Position numbers and translations under genes: made by a program. A stretch of DNA of 64,000 bases, from positions 1 to 64,000 of the forward strand of contig JAJDEW010000023.1 in assembly GCA_029259595.1 (NCBI GenBank), in the 5' to 3' direction. Positions 1-64,000 of this stretch are shown here, in pieces. The notes below the pieces were generated by a model. It saw only the letters and a list, made by a program, of their open reading frames with translations. It did no database searches and was not told the DNA's origin. Position 1 is the first letter of the stretch. Each line of letters begins with the position of its first letter. Source of the DNA: Planctomycetota bacterium (lineage in GTDB: Bacteria > Planctomycetota > UBA1135 > GCA-002686595).

Positions 1-5
1 GTCGC

Positions 6-330
6 GCGCCTGTGCCTGATTGCGCGGCTACCGCCGCGAAACGGCACATCACGGAGCCTTCGGCTCCGAGGCTACGGCCTACCTCCGGTGGGCCTTCGCA
101 GCCCTCGTCATCGACCACCGTCATCGACCACCGTCCTCGACCACCGTCACCGCCCACTCCTCACCGCCCCAAGTCCCTGGTCACGATCGCAGAACGTCGT
201 CCCCCGGTCCATGGCGCTGATCGAGGGCCCCTGCAGCGGAGGAGCGCCGAAGGTGCTCCGTAGCCTCGGAGCCGAAGGCTCCGTGCTGGTGCCGTTTCGC
301 GGCGGTAGCCGCGAAATCAGGCACAGGCGC
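6..330. repeat. Inverted repeat unit 1 (arms 6-77 / 258-330)
   Basis: The reverse complement of 258-330 matches 6-77 almost base for base, including GCGGCTACCGCCGCGAAAC, itself a small palindrome. The loop of about 180 bases contains tandem copies of GTCATCGACCACC. The arms could form a long hairpin in RNA or a cruciform in DNA. No transposase lies within or beside it. Confidence 0.8.
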
Positions 331-518
331 ACGACGAAGTGTGCGCCGCGTCCTGACCGAGTGTCGGCCTTCGGGTTGCATCCGTGTCCAGCGGAGCTCC
401 ATCGTCACCTCGATGGACTTCGGACCTCGGGCGACATCAACGGACTCGCTCGCTTCGCTCGCAATCGCTGCGCGCGATGAACGTGATCTGTGGCGGTGGA
501 GCGGCACGGCCGCGAGGG

Positions 519-989
519 GCGCAACCCGAGGGCCGAGCCGTCCTATAGCCGCAGGCCGACACCTCCTCAGGACGCGGCGCGCACTCCGTCGCGCGCCTGT
601 GCCTGATTTCGCGGCTCACGCCGCGACACGGCACAAACACGAAGCCTTCGGCTCCGAGGCTACGGCCCACCTCCGGTGGGCCTTCGCAGCCTTTGTCCTC
701 GCCCTTTGTCCTCGCCCTTCGTCTTCGCCCTTCGTCTTCGCCCTTCGTCCATCGACACGACCGAAGATCACCGCCAAGAACGTCACCCCGGTCCCAGTCG
801 CTGATCGTGGGTCCCTACAGCGCAGGAGTGCCGTAGGCGCTCCGTAGCCTCGAAGCCGAAGGCTCCGCGATTGTGCCGTTTCGCGGCGCGAGCCGCGGAA
901 ACAGGCACAGGCGCACGACGAAGTGTGCCCCGCGTCCTAGCGGAGGTGTCGGCCTGCGGCTAGCGGGCGGCTCGGCTCTCGGGTTGCGC
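519..989. repeat. Inverted repeat unit 2 (arms 519-665 / 842-989)
   Basis: The arms are about 147 bases with scattered mismatches. The outer ends are GCGCAACCCGAG at 519 and its complement ending at 989; the inner ends are GAGGCTACGG at 656-665 and its complement at 842-851. The inner part repeats unit 1, which marks the two as a duplicated element. The loop carries TCG/CCC-rich tandem repeats. Confidence 0.8.
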
Positions 990-1126
990 CCCCGCGCGGG
1001 ATTGACCGTCTCGTTCTGGCGGAACCCCGTTCACCGCGTACAGCGATCGCGAGCGGGTCGCCCTTCGCAGCGAGCCGTTCATCGCAGCGGGTCGCCCAAC
1101 CCGACGAAGCGCCCCTGCCCCCGGGC

Positions 1127-3277
1127 TCAAATCTGGTTGTGTCCGTCGCCGTCGGGTACGAACTTCACGCCACTGGTTTGGCAGGAGCGTTGTTGCCCGA
1201 GGAGGAACACGTCGTCGACGGCCCACCACCATTCGAGGGCGGCGTTGAAGTAGTGGAAGCGGACCTGGACGTCGGAGCGGCGAGCGGCCTGGGCGCTGAT
1301 GTCGAACCGGAAGATGCCGCTTTGATCCTGTCCGGAGAAGGTGGTGACCGTGACCCAGGAGCCACCTGTCGCCGACGAGCGCACGGAGACGCGGGCCTGC
1401 TCGTCGAGGCTGAACGAGTTCCAGTTGAAGTCGTGGGTGAACTGCAGCTCGACGTTCGTGAAGTCGCTCAGGTCGACGACGGGGCTCACCAGGAGCTCGT
1501 CCATCATGTAGCCGCCGCCGAGACCGTTCGTATGAGCTGCCGAGTCCGCGATGAAGAAGGGCGCGTTCAGGACGAGCGAGCGGTTGCCGGGGTTGGCCAG
1601 CGTCCACGTCTGGGCCGGACCCGTGCCCTCTCCGAAGTCCCCGATCGTCCAGTCGCCCATGCCGGCGCTGAAGTCCTCGTGGAACACGCTCGTCACGGGC
1701 GAGAGCCCGATGTCGAGGTCGATCACGCGCAGTCCATCCGCATAGGGACCGCCGTTGGCCGCTTGCACGTCGACGAGATCGAACGACAGGAGACCGTTGC
1801 AGGGCGAATCGAGGTTGATCTGGAAGCGGACGCCGAGGAGCGACGGTGTCGTGACGCCCGGGTCGACGTCACCAAAGGAGACCGAGGACTCGAACAGGGT
1901 GATGCGGCCGGTCGATACCGAGTTGTTGAGCTGGACGCGCCCGCGGACGTCGAGGGCGGTCTCGGTGCAGGCGGCGTTCGAAACGGTCGGCCGGAAGGTC
2001 CAGATCTCGCCGGGATCCGCGACCAAGTCGTCGTTGCCCCAGACCTGCTCGAGGCCGACGGGATTGCGCGGCACCACCAGCGGCTGCGGGACACAGAGGA
2101 AGTTCTGCACGATCGGATGCACGTCCGACATCAGCACGCCGCGGTTGCCCACGCCGGGCGTCGCGCAGCCCCCGCAGTGGTGCAAGCCGACGAGCTTGTC
2201 GTCGGCTTCCCGGAAGATCGGGGAGCCGGAGCTGCCGTCTTCCGTGTCCAACGTGTCGTAGTAGCGCAGCACCGTGCCGTCCACATCGACGTTGACGCCC
2301 GAACCGTGCGTGATCTCGTGCGGTCGACCGCCGGGATGCTGGACGATGTAGACCGCCTCGCCGTCGGTCAACGGCGTCGGATCGACCTCGACGTGCCCGA
2401 AGGTCGCCGAGGGGTCGCCTTGCACCCTGCTCAGGGTGAAGTCCAGATCGCTCGAGGTCGTCTCGCAGGCACCGGACCAGGGCGAGCGCGCCACGACGGC
2501 GTCACAACGGAAGCTCTCCCAGTCCAGAGTCGGCGGCGCGCCGATGCCGCAGCCCGTGCGCCAGTACTGGAAGACGAATTCGGTGTTGTTGCACTGCGAC
2601 TGGTTCGCGAGGCAATGATCGTTCGTCAGCACGTGCCCGAGCGAGGAGACGTTGACGCCCGAGCAGAAGAGCGAAAAGGACGGGTTCCCGCCGACGGCCA
2701 TCACCCCCACCGAGGCACGGACGTTGTCCCATTTGTGCGCGTCGTTCTGGAAGCAGATCACGTCCTGGAAATCGGAGGGGGCGCAAACGTCCTCCCAGTC
2801 TCCGGGGGGCGCGACCGCGAGCATCGACGGATCTCCGAGGATCACCTCGTCGATGTGAAAGGGCAGCTTGCGGTAGGGCCGCGCGAAGGCGAGCTCGAGC
2901 CAGAGCTCCTCGCCACGGGCGGACAGGCTCCAGAAGGTCCCCATGTCCTTCGGACCGCGGGCGGTGATCGTCTCGACGATCTTCCCCGTCCCCGAACGCA
3001 GCGTGAGGACGTCGCCGGGATGCAGATCGACGTCCACGAGGTGGACCTTCAAGAAGCTCGCGTCGGCGGCGAACACGCGCTGCGACCAGAGCCAGTCTTC
3101 CGTTCCACGCACCGCTTCCCGAGCCCGCGGAACGATGCGAGTTCGCAGCCCCGTGCCGACGACGACGGGATCCTGGCTCTGGAGCGGGCGCGCGCTCGCG
3201 AGGGAAGCGAGCGCGACACACAGGACGGATCCACGGACGAGGGTCCGGGCGAGCCGGTGCGGGCGGGAGAAGGTCAT
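1127..3277 (-). CDS. Secreted trypsin-like serine protease with C-terminal beta-sandwich
   Basis: This 716-residue protein has an N-terminal signal peptide (hydrophobic stretch about residues 14-28). A chymotrypsin-fold protease domain spans about 185-370. The triad is visible: His221 in TNDHC, Asp279 in DLDF and Ser350 in GSSGSP. Several Cys pairs suggest disulfides and an extracytoplasmic location. Residues about 375-500 look Ig-like. Residues about 510-700 form a MAM/jelly-roll-like beta-sandwich starting FHEDFSAGMGDW, a common C-terminal add-on of secreted proteases, and the subtilase at 47783 has a similar one. The ATG at 3277 is chosen because the signal peptide follows it directly; I see no strong Shine-Dalgarno site. 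The substrate is unknown. Confidence 0.88.
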   Translation of the reverse strand: MTFSRPHRLARTLVRGSVLCVALASLASARPLQSQDPVVVGTGLRTRIVPRAREAVRGTEDWLWSQRVFAADASFLKVHLVDVDLHPGDVLTLRSGTGKIVETITARGPKDMGTFWSLSARGEELWLELAFARPYRKLPFHIDEVILGDPSMLAVAPPGDWEDVCAPSDFQDVICFQNDAHKWDNVRASVGVMAVGGNPSFSLFCSGVNVSSLGHVLTNDHCLANQSQCNNTEFVFQYWRTGCGIGAPPTLDWESFRCDAVVARSPWSGACETTSSDLDFTLSRVQGDPSATFGHVEVDPTPLTDGEAVYIVQHPGGRPHEITHGSGVNVDVDGTVLRYYDTLDTEDGSSGSPIFREADDKLVGLHHCGGCATPGVGNRGVLMSDVHPIVQNFLCVPQPLVVPRNPVGLEQVWGNDDLVADPGEIWTFRPTVSNAACTETALDVRGRVQLNNSVSTGRITLFESSVSFGDVDPGVTTPSLLGVRFQINLDSPCNGLLSFDLVDVQAANGGPYADGLRVIDLDIGLSPVTSVFHEDFSAGMGDWTIGDFGEGTGPAQTWTLANPGNRSLVLNAPFFIADSAAHTNGLGGGYMMDELLVSPVVDLSDFTNVELQFTHDFNWNSFSLDEQARVSVRSSATGGSWVTVTTFSGQDQSGIFRFDISAQAARRSDVQVRFHYFNAALEWWWAVDDVFLLGQQRSCQTSGVKFVPDGDGHNQI

Positions 3278-3564
3278 GGAGCGACGCGGAAGGGTTGGCG
3301 GACGGAGCCCCTGTGACGCAGCACGCCGCCGGAAGGTTCACTCGAGATGCGATCGATCCTACGCCCGTTCCACGCCCCAGGAAGGGCTCGGTGCGGATTC
3401 GAAGGCGGGAATCGACACCGAGAGCGGTGCTCCGAGCCCCTCCACGACGCCGGCAGGACCGTGGAAGACGCGCACGACGTCGCCGTCGATCCGCGCTCCC
3501 AGCAGCTCGATGAAAAAGTCATCCGGCGCGCTGCATACGTCCGAAGCACCTTTCCAGCGGGCTC
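3278..3564. other. Spacer between PKD gene and protease gene
   Basis: This spacer lies between two minus-strand genes. It contains the small hairpin repeat starting at 3511. A short minus-strand frame (about 3545 to 3359) reads DDFFIELLGARIDGD and ends after SPSWGVERA. It looks somewhat protein-like but has no start of its own that I trust, so it may be a gene remnant. No promoter is evident. Confidence 0.4.
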
Positions 3565-3575
3565 CTACGGGCCGA
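3511..3575. repeat. Interspersed hairpin element, copy 1
   Basis: Imperfect hairpin: TGAAAAAGTCATCCGG on the left pairs partly with CCGAAGCACCTTTCCA on the right, around a loop CGCGCTGCATACGT. Its right end includes the TAG stop of the PKD gene (3565-3567). Closely similar sequence occurs at 7750-7931 and 55263-55300. It may also act as a transcript-end hairpin for the PKD gene. Confidence 0.6.
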
Positions 3576-6500
3576 AATCGAGCTTGAAGGCGTTCGCGAA
3601 GCCGAACTTGGGCGACGCGTTGGGAGACAGGTCGAGCAGGATGCCCTGCGCGTAGAGCGAGTACCCGATCAAGCTCGGGACGTTGGGAATCACGAGGTCG
3701 ACCTGGGCCGGCATCCCGGGTCCGGCCCAGAGCGCTCCGCCGATCAAGAGCGGCTTGACGACGAAGGGTCCGGTCCGGACCAGGAGCTCGCCGGTCGGCG
3801 CGCTCATCCCGAAGCCGGGCAGCGGCACGCCGCAAGGGAAGGTCGGCCAGGCGCTGGTCGAGACGGCCACGAGCGGGATCGCTCCGGGCGATTGACTCCC
3901 GACCGGGTTGTCCACGCCGAAGGTGATCGTCGTGTTCATCCGGGGAGTGCCCGAGAGCAGCAGCATGCTTCCCGTCGGGTTGATGCCACAGCCATACTCC
4001 TGGCTCGCTGGCGGAGCCAGGAAGCGGAAGTTGTCGACGTAGCCGCGTGAGGCCTGGATCGCATCGCCGCCGTTCGCGACCTGCACCGTGAGGGTGAAGA
4101 CGGTGGCCGACGTCGCCGACGGGAAGGCGGCTTCGAGGTCGATCGCCGCGACCTCGCGCCCGGTCGACGCCCAACCGTACTTCTCGGAGATGCTGTTCGC
4201 AGGCGTGAACGTGTCGCGATAGTAGAAGTTGACGCTGGTCACGCCGTCGGTGACGTCGATGCTCATCCAGTCGTTGTGCGTCGGCTGCATGGACTCTTCG
4301 TTGCGGAGGAAGACAGCGTCACAGAGCAGCACCGGAAGCCCGCTCGGATACAGAAACACCTGCGAGATACCGGCTCCACCGCTGGGCGGTGTGCCCGCGC
4401 CACCGGGATTCGAAGGCGGCGTCCCCGCATTGGTTCCCTCGGCCGAGAGTTCGCACCAATTCGTGCCGTCGGTCGGCAAAAGTCCGTCCGAAGCGATGCC
4501 GTCCGGATTGACGATGTGACCGAGGCCGAAGTCGACGGTCCAGGCGTCCGCCGGCGGCAAGCCGGGGGTCTGCGCCTCGAAGCTCGGATCGGACAGCCCC
4601 GCATCGATCAGAACGTAGTCCCGCTTCGTCTCGGTGTCGGAGCCACCGGGACCGGACACCGTCAGGCTGACGGTGTAGACCCCAGGCAACCCGTACACAT
4701 GAACCGGGTTCTGCAGGGCCGAGCTGCCCCCGTCGCCGAAGTTCCAGGACCAGTTCGTGATCGTCCCGGTCGACGCATCCGTGAACTCGCTCGCGAGCGG
4801 AGCCTCACCGACGATCGGCAGGCCCGAGAATTCCGCCACCGGCGGAGGCTCGGTCACCGTCACGTACGAAGGCTTCGTCTCGACATCCGAACCACCGGGC
4901 CCGGTCGTCGTCAGGGAAACGGTGTAGATCCCCGGCGTCGTGTAGGTGTAGATCGGGTCCTCGAGGGTGCTGCCCCCGCCGTCACCGAAGTTCCAGGCCC
5001 AGTCGGTGATGTTGCCGACCGAAGCGTCCGTGAAGCTCACCTGCAGGGGCGCGAAGCCCGTCGTCGGAGTCCCGGCGAAGGCGCTCACGGGTGCGGGCCA
5101 GTTCACCGTGATGTAGTTGAACTTCGTCGACGAGTTCGAGCCGCTCGGTCCGGTCACGAGCAGCGCGACGGTGTAGGTGCCGGGCGTCGAATACGTGTGG
5201 CTCGGGTTCTGGTGCGTCGAGAAGAACCCGTCCCCGAAGTCCCACGACCAGGCCGTGACCGTCCCGACCGAGAGATCACTGAAGTTGACGACGAAGGGCG
5301 CGATGCCCGTCGTGGGGCTACCCGAGAAGTCCGCCACCGGCGGCGGATCGTTCACCGTGATGTAGTCGGTCTTCGTGAGCGAATCCGTTCCGAGCGTTCC
5401 GTTGACGGTCAAGGAGACGGAGTACAGGCCCGAAGCGGAGTAGACGTGAGAGGGATCCTCCGCCGTGGACGTGGCACCGTCGCCAAAGTCCCAGGCCCAG
5501 CTCGTGATCGTCCCGGTCGAAGTGTCGGTGAAGTTCACCGTGAGCGGCGCCACGCCGGTCGTCGGCGAGCCCGTGAAGTTCGCCACGAGCGGCGGCTCGT
5601 TGACGGTCACGTAGTCGACCTTCGTCTCCGTGTCGGAGCCCCCTGCGCTGGTCACCGTGAGCTCGACCGAGTACGTCCCGGGGACCAGATACGTGTAGTT
5701 CGGGTTCTGCACGGTCGAACCACCGCCGTCGCCGAAGGTCCAGGACCAGGCCGTCACATTGCCGGTCGAGAGGTCCAGGAAGTTGACGCCGAGGGGCGCA
5801 TCTCCGGCGAGCGGTACACCGCTGAAGTTGGCCACCGGGGCCGGCTCGTTCAGGGTGATGTAGTTCGTCTTCGTGTTCGTGTCCGAACCGTTCGGACCCG
5901 TCACCGTGAGAGCGACCGTGAACGTCCCCGTTCCCGTGAAGGTGTGGTTGGGATTCTGCAGCGTCGACGACGTGCTGTCCCCGAAGTCCCAGGCCCAACT
6001 CGTGATCGGTCCGGTCGACGCGTCGGTGAACGAGACCAAGAGCGGCGCGATACCCGACGTGGGCGAGCCCGAGAACTCGGCCACCGGCGGCGCCACATTG
6101 ACCGTGATGTAGTCCACCTTGGTGTTCGAGTCCGATCCGGCCGGCCCGGAGACGGTCAAGGCCACGGTGTAGACGCCCGCGGCGACGTAGGTGCGCGAGG
6201 GGTTCTGCGCCGTCGAGGTGCCGCCATCCCCGAAGGTCCAAGACCAGGACGTGACACTGCCGGTCGAGAGGTCGCTGAAGTTCACCAGCAGAGGCTCGTT
6301 GCCCGTGGTGGGACTTCCGACGAAGTTCGCGACGGGAGCCGCGTTCACGGTGATGTAGTTCGTCTTCGTGTTCGTGTCGCTTCCGGAGGGTCCCGTGACG
6401 CTCAGCGCCACCGAATAGGTCCCCGCGGCCGTGTAGGTGTACGACGGGTTTTGCAGCGTCGAGGTCCCGCCATCCCCGAAGGTCCACGACCAGCTCGTCA

Positions 6501-7398
6501 CCGTGCCGCCCGAAGCATCCGTGAAGGTGACGCCGAGGGGCGCCACACCGGAGACCGGCGTCCCCGTGAAGTCCGCCGTCGGCGGCGGGTCACCGACCGT
6601 GATGTAGTTCGTCTTCGTGTCGGTGTCCGAGCCACCCGGCCCCGTCGCCGTCAGCGCCACCGTGTAGACGCCCGCCGCCGTATAGGTGTGCGAGGGATTC
6701 TGCGCCGTCGACGTGCCGCCGTCGCCGAAGGTCCACGCCCAGGCCGTCACCGGACCCGTCGTCGCGTCCGTGAACGTCACGCCCAGCGGAGCAGCCCCCG
6801 TCGTCGGCGTCCCGCTGAAGCCCGCCACCGGCGGCGGATCGCCGACCGTGACGTAGTTCGTCTTCGTGTCCGTGTCCGAGCCGCCCGGACCCGTCGCCGT
6901 CAGCGCCACCGTGTAGACACCCGCTGCCGTATAAGTGTGCGAAGGGTTCTGCGCCGTCGCCGTGCCACCGTCCCCGAAGGTCCATGCCCAGGTCGTCACC
7001 GGACCCGTCGTCGCGTCCGTGAACGTCACGCCCAGCGGCGCCACGCCCGTCGTCGGCGTTCCGCTGAAGCCCGCCACCGGCGGCGGATCGCTGACCGTGA
7101 CGTAGTCCGTCTTCGTGTTGGTGTCCGAGCCACCCGGGCCCGTCGCCGTCAGCGCCACCGTGTAGACGCCCGCCGCCGTATAGGTGTGCGAGGGGTTCTG
7201 CACCGTCGACGTGCCACCGTCCCCGAAGGTCCACGACCAGGCGGTGATCGTGCCGGTCGAAGCATCGGTGAAGGTCACTCCGAGCGGTGCCACACCGGAG
7301 GTCGGCGTGCCGCTGAAGTCGGCGACTTGGGCTCCCGCGAGGGAGGCCATGAGGAACAGGGTCGGAGCGAGGAGAAGGGAGCGAGAACGGAGGCTCAT
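3565..7398 (-). CDS. Exported protein with eleven tandem PKD domains
   Basis: This is a 1277-residue protein with a signal peptide (about residues 1-24, MSLRSRSLLLAPTLF followed by SLAGAQ). Eleven PKD domains of about 83 residues follow in tandem to about residue 930, each with W[ST]WxFGDG and NPxHxY signatures. PKD domains are beta-sandwich folds in cell-surface proteins and extracellular enzymes, usually in adhesion or spacing. The first three or four are nearly identical at the DNA level with a 249-base period (6590-7330), so they expanded recently. After them comes a lectin-like region (about 940-1130). The last part is a conserved-looking domain of about 140 residues from GCGINPTGS to FKLDFGP. 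No catalytic domain is visible. The ATG at 7398 is chosen because the signal peptide begins there; the frame stays open upstream but is implausible. Confidence 0.88.
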   Translation of the reverse strand: MSLRSRSLLLAPTLFLMASLAGAQVADFSGTPTSGVAPLGVTFTDASTGTITAWSWTFGDGGTSTVQNPSHTYTAAGVYTVALTATGPGGSDTNTKTDYVTVSDPPPVAGFSGTPTTGVAPLGVTFTDATTGPVTTWAWTFGDGGTATAQNPSHTYTAAGVYTVALTATGPGGSDTDTKTNYVTVGDPPPVAGFSGTPTTGAAPLGVTFTDATTGPVTAWAWTFGDGGTSTAQNPSHTYTAAGVYTVALTATGPGGSDTDTKTNYITVGDPPPTADFTGTPVSGVAPLGVTFTDASGGTVTSWSWTFGDGGTSTLQNPSYTYTAAGTYSVALSVTGPSGSDTNTKTNYITVNAAPVANFVGSPTTGNEPLLVNFSDLSTGSVTSWSWTFGDGGTSTAQNPSRTYVAAGVYTVALTVSGPAGSDSNTKVDYITVNVAPPVAEFSGSPTSGIAPLLVSFTDASTGPITSWAWDFGDSTSSTLQNPNHTFTGTGTFTVALTVTGPNGSDTNTKTNYITLNEPAPVANFSGVPLAGDAPLGVNFLDLSTGNVTAWSWTFGDGGGSTVQNPNYTYLVPGTYSVELTVTSAGGSDTETKVDYVTVNEPPLVANFTGSPTTGVAPLTVNFTDTSTGTITSWAWDFGDGATSTAEDPSHVYSASGLYSVSLTVNGTLGTDSLTKTDYITVNDPPPVADFSGSPTTGIAPFVVNFSDLSVGTVTAWSWDFGDGFFSTHQNPSHTYSTPGTYTVALLVTGPSGSNSSTKFNYITVNWPAPVSAFAGTPTTGFAPLQVSFTDASVGNITDWAWNFGDGGGSTLEDPIYTYTTPGIYTVSLTTTGPGGSDVETKPSYVTVTEPPPVAEFSGLPIVGEAPLASEFTDASTGTITNWSWNFGDGGSSALQNPVHVYGLPGVYTVSLTVSGPGGSDTETKRDYVLIDAGLSDPSFEAQTPGLPPADAWTVDFGLGHIVNPDGIASDGLLPTDGTNWCELSAEGTNAGTPPSNPGGAGTPPSGGAGISQVFLYPSGLPVLLCDAVFLRNEESMQPTHNDWMSIDVTDGVTSVNFYYRDTFTPANSISEKYGWASTGREVAAIDLEAAFPSATSATVFTLTVQVANGGDAIQASRGYVDNFRFLAPPASQEYGCGINPTGSMLLLSGTPRMNTTITFGVDNPVGSQSPGAIPLVAVSTSAWPTFPCGVPLPGFGMSAPTGELLVRTGPFVVKPLLIGGALWAGPGMPAQVDLVIPNVPSLIGYSLYAQGILLDLSPNASPKFGFANAFKLDFGP

Positions 7399-7979
7399 GG
7401 AACTCGGACCAAGGGTGGAGGGGTGACCCGCTTCGCCCTCTCGTTCACCGTGTTGACGGGCACGGTGGGGACGTTCGCCGAGGGGAGGGAGAGAGAGCGC
7501 GCGGGTCCGGTGAGACCGTCGGATTGTAGCGGAACGGCCCGAAATGGCGGGCGAAAAGGCCATGCGGCACAAGACAGGGCCCCGCCTGGACCCGCTCGCA
7601 GGCGGAATCCGCGGTCGAACGGGAGGCGGTCCGAAGCTCTTTCCGGATCGAGGGTCGGTTCGTGGCTCGCTCGCACGACCTCGCGCTCGCGGGTGCCTGC
7701 GAAGGAAGGCTCTCGAAACTGCCCTGTGACCCTGCCTGCTGCCGGTTCCTAGGAGTCCGTTGACAAAGTGCTTCGGATGCCTGGGCGTCGGCATCCGCTG
7801 GGGCGAGGCGACTGGAAACGCAGGCCAATCCGTGGATTCGGCGAGGCTTTCCGATGTCACGCCGCGGCGGAGGACCTCGCCATGGCGCCGAATGACTTTT
7901 CAAGGAGCTCCCAGGAGCCCGTTGGCAAAAGGAACGACCGCTCACCGAAACACGCGCAGCCAACTCGCAACCAAACGCC
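7399..7979. other. Divergent intergenic region
   Basis: This region separates the minus-strand PKD gene from the plus-strand lipoprotein gene and should hold both promoters. A TTGACA hexamer lies at 7760-7765 but has no good -10 at the right spacing and is part of a repeat. The repeat element at 7750-7931 fills the right half. I see no gene. Confidence 0.5.
7750..7931. repeat. Interspersed hairpin element, copy 2 (about 180 bp)
   Basis: The inverted ends are TTGACAAAGTGCTTCGG (7760-7776) and the complement of TTGAAAAGTCATTCGG (7888-7903). Flanking motifs TAGGAGTCCGTTGACAAAG (7750-7768) and CAGGAGCCCGTTGGCAAAA (7912-7930) are near-copies in direct orientation. The size and ends resemble a small non-autonomous (MITE-like) element. 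No transposase is present nearby. Confidence 0.55.
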
Positions 7980-10900
7980 ATGAACCCACGCTCCCCCCGC
8001 GTCCTGTTCCTCGGCCTCTTGGCCGCCCTGTCCGCCGCCTGCAACTCCGGCTCCGGTAGCTCCGGGGGCGGTACCGTCGTCGGCGGCGAACTGCTCCAGC
8101 GGCCGGACACGGGAGCGCTCTTTCTGAGCGAGACCCACCAGCGCGGCTCCGCCGGGCGCTTGTCCTTGATCGAGCTCAACTGGGGCCGCCTGGTCGACGT
8201 CTACGCTCTGGACGGGTCGGGACAACGCGAGGCTGCACCACGCCTGCGCGACTTTGCCGTGCGCGAGACGCTGACGAGCGACGGCGTGAACTACACGACG
8301 GACACCGACCCGTTCACGGGTCGGACGACGCTCTTGGTCCACCGTCGCGTAGACGAGGCCGGCTTCGCGGCTCTCCTGCGCCAGGCCAGCACCGACCTCC
8401 CGATCGTCCAGCCCAAATCGGACGACGGGTCGTCCCCGGCTCCCTTCTCGTATCTGGCGCGCAACGCGACCCTCGTCCTGCGCTTCGACGACTTGCTGAA
8501 GGACGGGCCCGAAGAACGGCTGGCGCTCGCCTCCATGATCCGGTTGCGCGTGGGCTATCCCCCCGTCGTGCCCTTCGAGGCGCGCTTCTTCTTCGATCCG
8601 AATCACGGCGGACTGTCCGGCGGGAGCTTCCACTCGACGCGTGTTCTCGTGGACCTGACGCTGTCTCCCGACGAAGGTGACGGGCCGGGCGCCTTCGACA
8701 ATCCGATCGGCCTTCCGGCCAGTCTCCCGGGCAACGACCGCCCCAACGTTTCGGTGCGGATCCCGACGCGCATCGTGCCGGGGCAGGGGGTCCTGCGCGT
8801 CCTGACGAACCTCTCCGGTGGAGTCCTGCGCACCAGCACGAACGGGCCCGCGGACCTCGGCTCGGCGACCCTCGACATCGTCCGCGCCCTGCGTTCGGGC
8901 AATGCGACCGACCTCTCGAACGGCTTCCTCGTGGACGACACGCCTCCGGCGATCGTCGGCACGTGGGGCGTGAACGTGAGCGCGGCCGCGGCCCAGCCCG
9001 ACGGCGCCCTCCTGGACCTCGTCTTCCCGAGTGCGTGCGCGCGCGCACCGCGCGCTGGTGACCGGCTCCAGATCGCGGGCCAAGAGCTCGAAGTGCTCGT
9101 CGCGGGCAGCGCTCCGGATCCCGTCACCGGCGCGGTGAGCGATGTCCTCGTGCGCCTGGACCCCGACTTTCCCACGACCGCTCCGCCCCTGGGCGCGGGC
9201 CTCTACCTGACCCGCTTCGAAGGCGGAACCGAGGTCCCGAGTGCGTGCTGGATCCGCTTCGTGCCACCGCCCGATCAGGACGGCTTCGTCTCGCCCGACG
9301 CGCAGGTCACGATGCGCTTCACCGAGGCGCTCGACCCGGTTTCGGTCCGCCCCTACGACGGCTTCCAGCTCATCCGCGGCGATGCCCAGGTCACGCCTGC
9401 GGCCACGAACACGGTGATCGGGACGGTCGCCCCCGCCGCTGGTTTCCGCGAGCACACCTTCCAGCCCCGCCTCTCCCTGACGCATGACCTGGGGGCGAGC
9501 GAGACGTACCACCTGCGCCTCGGCGAGGCCGAGGAGGGCCCCACCGACCTGGCGGGCAATCCCCTGCTGGCCACGATCACCGGGATCGAATTCGGGCTCG
9601 CTCCTGAAGCGCCGACGCGCAACACGGGCAGCTTCGTGTTGCGGTTCGACACGATCGACGAGTATGCGCCGCCCGGTTCGGCGGGCCCCGACGGCCTGCG
9701 CGAGATCCGCGGACAGATCCAACCGGATGTCGAGCTGGGCCTCCTGCGTCCGCGCCCCGTCGTGCGCCGTGCCTGGCCCATCGATGCCAACAATCCGGTC
9801 CCGGCCCTGATGTTTCCGCTGCCGGTGGGCATTCCGACGCCCCTGTCGCCGCTGGGCGGCAAGGTGATGGCCCTGTGGCGCTACATGGACGCGGGTTGGC
9901 TCGTGGACGACGAGTCGCTCTACGACATCGACGTCGAGGGCCTCGACTGGGCGCCCTTCGGTGCACAGGTCAGCGCGGACTTCTTCGAGGGTTTCGAGAT
10001 CCGGCTCGCGCACTCGAATCGCCTGCCCGACGAATACATGACGACGACCGGGCTCGTGTACCCCAATTCCGGCCTGCTCGACCAGCCCAACCTCTTCACG
10101 AACAACGTGCTGGCGGATCCGCGCAATCCGTTGACCGTGGTCCATGCGCGCGCGAACGGCTACAGGGTCGATCCGGCGGACCTCACGCTGACCAGCACGG
10201 GCCTGGCGGTCATGCCCTTCCCCCTCAATCGGGGCGTGGGCCCGAGGACGACCTACACGTGGCGCGACACGACGATCGTCGCCCGCGGCGGCAGCCAGAG
10301 CGGGGGCATTCCGTCCGCTGTCGAGGCCTCGCTCGGGATGTACGACGGCGCGGCGGCGGGCGACTTCGATGCGCCGGGCGAAGTGCCGTCCTACGGGCTA
10401 CCGCTCTTGATGCAACTCTCGTGCTATCCCTCCAATAGTGGCCTGGGCGTGAACAACTTCTCCCTCGCGGTCGCGCGCTTCACGCAGATCCAGCCGACCC
10501 TCCGGCTCAACTCGACCGGCGGCTTCAACCAGGCCGGTCAACGCGTGACCCGCGACCCCGATCTGCAGACCGTGCCGAGCGGAGGCTTCGATCCGACCAC
10601 GACGCCGCCCGGCGCGCCGACGCTCAGCGCCGATCCGGGCTTCTACTACGGACAGCTCCACACGGTGACCCGCCTGTCGCGGGCCTGCACGATCTGGTTC
10701 GACACCGAGAGCCCCACGGCGCGGCTCGAGGCGACCATCCTGGAACCGGCCGTGCTCCCGGACGGCACCGCGGTCCGCATCGAGGCGCGCGGCGCCCAGG
10801 GCTTCGCCGCCTCGGACGGAGCCGAGGTCGACGCCACGCGCATCGACCCCTATGGCGAGCTCAGGACGGGCTCCGTCAGCTACCTCGACGGGGATCCGAC

Positions 10901-11027
10901 TTGGAAGGCCGACCTCTCCGAGGTCCAGGGCGCGCGCTTCGTGCAGTTCCGCCTGACCTTCGAAGGCAACCTGGAGACCGGCATCGCCCCCGAGCTCTCG
11001 ACCCTCGCGGTGGCTTTCGAGCGCTGA
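7980..11027 (+). CDS. Large lipoprotein with SbsA-type Ig-like domain
   Basis: This 1015-residue protein begins with a lipoprotein-type signal ending LSAAC (Cys21) and a Ser/Gly-rich linker, so it is predicted to be lipid-anchored. Around residues 420-540 it has a bacterial Ig-like region of the SbsA/Big_5 type (PDAQVTMRFTEALDPVSV followed by a DLAGNPL strand), typical of surface-layer and adhesion proteins. The rest is beta-rich and I cannot assign it. The ATG at 7980 is the natural start; there is no obvious Shine-Dalgarno site. It lies 166 bases upstream of the giant Ig-repeat lipoprotein on the same strand, and the two may be transcribed together. Function unknown; probably structural or adhesive. 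Confidence 0.8.
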   Translation: MNPRSPRVLFLGLLAALSAACNSGSGSSGGGTVVGGELLQRPDTGALFLSETHQRGSAGRLSLIELNWGRLVDVYALDGSGQREAAPRLRDFAVRETLTSDGVNYTTDTDPFTGRTTLLVHRRVDEAGFAALLRQASTDLPIVQPKSDDGSSPAPFSYLARNATLVLRFDDLLKDGPEERLALASMIRLRVGYPPVVPFEARFFFDPNHGGLSGGSFHSTRVLVDLTLSPDEGDGPGAFDNPIGLPASLPGNDRPNVSVRIPTRIVPGQGVLRVLTNLSGGVLRTSTNGPADLGSATLDIVRALRSGNATDLSNGFLVDDTPPAIVGTWGVNVSAAAAQPDGALLDLVFPSACARAPRAGDRLQIAGQELEVLVAGSAPDPVTGAVSDVLVRLDPDFPTTAPPLGAGLYLTRFEGGTEVPSACWIRFVPPPDQDGFVSPDAQVTMRFTEALDPVSVRPYDGFQLIRGDAQVTPAATNTVIGTVAPAAGFREHTFQPRLSLTHDLGASETYHLRLGEAEEGPTDLAGNPLLATITGIEFGLAPEAPTRNTGSFVLRFDTIDEYAPPGSAGPDGLREIRGQIQPDVELGLLRPRPVVRRAWPIDANNPVPALMFPLPVGIPTPLSPLGGKVMALWRYMDAGWLVDDESLYDIDVEGLDWAPFGAQVSADFFEGFEIRLAHSNRLPDEYMTTTGLVYPNSGLLDQPNLFTNNVLADPRNPLTVVHARANGYRVDPADLTLTSTGLAVMPFPLNRGVGPRTTYTWRDTTIVARGGSQSGGIPSAVEASLGMYDGAAAGDFDAPGEVPSYGLPLLMQLSCYPSNSGLGVNNFSLAVARFTQIQPTLRLNSTGGFNQAGQRVTRDPDLQTVPSGGFDPTTTPPGAPTLSADPGFYYGQLHTVTRLSRACTIWFDTESPTARLEATILEPAVLPDGTAVRIEARGAQGFAASDGAEVDATRIDPYGELRTGSVSYLDGDPTWKADLSEVQGARFVQFRLTFEGNLETGIAPELSTLAVAFER

Positions 11028-11062
11028 GCGTCCCGAGGTCGCGCGGCGCCCCGGACAGCGGG

Positions 11063-11068
11063 TACAAT
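11063..11068 (+). promoter_or_regulatory. Possible -10 element (TACAAT)
   Basis: TACAAT lies in the 166-base gap before the giant Ig-repeat gene and matches the sigma-70 -10 consensus at 5 of 6 positions. No convincing -35 is present at 16-18 bases upstream, so support is weak. Confidence 0.2.
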
Positions 11069-11193
11069 CTTCCGCGTTCGGGGCGGGGACGCGGGAGTTG
11101 ATAGGAAGACCGTAAATCTGCTCCGGTCCCCTTCAAGAGCGTCGACGCGGGCCTCCGAAGACGGACCCGCGGCCTCCCCCGGTCCGCCTCCCC

Positions 11194-14100
11194 TTGACTC
11201 CCCACTTCCGTTCTCTGGCAGGCGGCCTCCTGGTCGCACTCCTCGCCGCGTGTGGCGCCGGTTCCGACGCCGTGCGCTCGCCGGTCAGCTCGACCGGTTC
11301 GTCTCTGTCCTCGAACGAGCCGAGCGCCGTGGCCGACGGCGTCGACCGCGCCGAGGTCCGGATCACGGTGCGCGACCGCGCGGGGCAACCGCTGGCCGGC
11401 CGGCGCGTCGTCATCCGCTCGAACGGACGCGACGACGTGCTCTTCCAGCCCGAGGAGCGGACGGGTCCTGACGGCACCGTGCTGGCCGGGATCGCCTCGA
11501 CGCGCGCCGAGCCGAAGACGATCACCGCGGTCGTCGATCCGGGCTCGAAGCCCGTGCTGCTCGAGGATCGCGTCATCATCGGGTTCGAGGCCAGCGAGGC
11601 GACGATCAGCGCCGCGCTGTCGAACGTCGAGCTGTCGAAGGCCGAAGGCCTGGTCGCCGATGGACGGGAAACGGTCGTCATCACGGCGACCGTCCTGGAC
11701 GCTTTCGCGAATCCCGTGCCCGGTCAGATCGTAGTCATCACGTCCAGCGGTACGGACAACACGATCGAAGGTCCCGCTGCCGCGACCGATGCCAGCGGAC
11801 GGGCGAGCGCGACGCTCGCCTCGCTCGCCGCGGAGGACAAGAACCTCACCATCACGATCAACCCCGGCCCCGGCCAGGTCGTCCTCGACGCGCGTCCGAA
11901 GATCACCTTCGTCGGTGACCGCAACAACGTGAGCGCGGCTCTCTCGACGATCGAGATCGATCCGCTGGGCGACATCGTGGCCGATGGCAGCGCCCTGGCG
12001 CGGATCGTCATCGTCGTGCGCGACGTCAACGAAAACCCCGTTCGCGGCCTGCCCGTGCAGGTCCTCTCGACCGGCTCCGGCAACACGATCGTGCAGCCCG
12101 AGAGCCCCACGGGACCCGACGGGGCCGCGACGGCGACGCTCGCATCCCTGCGCGCCGAGGACAAGACGATCGCGGCCTTCGTCGATCCGCTCGACCTCGG
12201 AATCGAGCTCGACGCCCACCCCGTCGTTCCGTTCGTGGCGGACGCCGCCAACCCCAGCCCGACGCGCTCGACCCTGACCGCCGGCGCCCCCGGGCCCTTC
12301 GTCGCGAACGGCCTCGATGGCACCGCCTTGACGGTCACGGTGGTCGATCCCAACGGCAACCCGATCGAGGGCCTCGAGGTCGCCTTCGCGGCCACCGGCG
12401 CCGGCAACGTGCTGACGCAGCCGGGGGGACCGACCGACGCGGCCGGCCAGGCCAGCGCGCACCTCGCGAGCACCGTGGCCGGCTCGAAGCAGGTCACCGT
12501 CGTGCTGGATCCCGCCGGTAGTGCGCTCCCGGTGAACGCCTCGGCGACCCTGAGCTTCCTCGCGGGCGGCGTCAGCGTCGCGAACTCGACCGTGACCGCG
12601 CTGCCCGCGACTCCCCTCGTCGCGAACGGCGTCGACACCTTCTCGCTCGCGGTCACGCTGCGCGACGCCTTCGGCAACCCGATCCAGGGCACGACCGTCC
12701 AGCTCGCGGCGAGCGGCGGCGGCAACCTGCTGAACCAGCCCGTCGGTCCCAGCGATGCCCAGGGCCTCGCCGTCGGGAGCCTCGCGTCCACCCTGGCGGA
12801 GACCAAGACCATCTCGGCGATCGCCGATCCGGGCGGCGCGGCCTTCGCGCTGACCGCGATGCCGACCGTCACGTTCGTGGCCGACACGCTGGGCGTCAGC
12901 GCGAGCTTGTCCTCGGTGCTGGTGGATCCGGCCGTCGGCACGGTCGCCGACGGTCTCGACACGGCCCATGTCACTTTCGTCGTGCGCGACGCCGCCGGCC
13001 AGCCTGTGCCGGGACAGACGGTCTCGTTCCGAACGAGCGGGAGTCCGGGCGACGTCCTCGTCCAACCCCTGGGCCCGACGGACGCTTCCGGGCTCGCGAC
13101 GGGAACGATCGCGGCAACCGTGGCCGAGACGAAGACGATCATCGCCACCGTCGATCCCGGCGCAACGGCGCTCGATCTGGCCGAGCAGCCGCTCGTCACC
13201 TTCGTCGGAGACGCTTCCAACCTCTCGGCCGCTCTCTCGGGCTTGGCCGTCGCACCCGCCTCCGTCGTCGCCGACGGCGTCGACGCGGCCACTCTGACCG
13301 TCACCGCACGCGATGCGAACGGCAACCCCGTGCCGTCCATCTCCGTGCTCTTCCAGTCGAGCGGCTCGAAGAACACGGTCACGCAGCGCGGCGCGACCGC
13401 GCTCGACGGCACCACCACGGGCACGTTGCGCTCCACGCGGGCAGAGACGAAGACCGTCACGGCCGTGCTCGATCCAGGCGGCCAAAACCTCGTAGTGGCG
13501 AGTCAGCCGACGGTGACGTTCCTTGCCGATGCACAGAACCTCTCGCCCAGCCTCTCGACCGTGGTCGCCGCACCCACCACCCTCGTCGCCGACGGGGCCG
13601 CCGCGACGACGCTCACGGTGCGCGTGGTCGACGTCAACAACAACGTCGTGCCCGGCGTCGTGGCCCAGCTCTTCGTCGACGGGGCGGGCAACGTGCTCAC
13701 GCAGCCCGGTGCGACCGGAGCTCTCGGCACGAGCTCCGGCAGCCTGAGTTCGATCCGCGCGGAAGAGAAGACGGTGACGGGCGTACTCGACCCGGCCGGT
13801 CTCGCGCTGCCGCTGGCGCAACCCGCGCTGGTGCTCTTCCAGGCCGACGCCGACAACCCCGACGGCACGCTGTCGGCCCTGGTCGCCGACCCGGCCAGCG
13901 GCGTGGTCGCGGACGGCCTCGACGCCTCGCTCGTCACCGTCATGGTCGTCGACGCCAACTCGAACCCGATCCCGGGCCTCGCGGTCCAGGTCAGCTCGGA
14001 CGAGCCTTCGGACGTCGTCACGCCGCTCGCCGCGACGACGGACGCGAGCGGCAGCTTTCGAGCGGAGGTCACGGCCACGGCGGCCGGCACGCGGACCATC

Positions 14101-17100
14101 TCGGCCGTGATCGATCCCGGCGGAGCGGCGGTGCCCGTCGTCGCGACGGCGGCGCTCGAGTTCGAACCCGGGGCGGTGAGCCCACTCGTCTCCACCATCG
14201 CAGCCAGCCCCACGAGCCTCGTAGCCGACGGCATCGAGCTCGCGACGCTGACGATCACGCTGCGCGATGCGAACGGCAACGCGGTACCCGGCGTCCTCGT
14301 CGAGGTCGACGCGAGCGGCACGGACAACACCTTGTCGCAACCCACCGGGCCGACGGACGCTTTCGGCCGCACCACGGCGACTTTGGCTTCGACCCGCGCG
14401 GAGACGAAGGTCGTGACGGCCGTGGCGGACCCCGCCGGCACGCCGATCGCCCTCGCGAATCCCGCCGAAGTCGTCTTCACGGCCGACCCCGAAGCCATCA
14501 GCCCGACGCTCTCGACCTTGACGGCGGTCCCGCTGGTCGACGTCGTGGCGGACGGCAGCACGGCCTCTCAGGTCACCGTCACCGTCCTGGACGAGAACGG
14601 CAACCCGGTGCCGGGCCAAGAGGTCGAGCTCTTCTCGGATGGAACGACGGCGAGCTTCGTCCAGCCCGCCTTGACCGACGCGAACGGCCAGACGACGGGC
14701 TCGATCACCTCGCTGACCGCCGAGGTGGTCGAGATCGGCGCGACGGTCAACCCGAACACGAGCGCCGTCGTCCTCGGCGCGCGGGTCGCCGTGACCTTCG
14801 TCGCCGACCCGACGAACATCGATGCGGGCGCCTCGACCGTGACGGTCACGCCGGGCACCGTCGTCGCGAACGGGCTGGACCTGGCCACGATCACGGTCAC
14901 GGTCTTCGACATCAACGCGAACCCGATCCCGAACGTCACGGTCGCCCTCAGCGCCAGCGGCACGAACAACGTGCTCGCCCCGCCTTCGGGAACGACGAAC
15001 GCCGCGGGACAGTTGAGCGCGACCCTCGCCTCGCTTCGTGCGGAGCCGAAGACCATCAGCGCGACGGTCGACAACGGCGTCACGCCGACGGTGCAGCTGG
15101 CTCAGATGCCCGTGGTCACGTTCATCGGGGACGTCTCCAACCCCAGCGCGGCGCTTTCGAGCGTGACGGCCCTGCCCACGGCAGGGTTGCTCGCCAACGG
15201 TATCGACACGACCACGGTCAGCATCCGCGTGGTCGACGTCAACGGCAACGTCCTTCCCGGTCGGACCGTCGACCTGGCTGCCACGGGCTCCGAAAACCTC
15301 GTCGTCCAGCCGGCCGTGACCGGCTCGAGCGGACAAGCTACCGGCACGCTCGCGACGACACGCGCCGAGACGAAGACCCTGAGCGTCGTCGTCGACCCGC
15401 TCGGGGTCGCGGTTGCACTCGACGACATGCCGGTCGTCACCTTCGCCGCGGATGCGGGCAACATCAGCCCGACCCTCTCCAGCGTCGATCTCGCCCCGCG
15501 GATCGTGGTGGCCGATGGCGTCGCGGCCGCGACGATCTCCGTCACCGTGATCGACGTGAACGGCAACCCCGTGCCCGGCGTGACGCTCGGCATCGATTCA
15601 TCGGATCCCGCCGACGTCATCGCGCCGCCGGCCGGTCCGACCGACGCCGCAGGCTTCGCCACGGGTTCCATTCGCTCGCTCGTCGCGGGCACGAAGACGG
15701 TGACGGTCACCGCTGACCCGGCGGGCGCGGCCGTGGTCCTGCCCTCGGTTCAGCTCGAGTTCCTGGCGGACGCCGACAACGTGAGTACCACGCTCTCGAC
15801 CGTGGTGGCCGCACCGGATACGGACCTCGTCGCGAACGGCATCGAGGTCAGCACGATCACGGTCACGGTCGTGGACGTGAACGCGAACCCGATCCCGGGC
15901 CTCGTCGTCGAACTCTCGAGCACGGGCACCGCCAACACCCTCACCCGCCCGGCCGGCCCCACGGACGCGAACGGCCAGGTCACCGCGACGCTCGCCAGCG
16001 TGCGGGCCGAAACGAAGGTCGTCAGCGCCGTCGTCGACCCGCTCGGCCACGCCGTCGCCCTGGCGGCGACTCCCGCGGTCACTTTCCTGGCGGATGCGGC
16101 CAACCCGAGTCCGACCCTGTCCGCCCTGGTCATGACGCCGCCCGGTACCGTCGTCGCGAACGGGGTCGATGTGGCCACGCTGACGATGACGGTGCGCGAC
16201 GTCAATGCGAACCCGATCCCGGGTCTCACCGTGGCGTTCTCGAGCACCGGCGCGGGCACGATCAGCACCCCTGCTCCGACCAACGCGGCGGGGAACGCGA
16301 CGGCGACGATCCACTCGACCGTGGCCGAAGCGAACCGCATCACGGGCGTCATCGATCCGCTCGGGGCCAACGTCACCGTTCTGGACCAGCCGGTCGTTCT
16401 CTTCATCGCCGACGCGGACAACCCGAGCATCGCCCTCTCGACCGTCGGCGCCGCGCCCCTGTCCGGGATCGTCGCCAACGGCGTCGCGATCACCACGATC
16501 GCGGTGACGGTGCGCGACACGTTCGGCAATCCGATCCCCGGTCGGCCGCTTTCGATTGGCGTCACGGGAACGTCCAACATGCTCTCGGCGGCGCCCGACA
16601 CCGATGCCGGAGGCTCGTCCTCCGCCACCCTGAGCTCGACCCGCGCCGAGGCGAAGACCGTCACCGTCGTCTACGACCCGTCCGGGATCGCGCTCGCGCT
16701 GGGCTCCGTCGTCGTTGAGTTCGTCGCGGACCCCACGACGATCAGCGCAGCCGGTTCCTCGGTCAGCGCCGTTCCTCTGGACGGCATCCTGGCGAACGGG
16801 GTCGACACGTCCACGATCTCGATCGTCGTCGTGGACGCCTTCGGGAACCCCGTGCCGGGGCAGAACGTCAACGTCGAGGCCACCGGATCGAACAACTCGA
16901 TCCTGCAGCCCCCGGCGCCGACCGACGGGCTCGGACGCGCTTCGGCGACGCTCTCCAGCCGTTCGGCCGAAGCGAAGCTCGTCACGGTGACCGTCAACCC
17001 GGCCGGGGCCGCCCTGGTCCTGCTCGACCGGCCCACGATCACGTTCGTCGCGGACCCCGACAACATCAGCGCGACGAAGTCGAGCGTGGTCGCCTCGCCG

Positions 17101-20100
17101 GATCAAAACGTGGTCGCGGACGGTCTGGCAGCCTCGGTCGTGACCGTCACGGTCATCGACTCCAACGACAACCCGGTTCCCGGCCGGCTCGTCCAGCTGG
17201 CGGTCTCCGGCACGAACAACACCGTCTCGCCGCTCGCTCCGACCGACGCGAACGGCGTCACCAGTGCCTCCCTGACCTCGCTGACGGCCGAGCTCAAGAC
17301 CATCACGGCCGTGGTCGACCCGGGCGTGAGCAGCATCCTGCTGGCCGACGCTCCGATGGTCCAATTCGTCGCGGACGCCGCCAACCCGAGCGCGACGCTC
17401 TCCAGCGTGAGCGCCGCTCCGGCCTCAGGCGTCGTCGCCAACGGAGTCAACGCCTCGACGATCACGACCGTCGTCCGCGACGCGAACGGCAACCCGATCC
17501 CGGGCATCGCGGTCGCCGTCTCGGCGACGGGCACCGGCAACACGCTCGTCCCCGCCAGCGGCACGACCGCGGGTGACGGCACGTTCGTGGCGACGTTGTC
17601 CTCGACCACCGCCGAGACCAAGCTCGTCACGGTCGTCGCGGACCCGGCCGGCGCGGCCGTGCTGCTCGCGGCCCAACCGACCGTCGATTTCGTGGCCGAC
17701 ACGTCGAACATCAGCGCGACCTTGTCGACGGTGACCGCCACGCCGACGACGGGACTGATCGCCGACGGAATCGAGAGTTCGACGCTCGACATTCAGGTCG
17801 TCGACGCGAATCAGAACCCGCTACCCGGGTTGCCGGTCGCCATCTTCATCGGTGGCTCGCAGAACACCCTGACGCCGCCAGGCCCTTATGTTACGGACGC
17901 GACGGGTCGCGTGACGGCGCTGTTGAGCTCGACCAAGTCCGAAGCCAAGACCGTTTTCGTCACCGCCGATCCGGGCGGTGCCGCGATCGCGCTGGCGGCT
18001 CAACCCGTCGTTGTCTTCCTTGCCGACTCGGACAACATCAGTCCGACCCTCTCGACCGTCGTCGCCAACCCCGCGACCGGCGTCGTGGCCAACGGCGTCG
18101 TGGCCAGCACGATCACCGTGACGGTCGTCGATGTGAACGCGAACCCCGTCCCCGGGCAGAACGTCCTCGTGACCGCCAGCGGAGCGGGCAACAACCTGAC
18201 GACCGCGTCCCCGACCAACGCCAACGGTGTCACGACGGTGCGACTCACGTCGATCGTGGCCGAACCGAAGACGGTGACCGCAGTTGCCGATCCGCTGGGA
18301 GCGCTCATCGTGCTGAGCACGACTCCCACCGTCGAGTTCATCGCCGATGCCGAGAACATCTCGCCTTCGCTCTCCTCACTGGTAGCCACGCCCTCGACCG
18401 GAGTCATCGCCGATGGCGTCGACACCTCGACGCTGACCGTCGTCGTGCGTGACGTCAACGGCAACGTCGTGCCGGGCGCCCTGGTGCAGCTCGACGTGAT
18501 CGGCACGAACAACACGATCGTCCAACCTCCGCCGACGGACGCCGCCGGAATGTCCTTCGGCACCCTGGCCTCAACCGTGGCCGAAGCGAAGCTCGTGCGC
18601 GCCACGGTCGATCCGGCCGGCAACGCGACCCTGCTCGCTGCGGCGCCGACGGTCGACTTCATCGCCGACGTCGCGAACATCAGCGTCGCCCTTTCGCTGG
18701 TCCAGGCCAGCCCTGCGATCGACGTCGTCGCGGATGGTGCGACGCTCTCGACCGTGACGGTCACGGTGCTCGACGCCAACCAGAACCCCGTTCCGGGCCA
18801 AGTGGTCGAGCTCGCCGCCACGGGTGCGGGCAATCTCCTGGTTCAACCCTCCGCGCCGACCAACGCACTCGGCCGCGCGATCGGCACCCTGGCTTCGACC
18901 GTGGCGGAGACCAAGACCGTCTCGGCCGTCGTCAACCCGGGTGGCAACTCGCTCGTGCTCCTCCAGCAGCCCGAGGTCGGCTTCGTGGCCGACGCCGCCA
19001 ACCCCTCCGCCGCCCTGTCCAACGTCAGCGCTGATCCTGCCAAGAACCTGATCGCGGACGGCGCCGAGCTCTCCACGATCACGGCCAACGTCGTGGACCC
19101 CAATGGAAACCCGATCGCGGGCATCGAGATCGAGCTGTCGATCACGGGGCTGGGCAACACGGTGGACATCCCCTCGAGCGTCACGGATGCGCTCGGCAAC
19201 TTCACGGCTACGCTCGCGACGACCGTCGCCGAGACGAAGGACGTGCGCATCACCGTCGATCCGAGCGGGGTCGCGGTCCTCCTGGCCACGCAGCCCACGA
19301 TCGAGTTCCTGGCGGACGCGGACAACATTTCGCCCGCGCTCTCCTCGGCAACGATCAGCCCGGGCGCCGGGATTCCCGCCAACGGCCTCGAGGAAGCCGT
19401 TCTCACGGTCATCGTCCGGGACGTTAACGGCAACGCGGTTCCCGGCCAGAACGTTTCGTTCACCTCGCCCGTCGCGGGCGACTTCCTGCAGCAACCGGGG
19501 ACGACCGATGCCGGCGGCTCGGCCAGCGGCACGATCGCGACGATCGAGCCCGGTGCCCGCACGCTCAACGTCGTCGTCAACCCCTTCAGCGCCCCGTTGC
19601 CCCTCGCCGACGCTCCCGGGGTCGTCTTCGACGAGGCGCCGCTCGTCCTCTACGTGCGCACGAGCGGCTCGGACGCGGACCGCGGCGTGCTGCCCGAGCG
19701 CGCCTTCCGGACCATCGGACACGCCCTCGCGCTCGCCGGTCCCACCGACGAGATCGTGATCGGCGGCGGCACGTATCCAGGCAACGTCTTGCTCTCCAGC
19801 GCTGGCCTGAGCGGCGCCCCGATCCGTCTCAGCGGAGACCGCGACGGCTCCCGCACCGGCGACGTCGGCCCCGTGAGCTTCGACGCGGGCTTCGGCCCCT
19901 ATGCGCTGCGCGTGCAGGCCGCCGCCCACTGGGAGATCACAGGGCTCGACCTGACGGGCTCGCCCTTCGGTGGCTTCGGTCTCGTAGCGACCGCGCAGAG
20001 CGACGGCCTGGTGCTGGCCGATTGCAACGTCTACGGCAACCAGACGGGCGTGCGCATCGAGTCTTCGTCCGACGTCCGGATCGAAGACTGCCGCATCTCG

Positions 20101-21789
20101 CGCAACGGCGGACGCAACCTGAGCCTCGACGATTGCCCCGACGCCGTGATCTTCAACAACCTCGTCTATGCCGCCGGCTCCTTCGGTCTCGACGTCTCCG
20201 GCGCGCAGTCGGTGGGCGTAGCCATCACGAGCAACACGTTCTACGCCAACCAAGGGGACCAGATCCGGGTCGACGACGGTGCAGCGCTCGTCCGCGTGCG
20301 TGACAACATCGTGGCCTTCGGGCAGGCAGGCGGCATCGTACGCACGGCCAGCGGCTCGATCCTCTCGAGCTTCAACGACGCCTTCGCCAACTTCGGCGGC
20401 GACTGGTCGGGGCTCGGTCCGGGTACGGGCGACCTCTCGCTGGATCCCGCCTTCGTCGATCCCGACGGCGCCGACGACGTCCTGGGCGGCAGCGGAGCGG
20501 ACGACGATCTCTTCCTCGTCGCGCCGGCCAGTCCCACGCTCGACGCGGGCTCCACGCTCGCCAGCTCGGTCCTGTTCCGTGACGGCACGAGTCAGGCCGA
20601 CCGCACGACGCGCTCGGACGGAGTCTTCGATGGAACGCCGCCCGATGCTCCGACCCTCAACCAGGGACATCACCGCGACGCGCCCGTAGGTCTCCTCTTC
20701 GCGAACGACCTGGATGCCGACGGCCGACCCGACGTCGTGTTCGCCCTGCCCGAGGGCCCGGCAGGCGACGAGCTCGGCTTCGAGGTCGGCGTTCGCTTCC
20801 AGAGCGGCGGCGAGCTCCTGTTCTCCGCCACCGCGGACGACGCCGGCTTCGGTGCGACGACGCTCGTCGCAGACCTCGACGGTGACGGTCTCGAGGACCT
20901 CGCGGTCGGCGCGCCGCGGGCGGGCCGCTCGTCCGTGCTCGGCGCGACCGGCCGCGTGTACGTCTTCCTCGGACCGCTCGCCCCCGGCCGACGGTCGGCG
21001 GCTAGCGCGGAGCACGTCTTCGTCGGCGAAGAAACAGGCGAGGCCTTCGGCAGCGCGCTCCTGGCGCTCGCCGGCGGCGACGCGGCGCGAGCGCGACTCT
21101 TGGTCGGCGCGCCCGGGCGCGCGGCAGGCCGCGGCGCCGTGGATCGCTTCGAACTCGGCGCGCCGACGCGCGTGACCCTGCTGGCCCCCGAGCCGGGCGA
21201 GGCCTTCGGGACGTCGCTCGGCCAGACGGGGGAATACTGGATCGTCGGCGCGCCGCAGGCGGACGGCGGGCGTGGTGCGGTTCACGTCTACGCAGGCCTG
21301 GAGACGGAGAGCGACGCCACCGGCGTGCGCTTGTCCGGGAATCGGAGCGAAGCGCGCTTCGGACGCGTGCTGACTGTCGGCGCGTTGGGTGGCCCCGACG
21401 GGACTTACTTGCTCGTCGCCGACGAGACCGCAAGCGTGCACGCCTTCCATGCCCTTCGCCTGGCGAGCCTCGACGGACACGACGCGACGGCGGCCGACTT
21501 CACCATCTCCGGACAACTCGGCTTCGCCGAGCGGCTGGTGACGGCGGACCTCGACGGCGACGGCTACGACGAACTCGTGACCTCCGGAGCGGACGTTCGC
21601 CTCTTCCGTGGCGGACCCGACGTGCGCATCTTCTCCGCCAGCGGCGCCGACCTCGTCCTGCCGTCCACACACGCCCTCCTGGGCGACACGAACGCGGACG
21701 GACGCCTCGATCTCGGCACGACCAGCCCGGGCGAAGCGCTGCGCTGGCGCTTGTCTCCCGGGCTCAGCGCCGCGTCGGCGGCTCGCTGA
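11194..21789 (+). CDS. Giant lipoprotein: 26 Ig-like repeats, beta-helix, FG-GAP repeats
   Basis: This 3531-residue protein starts with a lipoprotein signal peptide ending ALLAAC (Cys20). The start is a TTG at 11194: the in-frame stop at 11113 is followed by no ATG or GTG before the signal peptide. Residues about 30-2810 hold 26 tandem repeats of about 107 residues of the bacterial Ig-like (Big_1, invasin/intimin) type. Each has VADG or VANG, TVTVxDxNGNPVPG, a strand with TGxxN, and AETKxVxAxVDP. Residues about 2815-3130 are a right-handed parallel beta-helix region opening with a DUF1565-like YVRTSGSDADRG. The C-terminus (about 3165-3520) carries FG-GAP/VCBS repeats with calcium-binding DxDxDGxxD loops. 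It is probably a surface adhesin or structural fibre. The 3' end overlaps the convergent gene by 26 bases. Confidence 0.85.
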   Translation: MTPHFRSLAGGLLVALLAACGAGSDAVRSPVSSTGSSLSSNEPSAVADGVDRAEVRITVRDRAGQPLAGRRVVIRSNGRDDVLFQPEERTGPDGTVLAGIASTRAEPKTITAVVDPGSKPVLLEDRVIIGFEASEATISAALSNVELSKAEGLVADGRETVVITATVLDAFANPVPGQIVVITSSGTDNTIEGPAAATDASGRASATLASLAAEDKNLTITINPGPGQVVLDARPKITFVGDRNNVSAALSTIEIDPLGDIVADGSALARIVIVVRDVNENPVRGLPVQVLSTGSGNTIVQPESPTGPDGAATATLASLRAEDKTIAAFVDPLDLGIELDAHPVVPFVADAANPSPTRSTLTAGAPGPFVANGLDGTALTVTVVDPNGNPIEGLEVAFAATGAGNVLTQPGGPTDAAGQASAHLASTVAGSKQVTVVLDPAGSALPVNASATLSFLAGGVSVANSTVTALPATPLVANGVDTFSLAVTLRDAFGNPIQGTTVQLAASGGGNLLNQPVGPSDAQGLAVGSLASTLAETKTISAIADPGGAAFALTAMPTVTFVADTLGVSASLSSVLVDPAVGTVADGLDTAHVTFVVRDAAGQPVPGQTVSFRTSGSPGDVLVQPLGPTDASGLATGTIAATVAETKTIIATVDPGATALDLAEQPLVTFVGDASNLSAALSGLAVAPASVVADGVDAATLTVTARDANGNPVPSISVLFQSSGSKNTVTQRGATALDGTTTGTLRSTRAETKTVTAVLDPGGQNLVVASQPTVTFLADAQNLSPSLSTVVAAPTTLVADGAAATTLTVRVVDVNNNVVPGVVAQLFVDGAGNVLTQPGATGALGTSSGSLSSIRAEEKTVTGVLDPAGLALPLAQPALVLFQADADNPDGTLSALVADPASGVVADGLDASLVTVMVVDANSNPIPGLAVQVSSDEPSDVVTPLAATTDASGSFRAEVTATAAGTRTISAVIDPGGAAVPVVATAALEFEPGAVSPLVSTIAASPTSLVADGIELATLTITLRDANGNAVPGVLVEVDASGTDNTLSQPTGPTDAFGRTTATLASTRAETKVVTAVADPAGTPIALANPAEVVFTADPEAISPTLSTLTAVPLVDVVADGSTASQVTVTVLDENGNPVPGQEVELFSDGTTASFVQPALTDANGQTTGSITSLTAEVVEIGATVNPNTSAVVLGARVAVTFVADPTNIDAGASTVTVTPGTVVANGLDLATITVTVFDINANPIPNVTVALSASGTNNVLAPPSGTTNAAGQLSATLASLRAEPKTISATVDNGVTPTVQLAQMPVVTFIGDVSNPSAALSSVTALPTAGLLANGIDTTTVSIRVVDVNGNVLPGRTVDLAATGSENLVVQPAVTGSSGQATGTLATTRAETKTLSVVVDPLGVAVALDDMPVVTFAADAGNISPTLSSVDLAPRIVVADGVAAATISVTVIDVNGNPVPGVTLGIDSSDPADVIAPPAGPTDAAGFATGSIRSLVAGTKTVTVTADPAGAAVVLPSVQLEFLADADNVSTTLSTVVAAPDTDLVANGIEVSTITVTVVDVNANPIPGLVVELSSTGTANTLTRPAGPTDANGQVTATLASVRAETKVVSAVVDPLGHAVALAATPAVTFLADAANPSPTLSALVMTPPGTVVANGVDVATLTMTVRDVNANPIPGLTVAFSSTGAGTISTPAPTNAAGNATATIHSTVAEANRITGVIDPLGANVTVLDQPVVLFIADADNPSIALSTVGAAPLSGIVANGVAITTIAVTVRDTFGNPIPGRPLSIGVTGTSNMLSAAPDTDAGGSSSATLSSTRAEAKTVTVVYDPSGIALALGSVVVEFVADPTTISAAGSSVSAVPLDGILANGVDTSTISIVVVDAFGNPVPGQNVNVEATGSNNSILQPPAPTDGLGRASATLSSRSAEAKLVTVTVNPAGAALVLLDRPTITFVADPDNISATKSSVVASPDQNVVADGLAASVVTVTVIDSNDNPVPGRLVQLAVSGTNNTVSPLAPTDANGVTSASLTSLTAELKTITAVVDPGVSSILLADAPMVQFVADAANPSATLSSVSAAPASGVVANGVNASTITTVVRDANGNPIPGIAVAVSATGTGNTLVPASGTTAGDGTFVATLSSTTAETKLVTVVADPAGAAVLLAAQPTVDFVADTSNISATLSTVTATPTTGLIADGIESSTLDIQVVDANQNPLPGLPVAIFIGGSQNTLTPPGPYVTDATGRVTALLSSTKSEAKTVFVTADPGGAAIALAAQPVVVFLADSDNISPTLSTVVANPATGVVANGVVASTITVTVVDVNANPVPGQNVLVTASGAGNNLTTASPTNANGVTTVRLTSIVAEPKTVTAVADPLGALIVLSTTPTVEFIADAENISPSLSSLVATPSTGVIADGVDTSTLTVVVRDVNGNVVPGALVQLDVIGTNNTIVQPPPTDAAGMSFGTLASTVAEAKLVRATVDPAGNATLLAAAPTVDFIADVANISVALSLVQASPAIDVVADGATLSTVTVTVLDANQNPVPGQVVELAATGAGNLLVQPSAPTNALGRAIGTLASTVAETKTVSAVVNPGGNSLVLLQQPEVGFVADAANPSAALSNVSADPAKNLIADGAELSTITANVVDPNGNPIAGIEIELSITGLGNTVDIPSSVTDALGNFTATLATTVAETKDVRITVDPSGVAVLLATQPTIEFLADADNISPALSSATISPGAGIPANGLEEAVLTVIVRDVNGNAVPGQNVSFTSPVAGDFLQQPGTTDAGGSASGTIATIEPGARTLNVVVNPFSAPLPLADAPGVVFDEAPLVLYVRTSGSDADRGVLPERAFRTIGHALALAGPTDEIVIGGGTYPGNVLLSSAGLSGAPIRLSGDRDGSRTGDVGPVSFDAGFGPYALRVQAAAHWEITGLDLTGSPFGGFGLVATAQSDGLVLADCNVYGNQTGVRIESSSDVRIEDCRISRNGGRNLSLDDCPDAVIFNNLVYAAGSFGLDVSGAQSVGVAITSNTFYANQGDQIRVDDGAALVRVRDNIVAFGQAGGIVRTASGSILSSFNDAFANFGGDWSGLGPGTGDLSLDPAFVDPDGADDVLGGSGADDDLFLVAPASPTLDAGSTLASSVLFRDGTSQADRTTRSDGVFDGTPPDAPTLNQGHHRDAPVGLLFANDLDADGRPDVVFALPEGPAGDELGFEVGVRFQSGGELLFSATADDAGFGATTLVADLDGDGLEDLAVGAPRAGRSSVLGATGRVYVFLGPLAPGRRSAASAEHVFVGEETGEAFGSALLALAGGDAARARLLVGAPGRAAGRGAVDRFELGAPTRVTLLAPEPGEAFGTSLGQTGEYWIVGAPQADGGRGAVHVYAGLETESDATGVRLSGNRSEARFGRVLTVGALGGPDGTYLLVADETASVHAFHALRLASLDGHDATAADFTISGQLGFAERLVTADLDGDGYDELVTSGADVRLFRGGPDVRIFSASGADLVLPSTHALLGDTNADGRLDLGTTSPGEALRWRLSPGLSAASAAR

Positions 21790-23035
21790 TCGGGAAGGTG
21801 AACGTCCGGCGGTTCTGGTCGCGGCTGCCGTCCCAGACTTCGATCTGCACGGTGTCGGCCTCCGTCGCCGCGGGTAGCGACAGCGACAACGGATAGCGCA
21901 GGCTGCGAAAGTGGCGGCCTTCGCCCTCTTCCGCCAGGCCGCGTCCGAAGCTCGCTTCGGAAAGGTGCACGTCGCCGGCGCGCAGCGAGAAGCCACCGAG
22001 AGCCTCGACCGAGCCCAGATCCAGGACGAAGTCGCCCGACAGCTCGAAGCCCTCCGGCCCCCGTCGCACGATCACGTCCTCGGGCCGAAAGTCGAACAGG
22101 TGATCGGCCGCGATCAGCTCGTCCGCGCGCGCTTGCATCTCGCGGCCGAAGGTGTGCGCGAGCCCTTCCGACACCTTGGTCGAAAGCGCACGCTCGGTCT
22201 GGTCGCTCTCCTTCGCGAGGAAGCCGGCCGGAATGACGAACGACAGGAGGAATGTCCCGGCGTCACCCTCGGCCCGGTCGAGCAGGTCCATCGACGTCTT
22301 CCCGAGGCGGTGGTGCGAGCGCGCCAAGCGCAGCGACGAGTCTTCGAGCAACGCACCCGGTTCGAGCGCGGTGGACAGGTCGTAGATCGACGCGTCGAAG
22401 GACACATCCAGGGCGTAGTCCCGATCGTCGATGACCCAGGTCGCCGGTCCGATCCCGAGCAACAGGATCGACAGGCTGCCCCAGAAGCTCGAGTTGATCG
22501 AGGTCTCCGTCAAGGGCGAGTAGTGGACCACTCCGCGCAAGACGAGATCGGCGTGCACGTCCAGGGCCGCCGCCACCCAGTGCGCACTCTGCTCCTCGCG
22601 GCTCCAGGTCGCAAACTCGGCCGCATCCACGCCGTCGGGATAGGCGAGGACCGTCGCGCGCGTGAAGTAGGCGTGATCCAGGACCTGGGCGATGCGCTCG
22701 GCCACACTCGTCGGGGTCAATGTGAGGCCGAAGCCCGCGAATTCGGGCGCGGCGTTCGTTGCCGTGACCGCGCGGGTCGTGCCCGCCTCGATCACGGTGC
22801 CCTTCGTCGCGACCCCGTTCGTGCGGGGCGCGCCGGTCTCCGGGGTCTCCCCCGAATCGAGCGCGGCACCACCCTCTTCGGCACGCGCGCGCCGCGCCTC
22901 CGGCAACAGCACGAGGGTCTCCGTCGGCAGGACGGCGATGTGGAAGGGCAGCGGCGGTCCCTCGGGTCCGAGCGGCGCCGTGGCGCAGCTCGCGCTTGCG
23001 AGCAGGATCGTCAGGCAAAGAAGGGTGCGGTTCAT
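21764..23035 (-). CDS. Putative lipoprotein of unknown function
   Basis: This 423-residue protein starts with a hydrophobic leader ending LASASC (Cys17), a weak lipobox. A strand IAVLPTE follows, as in outer-membrane lipoproteins of the LpoB/GNA1162 kind, but I cannot confirm that family. A hydrophobic segment (WGSLSILLLGIGPATWVI) lies mid-protein. The start codon overlaps the stop of the upstream pseudokinase gene as ATGA (23032-23035), so translation is likely coupled and the two products probably work together. Its 3' end overlaps the convergent giant-lipoprotein gene at 21764-21789. No catalytic motif is visible. Confidence 0.75.
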   Translation of the reverse strand: MNRTLLCLTILLASASCATAPLGPEGPPLPFHIAVLPTETLVLLPEARRARAEEGGAALDSGETPETGAPRTNGVATKGTVIEAGTTRAVTATNAAPEFAGFGLTLTPTSVAERIAQVLDHAYFTRATVLAYPDGVDAAEFATWSREEQSAHWVAAALDVHADLVLRGVVHYSPLTETSINSSFWGSLSILLLGIGPATWVIDDRDYALDVSFDASIYDLSTALEPGALLEDSSLRLARSHHRLGKTSMDLLDRAEGDAGTFLLSFVIPAGFLAKESDQTERALSTKVSEGLAHTFGREMQARADELIAADHLFDFRPEDVIVRRGPEGFELSGDFVLDLGSVEALGGFSLRAGDVHLSEASFGRGLAEEGEGRHFRSLRYPLSLSLPAATEADTVQIEVWDGSRDQNRRTFTFPISEPPTRR

Positions 23036-26000
23036 CGTTTGTCGGAGGCGGGGCTTTCCCCGGATTCGTTCACGTCGATCCCGAGCTCGAGCCAAGTGTG
23101 AAACCCGTTCAGGACGAAGGCGGCGGATACGGCGCAACGGAAGCCGACGGTCGGATCCCGGCGCTCGCGTGCGCCCTCGCGGGCATTGCTGAAGTCGAAG
23201 CCCGAGCTCTCGTAGTTCCCGCCGACGATCCAGAACTGTCCGGCCGTGGCAAGCTCGTCCTTGGGCGCGGAGGCCTCGCGCAGGCTCGTGCGCATGTGTT
23301 CGGCCATCGACTCGGCCGCGAGCCGTGGCTCGAAGCGGTGTGGCGTCGAGGTCCACTCGGATACGTTGCTGCAGAGCTCGAAGAGCCCGGTCCCCGACGT
23401 CCGGTCGGCGCTGGAGCCGACCGCGACCGGTGCACCGCGAAACTCCTTGTTCGGATCGTAGTTGAAGACCCGAGCGTCCGGCGGTCCGGCCCCGGTGTCG
23501 GCTGCGGAGAACGGGCGGTAGTCCGTGCCGCCGCGCACCGCGAACTCCCATTCGACGAAGGTCGGAAGGCGCTTGCCGACCCAGGCCGCATAGGCGCTCG
23601 CCTCGTTCCAATCGACGCCTGCCACCGGCAGATCACGTCGGCGTGGCGCGAGCGCGGTCAGGAGCTGGTCCCGGCGTGACTCGCTCGGCACCTCGGCGCC
23701 TGTCGGCCAGTGACGCGGGTCGAGGAAGCCGTCCGTGGCCTCCAGGAAGGCACGAAACTCCCCCACCGAGACCTCGCGCTCGTCGAGGTAGTAGGACGCG
23801 ATCTCGCCGGGTCGGTACGGGATCATCCACGACCTCATCCGCGCCTTCGTGTCGAAGCTGGCGAGCCCGTAGCGCACGCGGAAGTCGGTGTTCTCGACGT
23901 CGTCGCCTCGACCACCGAAGAGGTAGGTGCCGTCCTCGTTGCCGCTCACGAGCCGCATCGGCGCGATGCGTGCAGGTGCACCGCGGCGGGTGAACTCCAG
24001 TCGCTTCGCAAGAGTGGGCGCGATCGCCGCGAAGCGCTCGGGCCCCGTGTCCGGCTTCCAATCGACCGCATTGCCCTTGCCGTCGACCGCGTGAAAGCCC
24101 CAGCGCACCTCGCGCTCCGACCAGGCCGCTCCGAGCCGCACCCGGCCGCTCCAGCGATCGGCGCGAGGTTGGCTGCCGGCATCGGAAGCCAGCGGGAATT
24201 CGAACGATCGTTCGGGCTCGTCGGGATGCACCAGGCGGCAGACCAGGGTGGCGACGCCGTTGGCGTCCTCGGCGTTCACCTCGAGCTCGAACCAGCCGCG
24301 GCCGTCGTGCTGCCACACGGGCTCGAGCGGGCCCGCGAGCGCGAGCTCGGGCCCCCGGCGCGCAACCGACCACTCCAGCGTCGCACGCGTCTCGGCGCCA
24401 CTCGCGCGGTCGCGACCGAAGAAGATCAAGTGCAACTCGCCGTCCTGCAGCGCGTCCGGCGCATCGATCAGATCGCTCAGGAGGACCTGGACCGGGGACG
24501 AGGGCCGAACGGGCTCGAGCTCTCCCGTTGCGAGCTCGATCACGCGCAAGCCGGAGTGCACGAGCTTCCAGCGCACATCGAGCGGGTTCTCCCAGGCCTC
24601 GAACTCGCGCGTTTCACCGCTGGCCCGCACCGTCACCAGCGGACTCGCTCCGTGCTCCAGAGAGAACGGAGCGGAATCCGCCTCCTGGTCGCGTCCATCC
24701 TCGACCGCGAGCTCGGCCGGCGTGCGGTCGAGCACCACGAGGAAGGTACGGGCGCCCTCCGTCCACGGCTGCCGGCCGCCACCGGGGTCGACCTGCACCG
24801 GCGCCGCGACGAAGCGGTACACCCCGTCCTCCGCGAGTTCGATCGACAGGCTTGTCTCGTCCGCCCGGAGCGTCGTCGTCTCCGCCTTGGCGTTGCGTTC
24901 ATCGACGCGCATCCGACTCACCTCGACCTCGCTCACGACGCGGGAGTCGCGTTCGAAGGAGAGCTGCATGGCCGTTCGGTTCGTGAAGACGATCTCGTCG
25001 GGGCTGAGCGGCCGCGAAACCTCCCCCTGTCCGAAGACGAGACCGAAGTCGGGAGTTCGTCCGAGGTAGCGCAGGACCAGTTCGGTCCGCAGCAGCTCCG
25101 AGCCACGGTCGACCGCCAACGCCTCGAGCTCGATGCGGCCGGTGAACGAACGGCCCTTCGCCAGGGTGAAGAAATCGATCGGGGCGGCCAGCGCGAGCGT
25201 CTCGGTCGCTCCACCTTCCAGCAGCGCTTCGCCACCTTCTTCATAGAGCCGCCAGGTGACGTCGACGGGGCGATCGAAGCGCGCCACGAGTTCGTCGATG
25301 TCCTCGGTCACGGTGAAGGCTCCGCGCAAGGCGGACGAACCGGCCAGTGCCAGCGCCTCGCAGTGCACGGGACCGAGTTCGATCAGCGCGTTCCAGGGCC
25401 GTCGCTCGACGCGGCCGGAACGGTCCCGAACGACGAGCTCGGCGCCGTCGATCCGCGCACTCTCGCCGAAGAGCTCCGCGAGCTCGACTGCGAAGGCGTA
25501 GGGGACGCTCGGGACGGCTCGGAGCTCGATCAGCGTCTCGCCGCGCGTCAGCCAGACCCCTTCGAACACGTCCGGTCCGAAGGCGCGCGCCGGCTCGGAC
25601 ACATCGAGCTGCACGGTGAGAGTTTCCGTCTTGGACGCGAGCGTCGCTCCGGACTCCGGCGTCGTGCGCGCGATCTTCCAGGCATCGCTTCCGAGCCAGG
25701 AGAGCGTGACCGCATCCGAACGCCAACGGGCGTCGGGCGTCGCGAGCTCGACCTCGAGGTCGAAGGAATCGGTCGCCAGCGCGTCGGTCCCGACCAGCGC
25801 GACACCGCCGACGGCCGGCTCGACCGTCCAGCCCTCGAGCACCTCGCTAGAAGTTGCGTGCAGCGTGAGCCGCACGTCTTGACCGAGCACATCGGGCAAC
25901 CCCGCGTCCTCCGGTAGCGGCAGGACGACACGCGGGCGAGCCGGGCCGAGCCAGCGCTCGTGCGCCGCAGCCGCGGGGAACGCGAAGCCGGTCGGAGCCG

Positions 26001-27345
26001 CCGCTTCCTCGGGAACGAAGCTCGCTTCCGTCGTGCGGCCTTCGTCCGCCGCGGACAAGGCCGCGCCTTCGAGGACCGCCGGTGCGAGCTCGATGGCCAC
26101 GGGTCCGGGGGGCGTCGCACTCGCGCTCTCGTCCTTCGAACCGAGCTCGGCCGCCGGCACGGCCTCCGCCAGGTCCCGCTCGCTCGCCGTCCGTTCACCG
26201 GTAAACCAACCGCCGAACCACGCGCGGGACGAGGCGACCGCCTGGCGTGCGCCGCTGGCGTCGACGGCGACCCAGGATCCGGCTCCGACGAGAAGCAACG
26301 CGCCGATACCGGCCACCAGGTTGCGCTTCCGCCGGCGAGAGTCCACGAGCGGCCGCAGGTAGTCCGCCGCCGCGGCCGCATCCGGGAAGCGTCGCGCGGG
26401 GTCTTTTTCCAGCGCGCGCTCGATGAAGCGTCGCAGCCGGCGCGGAACGCGCGCGAAGCCTTCGAGCCCCATGGGCACGACGCTTTCATGATTCTCGATG
26501 ACATGGCGCCCGTCTCTGAGGTTGCGCCACGGGAAGCCCCCGGTCAGGAGCCGGAAGGCCATGACGCCCAGCGCGTAGAGATCGGTACTCGGCCCGAGCG
26601 GCTCGCCGTTCGGATCGCCCGCGAGCCGCGCGCAGAGCTCTGGCGCGGCGTAGGGCAGCGTCCCGCCCGCCTCGATCTCGCGCAACCTCCCGTGCTCGTC
26701 CTCGACGAGGGGCGTCGGCGCGATGCGGTAAAGATCCTCGCCGCGCAGATCGAAGGCCGTGACCGCGCGCGAGACCGGCGCGAAGTGCCGGCTGAGCCCC
26801 CAGGCCGCAACCTTCACCGTATCGGCCTTGCGATCCATCAAGAGCACGTTGGCGGGCTTCAGGTCCAGGTGCAGCAACGGCCGACCGAACTCCGCCGCCG
26901 AGGTCTCGTGGACCTCCTGCAGCGCGTCGAGCACCTGGAGCAAGATGCGCACCACGTTCTCGTGTTGGAGCGGCTCGTCCTCGTTCAGGAGCTCCTCGAG
27001 CGAGTACGGCTCGAGCCGCTCGTAGACGAGATAGCGCACGCCCTCCGCCGTCTGGTCGAAGGCCAGCCAGCGCACGAGGTTGGGGTGATCGATCTCGGCC
27101 AAGAGCTGCGCCTCGGCCAGGAAGTCGGCGAAGGAATGATCCGAACGCGCCGCCGACGGCGACAGAACCAGGACCGACACCTTGACGCCGAGCAGGACGT
27201 CGGTGGCGTGGCAAAACGCTCCCAGCTCCCCCTCCTCGACCACGCGTTCGAGCCGGTACGAGTCGCCCTGACCCGAGCGGCTGACGAGGATGCTGCCCTC
27301 GAGCCGTCGCCGGATCGCTTCGGTCGGGTCGATTTCGGCTTCCAT
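23032..27345 (-). CDS. Predicted membrane pseudokinase fused to an FGE-sulfatase-like domain
   Basis: This is a 1437-residue protein. Residues about 30-330 have the Hanks-type Ser/Thr kinase fold with HLDLKPANV (Asp161, Asn166), an alpha-C Glu in the FLAEA motif and an APE motif. Key residues are changed: the beta-3 VAVK lysine position is Leu59 (VSVLVLSP), the DFG motif is AWG (181-183), and the glycine loop is degraded, so it is probably a pseudokinase. One TM helix lies at about 342-363. A long exported beta-rich region follows. About 1165-1405 is a formylglycine-generating-enzyme-like domain (VDWNEASAYAAWVGKRLP, GLFELCSNVSEWT, VGFRCA) without the paired cysteines of catalytic FGE. The ATG at 27345 is preferred over an upstream GTG that would overlap the preceding gene. 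It sits 4 bases after the VCBS lipoprotein gene and overlaps the next lipoprotein gene. Confidence 0.85.
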   Translation of the reverse strand: MEAEIDPTEAIRRRLEGSILVSRSGQGDSYRLERVVEEGELGAFCHATDVLLGVKVSVLVLSPSAARSDHSFADFLAEAQLLAEIDHPNLVRWLAFDQTAEGVRYLVYERLEPYSLEELLNEDEPLQHENVVRILLQVLDALQEVHETSAAEFGRPLLHLDLKPANVLLMDRKADTVKVAAWGLSRHFAPVSRAVTAFDLRGEDLYRIAPTPLVEDEHGRLREIEAGGTLPYAAPELCARLAGDPNGEPLGPSTDLYALGVMAFRLLTGGFPWRNLRDGRHVIENHESVVPMGLEGFARVPRRLRRFIERALEKDPARRFPDAAAAADYLRPLVDSRRRKRNLVAGIGALLLVGAGSWVAVDASGARQAVASSRAWFGGWFTGERTASERDLAEAVPAAELGSKDESASATPPGPVAIELAPAVLEGAALSAADEGRTTEASFVPEEAAAPTGFAFPAAAAHERWLGPARPRVVLPLPEDAGLPDVLGQDVRLTLHATSSEVLEGWTVEPAVGGVALVGTDALATDSFDLEVELATPDARWRSDAVTLSWLGSDAWKIARTTPESGATLASKTETLTVQLDVSEPARAFGPDVFEGVWLTRGETLIELRAVPSVPYAFAVELAELFGESARIDGAELVVRDRSGRVERRPWNALIELGPVHCEALALAGSSALRGAFTVTEDIDELVARFDRPVDVTWRLYEEGGEALLEGGATETLALAAPIDFFTLAKGRSFTGRIELEALAVDRGSELLRTELVLRYLGRTPDFGLVFGQGEVSRPLSPDEIVFTNRTAMQLSFERDSRVVSEVEVSRMRVDERNAKAETTTLRADETSLSIELAEDGVYRFVAAPVQVDPGGGRQPWTEGARTFLVVLDRTPAELAVEDGRDQEADSAPFSLEHGASPLVTVRASGETREFEAWENPLDVRWKLVHSGLRVIELATGELEPVRPSSPVQVLLSDLIDAPDALQDGELHLIFFGRDRASGAETRATLEWSVARRGPELALAGPLEPVWQHDGRGWFELEVNAEDANGVATLVCRLVHPDEPERSFEFPLASDAGSQPRADRWSGRVRLGAAWSEREVRWGFHAVDGKGNAVDWKPDTGPERFAAIAPTLAKRLEFTRRGAPARIAPMRLVSGNEDGTYLFGGRGDDVENTDFRVRYGLASFDTKARMRSWMIPYRPGEIASYYLDEREVSVGEFRAFLEATDGFLDPRHWPTGAEVPSESRRDQLLTALAPRRRDLPVAGVDWNEASAYAAWVGKRLPTFVEWEFAVRGGTDYRPFSAADTGAGPPDARVFNYDPNKEFRGAPVAVGSSADRTSGTGLFELCSNVSEWTSTPHRFEPRLAAESMAEHMRTSLREASAPKDELATAGQFWIVGGNYESSGFDFSNAREGARERRDPTVGFRCAVSAAFVLNGFHTWLELGIDVNESGESPASDKR

Positions 27346-27349
27346 GCGC

Positions 27350-30300
27350 TCAGTGGCCCGCAAAGAAGACGACCACACGGGAGGAAGACACGGTCGCCGC
27401 GAGGTCGCTCTCGCCGTCGCCGTCCAGGTCGCCTGCGCAGAGCCGAAGTGGCCCCGGCGTCGTGTCGTCGCCGAGCGAACGCGTCGCGCCGTCGAAGCGC
27501 CCTTCGCGCGTCTGCGAGAACACCGTCACTCGATCCGTCGCGGGGCTCGCTCCGGCCAAATCGATCAGACCGTCGCCGTTGAGATCGGCGGCCACGACGC
27601 TCGCAGCGCCTGGCACCCCGGCCAGGATGTTTGCATCGATTCCGGTCGCGGTCCGCAGGAACAGGACGAGACTGTCGCTACCGGGGCTCGCGCAGGCGAG
27701 GTCGAGAGCGCCATCGTCGTTCCAGTCGCCGACCGCGAGGTCGCTGGGCGCGGCCAGCCCGCTCGTCAGCGTCAACGAAGGCGTCGCCGGAAAGCTGCCG
27801 TCGTTGGCCTGATAGAACAGCGTCACGCTGTTTCCGGCCTCGTTCGCGCAGACCACGTCCAGCCGACCGTCGCCACTCCAATCGCCCGCGCGCACCGCGG
27901 CCGGTGCATCGGTCACGCCGGGCGCACCCAGCACGATCGGAGTCGCCGGAAAGCTCCCGTCGGTGTTCTGCAGGAAGAGGGCGAGGTCGTTCTGCAGCTC
28001 ATTGGCACAGGCGAGGTCGAGCCGTCCGTCCGCGTTCCAGTCCGCGCACGTGACCGAGCGCACGCCGCCGGTCACCGCCGGTCCGCCGAGCGTGGTGTCG
28101 GGCGTGGCGGAGAAACTCCCCGCCGCCGTCTGGAGGAACACGGTCACGTTCGAGCTGGCGCGGTTCGCGCTGACGAGATCGAGACGGCCGTCGCCATTCA
28201 GGTCGGCCGCGACGACATCGCGCGGGTCCTGCGTGATCCCGGGACCGCCCAGGCGCAGGCTCGCCGTGCTCGGGAAGACGGCCGCCGAACTCTGGAACCA
28301 GAGCGTCAGGTCGTTGCCCAGCGCGTTGGCCGTCGCGACGTCCAGCAAGCCGTCGCCGTTGAAGTCGGCGAAGGTCACGTCGCTCGCACCGAGCGTCGTC
28401 GTCGGTCCGCCGAGCGCGGCGGGAGCCGCCGCGAAGTCTCCGGGAGCCGCCTGACGAAAAACGACGAGGTTGCCGTCCGCGAAGTTGCCCGTCGCCAAAT
28501 CGGCGCGTCCATCCTCGTCGAAGTCGGCCACCAGGATCCGTTCCGGCGCGTCGAGGTCGGCGTTCTGCAGTGCGAGGTTCGTCGCAGCTGGAAACTCGCC
28601 CGCCTCGACCGGCAGGAAGGCCGTCACGTTGTCGCTGAAGGCGTTGGCGGCAGCCAGGTCCAGGACGCCATCGCCGTTCCAGTCCGCCACGGCCAGCGCG
28701 CGCGGTTCGCCCATCGTCGCGTCCGACAGGATCGCGTCGGGCACCGTCGCGAAGCCCGCGGCACCCTGCGTGAAGACGGTCAGCGTGCCGGCGGCGCCGT
28801 TGGCGCTGGCGAGATCCAGGCGGCCGTCGGCGTTCCAATCCCCCGCCACGACGTCGGACACGAGCGCGTTCGTCGCCGGTCCGCCCACCGTCGCGTCGGG
28901 CGCGACGACGAAGCCTGCGGCTCCCTGCAGGAAGAGCGTGATGTCGCTCGAGCCCGCGTTGGCCGAGGCCAGGTCGAGCCTTCCGTCCCCGTTCCAATCG
29001 GCGCTGGCGAGCGCCACCGGACCGCCGACGAACGATGGCCCGCCGATCACCCGATCCGGCCCGGCCGAAAAGCCCGTGGCGGTCTGCAGGAAGATCGCGA
29101 TCGAGTCGACACCGGTCCGCGCACTGCACACGGCCAGGTCCGCGCGACCGTCCGCATCGAAGTCCGCCGCGAGGAGGTCGAAGGGTGCTCCCAACACGCC
29201 CGCCCCGAGCGTCGCATCCGGCAGCGCCGGGAAGCTCATGTCGGGCTTCTGGTGAAAGACGACGACGGTGTCGGTGAAGAAGCTGACGAAGGCGACGTCG
29301 ACGCGGCCATCGCCATCGAAGTCCGTCGCGACCACGGCGCGCGCTCCCGGCGTATCGTTCGCGTTCCCCAGCACGGCCGTCGGCACGCTCCCGAAGCCGG
29401 TGCGCGGATCCTGGAGGTAGACCGAGACGGTGCCGTCGTCGAGGTCCGCCTTCAGGAGGTCGGAGAAGCCGTCGCCATCGACGTCCGCCCGGGCGATCCC
29501 GCCCAGGACGAGACCCGCCGACAGAACCTCGACCGGATCGGCGCCATCGAGCGAGCCGCGCACGGACTTGGCCGAGGCGCCCTCGCTGTCGATGCCGATG
29601 TCGGTGTCGAGCGGGATGACGCGCACGTGGACGCGACCGCCGCCGGGCACGTCGCTCGTGTCCCAGACGAAGGCGCTCGGCAGACCCGAGGGGTTCGTGC
29701 GCGCGGCCCCCACGGCCTCGCGGATGCGCCAGCTCGCGCCGGCCGCAGGCACGGGCACGAAGGGTGTCGAAACGGTGCCGATCAAGGTGGCGGGGTCGAA
29801 GGGCAACGGGTCGCCGGCCACCAGCGGATCGGACACGAAGCGGCGCCGCTGCTGGACGCCACCGGACACGAGCAGGTCGTCGGTGGCGGGAACGGGAACC
29901 AGAACCAGCCCATCGGGGCCGACACCGACGGCTCCCACGTCGTCCGGCAAGCCGTCCGCGAGCACGAAGAGCTCGCGCTCGGGGTCGGAGAGGCGCAGGC
30001 CGCGCAGCTCCTTCGTCCCGTCCCCCACGAGCTCGTCGGTGACCATCCATAGGGTCGCGCTCGCACGTTCGAAGGCGAGCGCCTCGGGGCGTGGGATCGT
30101 CGTCGGCGCGCCGGCCAGCCGCGCCACGAGCAGCGTGCGCAGTCCGGTCGCGAGATCCACGACGATGATGCGGCCGCCACCTCCGTCGCGCTCGGCCACG
30201 AGCACGTGCTCGGGCGCGGTCGGATGCGCCACGAGCCCGAAGGGCGTCGATAAGCCGTCCAGGACGACCGCCACGGCGGGGCTTCCCGGCGTGAGATCGA

Positions 30301-31963
30301 TCGACAAGAGCCGTGCCCCGACCGTCGCGAGGGCGCGATTGCGACCGTGCGGCAGGAGCCCGCGCACGATACCCGTCGCAAAGGCGCCATCGGTCGCGCG
30401 CACCAGCTCGGTGGCCCCGCCTGCGACGAGATCGACGCGATAGAGGATCCAGTCCCCGGCGAGGTGCCCGGCGACGAGCGCGCTCGTCCCGTCGGGCTCC
30501 ACGGCCAACGCGCTCGCTTCGCCGAGGCCCGCGTCGACGAGCGTCCGCAGCACGAGACCGCGCGCGAGATCGAGCTCGACGAGCCGCCAGGTGTCACCCG
30601 CCGGGCGGTCGAGCACGAGCGCACGCGTCGAGTCTCCCGTCGCCGCATTCCCCGCCGCAGCCTCGAACGGGGAGACCGCTGCGAGCGGATCGACGACCGG
30701 ATTGCCGGTCCAGTTCTGGCGCGCGCTGAGCAGCGCGCCGCGCGGTCGCAGGAGCTCGAGCGAGCGGCCCGCGAGGCCGCGCGCGAGCAGCTCGCCGGCC
30801 TGGACGGAGAGTTCGCCCAGGGCGACCTGGGTGGCGGGATCGGCCGCGGCCAGAAGCCGCCCCAGGCGACCCCGGTGGTCGCGCGTGAGCTCGGTCGCGA
30901 GCTGAAGTCGCCGCCGCTGGAGCGGGTCGCGCACCGCTGCCTTCAAGGCTGCGGGATCGTCCGGCAAGGCCGGAAAAGACCCGCCTTCCCGCCGCCACTG
31001 CAGCACGACCTCGACCCGATCGCTCTCGAGATCCACCAACGAGAACGGCACGGGCAAGCCGCGGCGCTCATCGGGGTTCAGGACCACCTGCTCGTTCGAG
31101 AGGATCGCGACCGGCGCGTCGTTGTTGTCGACTCGAAACACGGTCGTCGCGCGTGGCGGGCTGCTCGCGAGGCCGTCGTCGGCGGCGAAGCGCACGCTCA
31201 CGTCGACCTCGAGCGCGGCGAGATCGAAGTCCGAATCCCACAGGAAGGTCCCGCTGCGACCGATCTCGTCGGTCACGAAGCCCGACACGCCGAATTCGGG
31301 TGTCGGAGCGCCGCTCGGGAGTCCGACGGGGCGTGCGAGCTGCCAACCCGCGTCGGGCGCGTCGCCTTCGATGTCGTACTCGACGCGCAGGTCGACGGGA
31401 TCCTTCGAGCTGTCGGAGACCGTGAAGCCGAGCTCGACGTCCTCTTCGGCTTCGGGAACGCTCGGAGCGGCGGCCGCGACGAGCCTCGGCGCATCGTTGC
31501 CGACGTCCAGCGTGAGCGAGTTCGCGGCGGTCGGCGTGGTCGCACCGCCCTGCACCGAAAGAAACAACGTGTAGTCCTGTGCCAACCCGTCGCCGCTCGG
31601 AAGCTGGGCGGCGAACTCCCATTCAAAGGAGTACTCGATGCCGTCGCGCGAGGTCACGAGGCTCGTGAGCGAGGGGTCACCGACCAGCTTGGCGGGGACG
31701 GCGTCCGCGAGTGCGTCGCCCGGGGCCAGGACGAGGATCTGGAGCGTGGCGGGATCGGCGTCGCGATCCCGGAGCAAGAAGCGCACCTCGGCCGGAGAGC
31801 TGCGCGGCCCCAGCACGGCCAGGTTCGCGACGCTCGTGGGGGCGTTGCTCGAACCTCCGCCCCCGCCACCCGAGGCCGCCGCGGCCGATCCCAACCCGCA
31901 ACCCGTGCCCGAGAGAGCCAGAGCGACGCCCATGAGGGCGATCTTCCAAGTGCCCGCTTTCAT
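27350..31963 (-). CDS. Lipoprotein with beta-propeller-like region and 14 VCBS/FG-GAP repeats
   Basis: This 1537-residue protein has a lipoprotein-like signal (MKAGTWKIALMG, Cys22 after SGTG) and a Gly/Ser linker. The N-terminal third is beta-rich. The middle (about 560-880) resembles a beta-propeller (VEPDGTSALVAG, LVAHPTAPEHVLVAE). The C-terminal half has 14 FG-GAP/VCBS repeats of about 45 residues with WNGDGRLDLASAN-type calcium-binding loops. Such repeats form propellers in surface proteins and bind ligands or calcium. The ATG at 31963 is supported by the signal peptide and by GAGG five bases upstream. Its stop is 4 bases before the start of the pseudokinase-FGE gene, so it is the first gene of a three-gene operon. 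Confidence 0.85.
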   Translation of the reverse strand: MKAGTWKIALMGVALALSGTGCGLGSAAAASGGGGGGSSNAPTSVANLAVLGPRSSPAEVRFLLRDRDADPATLQILVLAPGDALADAVPAKLVGDPSLTSLVTSRDGIEYSFEWEFAAQLPSGDGLAQDYTLFLSVQGGATTPTAANSLTLDVGNDAPRLVAAAAPSVPEAEEDVELGFTVSDSSKDPVDLRVEYDIEGDAPDAGWQLARPVGLPSGAPTPEFGVSGFVTDEIGRSGTFLWDSDFDLAALEVDVSVRFAADDGLASSPPRATTVFRVDNNDAPVAILSNEQVVLNPDERRGLPVPFSLVDLESDRVEVVLQWRREGGSFPALPDDPAALKAAVRDPLQRRRLQLATELTRDHRGRLGRLLAAADPATQVALGELSVQAGELLARGLAGRSLELLRPRGALLSARQNWTGNPVVDPLAAVSPFEAAAGNAATGDSTRALVLDRPAGDTWRLVELDLARGLVLRTLVDAGLGEASALAVEPDGTSALVAGHLAGDWILYRVDLVAGGATELVRATDGAFATGIVRGLLPHGRNRALATVGARLLSIDLTPGSPAVAVVLDGLSTPFGLVAHPTAPEHVLVAERDGGGGRIIVVDLATGLRTLLVARLAGAPTTIPRPEALAFERASATLWMVTDELVGDGTKELRGLRLSDPERELFVLADGLPDDVGAVGVGPDGLVLVPVPATDDLLVSGGVQQRRRFVSDPLVAGDPLPFDPATLIGTVSTPFVPVPAAGASWRIREAVGAARTNPSGLPSAFVWDTSDVPGGGRVHVRVIPLDTDIGIDSEGASAKSVRGSLDGADPVEVLSAGLVLGGIARADVDGDGFSDLLKADLDDGTVSVYLQDPRTGFGSVPTAVLGNANDTPGARAVVATDFDGDGRVDVAFVSFFTDTVVVFHQKPDMSFPALPDATLGAGVLGAPFDLLAADFDADGRADLAVCSARTGVDSIAIFLQTATGFSAGPDRVIGGPSFVGGPVALASADWNGDGRLDLASANAGSSDITLFLQGAAGFVVAPDATVGGPATNALVSDVVAGDWNADGRLDLASANGAAGTLTVFTQGAAGFATVPDAILSDATMGEPRALAVADWNGDGVLDLAAANAFSDNVTAFLPVEAGEFPAATNLALQNADLDAPERILVADFDEDGRADLATGNFADGNLVVFRQAAPGDFAAAPAALGGPTTTLGASDVTFADFNGDGLLDVATANALGNDLTLWFQSSAAVFPSTASLRLGGPGITQDPRDVVAADLNGDGRLDLVSANRASSNVTVFLQTAAGSFSATPDTTLGGPAVTGGVRSVTCADWNADGRLDLACANELQNDLALFLQNTDGSFPATPIVLGAPGVTDAPAAVRAGDWSGDGRLDVVCANEAGNSVTLFYQANDGSFPATPSLTLTSGLAAPSDLAVGDWNDDGALDLACASPGSDSLVLFLRTATGIDANILAGVPGAASVVAADLNGDGLIDLAGASPATDRVTVFSQTREGRFDGATRSLGDDTTPGPLRLCAGDLDGDGESDLAATVSSSRVVVFFAGH

Positions 31964-32368
31964 ACCTTCCTCGATCCGGGGTTCGTGGCCCGTTGCCCTG
32001 CCGCGCGAGCGCGCCCCGCCGCCCCTCGAGGGTCGGCCAGAGCGCTGCGGAGGGCGTGTCCCGTCCTGCACGGAGCCACGGCGAAGGGAGATCGTGACGG
32101 ACAGGGGCCTCGGGCGGCAAGCCCCGGCCCGTCCCGAACTCCGACTTCCTACCGGACGGGGCTCTGCGGAGCCTCCGGGCGCCACCCTGCGAACGGCCCG
32201 AAGGGGCTGCCCCGCGCGCCCGACCCCCGGCCTCACCCGGCCAGAGGCCCTGAAACGGGTTGGAGCGCTCCCGGCGGAGCCGGTCCGTTGCGGGGGCGCG
32301 GGCACGCGCCCGCCCGGGCGACTCCGGACCCGAAATCGGACGCGGCGGCGAGCGCGGCCGCCCTCGCC
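31964..32368. other. Intergenic region upstream of the VCBS lipoprotein operon
   Basis: These 405 bases separate the metalloprotease gene from the VCBS lipoprotein gene on the same strand, long enough for a new promoter. The only structure I see is an imperfect stem between 32097-32108 and 32121-32132. I find no clear -35/-10 pair and no gene. Confidence 0.4.
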
Positions 32369-33766
32369 TCAGCGCGGGAGGTAGGGCTCGAAGAGCTCCG
32401 TCGAAGTCGCCAGCTCGGCCAATGCAGCGGCCTTCGGCGCGGCCAGGAAGACGAGCGGCACGCCCTCGTGCGCGCCGGCCAGCGCGATCGACTTGCGGCG
32501 CCCGAGCTGCTTCTCGACCTCCTTGCGCGACACCGGAGCGAGGCGCGCGTAGCGCTCCGGCAAGTAGCCACCGGTGTCGCCCGCGATCGAGATCACGATG
32601 AGGTCGTTGTGACGCATCGCGGGCAGGTAGCGCTCGAAGCTCTCCTGGTCGTGCGAGAAGCTCGCGATCGAGAACGCGAAGGGCGTGTCGCGGAAGCGTT
32701 CGCGCACCGCATCGTTCGCCGGCCCCGCGATCCACAACGTCGGTCCCGGCCAGGTGTCGTTCAGCTCGTGCACGCCGGTGAACACGTCGCATGCGAGCGG
32801 CAGGAACTCCTCGAGGGTGCGTCCCTCCTCGAGCGCGCGCCGGAAGGCGGGACGCAGGGCGAGCCCGTACATGCGCTGGCGGATGTTCCCGTCGTCGTTC
32901 CACACTCGGCCTTGACGGAGATCGCCTCCGACCATGCGCGCGAGCGGATCGCCTTCGTCCGCTTCGACCAGGCCCGGTCCCATGCCGTAGGCGAAGCCCT
33001 CGCCGAGCACGGTCAGCGACAACCCCGGCGTGCGCTCGACCGCCGCGCGCATGAGCTCCGTGCGCGGCCGGAAGAAGCCGTGCGTCAGCTCGTGGATCAG
33101 GACCCATTCGGTCACGCCCTCGGAGCCGATCTCCCAACGCAGCCGCCCTCCGTCCATCGCGCCACCGCCCGACGTCGGACTCGCGAGCGGAAAGGCCGGC
33201 ACGACCAGCTCCTCGAGGCCGACGAAGCGCGCCAGCCGTTCGGCCACGAATTCGAGCTGGTCGCGATCGACGTCCTGGAAGGCGGAGAGCAGGTGTTCGC
33301 GCTTGTCCGCGAGCAGAGCCTCCACGCGCGGCGCAAAGTGCTCCATCGTCTCGACCACGACATCCGCCTCGGCACGCGTGACGTGCTTGGCCTTCGTGCC
33401 CGCGCGCACGGCGTCGTCGACGTCGAGCGGCACGTAGAAGGTCTGCTCGAGCCCTTGTCCCCAGCGACGCTGCGCGCGCATCGCCGCATAGCGCGCGAGC
33501 ACGTCTTCATCGACCTCGTCGAGCTCCATGTGGTCGCGATACTGCCCATGGCACGCGTTGTCCCAGGCCGACAGCTGGTCGACGACATGGAAGAGGTGCG
33601 CCGTGCGGCTGACGTAGACGTCCAGGCGCAACGGACCGGCTGAGAGCACCAGGTCGGGCTTGGCCCAGTGCTCCCCGCTCGACCCCTTGGGGCCGGTGAC
33701 TCCGGAGCACGGGTCGGAGGGCGCCAGGACGGTCAGGAGCAACGGCAAGAGTGCGTGACACAGCAT
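32369..33766 (-). CDS. Exported HExxH metallopeptidase-like protein
   Basis: This 465-residue protein has a short hydrophobic N-terminus (MLCHALLPLLLTVLAPS) that suggests export. A zinc-binding WVLIHELTHGFF motif places His225, Glu226 and His229 in the classic HExxH arrangement. A downstream GEGFAYGMG could supply the third ligand (gluzincin-like), but this is inference. No other domain is recognised. The gene begins 13 bases after the stop of the membrane-tethered ECF sigma-factor gene, so they are probably co-transcribed. The protease may therefore act on the exported part of the sigma-factor protein or on envelope proteins that signal to it. The substrate is not shown by the sequence. Confidence 0.75.
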   Translation of the reverse strand: MLCHALLPLLLTVLAPSDPCSGVTGPKGSSGEHWAKPDLVLSAGPLRLDVYVSRTAHLFHVVDQLSAWDNACHGQYRDHMELDEVDEDVLARYAAMRAQRRWGQGLEQTFYVPLDVDDAVRAGTKAKHVTRAEADVVVETMEHFAPRVEALLADKREHLLSAFQDVDRDQLEFVAERLARFVGLEELVVPAFPLASPTSGGGAMDGGRLRWEIGSEGVTEWVLIHELTHGFFRPRTELMRAAVERTPGLSLTVLGEGFAYGMGPGLVEADEGDPLARMVGGDLRQGRVWNDDGNIRQRMYGLALRPAFRRALEEGRTLEEFLPLACDVFTGVHELNDTWPGPTLWIAGPANDAVRERFRDTPFAFSIASFSHDQESFERYLPAMRHNDLIVISIAGDTGGYLPERYARLAPVSRKEVEKQLGRRKSIALAGAHEGVPLVFLAAPKAAALAELATSTELFEPYLPR

Positions 33767-33779
33767 CGTTCGTGGAGGG

Positions 33780-36608
33780 CTAGTGGTTCAGGTCGTAGAC
33801 GCGATCCGCGAGGGTCTCGCGGCGTACGGCGACGACGTCGCGGACGAAGACGGTGTCACCGCTGTAGAGCTCGACTTCGACGTCACCTTCCGGGACGGTG
33901 ACGACGTTCTCTTCGTCGCGGTAGAGCTTGGAGTCCGAGAGGATGCTGTCGCCACGTCCGACGCGCAGACGCAGTCGTTCGGCACCGCCCGTGTAGCGCA
34001 CGCGCAGACGTGCGCCCGGTACGAGCACGAGCGCGAGCTCGCTCGAGTCGCCTTCCCCTGCGAGCTCGACACCCGGCAGGAAGGCCACGCGTCCATCGGG
34101 CGTCGAGGCCTTCAGGTCGTAGCGCCCGGGATCGAGCCCCGAGAAGCGGAAACGGCCCGCGCCTCCCGAGAGTCCGATCCCCAAGGAGCCCGTGCGGTTC
34201 GGCAGGGTCAGTCCGACGTGGGCGTCCGTCGCCCTCCCCGTCTCACCGTCGAAGACCGTGCCGTGGATCGCCGGCCCGGACTCCAAGGCCACGAGCACCT
34301 CGGTGTCCCCCGCCTCGGCGAGGCTACCGAAGCCGCGGTCGAGCGCGCCCGGGCTCGTCGCGAAGATGCGGTAGCGCCCTTCGACCAGCGGGCCGAGCCG
34401 GAAGGCGCCGTCGGCCTCCGTCCGTGCCCGGACACGCCCGCTCTCGTCCAGGCGCAAGGCATAGACCATCGTGCGGGAGAGATCGACGTCGAAGCGCGAG
34501 CGGACGCGTCCTTCGATCGCGAGCCCCACGGTGACGACCAGGTCGACCTCGTGCGCTCCCGCAGGACCCTCGAAGCGCAGCGCCTTGGCGAAGGGTGCGA
34601 CGTCGTCGCCCTGCGCCGCCGGACCGAGCCAGTAGCGCCCCGGCAAGAGCCCCTCGAGCGCGTAGCGTCCGTCCTCGTCCGTACGCGTCACGAGCGTGAC
34701 GTCGTTGCGCATGTCGATGTCGAAGAGCCTCCCCGGATCCTCCGCCGCGGGATCCGGATCGGGCGTCAACCCGTCCGGGTGCGCGCGAACTCCGTAGGGC
34801 ACGAGCCACAGCTCGCGGTTCGCAACGGGCTCACCCGTGGCGGTGGCGACGCGTCCGAAGACGCCGTGGGCGCCGTGCAAGGCACCGTTCAGCTCGCGCG
34901 TCTCGCCCGCCGCCATCGTGAGCTCGCCGTCGTGCCGCCACACGAGCTCCTCCCCGCACCAGACATCGACGCGCAACGGAACGTCTCCCGGCAACCCGGT
35001 GAACGGCTCTCCCAGCTTCCCGGACCAGACCGGGTCTTCATCGAAGATATCGGCGCCTGCGGGCTGCACGATGCGTGACGAGTTGGTCCAGACGCGGACC
35101 TCACGCGCATCGCACGGATGGAGCTCCGCACCGTCCAGGTGCACGGTCAGAACGGCCTCCGAGGCGAGCACGACCACGAAGGGCTCGCCCGGCCCCTGGA
35201 GGACGCCGGTCAGCCCGAGCAAGGCGGAGCCGAAACCGGGGGCCGTGATCTCGGCCTGGGCCAGACGCCAGTCGGGGTAGTCGAGCTCGAAGCTGCCGTC
35301 GGCGCCGGCCGCGTGCACGCTCGTGCCGGCTCCGGCCCACAGCGGACGAACGCGCGCGGCGGCGAGCGGAGCTCCGTCCTTGTCGACGACCCGTCCATGG
35401 AAGCGCGCGCCCTCGCCGTGGCGGAGCGCGAGCGTCACGATCTCACGCTCGCCGGGAGCGAGCGCGGCGATCCGGATCCGGCTCGTCTCGATACCGCCAA
35501 TGACGCCGGCCAGGACGCCGGCCTCGTCCGGAGGCACGACGCGGACCGTGAGCTCCCTGTTGGCCGGAACGTTCCAGCTCCCGCGACCGAAGGCGTCGGT
35601 TCGAAGCCGCCCGTCGACCTGCGAACCGGACCGTTCCGCGTAGCCCGCTTCGACGCTCTGCCACTCGATACGCGCACCCGCGACCGACGTGCTGGTCCCG
35701 GCCAGCACGACCTCGAGCTCGACTCTTGCCGTGCCTTCGACGGGTTCGGGCGCAAGACGCGCTTCGAGCTCGGGTCCGCGCTCCGACCCCGGTACGCTCG
35801 AGCGCTCGGGAGCGGAGGGCTCAGGGGCTGGCGCCTGCTGCTCGGATGCCGGCCCGGACTCGAGCGGCGCGGCCGCGTCGGGCACGGCGCTTTCCACCGA
35901 ACGCGCTTCGTCCGGCCCGAGCGAACGCGCCGCGACCGCGAGCAAGCCGGCGGCGACGACGCCGAGCCCCAGCTTGCCGGCCAGGACCAGCGGACCGGCG
36001 AGGGGCGGGAACACGGACGGCGGCACGCTGCGGGCCAGCGGCAAGAGCGCCCTCAGCCATGCCGAGCGCTCACCGTCGAAGTCGCGGTCCAACCGCGCGC
36101 GCAACATCTTCGTCGCGCGCTCGAGCCGGGTCGTCACCGACGCAACGGGCATGCCGAGGCGCTTCGCGATCGTGCGGGGCGGAAGGTCGTCGTAGTAGCG
36201 CATGACGATGACCGTCCGGTACGGCTCCTCGAGCCCCAGTACGGCATCCACGATCCAGCGCTGCGAGCTGAGCCGCTCGTGAACGTCCGACGGCGACGGC
36301 GCGGCCTCGGAAACGGCCACGCGCCGCTCGCGCGCGGTCCGCCTCGCCGCGCTGCGGCCTTCCTGGCGCACGGCGTTGCGGAGCACGGCCGCGAGCCACG
36401 CACGCACCGGACGTTCGCCCGTGCTCGCCCGCTGCCAGGCGTGCACGAGCGTGCTCTGAACCGCGTCGTCCGCGCGCGCCGCGTCCCCCACCAGCCGGCG
36501 CGCCAGCCGCGACAGCCATTCGCAGTCGGCCAGCAAGCCCTCCAACGGCGAGGTCCGGCCGGCCTCGGGACCTGTGTCGGGCAGAGCAGGGGGATCTTGG
36601 GAGCTCAT
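33780..36608 (-). CDS. Membrane-tethered ECF sigma factor with carboxypeptidase-regulatory-like repeats
   Basis: This is a 942-residue protein. The N-terminus is an ECF (sigma-70 family) factor: region 2 at about 22-90 (DDAVQSTLVHAWQR) and region 4 at about 115-172 (EEPYRTVIVMRYYDDLPPR followed by SVTTRLERATKMLRARL). One TM helix follows at about 203-228 (PLVLAGKLGLGVVAAGLLAV). The remaining 700 residues are predicted to be exported and hold several carboxypeptidase-regulatory-like beta-sandwiches (GRVVDKDGAPLAAARV, TDEDGRYALEGLLPGRYWL). Sigma factor, membrane anchor and sensor-like exterior thus lie in one chain. Planctomycetes are known to have ECF factors with long C-terminal extensions. 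The ATG at 36608 fits the usual ECF length; an earlier start would add 15 residues. No separate anti-sigma factor lies nearby. Confidence 0.87.
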   Translation of the reverse strand: MSSQDPPALPDTGPEAGRTSPLEGLLADCEWLSRLARRLVGDAARADDAVQSTLVHAWQRASTGERPVRAWLAAVLRNAVRQEGRSAARRTARERRVAVSEAAPSPSDVHERLSSQRWIVDAVLGLEEPYRTVIVMRYYDDLPPRTIAKRLGMPVASVTTRLERATKMLRARLDRDFDGERSAWLRALLPLARSVPPSVFPPLAGPLVLAGKLGLGVVAAGLLAVAARSLGPDEARSVESAVPDAAAPLESGPASEQQAPAPEPSAPERSSVPGSERGPELEARLAPEPVEGTARVELEVVLAGTSTSVAGARIEWQSVEAGYAERSGSQVDGRLRTDAFGRGSWNVPANRELTVRVVPPDEAGVLAGVIGGIETSRIRIAALAPGEREIVTLALRHGEGARFHGRVVDKDGAPLAAARVRPLWAGAGTSVHAAGADGSFELDYPDWRLAQAEITAPGFGSALLGLTGVLQGPGEPFVVVLASEAVLTVHLDGAELHPCDAREVRVWTNSSRIVQPAGADIFDEDPVWSGKLGEPFTGLPGDVPLRVDVWCGEELVWRHDGELTMAAGETRELNGALHGAHGVFGRVATATGEPVANRELWLVPYGVRAHPDGLTPDPDPAAEDPGRLFDIDMRNDVTLVTRTDEDGRYALEGLLPGRYWLGPAAQGDDVAPFAKALRFEGPAGAHEVDLVVTVGLAIEGRVRSRFDVDLSRTMVYALRLDESGRVRARTEADGAFRLGPLVEGRYRIFATSPGALDRGFGSLAEAGDTEVLVALESGPAIHGTVFDGETGRATDAHVGLTLPNRTGSLGIGLSGGAGRFRFSGLDPGRYDLKASTPDGRVAFLPGVELAGEGDSSELALVLVPGARLRVRYTGGAERLRLRVGRGDSILSDSKLYRDEENVVTVPEGDVEVELYSGDTVFVRDVVAVRRETLADRVYDLNH

Positions 36609-36613
36609 CGTCT

Positions 36614-36644
36614 GCCCCCACGCGCGCGGCGCGGCCGCGGGGGC
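36614..36644. promoter_or_regulatory. GC-rich hairpin just upstream of the ECF sigma-factor start
   Basis: GCCCCC(A)CGCG at 36614-36624 pairs with CGCGGGGGC at 36636-36644. In transcript orientation it lies 5 bases before the sigma-factor ATG and covers the purine-rich GGGGG that would be its ribosome binding site. It could limit translation of the sigma factor, or end transcription from the trehalose genes; a TTTTT run lies upstream of it (about 36670) rather than after it. Confidence 0.4.
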
Positions 36645-36677
36645 CACACCCACGATGCCACGCCGTGCAAAAAGCCC

Positions 36678-39266
36678 TCAACTCGAGGAGGATTTCGCGC
36701 CCGTCGCGGAACCGTCGCCCCTGGCGCCGGTGCGCGTCGCGCGACCGCTCGCCAGGCGCAGAGCATTCTCGATCAAACCCAGGTGCGAGTAGGCCTGGGG
36801 GTGGTTGCCGAGCGAGATTCCGCCGTCGGGGCCGTATTGCTCCGCGTAGAGCCCGGTGGGCCCCGCCAGATTCGAGAGCGCTTCGAACAGCGCGCGTGCA
36901 TCGTCCTCGCGCCCGACCAGCCAGTAGGAATCGATCAACCAGGAAGCGCAGACGTGAAAGCCGCCCTCGATCCCGGGCAAGCCGTCCTCGATGCGGTAGC
37001 GGAAGACCGTCGGCCCCACGCGCAGCTCGCGCTCGATCGCTTCGACCGTCGCGACGAAGCGCGGGTCCCTGGGGTCGACGAGGCCGCTGATCCCGATCCA
37101 CAGGGCGGCGGCATCGAGCTCCGGCGCGCCGTAGGCTCCGGTGAAGGCCTGGCGCTCCTCGCTCCAACCCTTCTCGAGCACGTCCGCGCGGATCGCGTCG
37201 CGCAGCGCGATCCAATCCGGGCGCTCCTTTTCGTGGAACACCCGCGCGATGGCGATCGCGCGGTCGACCGTCAGCCAGCACATGACCTTCGAGTGCACGT
37301 GGTGACGTTGGGCGGTGCGCACCTCCCAGATGCCATGATCGGGCTCGTCCCAGCGGGCCGCGACGGCGGAGACCATGGCTTCGACGAGTCGCCAGTGCTC
37401 GGAGGAGAGCGGCGCCTCGCGCACGAGGAGGTCGTGGATCAACTCGACGATCGGGCCGAAGACGTCCAGCTGAACCTGGTTCGCGGCCAGGTTGCCGACG
37501 CGCACGGGGCGCGACCCGCGGTAGCCGCACAGTTCGCCGATCTCCGCTTCGGAGTCGACCGACGCACCGCTCAGTTTGTACAGCGGTCGCAGGTTGGCAG
37601 GCGAGCTCGTGTTGTCGAGTACGCCGAGGACCCAGTCGAGGTAGTGCATGGCCTCGCTGATGCTGCCGAGCTTGACGAGCGCCGAAGCGGACAGGGCCGC
37701 GTCGCGTAGCCAGCAATAGCGATAGTCCCAGTTGCGCACGCCGCCGATGTGCTCGGGCAAGCTCGTGGTGGCGGCGGCGGCGATCGCTCCGCTCGGCGAG
37801 TAGCAGAGCGCGCGCAGCACGAGCGCGCTGCGTTCGATCAGTTCGGTGGCGACGTCCGGCAAGTCCAGGGTGCCGGCCCAATCGGCCCAGTAGGCGCTGG
37901 TGAGGTCGCGCCGCTCGTGACCCAGCGCGACGGTGTCGCGCAGCGAACCGACGCCATAGCGCAGATCGAGGACGACCGCTCCCCCGTCGAGCTCGACGTG
38001 CGCGACCGCGGTCTGGTGCATGCCGTGGTCCTCGACGGTCCACACCACTCCGGGCGAGCGCAGGACGATCGGATCGTGGGAATTGCGGATGACGAGCCCG
38101 TGCTCGTGCACTTCCAGCGAGGTTGCCATGCGCCCGAATTCGAGCCGCGGCGCGAACTCGATCTCGACTGGCCCGCGCCCCTCGAGGATCCGGATCAGGT
38201 CCGAGCGCCCGGCGCGCTGCCGCGGCCGACCCTGGGAACAGTCGAAGAAGTCGGTGACGCGAAAGCCCTCGAAACGCGTCTCCAGCACCATGGAACCCGG
38301 GCGGTAGCTCTGCCCGGTCGGACGCGAGCCGTCCGCGGCGCGCACCGCGAAGAAGCCGGCGCTCGGACCGCCGACCAACTCGGCGAAGATCGCCGGGCTG
38401 TCCAGGGCCGGCAGACACAGCCAGTTGATGCGCGCGTCAGGTGTCACGAGCGCGGAAGTCCGTTGATCGGAGATCAGAGAGTGCTCTTCGATCGGGACGC
38501 TGCCCGCGCTCGTCAACCACTCGCTGCGCAGCTCGCAGAGCTGGGCGAGCAGGACGGCGACGTCGGTCGTCTCGTCGACGCGGTAGGCCGCGAGCGTCTC
38601 GCCCTCCCCGACCTTGACGCCGATGTCCGGCCCCTTCAGCGTGGCGAAGGCGTCCTCGTCGGTGAGGTCGTCCCCGAAGAAGATCACGCACGAGGCACCG
38701 ATGCGCTGGCGCAGGATCTCGATCGCGAAGCCCTTGCTGGTCGCGAGCACGGAGAGCTCGATGACCTTCTTGCCGTGGCGGGTCTGCACGTCGGCGATCT
38801 TGGCCGGGCCCTCCTCCACCGCCGCGAGCGCTTCGCGTCCGACGTCCTCGGGCGCGCGGCGGTAGTGGAACGCGACGCTGGCGGGTTTGATCTCGATGTG
38901 CAGGCCTTCGTGTCGCTTCGCGATCGCGCCCAGTTCGTCCACCAGGCGGTCGCGCAGTTGCACCAGGTCCTCGGAGAGCACCTGCGAGAAATCGAGATCG
39001 AATTCGCTGCCGTGGCTGCCGATCAGGCGGATGCCGTCGCCGAAGCCCGAGAGGTCGGCCAGGTCGCGCAGAGCGCGCCCCGAGATCACGGCGACATGGG
39101 TGTTCGCGAGCCCCGCCAGCGCGCTCAGCGCCACCTGCGTCTCGCGCAGAGGGCGGGCGTCGGCGGGGTCGGGCACGATCGGCGCCAACGTCCCGTCGTA
39201 GTCGCTCGCGACCAAGAGGACGGGGGCGCGCGCGATCTCCTCGAGTCGATCCTTGAGTTCGGTCAT
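36678..39266 (-). CDS. Trehalose-6-phosphate phosphatase fused to GH15 trehalase-type hydrolase
   Basis: This is an 862-residue fusion. Residues about 1-255 are a HAD-type trehalose-phosphatase (SDYDGTLAP with nucleophile Asp22 and acid Asp24; FFGDDLTDEDAF as the acidic motif), which makes trehalose. Residues about 265-840 are a glycoside hydrolase family 15 domain close to bacterial GH15 trehalases: RNWDYRYCWLRDA, GYRGSRPVRVGNLAANQVQL, HGIWEVR (likely catalytic Glu), AEQYGP, and GNHPQAYSHLGLIENA. One cytoplasmic protein could therefore both finish trehalose synthesis and degrade trehalose or related glucosides. The ATG at 39266 overlaps the otsA stop (ATGA), which indicates coupling and fixes the start. 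Phosphatase-GH15 fusions are known in other bacteria; the exact GH15 substrate is inferred. Confidence 0.9.
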   Translation of the reverse strand: MTELKDRLEEIARAPVLLVASDYDGTLAPIVPDPADARPLRETQVALSALAGLANTHVAVISGRALRDLADLSGFGDGIRLIGSHGSEFDLDFSQVLSEDLVQLRDRLVDELGAIAKRHEGLHIEIKPASVAFHYRRAPEDVGREALAAVEEGPAKIADVQTRHGKKVIELSVLATSKGFAIEILRQRIGASCVIFFGDDLTDEDAFATLKGPDIGVKVGEGETLAAYRVDETTDVAVLLAQLCELRSEWLTSAGSVPIEEHSLISDQRTSALVTPDARINWLCLPALDSPAIFAELVGGPSAGFFAVRAADGSRPTGQSYRPGSMVLETRFEGFRVTDFFDCSQGRPRQRAGRSDLIRILEGRGPVEIEFAPRLEFGRMATSLEVHEHGLVIRNSHDPIVLRSPGVVWTVEDHGMHQTAVAHVELDGGAVVLDLRYGVGSLRDTVALGHERRDLTSAYWADWAGTLDLPDVATELIERSALVLRALCYSPSGAIAAAATTSLPEHIGGVRNWDYRYCWLRDAALSASALVKLGSISEAMHYLDWVLGVLDNTSSPANLRPLYKLSGASVDSEAEIGELCGYRGSRPVRVGNLAANQVQLDVFGPIVELIHDLLVREAPLSSEHWRLVEAMVSAVAARWDEPDHGIWEVRTAQRHHVHSKVMCWLTVDRAIAIARVFHEKERPDWIALRDAIRADVLEKGWSEERQAFTGAYGAPELDAAALWIGISGLVDPRDPRFVATVEAIERELRVGPTVFRYRIEDGLPGIEGGFHVCASWLIDSYWLVGREDDARALFEALSNLAGPTGLYAEQYGPDGGISLGNHPQAYSHLGLIENALRLASGRATRTGARGDGSATGAKSSSS

Positions 39267-40645
39267 TCGGAGAGCGCGTTCAGGAAGGTTTCCGCCCAGC
39301 GGTAGACGTCGTTGAGCTTGACCGATTGGCGCATGGCACGCATCCGCTTCTCCACCTCCTCGGTCGGAAGGCTGAGAGCCATGAGCATTTTTGCCGCCAG
39401 GCCGTCGATGTCGTGCGGATTGACCTGCAGGGCGCCCTGGAGCTCCTTGGCAGCGCCGGCGAACTCGGACAGGACCAGCACGCCCGTATTGTCGAGACGC
39501 GTCGAGACGAATTCCTTGCAGACCAGGTTCATCCCGTCCCGCAGCGGGGTCACCAGCATCACGTCGGCGGCCAGGTACAGCCCGACCAACTCCTCGATCG
39601 GCAGGTTCTGGTGTAGATAGTGAATCGGAACGCGGCCCAGCTTGCCGTGCGTCCCGTTGATCTTGCCGACCAGCTGCTCGACGGCGCCCCGCAGGTCGGC
39701 GTAGTCGTCGACGGCCTCCCGACTCGGGACGGCCGACTGCACGAGCACGCATTCGTCCGCCGAAAGGTCGCTGCGTTCGAGCAGTTCCCCGAAGGCACGC
39801 ATGCGAATGTCGATGCCCTTCGTGTAGTCCATGCGGTCGACGCCGAGGATGATCTTGCGTCCGTGACCGAGGCGCCGGCGGATGGCTTCGGCCTGGATCT
39901 GCACGTCTTCCTGCTGTGCCAGGCGCTCGAAGCGGTCGACGTCGACGGAGATCGGAAAGGCTCCGTAGCGCACGCGGCGGCTCTCGAACGTGAGCTCTCC
40001 CGTACGGCCCTCGGCGTGGGTGAAGCGCCGGCAGAGCTGGGCGAAGTTCTGCGCCCCACGACGCGTCTGAAAGCCGACGACGTCCGCTCCGAGCAATCCG
40101 GTGAGGATCTCCCGCCGCCAGGGAAGCTGCGCGAAGAGCTCCTGCGGCGGCATCGGGATGTGCAGGAAGAAGCCGACCTTGAGGTCGGGACGCTTCTCTC
40201 GCAGCATCCCGGGGACGAGCTGCAGGTGATAGTCCTGAACCCAGACCGTGCCGCCCTCTTCGGTGTGGCGCGCGGCGGCCTCGGCGAAGCGCCGGTTGAC
40301 CTTGACGTACGGCCACCACCAGCGGCGGTGGAACTCCGGGCTGCGCACGGCATCGTGGTAGAGCGGCCAGAGCGTCCTGTTCGAGAAGCCTTCGTAGTAG
40401 TCCTCGAGCTCGCCGCGCGAGATCGGAACCGGCACGTTGGTGATGCTCTCGTGTTCGAAGGGCGCCGGCACGCTGCCCTTCGTCCCCGCCCAACCGATCC
40501 AGATGCCGCGCTCCTGTTGCAGGATCGGGATCAGGGCGGAGACGAGCCCGCCCGGACTGATGTGCCACTCCGACTCTCCGTTCCGCCGGACCCGGTTCAC
40601 GGGCAGACGGTTGGCGACGACGACGAGTCGGCTCGTTGCAGGCAT
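39263..40645 (-). CDS. otsA: Trehalose-6-phosphate synthase
   Basis: This 460-residue GT20 glycosyltransferase makes trehalose-6-phosphate from UDP-glucose (or another NDP-glucose) and glucose-6-phosphate in the cytoplasm. Family signatures are all present: VVVANRLPVNR at the N-terminus, PGGLVSAL, WVQDYHLQLVP (about 135-145), HIPMPP (162-167), GVDRMDYTKGI (268-278) with the phosphate-binding residues, and PLRDGMNLVCKE near the C-terminus. Length matches bacterial OtsA. The start at 40645 is chosen because MPATSRLVVVANRLP aligns with family N-termini; an upstream ATG would add 21 unlikely residues. Its stop overlaps the start of the phosphatase-GH15 gene. Confidence 0.95.
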   Translation of the reverse strand: MPATSRLVVVANRLPVNRVRRNGESEWHISPGGLVSALIPILQQERGIWIGWAGTKGSVPAPFEHESITNVPVPISRGELEDYYEGFSNRTLWPLYHDAVRSPEFHRRWWWPYVKVNRRFAEAAARHTEEGGTVWVQDYHLQLVPGMLREKRPDLKVGFFLHIPMPPQELFAQLPWRREILTGLLGADVVGFQTRRGAQNFAQLCRRFTHAEGRTGELTFESRRVRYGAFPISVDVDRFERLAQQEDVQIQAEAIRRRLGHGRKIILGVDRMDYTKGIDIRMRAFGELLERSDLSADECVLVQSAVPSREAVDDYADLRGAVEQLVGKINGTHGKLGRVPIHYLHQNLPIEELVGLYLAADVMLVTPLRDGMNLVCKEFVSTRLDNTGVLVLSEFAGAAKELQGALQVNPHDIDGLAAKMLMALSLPTEEVEKRMRAMRQSVKLNDVYRWAETFLNALSE

Positions 40646-40969
40646 CGAAGGGGGCCGCACGGACGAGCACGGCGCGGGTAGCCTGCCGGAACGACTCGCC
40701 CCCATCAACGCCGGTGGCGATCAAACACCGCTGGCCCTCTCCGGCGGCGTCTTCCGGTACACATCGGACGCGGCGAACCGAGGCAGCGGATCCGGGACGT
40801 CGACGTGCGACCGGATACGCGCCCCGAAAAGAATGCCGGGGGCCGGAAATACGCGCAGGAGTCCGCGCGCCTGCACCGCTGAGCCAACGGGCCCGAGCGC
40901 CCGAATCACGGCTCGAGCGGCGGATTCCGCACGCGCTCCTCTAGAGTGGAGACGGCCCGAAGGCCCTCC
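40646..40969. other. Divergent intergenic region (otsA / membrane protein)
   Basis: These 324 bases should contain the promoters of otsA (minus) and of the plus-strand membrane protein gene. I see no clear -35/-10 pair, strong hairpin or open frame worth calling. Confidence 0.4.
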
Positions 40970-42487
40970 ATGCGCGCCTCTTCTCCCGATCCCGGCCTGC
41001 GCCGCAACGCCGCCGAGCCACAGCCCGTCCGACTGGCGTTTTCACCGCACAGCCGTACGACGACCCCGCTCGAGCGCGGCGTGGCAGCGACGACGATCGT
41101 GCTCCTGTTCGCGGGAGTGCTCCTGGTGCCGCTGTGGCAGCCCGACGACGCGGCCGCGGCCGAGCGCGCGTCCGGCCTGCTCGAGGCCGCGGCCGTGCCG
41201 GCCGGCGCACCACGCGGTCCCTTGGGCCCGAAGTCGATCTCGAGCTCGCTGGCCAGCACCATTCCGGGCACGACGCTCGCCGTCACGGCCTTCACGCCTC
41301 CGTTCGACTCCAGCGACCGTAGCGTCCTCGAGCGCGCCGAGGCGGGCGAAGCTCCGAGCTTCGATGCCGACGAGCTGCGCCGCTACCGCTTCTGGACGTT
41401 CTATCTCGAGCACGCCTCGCGCCTCGTGAAGGTGACGAACGGCGCCTTTCTCGCCGACGACTTCGAGAGCCCGGAGGCCGATCCGGCTTCGCATGAAGAG
41501 ACCGGCCCGTGGCCCGAAGCCCTGGGTCTCGACGGAGTCGAGCCGTGGCCCGACTCCGTGCACCGCACGCCCGACTGGAAGACCTGGAACGCGGACCCCG
41601 GCATCACGGTCGGTGTGATCGATGGGGCGCTGCACGTGCGCGGCACGTCGACGCATGCGAGCGGACACAACTTCAACGGCTTCTTGTCCGCCCCGATCGC
41701 CGCGACGGACGTCGTCGTGATCGCGGACGTGAGCTGCGTCGCGCAAGATCCCGACGCTGCCGCGAGCACGGACGACGGACGCGAAGCCCTGGCGATGGTC
41801 CACCTCTGCGGGACCTCACCGGACTGGTTCCATGAAGCGGCCTTCGAACCTGCGAGCGCGGGCGGGCTGGCCTGGACTCACCGCGCGCGTTCGACCGGAA
41901 AGACCGTCGCGCGCGCGCCAGCGAGTCCGGCTCGCTCCTTCCGCGTGAAGCTAGCGCACGATTCCGCCACCGAGCTCGGGCGCGCCTGGATCGACGCCGG
42001 CCAGGGCTGGGAAGAGATCGGCGCCGGTCTGACGGTGCCCTTGCCGTCGGTCAAGCTCGAGCTCAAGGCCAACCTGATCGGTCCCGGCCTGTCGGTGGAC
42101 ACGAGCTTCGACAACGTCCGCCTCTATCCGCGGCCCGAGGTCGCGCCCGTGCGCCTGCTTGCCTTCGTCGGCGGGCGAGGCGATGCCGCCGACCTCGCCC
42201 TCGACGTCCACCTCGGTGACGAAGCCGCTCCCTGGATGTCGACGACGCTGGACCGCTTCGGCCGCGCGCGCTTCACGCTGCCGCCCGAGCGCGACTACCC
42301 CGTCACCGCGCGCTTCGTCTTCACGACACCGGACGGGATCTCCTGGGAAGAGACGCTCGTCGCGGACGAGGTACGGGGGCTCTACCCCGGCGACTCGTTG
42401 GTCGTGCGCCTCAACCCACTCGAGCTCGAAGGCGAGCGCGATTGGTGGCGGCCCTACTACGACGAGCGCGTCGCCGACGGTCGCTGA
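40970..42487 (+). CDS. Membrane-anchored protein with lectin-like beta-sandwich
   Basis: This is a 505-residue protein of unknown function. A single N-terminal TM segment (about residues 38-56, VAATTIVLLFAGVLLVPLW) anchors it with most of the chain outside. Residues about 150-400 look like a concanavalin-A/laminin-G-type beta-sandwich (DDFESPEADP, NADPGITVGVIDGALHVRG, DTSFDNVRLYPRPE), a fold used to bind sugars. The last 100 residues are beta-rich. The ATG at 40970 is preferred; a GTG 24 bases upstream is possible. It is divergent from otsA and convergent with the sulfatase-like operon. Confidence 0.75.
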   Translation: MRASSPDPGLRRNAAEPQPVRLAFSPHSRTTTPLERGVAATTIVLLFAGVLLVPLWQPDDAAAAERASGLLEAAAVPAGAPRGPLGPKSISSSLASTIPGTTLAVTAFTPPFDSSDRSVLERAEAGEAPSFDADELRRYRFWTFYLEHASRLVKVTNGAFLADDFESPEADPASHEETGPWPEALGLDGVEPWPDSVHRTPDWKTWNADPGITVGVIDGALHVRGTSTHASGHNFNGFLSAPIAATDVVVIADVSCVAQDPDAAASTDDGREALAMVHLCGTSPDWFHEAAFEPASAGGLAWTHRARSTGKTVARAPASPARSFRVKLAHDSATELGRAWIDAGQGWEEIGAGLTVPLPSVKLELKANLIGPGLSVDTSFDNVRLYPRPEVAPVRLLAFVGGRGDAADLALDVHLGDEAAPWMSTTLDRFGRARFTLPPERDYPVTARFVFTTPDGISWEETLVADEVRGLYPGDSLVVRLNPLELEGERDWWRPYYDERVADGR

Positions 42488-42521
42488 CGCCCGGACCTGC
42501 AGGCGGTCGGCACGCGCCGCT

Positions 42522-44732
42522 TCACTCGTCGTCTTCGGTTCCGGCGTAGCCCAAGGCCTCGAGCTCCGCGCGCTCCGCCGTTCCGATGCGGGCCGCATCG
42601 GCGCCAACGCGCGGGATCATGAGGCCGCGGACCGAGGGGAAGAGGCGCAGCCACAGCTCGTTCCGCCAGGCGACGTCGATGCGGTCGTGCTGCTCCACCG
42701 GATCGTCCGCCAGGTCGAACGCGGAGAGCGGAGCCCCACCCGTGCCCGCGAAGGCCGACTCCAGAGCGAGCAGCTTGTGCGTGCCTTCGACCATCGCCAC
42801 GGTCGAGGGCCGCGGCGCGCTGGCGCACTCGAAGGCGAAGACGGGCCGCTCGCGATCCAACGTAAGGAGCGAAGTGCCGAGAAACTCCGCGGGCGACGCG
42901 AAGCCCGCCATCTGCGCGAAGGTCGGGGGCAGATCGACGAGCGAGGCCGCGAAGGGAATCCGCACGGGATCCAACCCACGCCCGCCGATGAGCAACGGTA
43001 CGCGCACCTGCTCCTCGTACACGCTTCCGGAATGGTAGAGCTCGTCGTGCTCGTAGAACGCCTCTCCGTGATCGCTCGTGAACACGAGGTAGCCGTTCTC
43101 GAACCAGGAGCGCGTCTCCAGGTCCGCGAGAAAGGTACCGAAGCCGCGGTCCAGATCGACGGCGCCGCCCCGGTAGATGCGCTCGATCGCCGCCACCAGC
43201 GCCCGCGCTTCGTCCCCCGCCACGCCTTGGACGGCGCCGTGCTCCGAGAGCGCCGCCAGCTCGCGGTCGAGGGCATCGGCATCCTCCGTTCCGTCGAGCC
43301 CGAGCCGCGCGCCGTGCGACGCGATCGTCGCGGGGCTCACGTGGTAGGGCCGGTGTACTCGGTAGGTCTGCACCCAGAGAAAGACCGGCCGGCCGTCGTC
43401 GGCGTCGAGGAACTCGCGCGTGCGAGCGAGCGTCGCATCCAGGTCCTGGCGGCTCTCGTCGAACCACTCGAAACCTTGGTCGAGACCGTAGCGCTGGGAC
43501 ACGACGACGGAGTCCGTCACGGCCCCGGTGCGGTAGCCGCGCGCGCGCAGGAACTCCGCGATCGTCTCGAGCTCGGACGGCAGCGCCCTGGCCATGTCGT
43601 CGGCCGCGCACTGGCGCGGAAAGAGGCCCGTGAACATGGTCGAGTGCGTCGGCAGGGTGAACGTCCCCACCGACCAGGTGCGTGGAAAGAAGCGCGCCCG
43701 TCGCGCAAAGGCGTCGAGGTGTTGCGTCAACCCGAGCGTCCCGCCGTAGCTCGTCATGTTGTCCGCACGGAAGGTGTCCGCGAGGAAAACGACGATGTCG
43801 GGGCGTGTGTCACCCCAGGGACGCGCGGCCGCGGTTCCGACGCGGGCGGGCACGATGGCCGGCGCCAGGAAGGCCGTGTAGGCGAAGCCCTTCGACAGGA
43901 CCTCGAACTCGAGCCGCGCCTGGCGCACACCGCCCCTTGGCAGGTCGATCGAGCGCCACACGCAACCACCGTGCACCCCCGACGTCTGCTCGGCATCCAG
44001 CAAGGGGATCCCGTCGAGCAGGATCCGAAAGCGCACGGGCGGCGGTGCGCTCGCGTCGGCCGTGACGGCGACAGCGTTGTCGACGGTCGTCGCGACGCGC
44101 AGGCTCGCTCCGGGCGGCAGCGTGACCTCGCGGACGTAACGCATGCCGGGCCAGAGCGGGAAACCGAGGCCCGAGAAGCGGTTGCCGACGACGCGCCAGC
44201 TGCCGTCCGCCGCGACCCTTTCGCCCAGGCTCACCGCGCGCAGGAAGGTCCCGCCGGGGGGCGGCTCGTTCCCCTCGAGGCAGACACCGATCCGTCCCAG
44301 GGCGCCCGTCGTGAAGGTCCCGGGGTCGAGCCCGATCCCGTCCGCGCGGCGCGCGGTTCCGCGCTCGAGCTCGCGCTCGACCCCGTCCACGAGCAGGATC
44401 AAGCGCTCGCGCGGGACCCCGTCCGGCGCGCGTCCGGGACCGCGCGTCGCGGGGTAGGGCAGCGTCCAGTGTCCGGGCAGCGGCGCCTTGCGCCAGGCCT
44501 CGCTCCCGAAGCCCGTCCGCAGCCAGAGCGAACCCTCGCGCTCGACGAAGGCCGCGTCCAGCTCGGCCGAGTCAGGTGAAAAGGGCAACGGCCACGGCCG
44601 CGCCCAGGCGCCCTCGATCGACGCCAGCTCGGGCTCGAAGCCGACTGCGAGCGACAGCCACCGGGGCGGATTCCCGCGCCCGCAGCCGAGCAGCGCAGCG
44701 AGGACGAGGACGAGCATCCAGCGCGGCCTCAT
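42522..44732 (-). CDS. Sulfatase-fold lipoprotein with Thr at the nucleophile position
   Basis: This is a 736-residue protein with a good lipobox (LLGC, Cys17). Residues about 25-300 are an N-terminal beta-rich domain I cannot place. Residues about 310-700 have the sulfatase/alkaline-phosphatase fold: DIVVFLADTFRADNM supplies metal-binding Asp319 and Asp324, and TSDHGEAFYEHDE supplies the C-terminal metal ligands. Where true sulfatases have C/S-x-P-x-R for formylglycine, this protein reads TLPTH (Thr359). A formylglycine cannot form from Thr, so it is more likely a phospho- or sulfo-hydrolase/transferase using Thr, as in phosphoethanolamine transferases. It is the last gene of a three-gene operon; its ATG overlaps the preceding stop (ATGA). 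Confidence 0.85.
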   Translation of the reverse strand: MRPRWMLVLVLAALLGCGRGNPPRWLSLAVGFEPELASIEGAWARPWPLPFSPDSAELDAAFVEREGSLWLRTGFGSEAWRKAPLPGHWTLPYPATRGPGRAPDGVPRERLILLVDGVERELERGTARRADGIGLDPGTFTTGALGRIGVCLEGNEPPPGGTFLRAVSLGERVAADGSWRVVGNRFSGLGFPLWPGMRYVREVTLPPGASLRVATTVDNAVAVTADASAPPPVRFRILLDGIPLLDAEQTSGVHGGCVWRSIDLPRGGVRQARLEFEVLSKGFAYTAFLAPAIVPARVGTAAARPWGDTRPDIVVFLADTFRADNMTSYGGTLGLTQHLDAFARRARFFPRTWSVGTFTLPTHSTMFTGLFPRQCAADDMARALPSELETIAEFLRARGYRTGAVTDSVVVSQRYGLDQGFEWFDESRQDLDATLARTREFLDADDGRPVFLWVQTYRVHRPYHVSPATIASHGARLGLDGTEDADALDRELAALSEHGAVQGVAGDEARALVAAIERIYRGGAVDLDRGFGTFLADLETRSWFENGYLVFTSDHGEAFYEHDELYHSGSVYEEQVRVPLLIGGRGLDPVRIPFAASLVDLPPTFAQMAGFASPAEFLGTSLLTLDRERPVFAFECASAPRPSTVAMVEGTHKLLALESAFAGTGGAPLSAFDLADDPVEQHDRIDVAWRNELWLRLFPSVRGLMIPRVGADAARIGTAERAELEALGYAGTEDDE

Positions 44733-46219
44733 GGGTTCGACCTCGCGCGTGGATCGAGCGTCGCGCAGGCCTCGGCCAACCAGAGCAGGGTGAATGGCAA
44801 GGCCTGGAACACGACGCGCGCAGACGAGGTCTCGAGATGCCAGGCGAGCTCCTGGTGCGACCCGACGTAGACCAGCACATAGCCACCGAGAACGGCGAGC
44901 CAGGTGAGGGTCCCGAAGCGCAAGTTCGGACCGAAGACACGACGCGGGTGGGTCGAAATCACGACGAGGGCGAGCGGGACGACGAGCTGGCCCTGGCGCA
45001 GGTTGCCGAAGAGCTCCGTCGCGAACCAGCGTAGGACCGGAACGATCCGCTCGGGCGCTTGGCTCACCAGGAGTCCGAAGAACGAGCTGCCGCGCTCGCC
45101 GCCCGCCACGATGTCGCTCTCGAAGCCGAAGCGTGCGTTGAGCCCCCAGGTCGCGAGCACGGCCGCGAGCGGCAGCGCGGACCAGGGCAAGAATTTCCGG
45201 GCCTGCCCCTCTTCCCCGACGAGCGGGCCCGTGCCCCGGCGCACCCAGGCGTCCACCGCCCAGGCGCAAGCGAGCGCCAGAACCGGGAGCAGGCCGTCGT
45301 TCTTCGACCACACGCACAGCGCCAAGCCGACGCAGGCGATGCGCGCCTCGCGCGCCGCACCCGACGCCCGGAAGCGCAGCAGGAAGTCGGCCGCCAGGAG
45401 AAAGCCCGTCGCCACCATCAGGTCCGCGTTCGCGCGGTAGGTCGACTGCGCCGTCATGCGCAGAGCCGGCAGGAGCAGGAGCAGGAGGCCGGCGAGCCCA
45501 GGACGCAGCCGCCGTCGCAGCGCGGACGCCATGAGCAGGATCAAGGCCGGCGCGAAGAGCTGGATCGGCAGCCGGTTCTCGAAGTGCACCAACCCGCCGG
45601 CCTGGGCGAAGACGCGCGCCTGCAGGAGCGGATTCAAGAGCGGATAGTCGGCGTGCGAGAGCGGCGGCTGCCCGTGCAGCCAGGCCGCGTAGTCCGCGTT
45701 GAAGCCACCGCTGAGAAACAGCACCTTGGCACGCACGGCCCAGATGTGCGCCTCGTCCGTCGTCACGACCGGTAGGTGGCCGGCGCTGACGATGCGCTCC
45801 CAGGTGACGACCAGGGCGAGCGCCAGGACGAGCCCGAAGAACGCGCGCTCGAGCCCGAAGACGAGGCGCGAGCGCCCCGTGTTCGGAGCGCTCCGGGCAG
45901 GGTTCGAGGTCGCGCGCGGATCCGACTCCGGACTCGCCGGGCCCCCGGATCCACCACGCTTGCGCCGGCCGCCCAGGGCGAAGGCGACGATACCGACCAG
46001 CGCCAGACCGGCGTTCCAGAGCCCGGCCGAGGGATCCGCGTCCAGCGCGAAGAGCAGGTAGCCGAGCGCACCTGTCGCGAGCGCGCCCGCGACCCAGGCG
46101 AGCCCCAGGAAGCCTGCCGCATCCTCGCGCACCCGCGCTCCGAGCGCCCGCGCGAGCCCGCAGCCCACGACGAGCGGCAAACCCAGGAGGAGTCCGAGCT
46201 CGGGGCCGGAAAGGCTCAC
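44729..46219 (-). CDS. Polytopic membrane protein, GT-C glycosyltransferase-like
   Basis: This 496-residue protein has about 10-12 hydrophobic segments. Between the early helices is an exterior loop with TTDEAHIWAVRAKVLF; an acidic DE pair at this position is typical of GT-C enzymes (ArnT/PMT type) that use polyprenyl-phosphate sugars. A later loop reads STYRANADLM. Family membership is inferred from topology and this loop, not from a firm match. It starts with GTG at 46219, overlapping the upstream stop as GTGA, and its own stop overlaps the sulfatase-like gene start. This suggests the operon decorates an envelope glycan. Confidence 0.72.
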   Translation of the reverse strand: MSLSGPELGLLLGLPLVVGCGLARALGARVREDAAGFLGLAWVAGALATGALGYLLFALDADPSAGLWNAGLALVGIVAFALGGRRKRGGSGGPASPESDPRATSNPARSAPNTGRSRLVFGLERAFFGLVLALALVVTWERIVSAGHLPVVTTDEAHIWAVRAKVLFLSGGFNADYAAWLHGQPPLSHADYPLLNPLLQARVFAQAGGLVHFENRLPIQLFAPALILLMASALRRRLRPGLAGLLLLLLPALRMTAQSTYRANADLMVATGFLLAADFLLRFRASGAAREARIACVGLALCVWSKNDGLLPVLALACAWAVDAWVRRGTGPLVGEEGQARKFLPWSALPLAAVLATWGLNARFGFESDIVAGGERGSSFFGLLVSQAPERIVPVLRWFATELFGNLRQGQLVVPLALVVISTHPRRVFGPNLRFGTLTWLAVLGGYVLVYVGSHQELAWHLETSSARVVFQALPFTLLWLAEACATLDPRARSNP

Positions 46220-46701
46220 TCGCCCTCCGCCAGCGCGCGGAAGAGTCGCGCTCCGTCGCGCTCTCCCAAGAGCCGGGCCCCGTCCGGAGCCGGCACCTTT
46301 CTCCGCAGCTCCAGAAAGTAGGGGCGCCCCTCGTCCGCACCCGACGGATCCCGGGGCACCTCCGCGAAGCTCGCGACCGACACGCAGTAGCGCGGGAACC
46401 CGAGCGAGTTCAGGGCGCCCAAGAGGCGCTCCTGGAACGCCCCTTCGCGCCGGCCCACGTAGAGCGGCGCACGCCGCGCCGGCACGTGCGCGAGCATGAG
46501 CTCTCGAATGCCGGCATGCGCACCCAGGTAGCGCGCGATCCGCGCCTCGCCGTCCCCCACCTCGTCCGCCGTGAGCAGGCGCCTGGCGCTCTGGATCGAT
46601 TCGCGAACCAAGAGCTCACCGGACGCGAAGGCACGCCAGAGGACGAGCCCGAGCAGGAGGGCACCCGTGACGTTCGCGTACTTCGAGGAGAGAGCCGGCA
46701 C
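46216..46701 (-). CDS. Small membrane-anchored protein of unknown function
   Basis: This 161-residue protein has one hydrophobic stretch near the N-terminus (about 12-28, GALLLGLVLWRAFASG) and a soluble domain (about 35-160) I do not recognise. The best start is a GTG at 46701 with no evident Shine-Dalgarno site. Its stop overlaps the GTG of the polytopic membrane protein gene, so it is the first gene of a tightly packed three-gene operon. A role as an accessory to the GT-C-like protein is inference. Confidence 0.7.
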   Translation of the reverse strand: MPALSSKYANVTGALLLGLVLWRAFASGELLVRESIQSARRLLTADEVGDGEARIARYLGAHAGIRELMLAHVPARRAPLYVGRREGAFQERLLGALNSLGFPRYCVSVASFAEVPRDPSGADEGRPYFLELRRKVPAPDGARLLGERDGARLFRALAEGE

Positions 46702-46813
46702 GCCGGGAGGATACTGAACGGAAAGCCCTGTTGGAGCACGCGCCAGGCCGGCGAGGCGAAATCCGCGTCACGAAGGACGCGTCTTGGCGCCGCGTGGGCC
46801 TCCGGGCAGGCTC

Positions 46814-47557
46814 CTACGCGTCGCCGAACTCCCGGACGAAGCGCTCGGCCAAGAGCGGCCCGCCGCAATCCTCCTCGTGCTTGAAGAACACGAAGGCTTC
46901 GTCCCAGGGGCCCGCGCGCAGGAGCGCGGCGATCCGCTTCAGCCGGGCTTCGTCGTAGGAGCTGCGACGCAGCCGTAGGTAGGCGAAGTCCGCCGTCGCG
47001 ACGACGCGCTCCTCGAGCCCCGTCGCCTCGTCGTCCTCGTCCGTGTCGCTGCAACAGAGCGTCGCGCCGCTGGCTCGCAGCGCATCGAAGGTCGCCTCGT
47101 CGAACCAGGAGTCGTGCCGGAACTCGAATACGGGCCGCGACCCCTCCGGCAACAGCGCGAGGAAGCGTTGCAGCCGCTCGACGTCCTGCCGCAGGAAGGG
47201 CGGCAACTGGAACAGAAGCGGTCCACGATGGGCCCCGAGCGCCTGCGCCGCTCGCAGGAGATATCCCACGGGCTCCTCCGCTTCCACGAGTCGCGCCTTG
47301 TGCGTGATGCGCTGCGTGGCCTTCAGCACGAAGCGGAAACCGTCCGCGTCCGCGCCCCGTCCCGCCTGCGCTTCGTCCGACCAAGCCTGGACGACGCTCG
47401 TCTTCGGCATGCGGTAGAAGGTGTTGTTGATCTCGACCGCGTTCAAGCGCCCTGCGTAGTAGCGCAGCATCCGCGTCTTCGGCAGATCGTCCGGATAGAA
47501 CCCGCCCTTCCAAGCGTCGTAGGCATACCCGCTGGTTCCGGCGAAGACCTTCAGCAC
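46814..47557 (-). CDS. DUF72 (YecE-like) family protein
   Basis: This 247-residue protein matches the DUF72 TIM-barrel family. Signatures are FAGTSGYAYDAWKGGFYP at the N-terminus, YYAGRLNAVEINNTFYRMP, FRFVLKATQRITH, PVFEFRHDSWF and FFKHEEDC near the end. The biochemical role of the family is not settled. The start is a GTG at 47557, chosen because family members begin just before the YAGTSG-type strand. The stop (46814-46816) is followed in the transcript by GAGCC, as at the PKD gene. It is divergent from the subtilase gene. Confidence 0.88.
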   Translation of the reverse strand: MLKVFAGTSGYAYDAWKGGFYPDDLPKTRMLRYYAGRLNAVEINNTFYRMPKTSVVQAWSDEAQAGRGADADGFRFVLKATQRITHKARLVEAEEPVGYLLRAAQALGAHRGPLLFQLPPFLRQDVERLQRFLALLPEGSRPVFEFRHDSWFDEATFDALRASGATLCCSDTDEDDEATGLEERVVATADFAYLRLRRSSYDEARLKRIAALLRAGPWDEAFVFFKHEEDCGGPLLAERFVREFGDA

Positions 47558-47782
47558 GACGGCCAGCTTACGCGAAGACCCGCCCGCGCAGGCGCCACAA
47601 GGCGCGGCGCCCCACTGCGATGGTACCTGCGCCGCAGGTCGCGGCTGCACGGTGCAACGGCGCCAGCGCGACTGGGGCCGGCCTACGCAGCCAAGGGCCG
47701 TGTCGCTCGCGGAAAAGCGTGGGTCCACGGTCGCGCGCACCTGTGATACAAGTGCTGGCCTCTCGTCCCCTTTGGAGGAATC
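47558..47782. promoter_or_regulatory. Divergent region (DUF72 / subtilase) with strong RBS
   Basis: GGAGGA at 47774-47779 precedes the subtilase ATG by three bases, one of the clearest Shine-Dalgarno sites in the window. GATACA at 47745-47750 is a possible -10; no matching -35 is obvious. The rest is featureless. Confidence 0.45.
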
Positions 47783-50700
47783 ATGAATTCGCCCCTTCGC
47801 TCACTCGCCCTCGCGTCGATCGCCCTCTCGTTCGCCCAGGTCGGTGCGGTCGCCGCTGCGCAGCAGCCGATCCGTTGGCGCTCCGCGGCGAACGAGTCCG
47901 CCTCGATTCGGCCGCAGAACGTCCAGCGCGTGCTCGAGCGCATCGCGCGGGACCCGAACACCCGTCACGTCATCGTCCAGTTCGACGGCCCCTTGCTGCC
48001 CGAGGGACGCGAGCGCCTGCAGGTCGCTGGACTGAAGTTGCTGCACTCGCTCGGATCCTTCGCCTACTTCGCGGCGGTCGAGCGCACGGCGCTGGACGTC
48101 GACGCGATCGCGGCCACGCCCGACCTGCGACTAGTCAGCGAGATCCACGCGGAGCACAAGCGTCACCCGAACTTCGCCAACGGCCAGGCGCCGGCCTACG
48201 CCAGGATCGGAGAGCTTCCTGCGGGGGAAGGTGGCGGCGACCTCGTGGCCGCCTACGTCCTGTTCCACGCCGACGTCGAGCTCCTGCCGGACGGCATCGC
48301 GCTCATGGACATGCTCGGCGCGCGCGTTCGGGACAGCCTCGAGACGGTCAACGGCTTTGTCATCGAGCTCCCGCTCGCTCGCGTCGGTGACGTCGCCGCG
48401 CTCGACGAGGTCATGTGGATCGAACCTCCGCTGCCCCCCATGAGCGACGTCTCGATCAACGACTCGAACCGTGCGCTCACGCAGGTCGACGCGCTGCATG
48501 CCGCGCCCTACGACCTCGACGGCAGCGGGGTCACGGCCCTGGTCTACGACGGCGGCGCGGCCTTCGGAGGCAACGTCGACTTCGGCGGGCGCCTCACGTC
48601 GCGCGACTCGTCCGGGACGAGCACGCACGCCACCCACGTCTCGGGCACCGTCGGTGGCGACGGCTCGGCCAGCGGCGGGACCTTCCGGGGCATGGCTCCC
48701 GGGGTCACGATCGAGTCGTACGGCTTCGAATACGACGGGACCGGCATCTTCCTGTACTCGAACCCCGGCGACATCGAGGCCGACTACGACGAGGCGATCA
48801 ACGTCTTCGGCGCCGACCTCGCGAACAACTCGATCGGCTCCAACACGGAGACGAACGGCTTCCCCTGCAACATCCAAGGCGACTACGGGGTCTGCTCGAG
48901 CGTGATCGACGCGATCGTCCGCGGTGCGCTCGGTGCCCCGTTCCGCGTGATCTGGGCCAACGGCAACGAGCGACAGGGCAGCAACTGCGACCTCGAAGGA
49001 TTCGGCGACTACTACAGCACGGCTCCGCCGGCCACGGCCAAGAACCACATCACCGTCGGCGCTCTCAACTCGAACGACGACTCGATGACCTCGTTCTCGA
49101 GCTGGGGCCCGACCGACGACGGTCGCTTGAAGCCCGACATCAGCGCCCCCGGCTGCCAGAGCGGCGGCGACAACGGCGTCACGTCGACGACCAGCAGCGC
49201 GAGCGGGTACACCGTCTTCTGCGGGACCTCGATGGCGTCCCCCACGGTGACGGGGATCTCGGCCCTCGTGCTCGAGGACTACCGCAACCAATTCGGGGGT
49301 CCCGATCCGCGCAACTCGACGCTGAAGATCCTCCTGGCCCATCCGGCCGTCGACCGCGGCAACCCCGGTCCGGACTATCTCTTTGGGTACGGCTCGGTGC
49401 GTGCCAAGGACACGATCGACTTCATGCGGCTCGGTCAGTTCCGCGAGGACTCGCTGTCCGGCACCGGCTCGCGCTTCGTCTACACCGTTAACGTCCAGCC
49501 GGGTGATCCCGAGCTGCAGCTCACGATGGCCTGGGACGACGTCCCGGCGACTCCCAACGTGCTGGGAGCGCTGGTCAACGACCTCGACCTCCGCGTCTTC
49601 GACCCGACCGACACCCGGCACTGGCCCTGGACCCTCGACCCCGCCAACCCCTCGGCGAACGCGACGCGCGTGACCGAGGACCACCTCAACAACATCGAGC
49701 AGGTCACCGTCGCGAACCCCCTGGCGGGGACGTGGCGTATCGAGGTCGGCGGCTTCGACATCCCGAGCGGTCCCCAGCCGTACTCCCTCGCTTCCTCGCA
49801 CGCGCTCACGGTCGGCTCCTTCGTTCAGATCGGATTCACGCAGGCGCAACCCAGCGTGATGGTCCCCGGCCTGGGCGAGGCGCTCTTCCTCGAGATCTCC
49901 GCGGTGAACGAAGCGGTCGTCGGCTCGAGCCCGACGCTGCACGTGCGCTACGACGGCGGCCGCTTCCTCGCCCTGCCGTTGACGCCGATCGGTGGCGACG
50001 ACTACGTCGGCATCCTTCCGCCGGCGGTCTGTAGCGCGACGCCCGAGTACTACGTGTCCGCGACGGGCACGGTCAGCGGCACGGTGACCCGACCCGAGAA
50101 CGCACCGGCTGATCTCTATGCCGCGGCGGTCGCCCAGACGACGGTCGTGTTCCAGGACGACTTCGAAACGGACACGGGCTGGAGCGTCACGAACGTCGCC
50201 GTCACCGACGGTGCCTTCGAGCGCGGCGTGCCGGCGGGGCTCGGCGGTCGCAACGACCCGCCGACGGACTTCGACGGCTCTGGCAACTGCTACCTGACCG
50301 ACAACGTCGAGGGCAACTCCGACGTCGACGGTGGGCCGACGCGGCTCACCTCGCCCGTCTTCGACCTCTCCGGAGCCCCGAACGCGGTCTTCCACTACGC
50401 GCGCTGGATGGCGAACGACGACTTCGACGTCGACAGCATGGACGTCGAGATCTCGAACGACGGCGGTTCGAACTGGGTCCCGGTCGACAGCACGGGCAAC
50501 TCGCAGGGTTGGGAAACGGTCAGTTTCACCGTGTCCAACTTCGTGACCCCGAACGCCAACGTCGTCTTACGCGTGAGCGTCACCGACAACCCCAACGACT
50601 CGGTGACGGAAGCCGCCATCGACGATGTCCGGATCGACTTCTCCCACTGCGACGCGAACCTCGCGGATTGCAACGGGAACGGAATCGAGGACGTCGACGA

Positions 50701-50803
50701 CATCGCGAGCGGGCGCTCGACCGACGGGAACTCGAACTCCGTCCCCGACGAGTGCGAGAACGACCGGCCGTACTTCAACGGCTCGCCGGTCCGCCATCCC
50801 TGA
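47783..50803 (+). CDS. Secreted subtilisin-like (S8) protease
   Basis: This 1006-residue protein has a signal peptide (about 1-26). An N-terminal propeptide-like region (about 40-220) is followed by a subtilase domain (about 235-545). The triad is Asp256 (LVYDGG), His282 (STHATHVSGT) and Ser483 (GTSMASP); WANGNE carries the likely oxyanion Asn. Subtilases normally have HGTHVAGT; here the first Gly is Ala. Beta-sandwich regions follow, including a jelly-roll from FQDDFETDTGW (about 790-950) like that of the trypsin-like protease. The C-terminus has a calcium-binding tail, DCNGNGIEDVDDIASG and VPDECE, common on exported planctomycete proteins. The RBS at 47774 fixes the ATG. Confidence 0.92.
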   Translation: MNSPLRSLALASIALSFAQVGAVAAAQQPIRWRSAANESASIRPQNVQRVLERIARDPNTRHVIVQFDGPLLPEGRERLQVAGLKLLHSLGSFAYFAAVERTALDVDAIAATPDLRLVSEIHAEHKRHPNFANGQAPAYARIGELPAGEGGGDLVAAYVLFHADVELLPDGIALMDMLGARVRDSLETVNGFVIELPLARVGDVAALDEVMWIEPPLPPMSDVSINDSNRALTQVDALHAAPYDLDGSGVTALVYDGGAAFGGNVDFGGRLTSRDSSGTSTHATHVSGTVGGDGSASGGTFRGMAPGVTIESYGFEYDGTGIFLYSNPGDIEADYDEAINVFGADLANNSIGSNTETNGFPCNIQGDYGVCSSVIDAIVRGALGAPFRVIWANGNERQGSNCDLEGFGDYYSTAPPATAKNHITVGALNSNDDSMTSFSSWGPTDDGRLKPDISAPGCQSGGDNGVTSTTSSASGYTVFCGTSMASPTVTGISALVLEDYRNQFGGPDPRNSTLKILLAHPAVDRGNPGPDYLFGYGSVRAKDTIDFMRLGQFREDSLSGTGSRFVYTVNVQPGDPELQLTMAWDDVPATPNVLGALVNDLDLRVFDPTDTRHWPWTLDPANPSANATRVTEDHLNNIEQVTVANPLAGTWRIEVGGFDIPSGPQPYSLASSHALTVGSFVQIGFTQAQPSVMVPGLGEALFLEISAVNEAVVGSSPTLHVRYDGGRFLALPLTPIGGDDYVGILPPAVCSATPEYYVSATGTVSGTVTRPENAPADLYAAAVAQTTVVFQDDFETDTGWSVTNVAVTDGAFERGVPAGLGGRNDPPTDFDGSGNCYLTDNVEGNSDVDGGPTRLTSPVFDLSGAPNAVFHYARWMANDDFDVDSMDVEISNDGGSNWVPVDSTGNSQGWETVSFTVSNFVTPNANVVLRVSVTDNPNDSVTEAAIDDVRIDFSHCDANLADCNGNGIEDVDDIASGRSTDGNSNSVPDECENDRPYFNGSPVRHP

Positions 50804-50822
50804 TTCCAGAGCCCCGCATCGT

Positions 50823-50861
50823 CGCGCCGGTCCGCGCCCCAGAATGGGGCGGGCCGGCGCG
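50823..50861 (+). terminator. Strong GC-rich hairpin after the subtilase gene
   Basis: CGCGCCGGTCCGCGCCCC (50823-50840) pairs with GGGGCGGGCCGGCGCG (about 50846-50861) with small mismatches and a 5-base loop. It starts 20 bases after the stop. There is no T-tract, so a factor-independent terminator is only likely, not proven. Confidence 0.5.
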
Positions 50862-50935
50862 AGCCGGGCGCTCCGAGGCGAATTGTCCCGACACCGGTGT
50901 CTCGTCCACGGGTGCCGAGGGGCCATAATCCCCGC

Positions 50936-52120
50936 GTGTCCACAACCTACGATCTGGCCGTCGTCGGCGCCGGGCCGGCAGGCTCGAACGCGGCGGCCGG
51001 GGCGCTCGACGGGGGCTTGTCGGTCGTTCAGCTCGAGAAGGCCCGCTTTCCGCGCACCAAGCCCTGTGCCGGCGGTTTGACCGTGCGCGCCGCGCGGTCG
51101 CTCCTGCTCGAGCTCGAGCCCAGCCTTCGCCGCACCTTTGCGGGCTTCGCCTTCAACGCCTGGCGCGAGCGGGAGACGACCTACCGTTTTCGGGGTCCGC
51201 TGCTGCGCATGGTCCTGCGTCCGGACTTCGACGCGGCGCTCGTGCGTCAGAACGGGAAGCGCGACGGCTTCGTCTTCCACGACGACGAGGGTGTGCGTGA
51301 CATCCGCTGGGACGGCCGCTGCTTCACGCTCGAAACCGAGCGCCGGACCGTCCAGGCACGCCAGCTCGTCGGCGCGGACGGAGCCTACGGCATCGTCCGT
51401 CGGCGCTTTCCGGGCAGCGAGCCGCGCGGGCGCGCGACCGCGGTCGAGATCGTCCTTCCGCGCAGCGAGCTCGTGCGCCCGGCGACGGGAGCCCTCGACG
51501 TCCCCACCTTCGACTTCGGCTTCGTGCCGCAGGGCTACGGCTGGGTCTTTCCGAAGGACGACCATCTGTCGGTCGGCCTCTACACGCTCCAACGCGGGGT
51601 CAAGGGCTTGCGGCGCGAGCTCGCGCGCTACGTCGAGGCGGTCGGGCTGGTCCCGCGCGGCGACCCGCTGGCGAGCTTCGAAGCGCACCTGATCCCGGTC
51701 GGCGGTTTTCGACCGCATGTTCCCGCGGCACCGGTCTACCTCACCGGAGACGCCGCCGCCCTGGCCGACGCCTTGACCGGTGAAGGCATCCGTCATGCGC
51801 TCGAGAGTGGACGGCTGGCCGCTGAAGTCGCCGTGGCGCGCGCGCGGGGCGAGGCGCAGCATGCCGATTACTACGAGCGCCTGCGTCGCGGCGTCGGACG
51901 CGACACGTGGCTCTCCTACCGGCTCGCCCCCTTTTTCTACCGCGACGTCGAGTTCTCCCTGCGCTGGCTCGAGCGCGCCGGCCTGTGGCGGCCCCTCGTG
52001 CACGGCTATGGCAACGGTGCGACCCTGTTCGACGCGGTCGTGCGCGCGCCGGCCTACTGGCTGCGATCACGACGCGGAAAGACCGCCCAGCGCGGCGCGC
52101 CAGCGAGCAGGAGCACCTGA
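50936..52120 (+). CDS. Geranylgeranyl-reductase-family FAD-dependent oxidoreductase
   Basis: This 394-residue flavoprotein has the Rossmann fingerprint VVGAGPAGSNAA at the N-terminus, the family motif PRTKPCAGGL (about 40-50), YGWVFPK in the middle, and the second FAD motif VYLTGDAAALADALTGEGI (about 265-285). Members reduce double bonds of isoprenoid chains (geranylgeranyl groups, menaquinone tails, archaeal-type lipids), and the substrate here cannot be told. The GTG at 50936 is chosen because it places the Rossmann strand at the normal distance from the N-terminus; an upstream GTG would add 13 residues. It is convergent with the frameshifted membrane gene, 11 bases apart. Confidence 0.87.
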   Translation: MSTTYDLAVVGAGPAGSNAAAGALDGGLSVVQLEKARFPRTKPCAGGLTVRAARSLLLELEPSLRRTFAGFAFNAWRERETTYRFRGPLLRMVLRPDFDAALVRQNGKRDGFVFHDDEGVRDIRWDGRCFTLETERRTVQARQLVGADGAYGIVRRRFPGSEPRGRATAVEIVLPRSELVRPATGALDVPTFDFGFVPQGYGWVFPKDDHLSVGLYTLQRGVKGLRRELARYVEAVGLVPRGDPLASFEAHLIPVGGFRPHVPAAPVYLTGDAAALADALTGEGIRHALESGRLAAEVAVARARGEAQHADYYERLRRGVGRDTWLSYRLAPFFYRDVEFSLRWLERAGLWRPLVHGYGNGATLFDAVVRAPAYWLRSRRGKTAQRGAPASRST

Positions 52121-52131
52121 GGACGCGCGCG

Positions 52132-52678
52132 TCACCGGAAGTGGATGAAGATCAGCTTCGCGATGTAGGCCCCCGCGAACAGGGCGAAGATCGCGATGCC
52201 CACGACGACCGAAACCGACGTATGGGCGAACAGCCGCGGTCGGCGCAGCTCGCTCCCGTAGAGGAGTGCGAAGAGCGCCGGGAACGCCACCGCGAGGGCG
52301 ATCGAACGCAGGACGCTCGGCGAGTCGTACCGCCAAACTTCGAGCGCTGCAAAGTCGACGCCCTGGCGCAACCGCCCTGTTGCGTGCTCGGGTGCGGCGC
52401 CGTAGATCCACCCGAACTGCAACACCAACAGGAGCGCTCCCAGGACCAGCGGACCCTCCCCGATCCAGAGCTCGCGCGAGAACCGAAAGCGCTGCGCCGC
52501 GAACAGGGGAAAGACGACGGCGAAGACCATCTTCCCCACCAAGGCGTAGCAGCCGTTGGAAGAGCGCGAAGCTGCCCACGAAGAGTCCGATGGCCGCGAG
52601 GAGAACGGGCGGGGCCAGGCGGACCCGCCCGCGGATTCGCGGCCAGGACGAAGACAGCGTCTCCGAGCGAGTCGTCAT
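52132..52678 (-). pseudogene. Small four-helix membrane protein gene with a frameshift
   Basis: The first part (MTTRSETLSSSWPR, then PVLLAAIGLFVGSFALF) starts at an ATG at 52678. It runs out of membrane-protein character at about 52560, where the frame becomes Arg/Gly-rich. One base away, another frame continues with NGCYALVGKMVFAVVFPLF and three more TM segments to a stop at 52132. Joined, they give about 181 residues with four helices. The slip lies near 52555-52564 (GTTGGAAGAG). It could be a real mutation, programmed frameshifting or a sequence error. The second part alone has no good start. Family not recognised. Confidence 0.65.
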
Positions 52679-53093
52679 GGGGCGCTCCGAGGGCAGGCGC
52701 GCGCCGGCCTGAACGGCGTCGCGTTCGAAGGGCCGGGTGAGGTCGTGGGCTCTCCCCGATGGCAACGTCGCCCCGGAGGAGGCGACGACGAGCTCATTCG
52801 TCGCCAGTCCTCGTCTTCCGACCGAACTGATCCGCTTCGCTGAGGCTCCGCGTCCCCCGAGTCCCGTTCAGCTCCGGACTTCAGGCGGTTCCGGGCCACC
52901 CGGGCCCGGATCTCGAGACCGCCCGACGGAATCCGCGGTTACGACCTTTTCAGGCGCGTTTTGCGCTCCCCGCGTGCGCGCCGTCCCCATGGAAGAGGGC
53001 CAGTCTGGCAGGGAAGCCTCCGCTCGTGCGGGAGCCGCCCCGCCCCCGGGAACGAGATAGGATTTCCAGGGCCCCGCACGGCCATCGCTGCCT

Positions 53094-53099
53094 TTTAAT
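53094..53099 (+). promoter_or_regulatory. Possible -10 element (TTTAAT)
   Basis: TTTAAT matches TATAAT at 5 of 6 positions and sits in an AT-rich island rare in this GC-rich sequence, 80 bases before the cytochrome start. No -35 is recognisable. A transcript from here would begin just before the 53115 hairpin. Confidence 0.25.
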
Positions 53100-53114
53100 G
53101 GCAATCCCTCGAAC

Positions 53115-53139
53115 CCAGGACGCCCGGGAGGCGTCCTGG
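53115..53139 (+). promoter_or_regulatory. Perfect 10-bp hairpin in the cytochrome leader
   Basis: CCAGGACGCC and GGCGTCCTGG form a perfect 10-bp stem with a 5-base loop, ending 40 bases before the start codon. It could be a 5' mRNA stabiliser, an attenuator or an operator. No T-tract follows. Confidence 0.5.
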
Positions 53140-53178
53140 AGGTCGTCCCGCCCCCCCTAGCAGAACCAGCGAGTGAGC

Positions 53179-55254
53179 ATGCAGCGTCGATCCGTCCTCG
53201 TCATCGCCTTGGCGCTTTCCGTCCCGAGCGCCTTTTCCTCGGCCCAGGTCGGCACGACCGCGACCGATTTCGACCAGCCCGGCAGCCAGCCTGGCGATCT
53301 CGTCGACCCGATCCAGCACTCGCTCTCGTGTGCGGCCTGTCATGCGGGCTTCGACGAGGTCACCGAGCCGTACGAGCGCTGGTCGGGCAACATGATGGCG
53401 AACTCGACCCGCGACCCGGTCTTCCACGCCGCGCTCGCGATCGCGAACCAGGACATGACCGACATCGGTACCTGGTGCATCCGCTGTCACACCCCCCAGG
53501 GGTTCGTGAACGGCAACGCGCTGCCGGCGGACGGCTCGTCCCTGACGGCTGACGATTACGACGGCATCAACTGCCACACCTGCCACCGCTTCGTCGACCC
53601 GATCGCGGACGCGGCCAACCCGGCGGTGGACCCCGGCATCATCGCGGCCCTCGCCAGCGCGCCCACGACACCCCACAACGCCCAGATCATCTTCGACCCC
53701 TTCGATCGCCGTCGTGGGCCCTTCGACCTGGGTCCGAGCTTCTTCCTGCACGACTGGCTCGAGTCGCCCTTCCATCAAGAGTCGCTTCTGTGCGCCTCGT
53801 GCCACGAGGTCTCGAACCCGGCCTACACCCGCAACGGCGGGCCGGTACCGGCGGCGACCGATACGTACGACCTGAACACCGCCAACGCCGAGCATCCGAC
53901 CCACGACAAGCTCGACGAGTTCCCCGAACAGCGCACCTACACCGAATGGGCGCTCTCCGATTTCGGCGCTGGTCCGGTCGACATGGGAGGCCTCTTCGGC
54001 GGAAACCTGCAGCTCGTCTCGTCCTGCCAGGACTGCCACATGCCCGACGTGACCGGCGGCGCGTGCGCACCGCCGTTCAGCCCGACGATCCGCACCGACC
54101 TGCCGCAGCACAACATGCACGGCGCCAACTCGTGGGTCCCGCGCGCGATCTACAGCCTGGACCAGTCGTTGGCGCTCTACCCCGCTTCGCACGTGAACGG
54201 TCAGCCCTTGTCGGTCTTCGAAGCCGCCATCGACCGCAACATCAGCATGCTCGAGCGGGCGGCGCAGCTGCAGCTTTCGATCGTCGGCTCCGACCTCAAC
54301 GTCCGCATCGTGAACCGGACCGGACACAAGCTTCCGACCGGCTACCCCGAGGGCCGTCGCATCTGGATCAACGTCCAGTTCCAGGACATCCAGGGTCACC
54401 TGATCAAGGAATACGGCGCCTACGACATGGGAACCGCCGACCTGACGACGATCGACACGAAGGTCTACGAGGCCAAGATCGGCCCCGACGCCAACATGGC
54501 GGCCTTGACCGGCGAACCGGCTGCGGCCTCGTTCCACTTCGCCATCTCGAACAAGCTCTATCTCGACAATCGCATCCCGCCGCGCGGCTTCGCCAACGCC
54601 GCCTTCGAAGCCAATCAGATTCAACCGGTCGGCGCCACCTATGCCGACGGTCAGTACTGGGACGACACGCTCTTCCCGATCCCGAACCAGGCCGAGAAGG
54701 CGCTCGTGCGCATCTACCACCAGACCTCCTCGAAGGAGTACATGGAGTTCCTCCGGGACGAGAACTCGACCAACGGTGCCGGCCTGATCGCCTACAACGA
54801 GTGGGTCGCGGCCGGACGAAGCGCACCGATCCTGATGCAGCAGGACGTCATCCCCCTCGTCGACCCCGGGGTCCGCGGCGCCCTCACGTTCTCACCGCTC
54901 GGCTTCGGCCAGGTCCAGGCGCTCACCATGGACGGCGGCACCGACTCTGCCGGCGCCCCCTACCTCGTGATCGGAAGCACTTCCGGCACGTCCCCAGGCA
55001 CGCATGTCGCGGGCTTCGACCTGCCCCTCAACTTCGACGGCTACACGCGCTTGACCCTGTCACGCGCGACCGACGGCTTGCTCGAGAACGGCTCCGGCCT
55101 ACTCGACGCCGAGGGCCGTGCGCAGGCGAGCTTCGGCGTGCCGCTCGATGCACCCTTGAGCCTGATCGGTACCGAGGTCACTCACGCCTTCCTCTTTGGC
55201 AAGCCCGGTCAACTCACGTTCACCAAGCCGGTGACCGTGGTGCTGGAGCCCTAG
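53179..55254 (+). CDS. Secreted pentaheme c-type cytochrome
   Basis: This 691-residue protein has a signal peptide (about 1-23, MQRRSVLVIALALS...SSAQ). Five CxxCH haem-binding motifs lie at 51-55 (CAACH), 100-104 (CIRCH), 132-136 (CHTCH), 205-209 (CASCH) and 283-287 (CQDCH). Extra His residues could be distal ligands. The protein should be matured outside the cytoplasmic membrane and carry electrons there. Residues about 350-560 are a beta-rich region with no CxxCH. The last 120 residues (from about LTFSPLGFGQ) look like a separate C-terminal beta-domain. The ATG at 53179 is chosen; a GTG six bases earlier is equally possible. No cytochrome maturation gene lies nearby and the partner is unknown. 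Confidence 0.9.
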   Translation: MQRRSVLVIALALSVPSAFSSAQVGTTATDFDQPGSQPGDLVDPIQHSLSCAACHAGFDEVTEPYERWSGNMMANSTRDPVFHAALAIANQDMTDIGTWCIRCHTPQGFVNGNALPADGSSLTADDYDGINCHTCHRFVDPIADAANPAVDPGIIAALASAPTTPHNAQIIFDPFDRRRGPFDLGPSFFLHDWLESPFHQESLLCASCHEVSNPAYTRNGGPVPAATDTYDLNTANAEHPTHDKLDEFPEQRTYTEWALSDFGAGPVDMGGLFGGNLQLVSSCQDCHMPDVTGGACAPPFSPTIRTDLPQHNMHGANSWVPRAIYSLDQSLALYPASHVNGQPLSVFEAAIDRNISMLERAAQLQLSIVGSDLNVRIVNRTGHKLPTGYPEGRRIWINVQFQDIQGHLIKEYGAYDMGTADLTTIDTKVYEAKIGPDANMAALTGEPAAASFHFAISNKLYLDNRIPPRGFANAAFEANQIQPVGATYADGQYWDDTLFPIPNQAEKALVRIYHQTSSKEYMEFLRDENSTNGAGLIAYNEWVAAGRSAPILMQQDVIPLVDPGVRGALTFSPLGFGQVQALTMDGGTDSAGAPYLVIGSTSGTSPGTHVAGFDLPLNFDGYTRLTLSRATDGLLENGSGLLDAEGRAQASFGVPLDAPLSLIGTEVTHAFLFGKPGQLTFTKPVTVVLEP

Positions 55255-55262
55255 CGACGCGC

Positions 55263-55300
55263 TGAAAAATGCCATCCGGCGCGCTGCACGCATCCGGAAA
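55263..55300. repeat. Interspersed hairpin element, copy 3
   Basis: TGAAAAATGCCATCCGG, then CGCGCTGCACGCAT and CCGGAAAG, closely match copy 1 at 3511-3546. It starts 8 bases after the cytochrome stop, so like copy 1 it lies at a gene end. Confidence 0.6.
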
Positions 55301-55313
55301 GCCCGGCCGGAAC

Positions 55314-55338
55314 GCCTCGGAGCCTTCGGCGCCGAGGC
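55314..55338 (+). terminator. Hairpin after the cytochrome gene
   Basis: GCCTCGG and CCGAGGC flank an inner GCC-TTC-GGC, giving a strong stem with one-base bulges. It shares the GGAGCCTTCGG core with the inverted repeats at 1-1000. There is no T-tract, so the terminator role is inferred from position. Confidence 0.4.
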
Positions 55339-55405
55339 GGTGCCCATCGTCCGTGTTGCAACTGCGAAGGGGAAATGGCTCCCCTCCGTCGCGTAGGGTG
55401 GGACC

Positions 55406-55741
55406 ATGACGAGCGCTGCTTGGTGGAGCGTCGGTGCCGTATCCCTCGGCATCGTCTTGGGATCCGGGATCGGGTTGCGGATCGGGCGTTCGTCCGTGGC
55501 ACGCTTGGCACCGGTCTCGGGTGCCGCGGCCGTTCGGCAGGCGGCCTTCGTGGCGCTCGCAACCTTTCTGGTCGTCGCGCTGATCGAAGATGTGAGTGCT
55601 CTCGGGGGGCAGGAGAAGCCAGGCTTCGCACTGGTGAAGTACCTCTTCGCCGCGGGGACTTTCTTCAGCCAGTGGTGGTCCCTGCGCGCTCGTGTTGGCG
55701 CTAGGCCCCAAGCCTCGAACCACGGACGCGACCTCGACTGA
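55406..55741 (+). CDS. Small polytopic membrane protein
   Basis: This 111-residue protein has about three hydrophobic segments (about 5-25, 43-62 and 73-92). I do not recognise a family. It starts with ATG at 55406 and is convergent with the DsbA-like gene 38 bases away. Its membrane character on the plus strand and regular high-GC third positions favour a real gene. Confidence 0.6.
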   Translation: MTSAAWWSVGAVSLGIVLGSGIGLRIGRSSVARLAPVSGAAAVRQAAFVALATFLVVALIEDVSALGGQEKPGFALVKYLFAAGTFFSQWWSLRARVGARPQASNHGRDLD

Positions 55742-55779
55742 GCGTCAGGCTCGGGCATGCGGCTTCGAGGCCGGTGGCG

Positions 55780-56451
55780 TCAGGTCCGGTTCAAGAGCCC
55801 TGCCTCGGCGAGCGCCGCACGGGCCTCTGCGAGCTCCAGGTAGCCGGGCACGAGCAGGCGACGTGTGGGACCGTCTTCGAGAGCGAGGCTCGGGAAGCCG
55901 ACCGGGCCGAAGGTATCGCGGCGGGCCAGGTCGCGGGTGAGGAGCTCCTGCGCGCGACCCTCTGAGAAATCCGTGCGGAAGCGGTCGAGATCGAGCGGTG
56001 GTGGGCTGTCTCGTCCCGTGGCGGCGTCCCCCTTCGACGCCGCCAGCTCTTCGGCCAGGGCGAGCAGGGTCTCGTCGAGCGATGGGTTGCGCGCCTCGCG
56101 GTAGTAGGCGCGCTGGATCGCTGCGAACAGCGCTTCGCCCAGAGCGGCGTCCTGAGCGCGCGCCGCGACCACCGCGCGGCAGGCCGGGTAGGTCGAGCGG
56201 CGCGGCTCGCAGCGTTCCCAGAAGGCGCGCTCGAAGGCAAGCCCGGTGCGCGCCTCGACGGCCTTCCAGGCCGCCTGGACGTAGGCGCGGATCTGCTGGG
56301 GCATCGGCTCGTCCGTGTCGGGCGCGAGGCCTCCGAGCACCAGCTCGAAACCGACGTCGCGCGAGAGCTCGGCCCGCAGGGTCGCCAACACGGGCCCGAA
56401 GCCGTAGCACCAGGCGCACATCGGGTCCGCGATGTAGACGAGCTTGCGCAC
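55780..56451 (-). CDS. DsbA-family thioredoxin-fold protein
   Basis: This 223-residue protein begins YIADPMCAWCYGFGPVLATL, with a CxxC (CAWC) at about residues 12-15. The alpha-helical insert and the late FGPVGFPSLAL strand with its cis-Pro position fit the DsbA/FrnE family. There is no signal peptide, so it is probably a cytoplasmic disulfide or isomerase-like protein. The start is a GTG at 56451, since the first strand begins right after it. Exact substrate unknown. Confidence 0.85.
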   Translation of the reverse strand: MRKLVYIADPMCAWCYGFGPVLATLRAELSRDVGFELVLGGLAPDTDEPMPQQIRAYVQAAWKAVEARTGLAFERAFWERCEPRRSTYPACRAVVAARAQDAALGEALFAAIQRAYYREARNPSLDETLLALAEELAASKGDAATGRDSPPPLDLDRFRTDFSEGRAQELLTRDLARRDTFGPVGFPSLALEDGPTRRLLVPGYLELAEARAALAEAGLLNRT

Positions 56452-56460
56452 GCGCCCATC

Positions 56461-56718
56461 CTAGCGAGGCTCGCGCAATCCCGCGCCCCGACCGGGCACC
56501 AGGCAACCCTCGAAGGGGTCACCGCACGCCCGTGCGAGCGCAGGGGACGGTGTCGCGGGCGCGACGATTCCGAGCAGCCCGCTGACGACGCCATCCGGCT
56601 CGCTGCGCCCGCGTCCAGAGAACCTCGGCAGCACGCGCACGCCGTGCCGGTCCACGGCTTCGCCCACCTTGTCGCGCACCGGCTGGACTTCTGCCCGTCC
56701 ACGCGGCAGCGAGAGCAC
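56461..56718 (-). CDS. Possible small protein upstream of the DsbA-like gene
   Basis: An 85-codon frame starting with GTG ends 9 bases before the DsbA-like gene on the same strand. It has high-GC third positions and a Cys pair (ACGDPFEGC). It matches no family I know and could be a remnant or spurious. It fills most of the 329-base gap between glnS and the DsbA-like gene. Confidence 0.3.
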   Translation of the reverse strand: MLSLPRGRAEVQPVRDKVGEAVDRHGVRVLPRFSGRGRSEPDGVVSGLLGIVAPATPSPALARACGDPFEGCLVPGRGAGLREPR

Positions 56719-56780
56719 GTCTTCCTCGGGTGTCTATCCGCCCCCGAATCCGCAGCATCGGCCGCGTTCGGGCTTCGCGG

Positions 56781-58487
56781 TCAGTCCTGCGCCAGTTGCT
56801 TCGCGATCTTGGCCCAGGAGTCGCGCAGGGCCACGGTGCGGTGGAAGCGCGGTGCACCGGGCTTCGAGGTCACGGGGTCGGCACAGAAGTAGCCCAGGCG
56901 TTCGAACTGAAGGACGGCGCCGGGTGCGGTCTCGGCCAAGGATGGCTCGAGTCGGCAGCCCGAGAGAATCTCGAGCGAGGCCGGGTTCAGGTTCGCGAGG
57001 AAGTCCTGTCCGCCGGCGACGTCCCCGGGGTCGGGCGTGGCGAACAGATGGTCGTAGAGGCGCACTTCGGCCTCGAGGGCGTGCTGCGCCGAGACCCAGT
57101 GGATCGTGCCCTTCACCTTGCGCCCGTCGGGGCTGTCCCCTCCGCGCGACTCGGGGTCGTAGGTGCAGTGCACCTCGGTGATGGTGCCCGTCGCATCCTT
57201 GACGACCTCGGTGCAGGTCACGTAGTAGGCGTAGCGCAGCCGTACTTCGCGACCGGGGGCTAGCCGGAAGTACTTGCGCGGTGCCTCCTCCATGAAGTCG
57301 TCGCGCTCGATCCAGAGTTCGCGCGTGAAAGGCACCCGACGGGTGCCGGCCGCCTCGTCGCCGGGGTTGTTCACCGCCTCGAGCTCGTCGACCTTGTCCT
57401 CCGGCCAGTTCGTGATCACGACCTTGAGCGGACGCAGAACGGCCATGCGGCGCTCGGCCGTGCGGTTGAGCTCTTCGCGCAGGGTGTTCTCCAGGACGAC
57501 CATGTCGATCGTACCCGGCACCTTCGTGACGCCGACCTCGTGACAGAAGCTGCGAACAGCGGAGGACGTGTAGCCGCGTCGGCGGATGCCGCGCAGGGTC
57601 GGCATGCGGGGATCGTCCCAGCCATCGACGTGGCCTTCCTGGACCAGTCGCAGGAGCTTGCGCTTGCTCGTGATCGTGAAGCTGACGTTCAGGCGATTGA
57701 ACTCGATCTGCTGCGGATGCGAAGGCGCGTCCACGTTCTCCAGGAACCAGTCGTAGAGCGCACGGTGGTTCTCGAACTCGAGGGTGCAGATCGAATGCGT
57801 GACCCCTTCGATCGCGTCGCTGAGGCCGTGGGCGAAGTCGTAGAGCGGATAAATGCACCACTCGGTCCCGGTTCGGTGGTGCGGCACGCGCGAGATGCGG
57901 TACAGGACCGGATCGCGCAGGTTCATGTTCGGCGAGGCCATGTCGATCTTGGCCCGCAGGGTGCGGCTGCCGTCCGGAAACTCACCCGCGCGCATCCGCG
58001 CGAACAGGTCCTTGTTCTCCTCGACCGAGCGCTCGCGGTGTGGGCTGTTCTTTCCCGCTTCCGTCACCGTACCGCGGTACGCACGGGTCTCCTCGAGGGA
58101 CAGATCGCAGACGTAGGCCTTGCCGCGCTCGATCAGCTGGACGGCGAAGTCGTAGAGGGCCTCGAAGTACCCCGACGCGAAGAAGAGGCGCTCTTGCCAG
58201 TCGAAGCCCAGCCAGCGGATGTCCTCCTGGATGGCCTCGACGTACTCGACCTCCTCGGCGGCCGGATTCGTGTCGTCGAAACGGAGGCTGCAGACCCCCC
58301 CGTATTCCTCGGCCAGTCCGAAGTTGAGGCAGATCGATTTGGCGTGCCCGATATGAAGGTAGCCGTTCGGCTCGGGGGGGAAGCGCGTCTGCACGCGTCC
58401 TCCGTTCTTGCCGGACTCGACGTCGCGGGTGATCCGTGTGCGCAGGAAGTCGACCGACTCGCGCGTTCCTTCTGTGTTGGAAGCCAT
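56781..58487 (-). CDS. glnS: Glutaminyl-tRNA synthetase
   Basis: This 568-residue class I aminoacyl-tRNA synthetase charges tRNA(Gln) with glutamine in the cytoplasm. [17 protein letters not shown] holds the HIGH motif (about 37-53). [25 protein letters not shown] and [13 protein letters not shown] are close to other GlnRS proteins, and [10 protein letters not shown] is the KMSKS-type loop. The C-terminal beta-barrels for anticodon binding are present ([20 protein letters not shown]). Length fits bacterial GlnRS (about 550-570). The ATG at 58487 ([15 protein letters not shown]) is chosen over an upstream start 17 codons earlier because family members begin similarly. A glnS gene implies the direct route to Gln-tRNA rather than sole use of GatCAB. 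Confidence 0.96.
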
Positions 58488-58696
58488 TTCCTCGAATGCC
58501 GGGTTGAACGTGGCCGATGATCTTCCCGACCGGACCACGCGCTCGCAAGGCTCCTCCCGGAGTCACCGGCGCCGGAGGGATCGAAATGCCTTCCGCACGG
58601 CAGTGCTTTTACCCGGAAGTGTTGGAGTTCGGCCCGGGCCCCTCCCGAAAGGTCGCCCCGGAAGCACGCGAGCAGAACTCGCGTCGGGGGACGAAC

Positions 58697-59281
58697 GTGA
58701 AGGGAATGAACGCTGGAACGCACCGGTTCCGGACGGGGCACCGCAAGGGGTCACGGTCCGGCTTCACCCTGGTCGAGCTGGCCATCGTGTCGGTCATCTT
58801 GCTGGTCGCCATCGGAGGACTCTCCGGGGCGGTCATCTCGAGCCGACAGTTGGCACGGGTCAACGAGGAGACGGCGACGGCGGATTCCGCTGCGCGCCGG
58901 ATGCTCGAAGAGCTCCACGGGGTGGGCTTCGTAGACATCTTCTACGCCTACAACGACGACCCTGACGACGACGAGGGCATCCCTGGCAGCGCGCCCGGAA
59001 CCGGTTTCGAGGTCCGCGGCTTGACGCCGCAGGCCAACGACCCGGACGGCTTGTGCGGCCGGATCATCTTCCCGAGCCAGGAGGTCTTCGGCGTCGAACA
59101 GCTGCGCGAAGACCTGGACATCCCCGAACTGGGGTTGCCGCGCGACCTGAACGGCGACGGTGACATCGACGGCGAGGACCATGGCGGCGACTACGTGATG
59201 CTGCCCGTCACGGTCCGGATCGAGTGGACCGGCGTCAACGGCAACCGCTTCGTCGAGTTCTCGACCCTGCTCTACCCCTGA
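58697..59281 (+). CDS. Type IV pilin-like (pseudopilin) protein
   Basis: This 194-residue protein has a prepilin signal: a basic leader of about 23 residues ending SRSG, then FTLVELAIVSVILLVAIGG with the conserved Glu5. It should be cleaved and methylated by a prepilin peptidase and sit in the inner membrane before assembly. The rest contains a DLNGDGDIDGED calcium-binding-like loop. The GTG at 58697 is preferred because GGGGGA lies 6 bases upstream; an ATG at 58706 is the alternative. It heads a cluster with two more pseudopilin-like genes 16 and 15 bases apart, and is divergent from glnS. Confidence 0.85.
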   Translation: MKGMNAGTHRFRTGHRKGSRSGFTLVELAIVSVILLVAIGGLSGAVISSRQLARVNEETATADSAARRMLEELHGVGFVDIFYAYNDDPDDDEGIPGSAPGTGFEVRGLTPQANDPDGLCGRIIFPSQEVFGVEQLREDLDIPELGLPRDLNGDGDIDGEDHGGDYVMLPVTVRIEWTGVNGNRFVEFSTLLYP

Positions 59282-59297
59282 GGTTCCCGGGAACACC

Positions 59298-59960
59298 ATG
59301 ATCCTTCGACACGACAGAACACCGCATCCGAGCCGGGCCGGCCTCGGGATCATCGAGCTCTCGCTCGCGATCACCTTGCTGACCATCTTGATGCTGGCGA
59401 TCACGATGACGACGCGAACCGCGTCGACCTCGTACTCGCAAAGCGCCTTGATCGAGAGCGTCGAGGTACGGGCCTACCGCTTGATCGACTTTCTCAGCGA
59501 GAAGATCTCGCAGGCGACCTGGGCCTCGCTGGAGCCCAGCATCGCACCGGCTCCGCTGGGCTCCTTCAACAACATCCGCTACAGGCGGATCGTCGACACC
59601 GCCGGAATGGCGGTGGCCGAAGGCGATGCCGAAACCTTCAACCTCGTGCCGCAGGACGGCGAGATCGACGGCGACGGCATCGACAACAACGGCAACGGGC
59701 TCATCGACGAGTACATGGCCACGTGGTCGAGCGCCAACAAGACGGTCGTCCTCGCGCGTGGCATCCGCAACCGTCTCGAAGGCGAAATCGGTGGCAACCT
59801 CCTGGACGACAACGGAAACGGTCTCCAGGACGAAGCCGGCCTCGTCTTCGTTCGCGACGACAACAATCTCATCACGATCAGGGTCTCCGTCCAAGGAACC
59901 GACTCGGAAGGTCGCATCCAAACGAAGACCGTCGAAACATCCGTGCACATTCGCAACTGA
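59298..59960 (+). CDS. Pseudopilin-like protein with calcium-binding-like loops
   Basis: This 220-residue protein has a prepilin-like N-terminus: leader ending RAGLG, then IIELSLAITLLTILMLAIT with Glu in the fifth-position context. The first mature residue is not the usual Phe, so processing is less certain. Two acidic loops, DGDGIDNNGNGLIDEY and DDNGNGLQDEAG, resemble calcium-binding motifs. It probably joins a minor-pilin complex with its neighbours. It starts 16 bases after the previous gene and ends 15 bases before the next. Confidence 0.75.
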   Translation: MILRHDRTPHPSRAGLGIIELSLAITLLTILMLAITMTTRTASTSYSQSALIESVEVRAYRLIDFLSEKISQATWASLEPSIAPAPLGSFNNIRYRRIVDTAGMAVAEGDAETFNLVPQDGEIDGDGIDNNGNGLIDEYMATWSSANKTVVLARGIRNRLEGEIGGNLLDDNGNGLQDEAGLVFVRDDNNLITIRVSVQGTDSEGRIQTKTVETSVHIRN

Positions 59961-59962
59961 GT

Positions 59963-59969
59963 GGGAGGA
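59963..59969 (+). promoter_or_regulatory. Ribosome binding site fixing the PilX-like start
   Basis: GGGAGGA lies 6 bases before the ATG at 59976. This rejects the in-frame GTG at 59961, which would overlap the site. Confidence 0.7.
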
Positions 59970-59975
59970 AACGGG

Positions 59976-61391
59976 ATGAAACTACGAATCCGATCCGATT
60001 GTGCGAATTCTCGAGGCAGCGCCACGCTGGTGGCGGTCGTGGCCGTCGCAGTCCTTCTGGGACTGACCGGCGCCATGCTGGCCGTCACGCATCGCACGCA
60101 GGGAGAGCGGGTCGCGTCAGTCGACCGACATCGCTCGCTCTACGCCGCGAACTCGGGAATCGCTCACGTACTGACGAACCTGCACTCCGGTGCCGACCCG
60201 GCAACGGGCGTCACTGAATTCGCAGGGGCCAACTATGACGCGGCAGCCGCCGCCAACGACGACGGGACCTTCACGATCACCTCTACGGGGGTCGTGCGTG
60301 CCGAGCGAGTCACGCTCGAAGCCGTTGTCGGTGGTGTCGGAAGCGGCGTCTACCACAACGCGATCTTCGCCGGCAACACCGACGGAGATCCGCTCTACAC
60401 GCTCGCACTCGGCGGCAGCGGCCAACAGGCCGACCACGTCGAAGGCGACATCTACAGCGGCCAGCACGTGGACCTGACCGGCGATGCAGACATCGACGGC
60501 ACGATTCGCGCGCAGGGTCTCATCTCCGGGGGTACGGGGGAGTCGGGCGTCAGCCTGCCGGTCCCGGACTTGCCCGCGATGGACTACGAGAACACGTCAG
60601 ACTTCGACGTCGGTGCGCTCTTCTCGGACGCCTTCTACGCACGCGATGATGCGGGTGGCTCGGCCTATCAGGTCGAGGAGTCCAACCCGGCTCACATCTT
60701 CCGCAAGAACCCGAGCGACCGTAGCTCGGACACCAGCTCGACGCAGAAGGACGACTACTTCCTGGAGGATCCCTACGAGGATCTGACGCGCGACTCCGGA
60801 TCGACGGGCGAAGACGCCTACGCGATCAGCCTGTCGGGCGTTTCCGGGGCACCGGGCGTCGACGGCAACAACAAGGTGTACTTCATCGACGGCAACCTCT
60901 GGCTGCACAACATCAAGGTCTTCTCCATGAAGATCAAGCACGCAGAGGCCAACGGCGTGAAGGTCACCTTCGTCGTGAAGGGCAACATCTACTTCTCGGA
61001 CAACCTGTTCTATCAGGACACCGACACGGACGGCGTCGCCTTCATCGCCATGAAGGACGACACGGTCGAGGACAGCGGCAACATCTACTTCGGCGACCCG
61101 GTCTTCGGAACGCTCGAGCAGATGCACGCCTTCATGTACGCGGAAAACAACTTCCACGACAACAACCTCGACGCCAATGGTTCGGCCCAGGTTCACCTCT
61201 ACGGGAACATGACGGCCGGCAACCAGGTTCTGATCCAGCGTGACTACGGCGACCAACACTCGCGACTGACCGTCGACTTCGACGACCGGATCGCGACGGG
61301 CAGCCTCGAGATGCCGCGACTTCCGCTCGCGGTCTCGACGACGTCCGAGAACTACCAGGTCCTTTCCTGGCGCCGTATCGCCAACCAGTAG
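59976..61391 (+). CDS. PilX-like pilus assembly protein
   Basis: This 471-residue protein has one N-terminal TM helix (about 16-40, SATLVAVVAVAVLLGLTGAM) after a short basic leader, as in PilX/PilX_N-type minor pilin-assembly proteins. A YAANSGIAHVL helix follows, typical of the family. The remainder is beta-rich with repeated Gly-Asn-Ile-Tyr strands (KGNIYFSDN, SGNIYFGDP, LYGNMTAGN), possibly a solenoid. It belongs to the pseudopilin cluster, and its start is set by the RBS at 59963. Confidence 0.7.
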   Translation: MKLRIRSDCANSRGSATLVAVVAVAVLLGLTGAMLAVTHRTQGERVASVDRHRSLYAANSGIAHVLTNLHSGADPATGVTEFAGANYDAAAAANDDGTFTITSTGVVRAERVTLEAVVGGVGSGVYHNAIFAGNTDGDPLYTLALGGSGQQADHVEGDIYSGQHVDLTGDADIDGTIRAQGLISGGTGESGVSLPVPDLPAMDYENTSDFDVGALFSDAFYARDDAGGSAYQVEESNPAHIFRKNPSDRSSDTSSTQKDDYFLEDPYEDLTRDSGSTGEDAYAISLSGVSGAPGVDGNNKVYFIDGNLWLHNIKVFSMKIKHAEANGVKVTFVVKGNIYFSDNLFYQDTDTDGVAFIAMKDDTVEDSGNIYFGDPVFGTLEQMHAFMYAENNFHDNNLDANGSAQVHLYGNMTAGNQVLIQRDYGDQHSRLTVDFDDRIATGSLEMPRLPLAVSTTSENYQVLSWRRIANQ

Positions 61392-61418
61392 ACCGGACCC
61401 TTCCAAGGAGTCGACGAC

Positions 61419-62759
61419 GTGAAACCCAAGGCCTCTCGCCCTCGGACCGCCTTCCTGGCTGCCCTCCTGGTGCTCGCAGCACCCCTGTCCGCCCGCTCGA
61501 CCGGAGCAGCGGATCGCAACGGAGCGCTGGCCGAGATTCGACGCGTCCTCGGGGCGGAGGCCGAAGGGTCTCACGACCCACGCGAGGTTTCCAGGGAGCT
61601 CGCCGCGTTGGGCGCGGATGCCATCCCGCCCCTCATCCAGATCTATCTCGGAGCGGAAGTGCCCGGCGTCACCGACCTTTCGAGTGAAGCCCTCCGCATC
61701 GCTCCGGACAAGCTCGTGAACGTCTCGTTCGAAGCGCTGGTCAGCATGGCGCCGAGCTCGGTCATCCGCACGCTCCAAGCGATGGTGACCGCCCAGAGCC
61801 CCGTTCCCGTTCGCCTGGCGGCCCTCGATGTCCTGGGCGGGCTCGCCACCTCGAAGGCGCTGCCCTTGACGCTCGGGATCATGGAGAGCTTCGAAGGGCC
61901 CCAGCTCGCCTCGCGCGGCGTCCGCACATCGGTGCGCATCACGCTGGTCCGCCTGCTCTCCTTCGACCAAGGCACCGTCCTCGGACTGCGTGAAGTCCAG
62001 TCGGAGCTTTCCGTGCCCTCTCAGGCGATCGTGATCGAGGCTCTGCGCGAAGCGCGCAACGAGGATGGCCTCGATCTTCTGCTCCGGATGTTCACGAGCG
62101 AGCCGAAGTTGCGGCTCGAGGCCGTCGCGGCGATCGAAGAGCTCTATGCGGAGAGGCCCTGGCGCTTCCGCCTCGATCCCCGGGACACCCTGCGCCAGGT
62201 CCTGGCGGAGACGAAGGACGTCGAGCTGCAGCGCAGGATCGCCGTGGCCCTCGCGAAGTTCCACGACACCTCGATCGCGCAGCCGATGACGAGGTGGCTC
62301 GAGAGCCCTGACGAGCGTTCGCGCTCGACCGCCGTCTGGGCCCTGGAACAGCTCGCGGGAATGAGCGCGCCGCGCGGTGCCGCCGAGTGGCGGGGCTGGC
62401 TGCACGTCGAGAGTCGCTGGTGGGCCAAGGAAGGTGCCGCCCTGCTCGCAGACGCCCAGAGCGAGGATCCGGCGCGCATCGTGCCCGCCCTTCGCGAACT
62501 GGCGAAGCACCACTTCCACATCGACCGCATCGCCCCCGGCCTCGAAAGCATGCTTTCGGGACCGGAGACGGAGATCGCCGTTCTGGCCGCGACGACGCTC
62601 GGAAACCTGCGCTCGACCGCGAGCGTGCCGACCCTGCTCGAGACCATGTACAGCGGGTCCGCGCAGCTCAAGCACGCCGCCTGGTCGGCCTTGCGCAAGA
62701 TCACGGGCCAGGACCTCCCCCAGGATCTCGACGCCTGGGACGCTTGGGCCCAGCGTTGA
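61419..62759 (+). CDS. Exported HEAT-repeat protein
   Basis: This 446-residue protein has a signal peptide (about 1-31). Alpha-helical HEAT/armadillo-like repeats run through about 55-430 (for example VPVRLAALDVLGGLATS, LRLEAVAAIEELYAE, RSRSTAVWALEQLAG, TEIAVLAATTLGNLRS). Such repeats mediate protein-protein contacts. It starts with GTG at 61419, supported by AAGGAG at 61405-61410. It lies 27 bases after the PilX-like gene, so it is probably the last gene of the pseudopilin operon and may scaffold that complex outside the membrane. Confidence 0.8.
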   Translation: MKPKASRPRTAFLAALLVLAAPLSARSTGAADRNGALAEIRRVLGAEAEGSHDPREVSRELAALGADAIPPLIQIYLGAEVPGVTDLSSEALRIAPDKLVNVSFEALVSMAPSSVIRTLQAMVTAQSPVPVRLAALDVLGGLATSKALPLTLGIMESFEGPQLASRGVRTSVRITLVRLLSFDQGTVLGLREVQSELSVPSQAIVIEALREARNEDGLDLLLRMFTSEPKLRLEAVAAIEELYAERPWRFRLDPRDTLRQVLAETKDVELQRRIAVALAKFHDTSIAQPMTRWLESPDERSRSTAVWALEQLAGMSAPRGAAEWRGWLHVESRWWAKEGAALLADAQSEDPARIVPALRELAKHHFHIDRIAPGLESMLSGPETEIAVLAATTLGNLRSTASVPTLLETMYSGSAQLKHAAWSALRKITGQDLPQDLDAWDAWAQR

Positions 62760-62777
62760 GCCGCGGTCCGTACGGCC

Positions 62778-63920
62778 TCAATCGCCGAGCAAGTCGGAGA
62801 GGTCCGCGGCCAGTCGCGCGCTGAAGATCTCGGAGCCTCTCAGGTTCAAGTGCCCGAAGTCGAAGAGGTTCGGCACGGCATAGAACTCGGGGAAGCGCTC
62901 GGGATCATCGTAGGAGAGCAACGCGGGAACGATCCCGTCCGCGGCCAATCGTTCGAGGTCACCGCGCTCTTCCCAGAGCGGTGGCGCGATCAGGAAGATC
63001 GGCTCGACTCCCGCCGCGCGTACGAGCTGGACCAAGTCGCCCAGCTCGCGCTCCAACAGGGGATCGCGCGGACGCTCGGGACCCGCGCCGCGGCTTGCGA
63101 GACGCCGAGCCACGTCGTCCGTTTGCTCGAGGAAGCGTCGCCGCGAGGCCTCGATCTGACCGCGGTTCTTCGGCTCCTGTTCGAGCGCGACGAAGCCGTC
63201 CATCCAGGTCGACGCATCCGGCGCCCGCGGGTCGCCGCCGCAAGCGGCGCGCAGGGCGGGCAGCCCGTTTCCCAGATTCGCGAAGCGGTAGGCGCCGTGC
63301 AGCAGGTGGTCGGCGATCCGTGCGCGTCGCTCGGACCAGGGAGAGTCCGCTCGCCAGGCCACCTCCGCCGCGAGCGTCGTCAGACCCGGCGTGTGCCAGT
63401 GGATCATGCGGCGCGTCAGCCGGTCGACGGGGATGATCACGCGCTCGAGGTCCTGCAGCTCGATCACGAGCCAGCGCAGACGCTTCGGATGCCGCGCGAG
63501 CAGGCGCTCGACCACGTGGCGCGTCTCCGGGAAGTACATGCCGGGAACGCCCATGTTGAACGAGGTCGTCGGCACGCCGTAGGACGCCATCCGCTGGTCG
63601 AAGAGCCGCGGAATGACCTGGTAATAGACGCGACTCGAGCCGACGAAGACCAGGTCGAACTCGTCGCGGTGCAAGTCGAAGTACTGCGACTTGACCCGCA
63701 GAGCCGTTTCGACCTCCAGCGTGGCGCCCGGGACACGATCGATCAGGAAGGCGAGCGCGCGCGAGGTCGCCCACGCTCCCAGCAGACACAGCAGGACATC
63801 GAGCCCCCAGCGCCGACCGCGCCCGGGGCAGGCCTTCCGCGCCGGCGTCGCCTGCGGCTCGCGAACGAGCTCGGCCAGGCGCACGCGTGCCAGGGTCAGG
63901 GGATCGTTGCGGGTCGACAT
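62778..63920 (-). CDS. SGNH-like acetyltransferase partner (AlgJ/AlgX/DltD type)
   Basis: This 380-residue protein has one N-terminal TM helix (about 41-60) and an exported domain. FVGSSRVYY (Ser95/Ser96) is the block I Ser region, and DFGH (Asp354-His357) near the C-terminus gives the Asp-His pair, as in SGNH hydrolase-fold acetyltransferases. It directly follows an MBOAT gene with a TGATG overlap, the usual pairing for O-acetylation of alginate, cellulose, teichoic acid or other glycans. The MBOAT protein passes acetyl groups across the membrane and the SGNH protein transfers them. The polymer is unknown. Confidence 0.8.
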   Translation of the reverse strand: MSTRNDPLTLARVRLAELVREPQATPARKACPGRGRRWGLDVLLCLLGAWATSRALAFLIDRVPGATLEVETALRVKSQYFDLHRDEFDLVFVGSSRVYYQVIPRLFDQRMASYGVPTTSFNMGVPGMYFPETRHVVERLLARHPKRLRWLVIELQDLERVIIPVDRLTRRMIHWHTPGLTTLAAEVAWRADSPWSERRARIADHLLHGAYRFANLGNGLPALRAACGGDPRAPDASTWMDGFVALEQEPKNRGQIEASRRRFLEQTDDVARRLASRGAGPERPRDPLLERELGDLVQLVRAAGVEPIFLIAPPLWEERGDLERLAADGIVPALLSYDDPERFPEFYAVPNLFDFGHLNLRGSEIFSARLAADLSDLLGD

Positions 63921-64000
63921 CAGAACTGGAAGTACAGGAAGGGCTGGGTCTGGGGCGAGCTGAAGGCCAGGGCGAGCGCGAAGGCGGCGCCCCAGGCCAG
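63920..64000 (-). CDS. MBOAT-family O-acyltransferase, C-terminal end only
   Basis: The last 26 codons of a minus-strand gene enter from the right edge. They encode a hydrophobic helix followed by QTQPFLYFQF and the stop, the characteristic end of AlgI-type MBOAT proteins (PFIYFQF). The stop TGA shares its last base with the ATG of the SGNH-like gene (TGATG). The rest of the gene lies outside the window. Confidence 0.8.
   Translation of the reverse strand: MAWGAAFALALAFSSPQTQPFLYFQF

Follow-up and report, generated by a model that had tools for sequence, protein, structure and literature searches.

ECF sigma factors with a predicted membrane helix and a carboxypeptidase-regulatory-like exterior part in Planctomycetota, and a rarely shared HExxH neighbour

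The 64,000-nucleotide stretch of planctomycete DNA analysed here (hereafter the window) encodes an ECF sigma factor that is continued, within the same chain, by a single predicted membrane helix and repeated carboxypeptidase-regulatory-like beta-sandwiches. The protein is probably a one-component membrane receptor with the sigma factor as its own output domain, tethered to the membrane and freed or activated by a signal from the exterior. The architecture is far beyond chance: sigma region 2, sigma region 4 and CarboxypepD_reg are all present in each of the 53 family proteins scanned. The reading of the initial annotation, a membrane-tethered ECF factor with an exported sensor-like part, is supported for this planctomycete.

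The gene occupies positions 33780-36608 on the minus strand and codes for 942 amino acids, with an ATG at 36608 and the stop at 33780; an alternative in-frame GTG is situated at 36653, and the ATG is preferred because it fits better to the N-termini of the family. The protein possesses sigma-70 regions 2 and 4 only, without region 3. Region 2 extends over residues 31-89 (36342..36518, minus strand; PF04542, Sigma70_r2, 1.4e-8; conserved in 68 members) and region 4 over residues 117-169 (36102..36260, minus strand; PF08281, Sigma70_r4_2, 6e-12), and the NCBIfam model sigma70-ECF TIGR02937 matches at 4e-18, with 65.5 bits versus a cut-off of 42.9. Region 2.2 contains Q51 and an acidic ADD motif, the surrounding RADDAVQ representing the DAED-like acidic motif that serves core binding (PMC8999054). 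Immediately after region 4 follows R170, which is invariant in the family comparison, and then the juxtamembrane segment GERSAWLRALLPLA (residues 179-192; 36033..36074, minus strand), for which the family consensus is GGDRxAWLxALxPLA. The sole hydrophobic segment of the protein, at residues 207-225 (35934..35990, minus strand; hydropathy 2.17), constitutes the single predicted membrane helix, behind which a linker and the repeated beta-sandwiches make up a presumably exported part of around 700 residues (33783..35891, minus strand; CarboxypepD_reg, 3.6e-26, in four stretches, the best at 698-765). Pfam, NCBIfam and hydropathy agree in this on the order of domains originally proposed, i.e., ECF regions 2 and 4, one helix and a long beta-sandwich exterior. 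A single-sequence structure model of the protein (pLDDT 37) was uninformative and was discarded.

Concerning the distribution of the family, the genome of the window contains 25 ECF factors of the same build, the window copy included, with lengths between about 500 and 1,220 residues, two of them being cut or short. In a survey of the class, family matches were found in 97 of 154 genomes at E<=1e-20, mostly as open frames of 700-1,400 codons and with copy numbers that represent lower bounds, since no more than 18 candidates per genome were scored; in a sample of the phylum Planctomycetota, 83 of 392 genomes had matches at E<=1e-30. Among 68 members compared, the acidic motif of region 2.2 is retained at A in 96%, at D/E in 91% and at D in 93%, and the segment GGDRxAWLxALxPLA, which precedes the helix, at W184 in 87%, at L188 in 82% and at P190 in 65%. 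A hydrophobic segment above 1.5 is located around residue 203 in 66 of the 68 (by hydropathy only), with few further helices, and the net charge on the N-terminal side of the helix exceeds that on the C-terminal side in 52 of the 68, corresponding to a positive-inside bias. These two features do not prove the topology of the family proteins; they are consistent with a sigma domain in the cytoplasm and a beta-sandwich part outside.

Most genes of the family are isolated and their neighbours vary; a gene running in the same direction lies no more than 100 bp away at 10 of 64 loci. In the window, 69 bp separate the ECF start from its immediate upstream neighbour, a co-directional gene for a phosphatase/trehalase-like GH15 fusion (36678-39266), which is itself preceded on that strand by a GT20 trehalose-6-phosphate synthase (39263-40645). 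Elsewhere in the window, a protein of 1437 amino acids (23032-27345) combines a protein kinase domain with a sulfatase-modifying-factor (FGE) domain, and one of 3505 amino acids (11272-21789) exhibits 26 matches to Big_1/invasin D3 repeats together with beta-helix and FG-GAP repeats.

Many family genes are preceded by a bipartite promoter-like motif, TGAAYC-N13-GCGGCAT, in most cases at a distance of 15-25 nt from the start. It occurs at 25 of 68 family genes versus 15 of 405 controls and, at no more than two mismatches, at 17 of 68 versus 3 of 405 (p 6e-13), the controls being other genes of the same loci and both starts and controls being taken from gene calls made in this study. The enrichment is confined to the spacing N13, as spacings of 11, 12, 14, 15 and 16 are without comparable excess. 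De novo motif discovery returned the half GCGGCAT from each of the four training folds but from none of the null runs; TGAA.C appeared jointly with GCGGCAT in one fold. In a replication set of 37 genes unused in motif discovery, most of them belonging to other families in the phylum, the motif is present at 14 of 37 versus 19 of 517 controls at no more than three mismatches (p 9e-10) and peaks again at N13. Furthermore, a better fit of the sigma domain to the family profile goes with a better motif (p 2e-4). All of these p-values are optimistic, because the family members are related and not independent.

The window gene itself has only a weak copy, GTTGAGGGC-N12-GTGGCATC (36654..36682, minus strand), which overlaps with the stop codon of the preceding gene. 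It has 4 mismatches to the consensus, and its score of 8.6 is reached by around 30% of the control genes, i.e., this copy is poor and not significant alone; likewise, the AAC-like -35 of an ECF-type promoter, seen upstream of the own gene across the family, is visible only weakly here. A sigma-70 promoter scan of the window locus yielded none, and a terminator-like site at 36675-36689 is no more than would be expected by chance. Derivation of a regulon from the simple motif pattern was abandoned, since a scan of the whole own genome gave 137 matches versus 174 for the reversed-pattern control and thus no excess. The sole exact match to the consensus in that genome (L121, G000:C22:5688-5713) is situated 47 bp ahead of a gene for an exported protein of the beta-lactamase family, an anecdotal case.

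The sigma domain looks functional, given the conservation of regions 2 and 4 and the promoter-like motif common to family genes; since this motif lies upstream of many of them, the members are probably auto- or cross-regulated. Alternatively, the protein might be mainly a structural or adhesion protein of the envelope, with the sigma domain as a relic. The exterior part does diverge fast (full-length identity to the window protein is 22-31%), and many copies persist nonetheless; against such a relic, in every member the sigma domain is better conserved than the rest, its region 2.2 acidic motif and region 4 are intact, and the promoter-like motif tracks it. We regard this alternative as highly improbable.

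Among known ECF groups, ECF52, ECF53 and ECF48 of Actinobacteria, e.g., SCO4117, possess C-terminal membrane extensions (PMC8999054). As in the present family, ECF factor and membrane helix lie in one chain, for which proteolytic release has been proposed in those groups, and SCO4117 also has an exterior sensor-like part (PMC8999054). However, the three groups have an anti-sigma domain of the zinc-finger type, one or two helices and extensions of up to about 400 residues (PMC8999054), whereas in the window family no anti-sigma domain was found and a single helix is followed by an exterior of some 700 residues. The window protein has no Pfam match to a fused anti-sigma domain, and no zinc-finger anti-sigma domain appears among the 25 most frequent family matches of 53 members; moreover, the gap from region 4 to the helix measures about 30 residues in total, which leaves too little room for an anti-sigma domain of the usual kind. 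IutY (ECF243) of Pseudomonas putida likewise combines a sigma domain and a membrane regulator in one chain and is freed by cleavage through Prc and RseP (PMC8999054), but its fused anti-sigma part, of the type of iron-starvation cell-surface signalling, has no counterpart detected in the window family. Fusions of ECF factors to WD40 domains, with many paralogues, have been reported from Planctomycetes (PMC8999054, PMC8567305). With ECF57 and the other WD40 ECF factors of planctomycetes, the window family shares a large beta-rich C-terminal extension; those extensions are propellers, whereas here carboxypeptidase-regulatory-like beta-sandwiches stand behind a conserved helix. Literature searches revealed no ECF factor of this architecture, and the family may already carry an ECF group number.

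In the receptor reading, which we favour, tethering, perhaps together with the GGDRxAWLxALxPLA segment, would hold the sigma domain inactive or confined to the membrane until it is released or activated through a signal that acts on the exterior part. The most likely route would be regulated intramembrane proteolysis, with a cut in the exterior followed by cleavage through a site-2 protease of the M50 type, several M50 peptidases being encoded in the own genome; the free sigma factor would then drive ECF-type promoters of the form TGAAYC-N13-GCGGCAT. Release by proteolysis is possibly the mode of activation by analogy with IutY, whose ECF part is set free from its membrane part in this manner, the same being predicted for ECF48, ECF52 and ECF53 (PMC8999054).

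Proteolysis would be unneeded if the sigma domain were active while tethered and the exterior part shifted its conformation or clustering. Membrane-bound one-component regulators exist in ToxR and CadC, and the single helix with its short conserved juxtamembrane segment, as well as the lack of both a detected fused anti-sigma domain and a conserved protease neighbour, are in line with such activity. On the other hand, a tethered sigma factor must reach the polymerase and scattered promoters, and IutY, the studied membrane-fused ECF factor, is activated by cleavage (PMC8999054). On balance, activity in the tethered state appears unlikely, and we continue to prefer a receptor whose sigma domain is released or activated by an exterior signal.

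The second gene of interest (32369-33766, minus strand) starts 13 bp downstream of the ECF gene and encodes a protein of 465 amino acids with a signal-peptide-like N-terminus, in accordance with the exported HExxH protein noted there from the start. The motif, HELTH, is situated at residues 225-229. Neither Pfam nor NCBIfam contains a matching family, no significant PDB match was obtained by fold or by sequence, and a two-sequence model is of low confidence (pLDDT 58). In five-protein alignments of the family, H225, E226, H229 and E256 are invariant, which corresponds to the pattern of gluzincin peptidases and would make E256, judged from that pattern, a ligand; the protein is therefore termed a putative gluzincin. 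Signal-peptide-like starts are also found in its homologues. The protein family is rare: the genomes searched contained it at six loci, with a remote match besides in genome G314, and plasmid and phage collections contained no relative of the HExxH protein.

The initial annotation had linked the two genes, suggesting that the protease may sense or trim the exported part and so help to release the sigma domain. As a rule of the family, this link does not hold: of 94 family loci at which the downstream gene could be read, the window alone has this HExxH gene beside the ECF gene, and a general protease linkage is ruled out by such counts. One other of the 94 (L181) has an HExxH neighbour, not homologous to the window protease, and the count leaves out a further locus (L161) that is not an unbiased draw, because it was found through the protease search. 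The first 64 loci with a readable downstream gene exhibited an HExxH neighbour in the window only, and 31 further loci exhibited two, L161 and L181. With a background rate of HExxH of 2.8% of genes, the case of L181 lies within background; the protein concerned (L181:5181-6254) contains HECTH, begins 176 bp downstream of the family ECF gene, has no Pfam match and shows no detectable relation to the window protease. Since nearly all family ECF genes are without a protease neighbour, the HExxH protease cannot be the general activation route. The family resembles ECF54, which has protease genes (carboxypeptidase, subtilase, CHAT) conserved in its neighbourhood (PMC8999054), insofar as a protease occurs in the context of the window ECF gene; in ECF54, however, the context is conserved, whereas the HExxH neighbour of the window is uncommon and belongs to no named family, and neighbours of the carboxypeptidase, subtilase or CHAT kind are not conserved in the window family.

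Seen from the protease, two of the six loci lie behind such an ECF gene, namely the window and one in G166, a distant planctomycete, in which the pair has the same order and strand and overlaps by 4 bp. The second ECF-TM/HExxH pair (L161:5219-8451, 4-bp overlap) includes an HExxH protein with a repeated C-terminal module. The ECF proteins of the window and of G166 are far apart within the family (ranks 91 and 81 in their mutual hit lists, and a quick tree) and not sisters, so the pairing either has two origins or was retained here and lost in other members. The remaining four loci (G032, G089, OFTM205 and a second copy in the own genome) are not beside a family ECF gene; G032 possesses the closest relative of the window ECF protein, with the HExxH homologue on another contig. 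Two genes from that homologue lies a gene (L032:8792-11299) for a CarboxypepD protein that lacks a sigma domain and has a hydrophobic segment at its N-terminus.

The pairing may be functional, because two of six loci are paired with ECF genes that are not sisters. Taken further, ECF factor and HExxH protein might form a dedicated pair, in which the exported protease cuts the exterior part (site 1) or is sensed by it and so triggers release of the sigma factor. The shared order and strand at close spacing, the non-sister ECF partners, and the invariant HExxH and E256 in homologues with signal-peptide-like starts argue for this, as does the chance, put roughly at 0.1-0.5%, of finding one of the five remaining loci in such a position, an estimate built on small numbers; against it stand the four loci without an adjoining ECF gene and the separation of both genes in G032. 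Overall, the link is not supported in the form initially proposed; the pair in G166 speaks in its favour, and the association appears to be neither a general one nor plainly a product of chance. We consider a dedicated pair rather unlikely, somewhat more so than activity in the tethered state, and in the receptor reading the co-encoded exported HExxH protein might, speculatively, modulate the exterior part in the window and in G166.

Most ECF sigma factors rely on a separate anti-sigma protein for sensing the outside. The present family differs from its nearest known kinds in having no detectable anti-sigma domain and a carboxypeptidase-regulatory-like exterior, and its motif TGAAYC-N13-GCGGCAT offers a directly testable handle on its targets. 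A broader interpretation, which we put forward tentatively and hold to be possible rather than probable, is that a large family of single-protein sigma receptors, which may number 25 or more in a genome, replaces sigma/anti-sigma pairs in planctomycetes and connects different exterior sensors to one shared promoter class, and that in some lineages a dedicated exported gluzincin was recruited beside the receptor as a trigger. A widespread family with sensor, anchor and sigma factor in one chain, 25 copies in a single genome and a common promoter-like motif would constitute an alternative design of signalling in a little-studied phylum.
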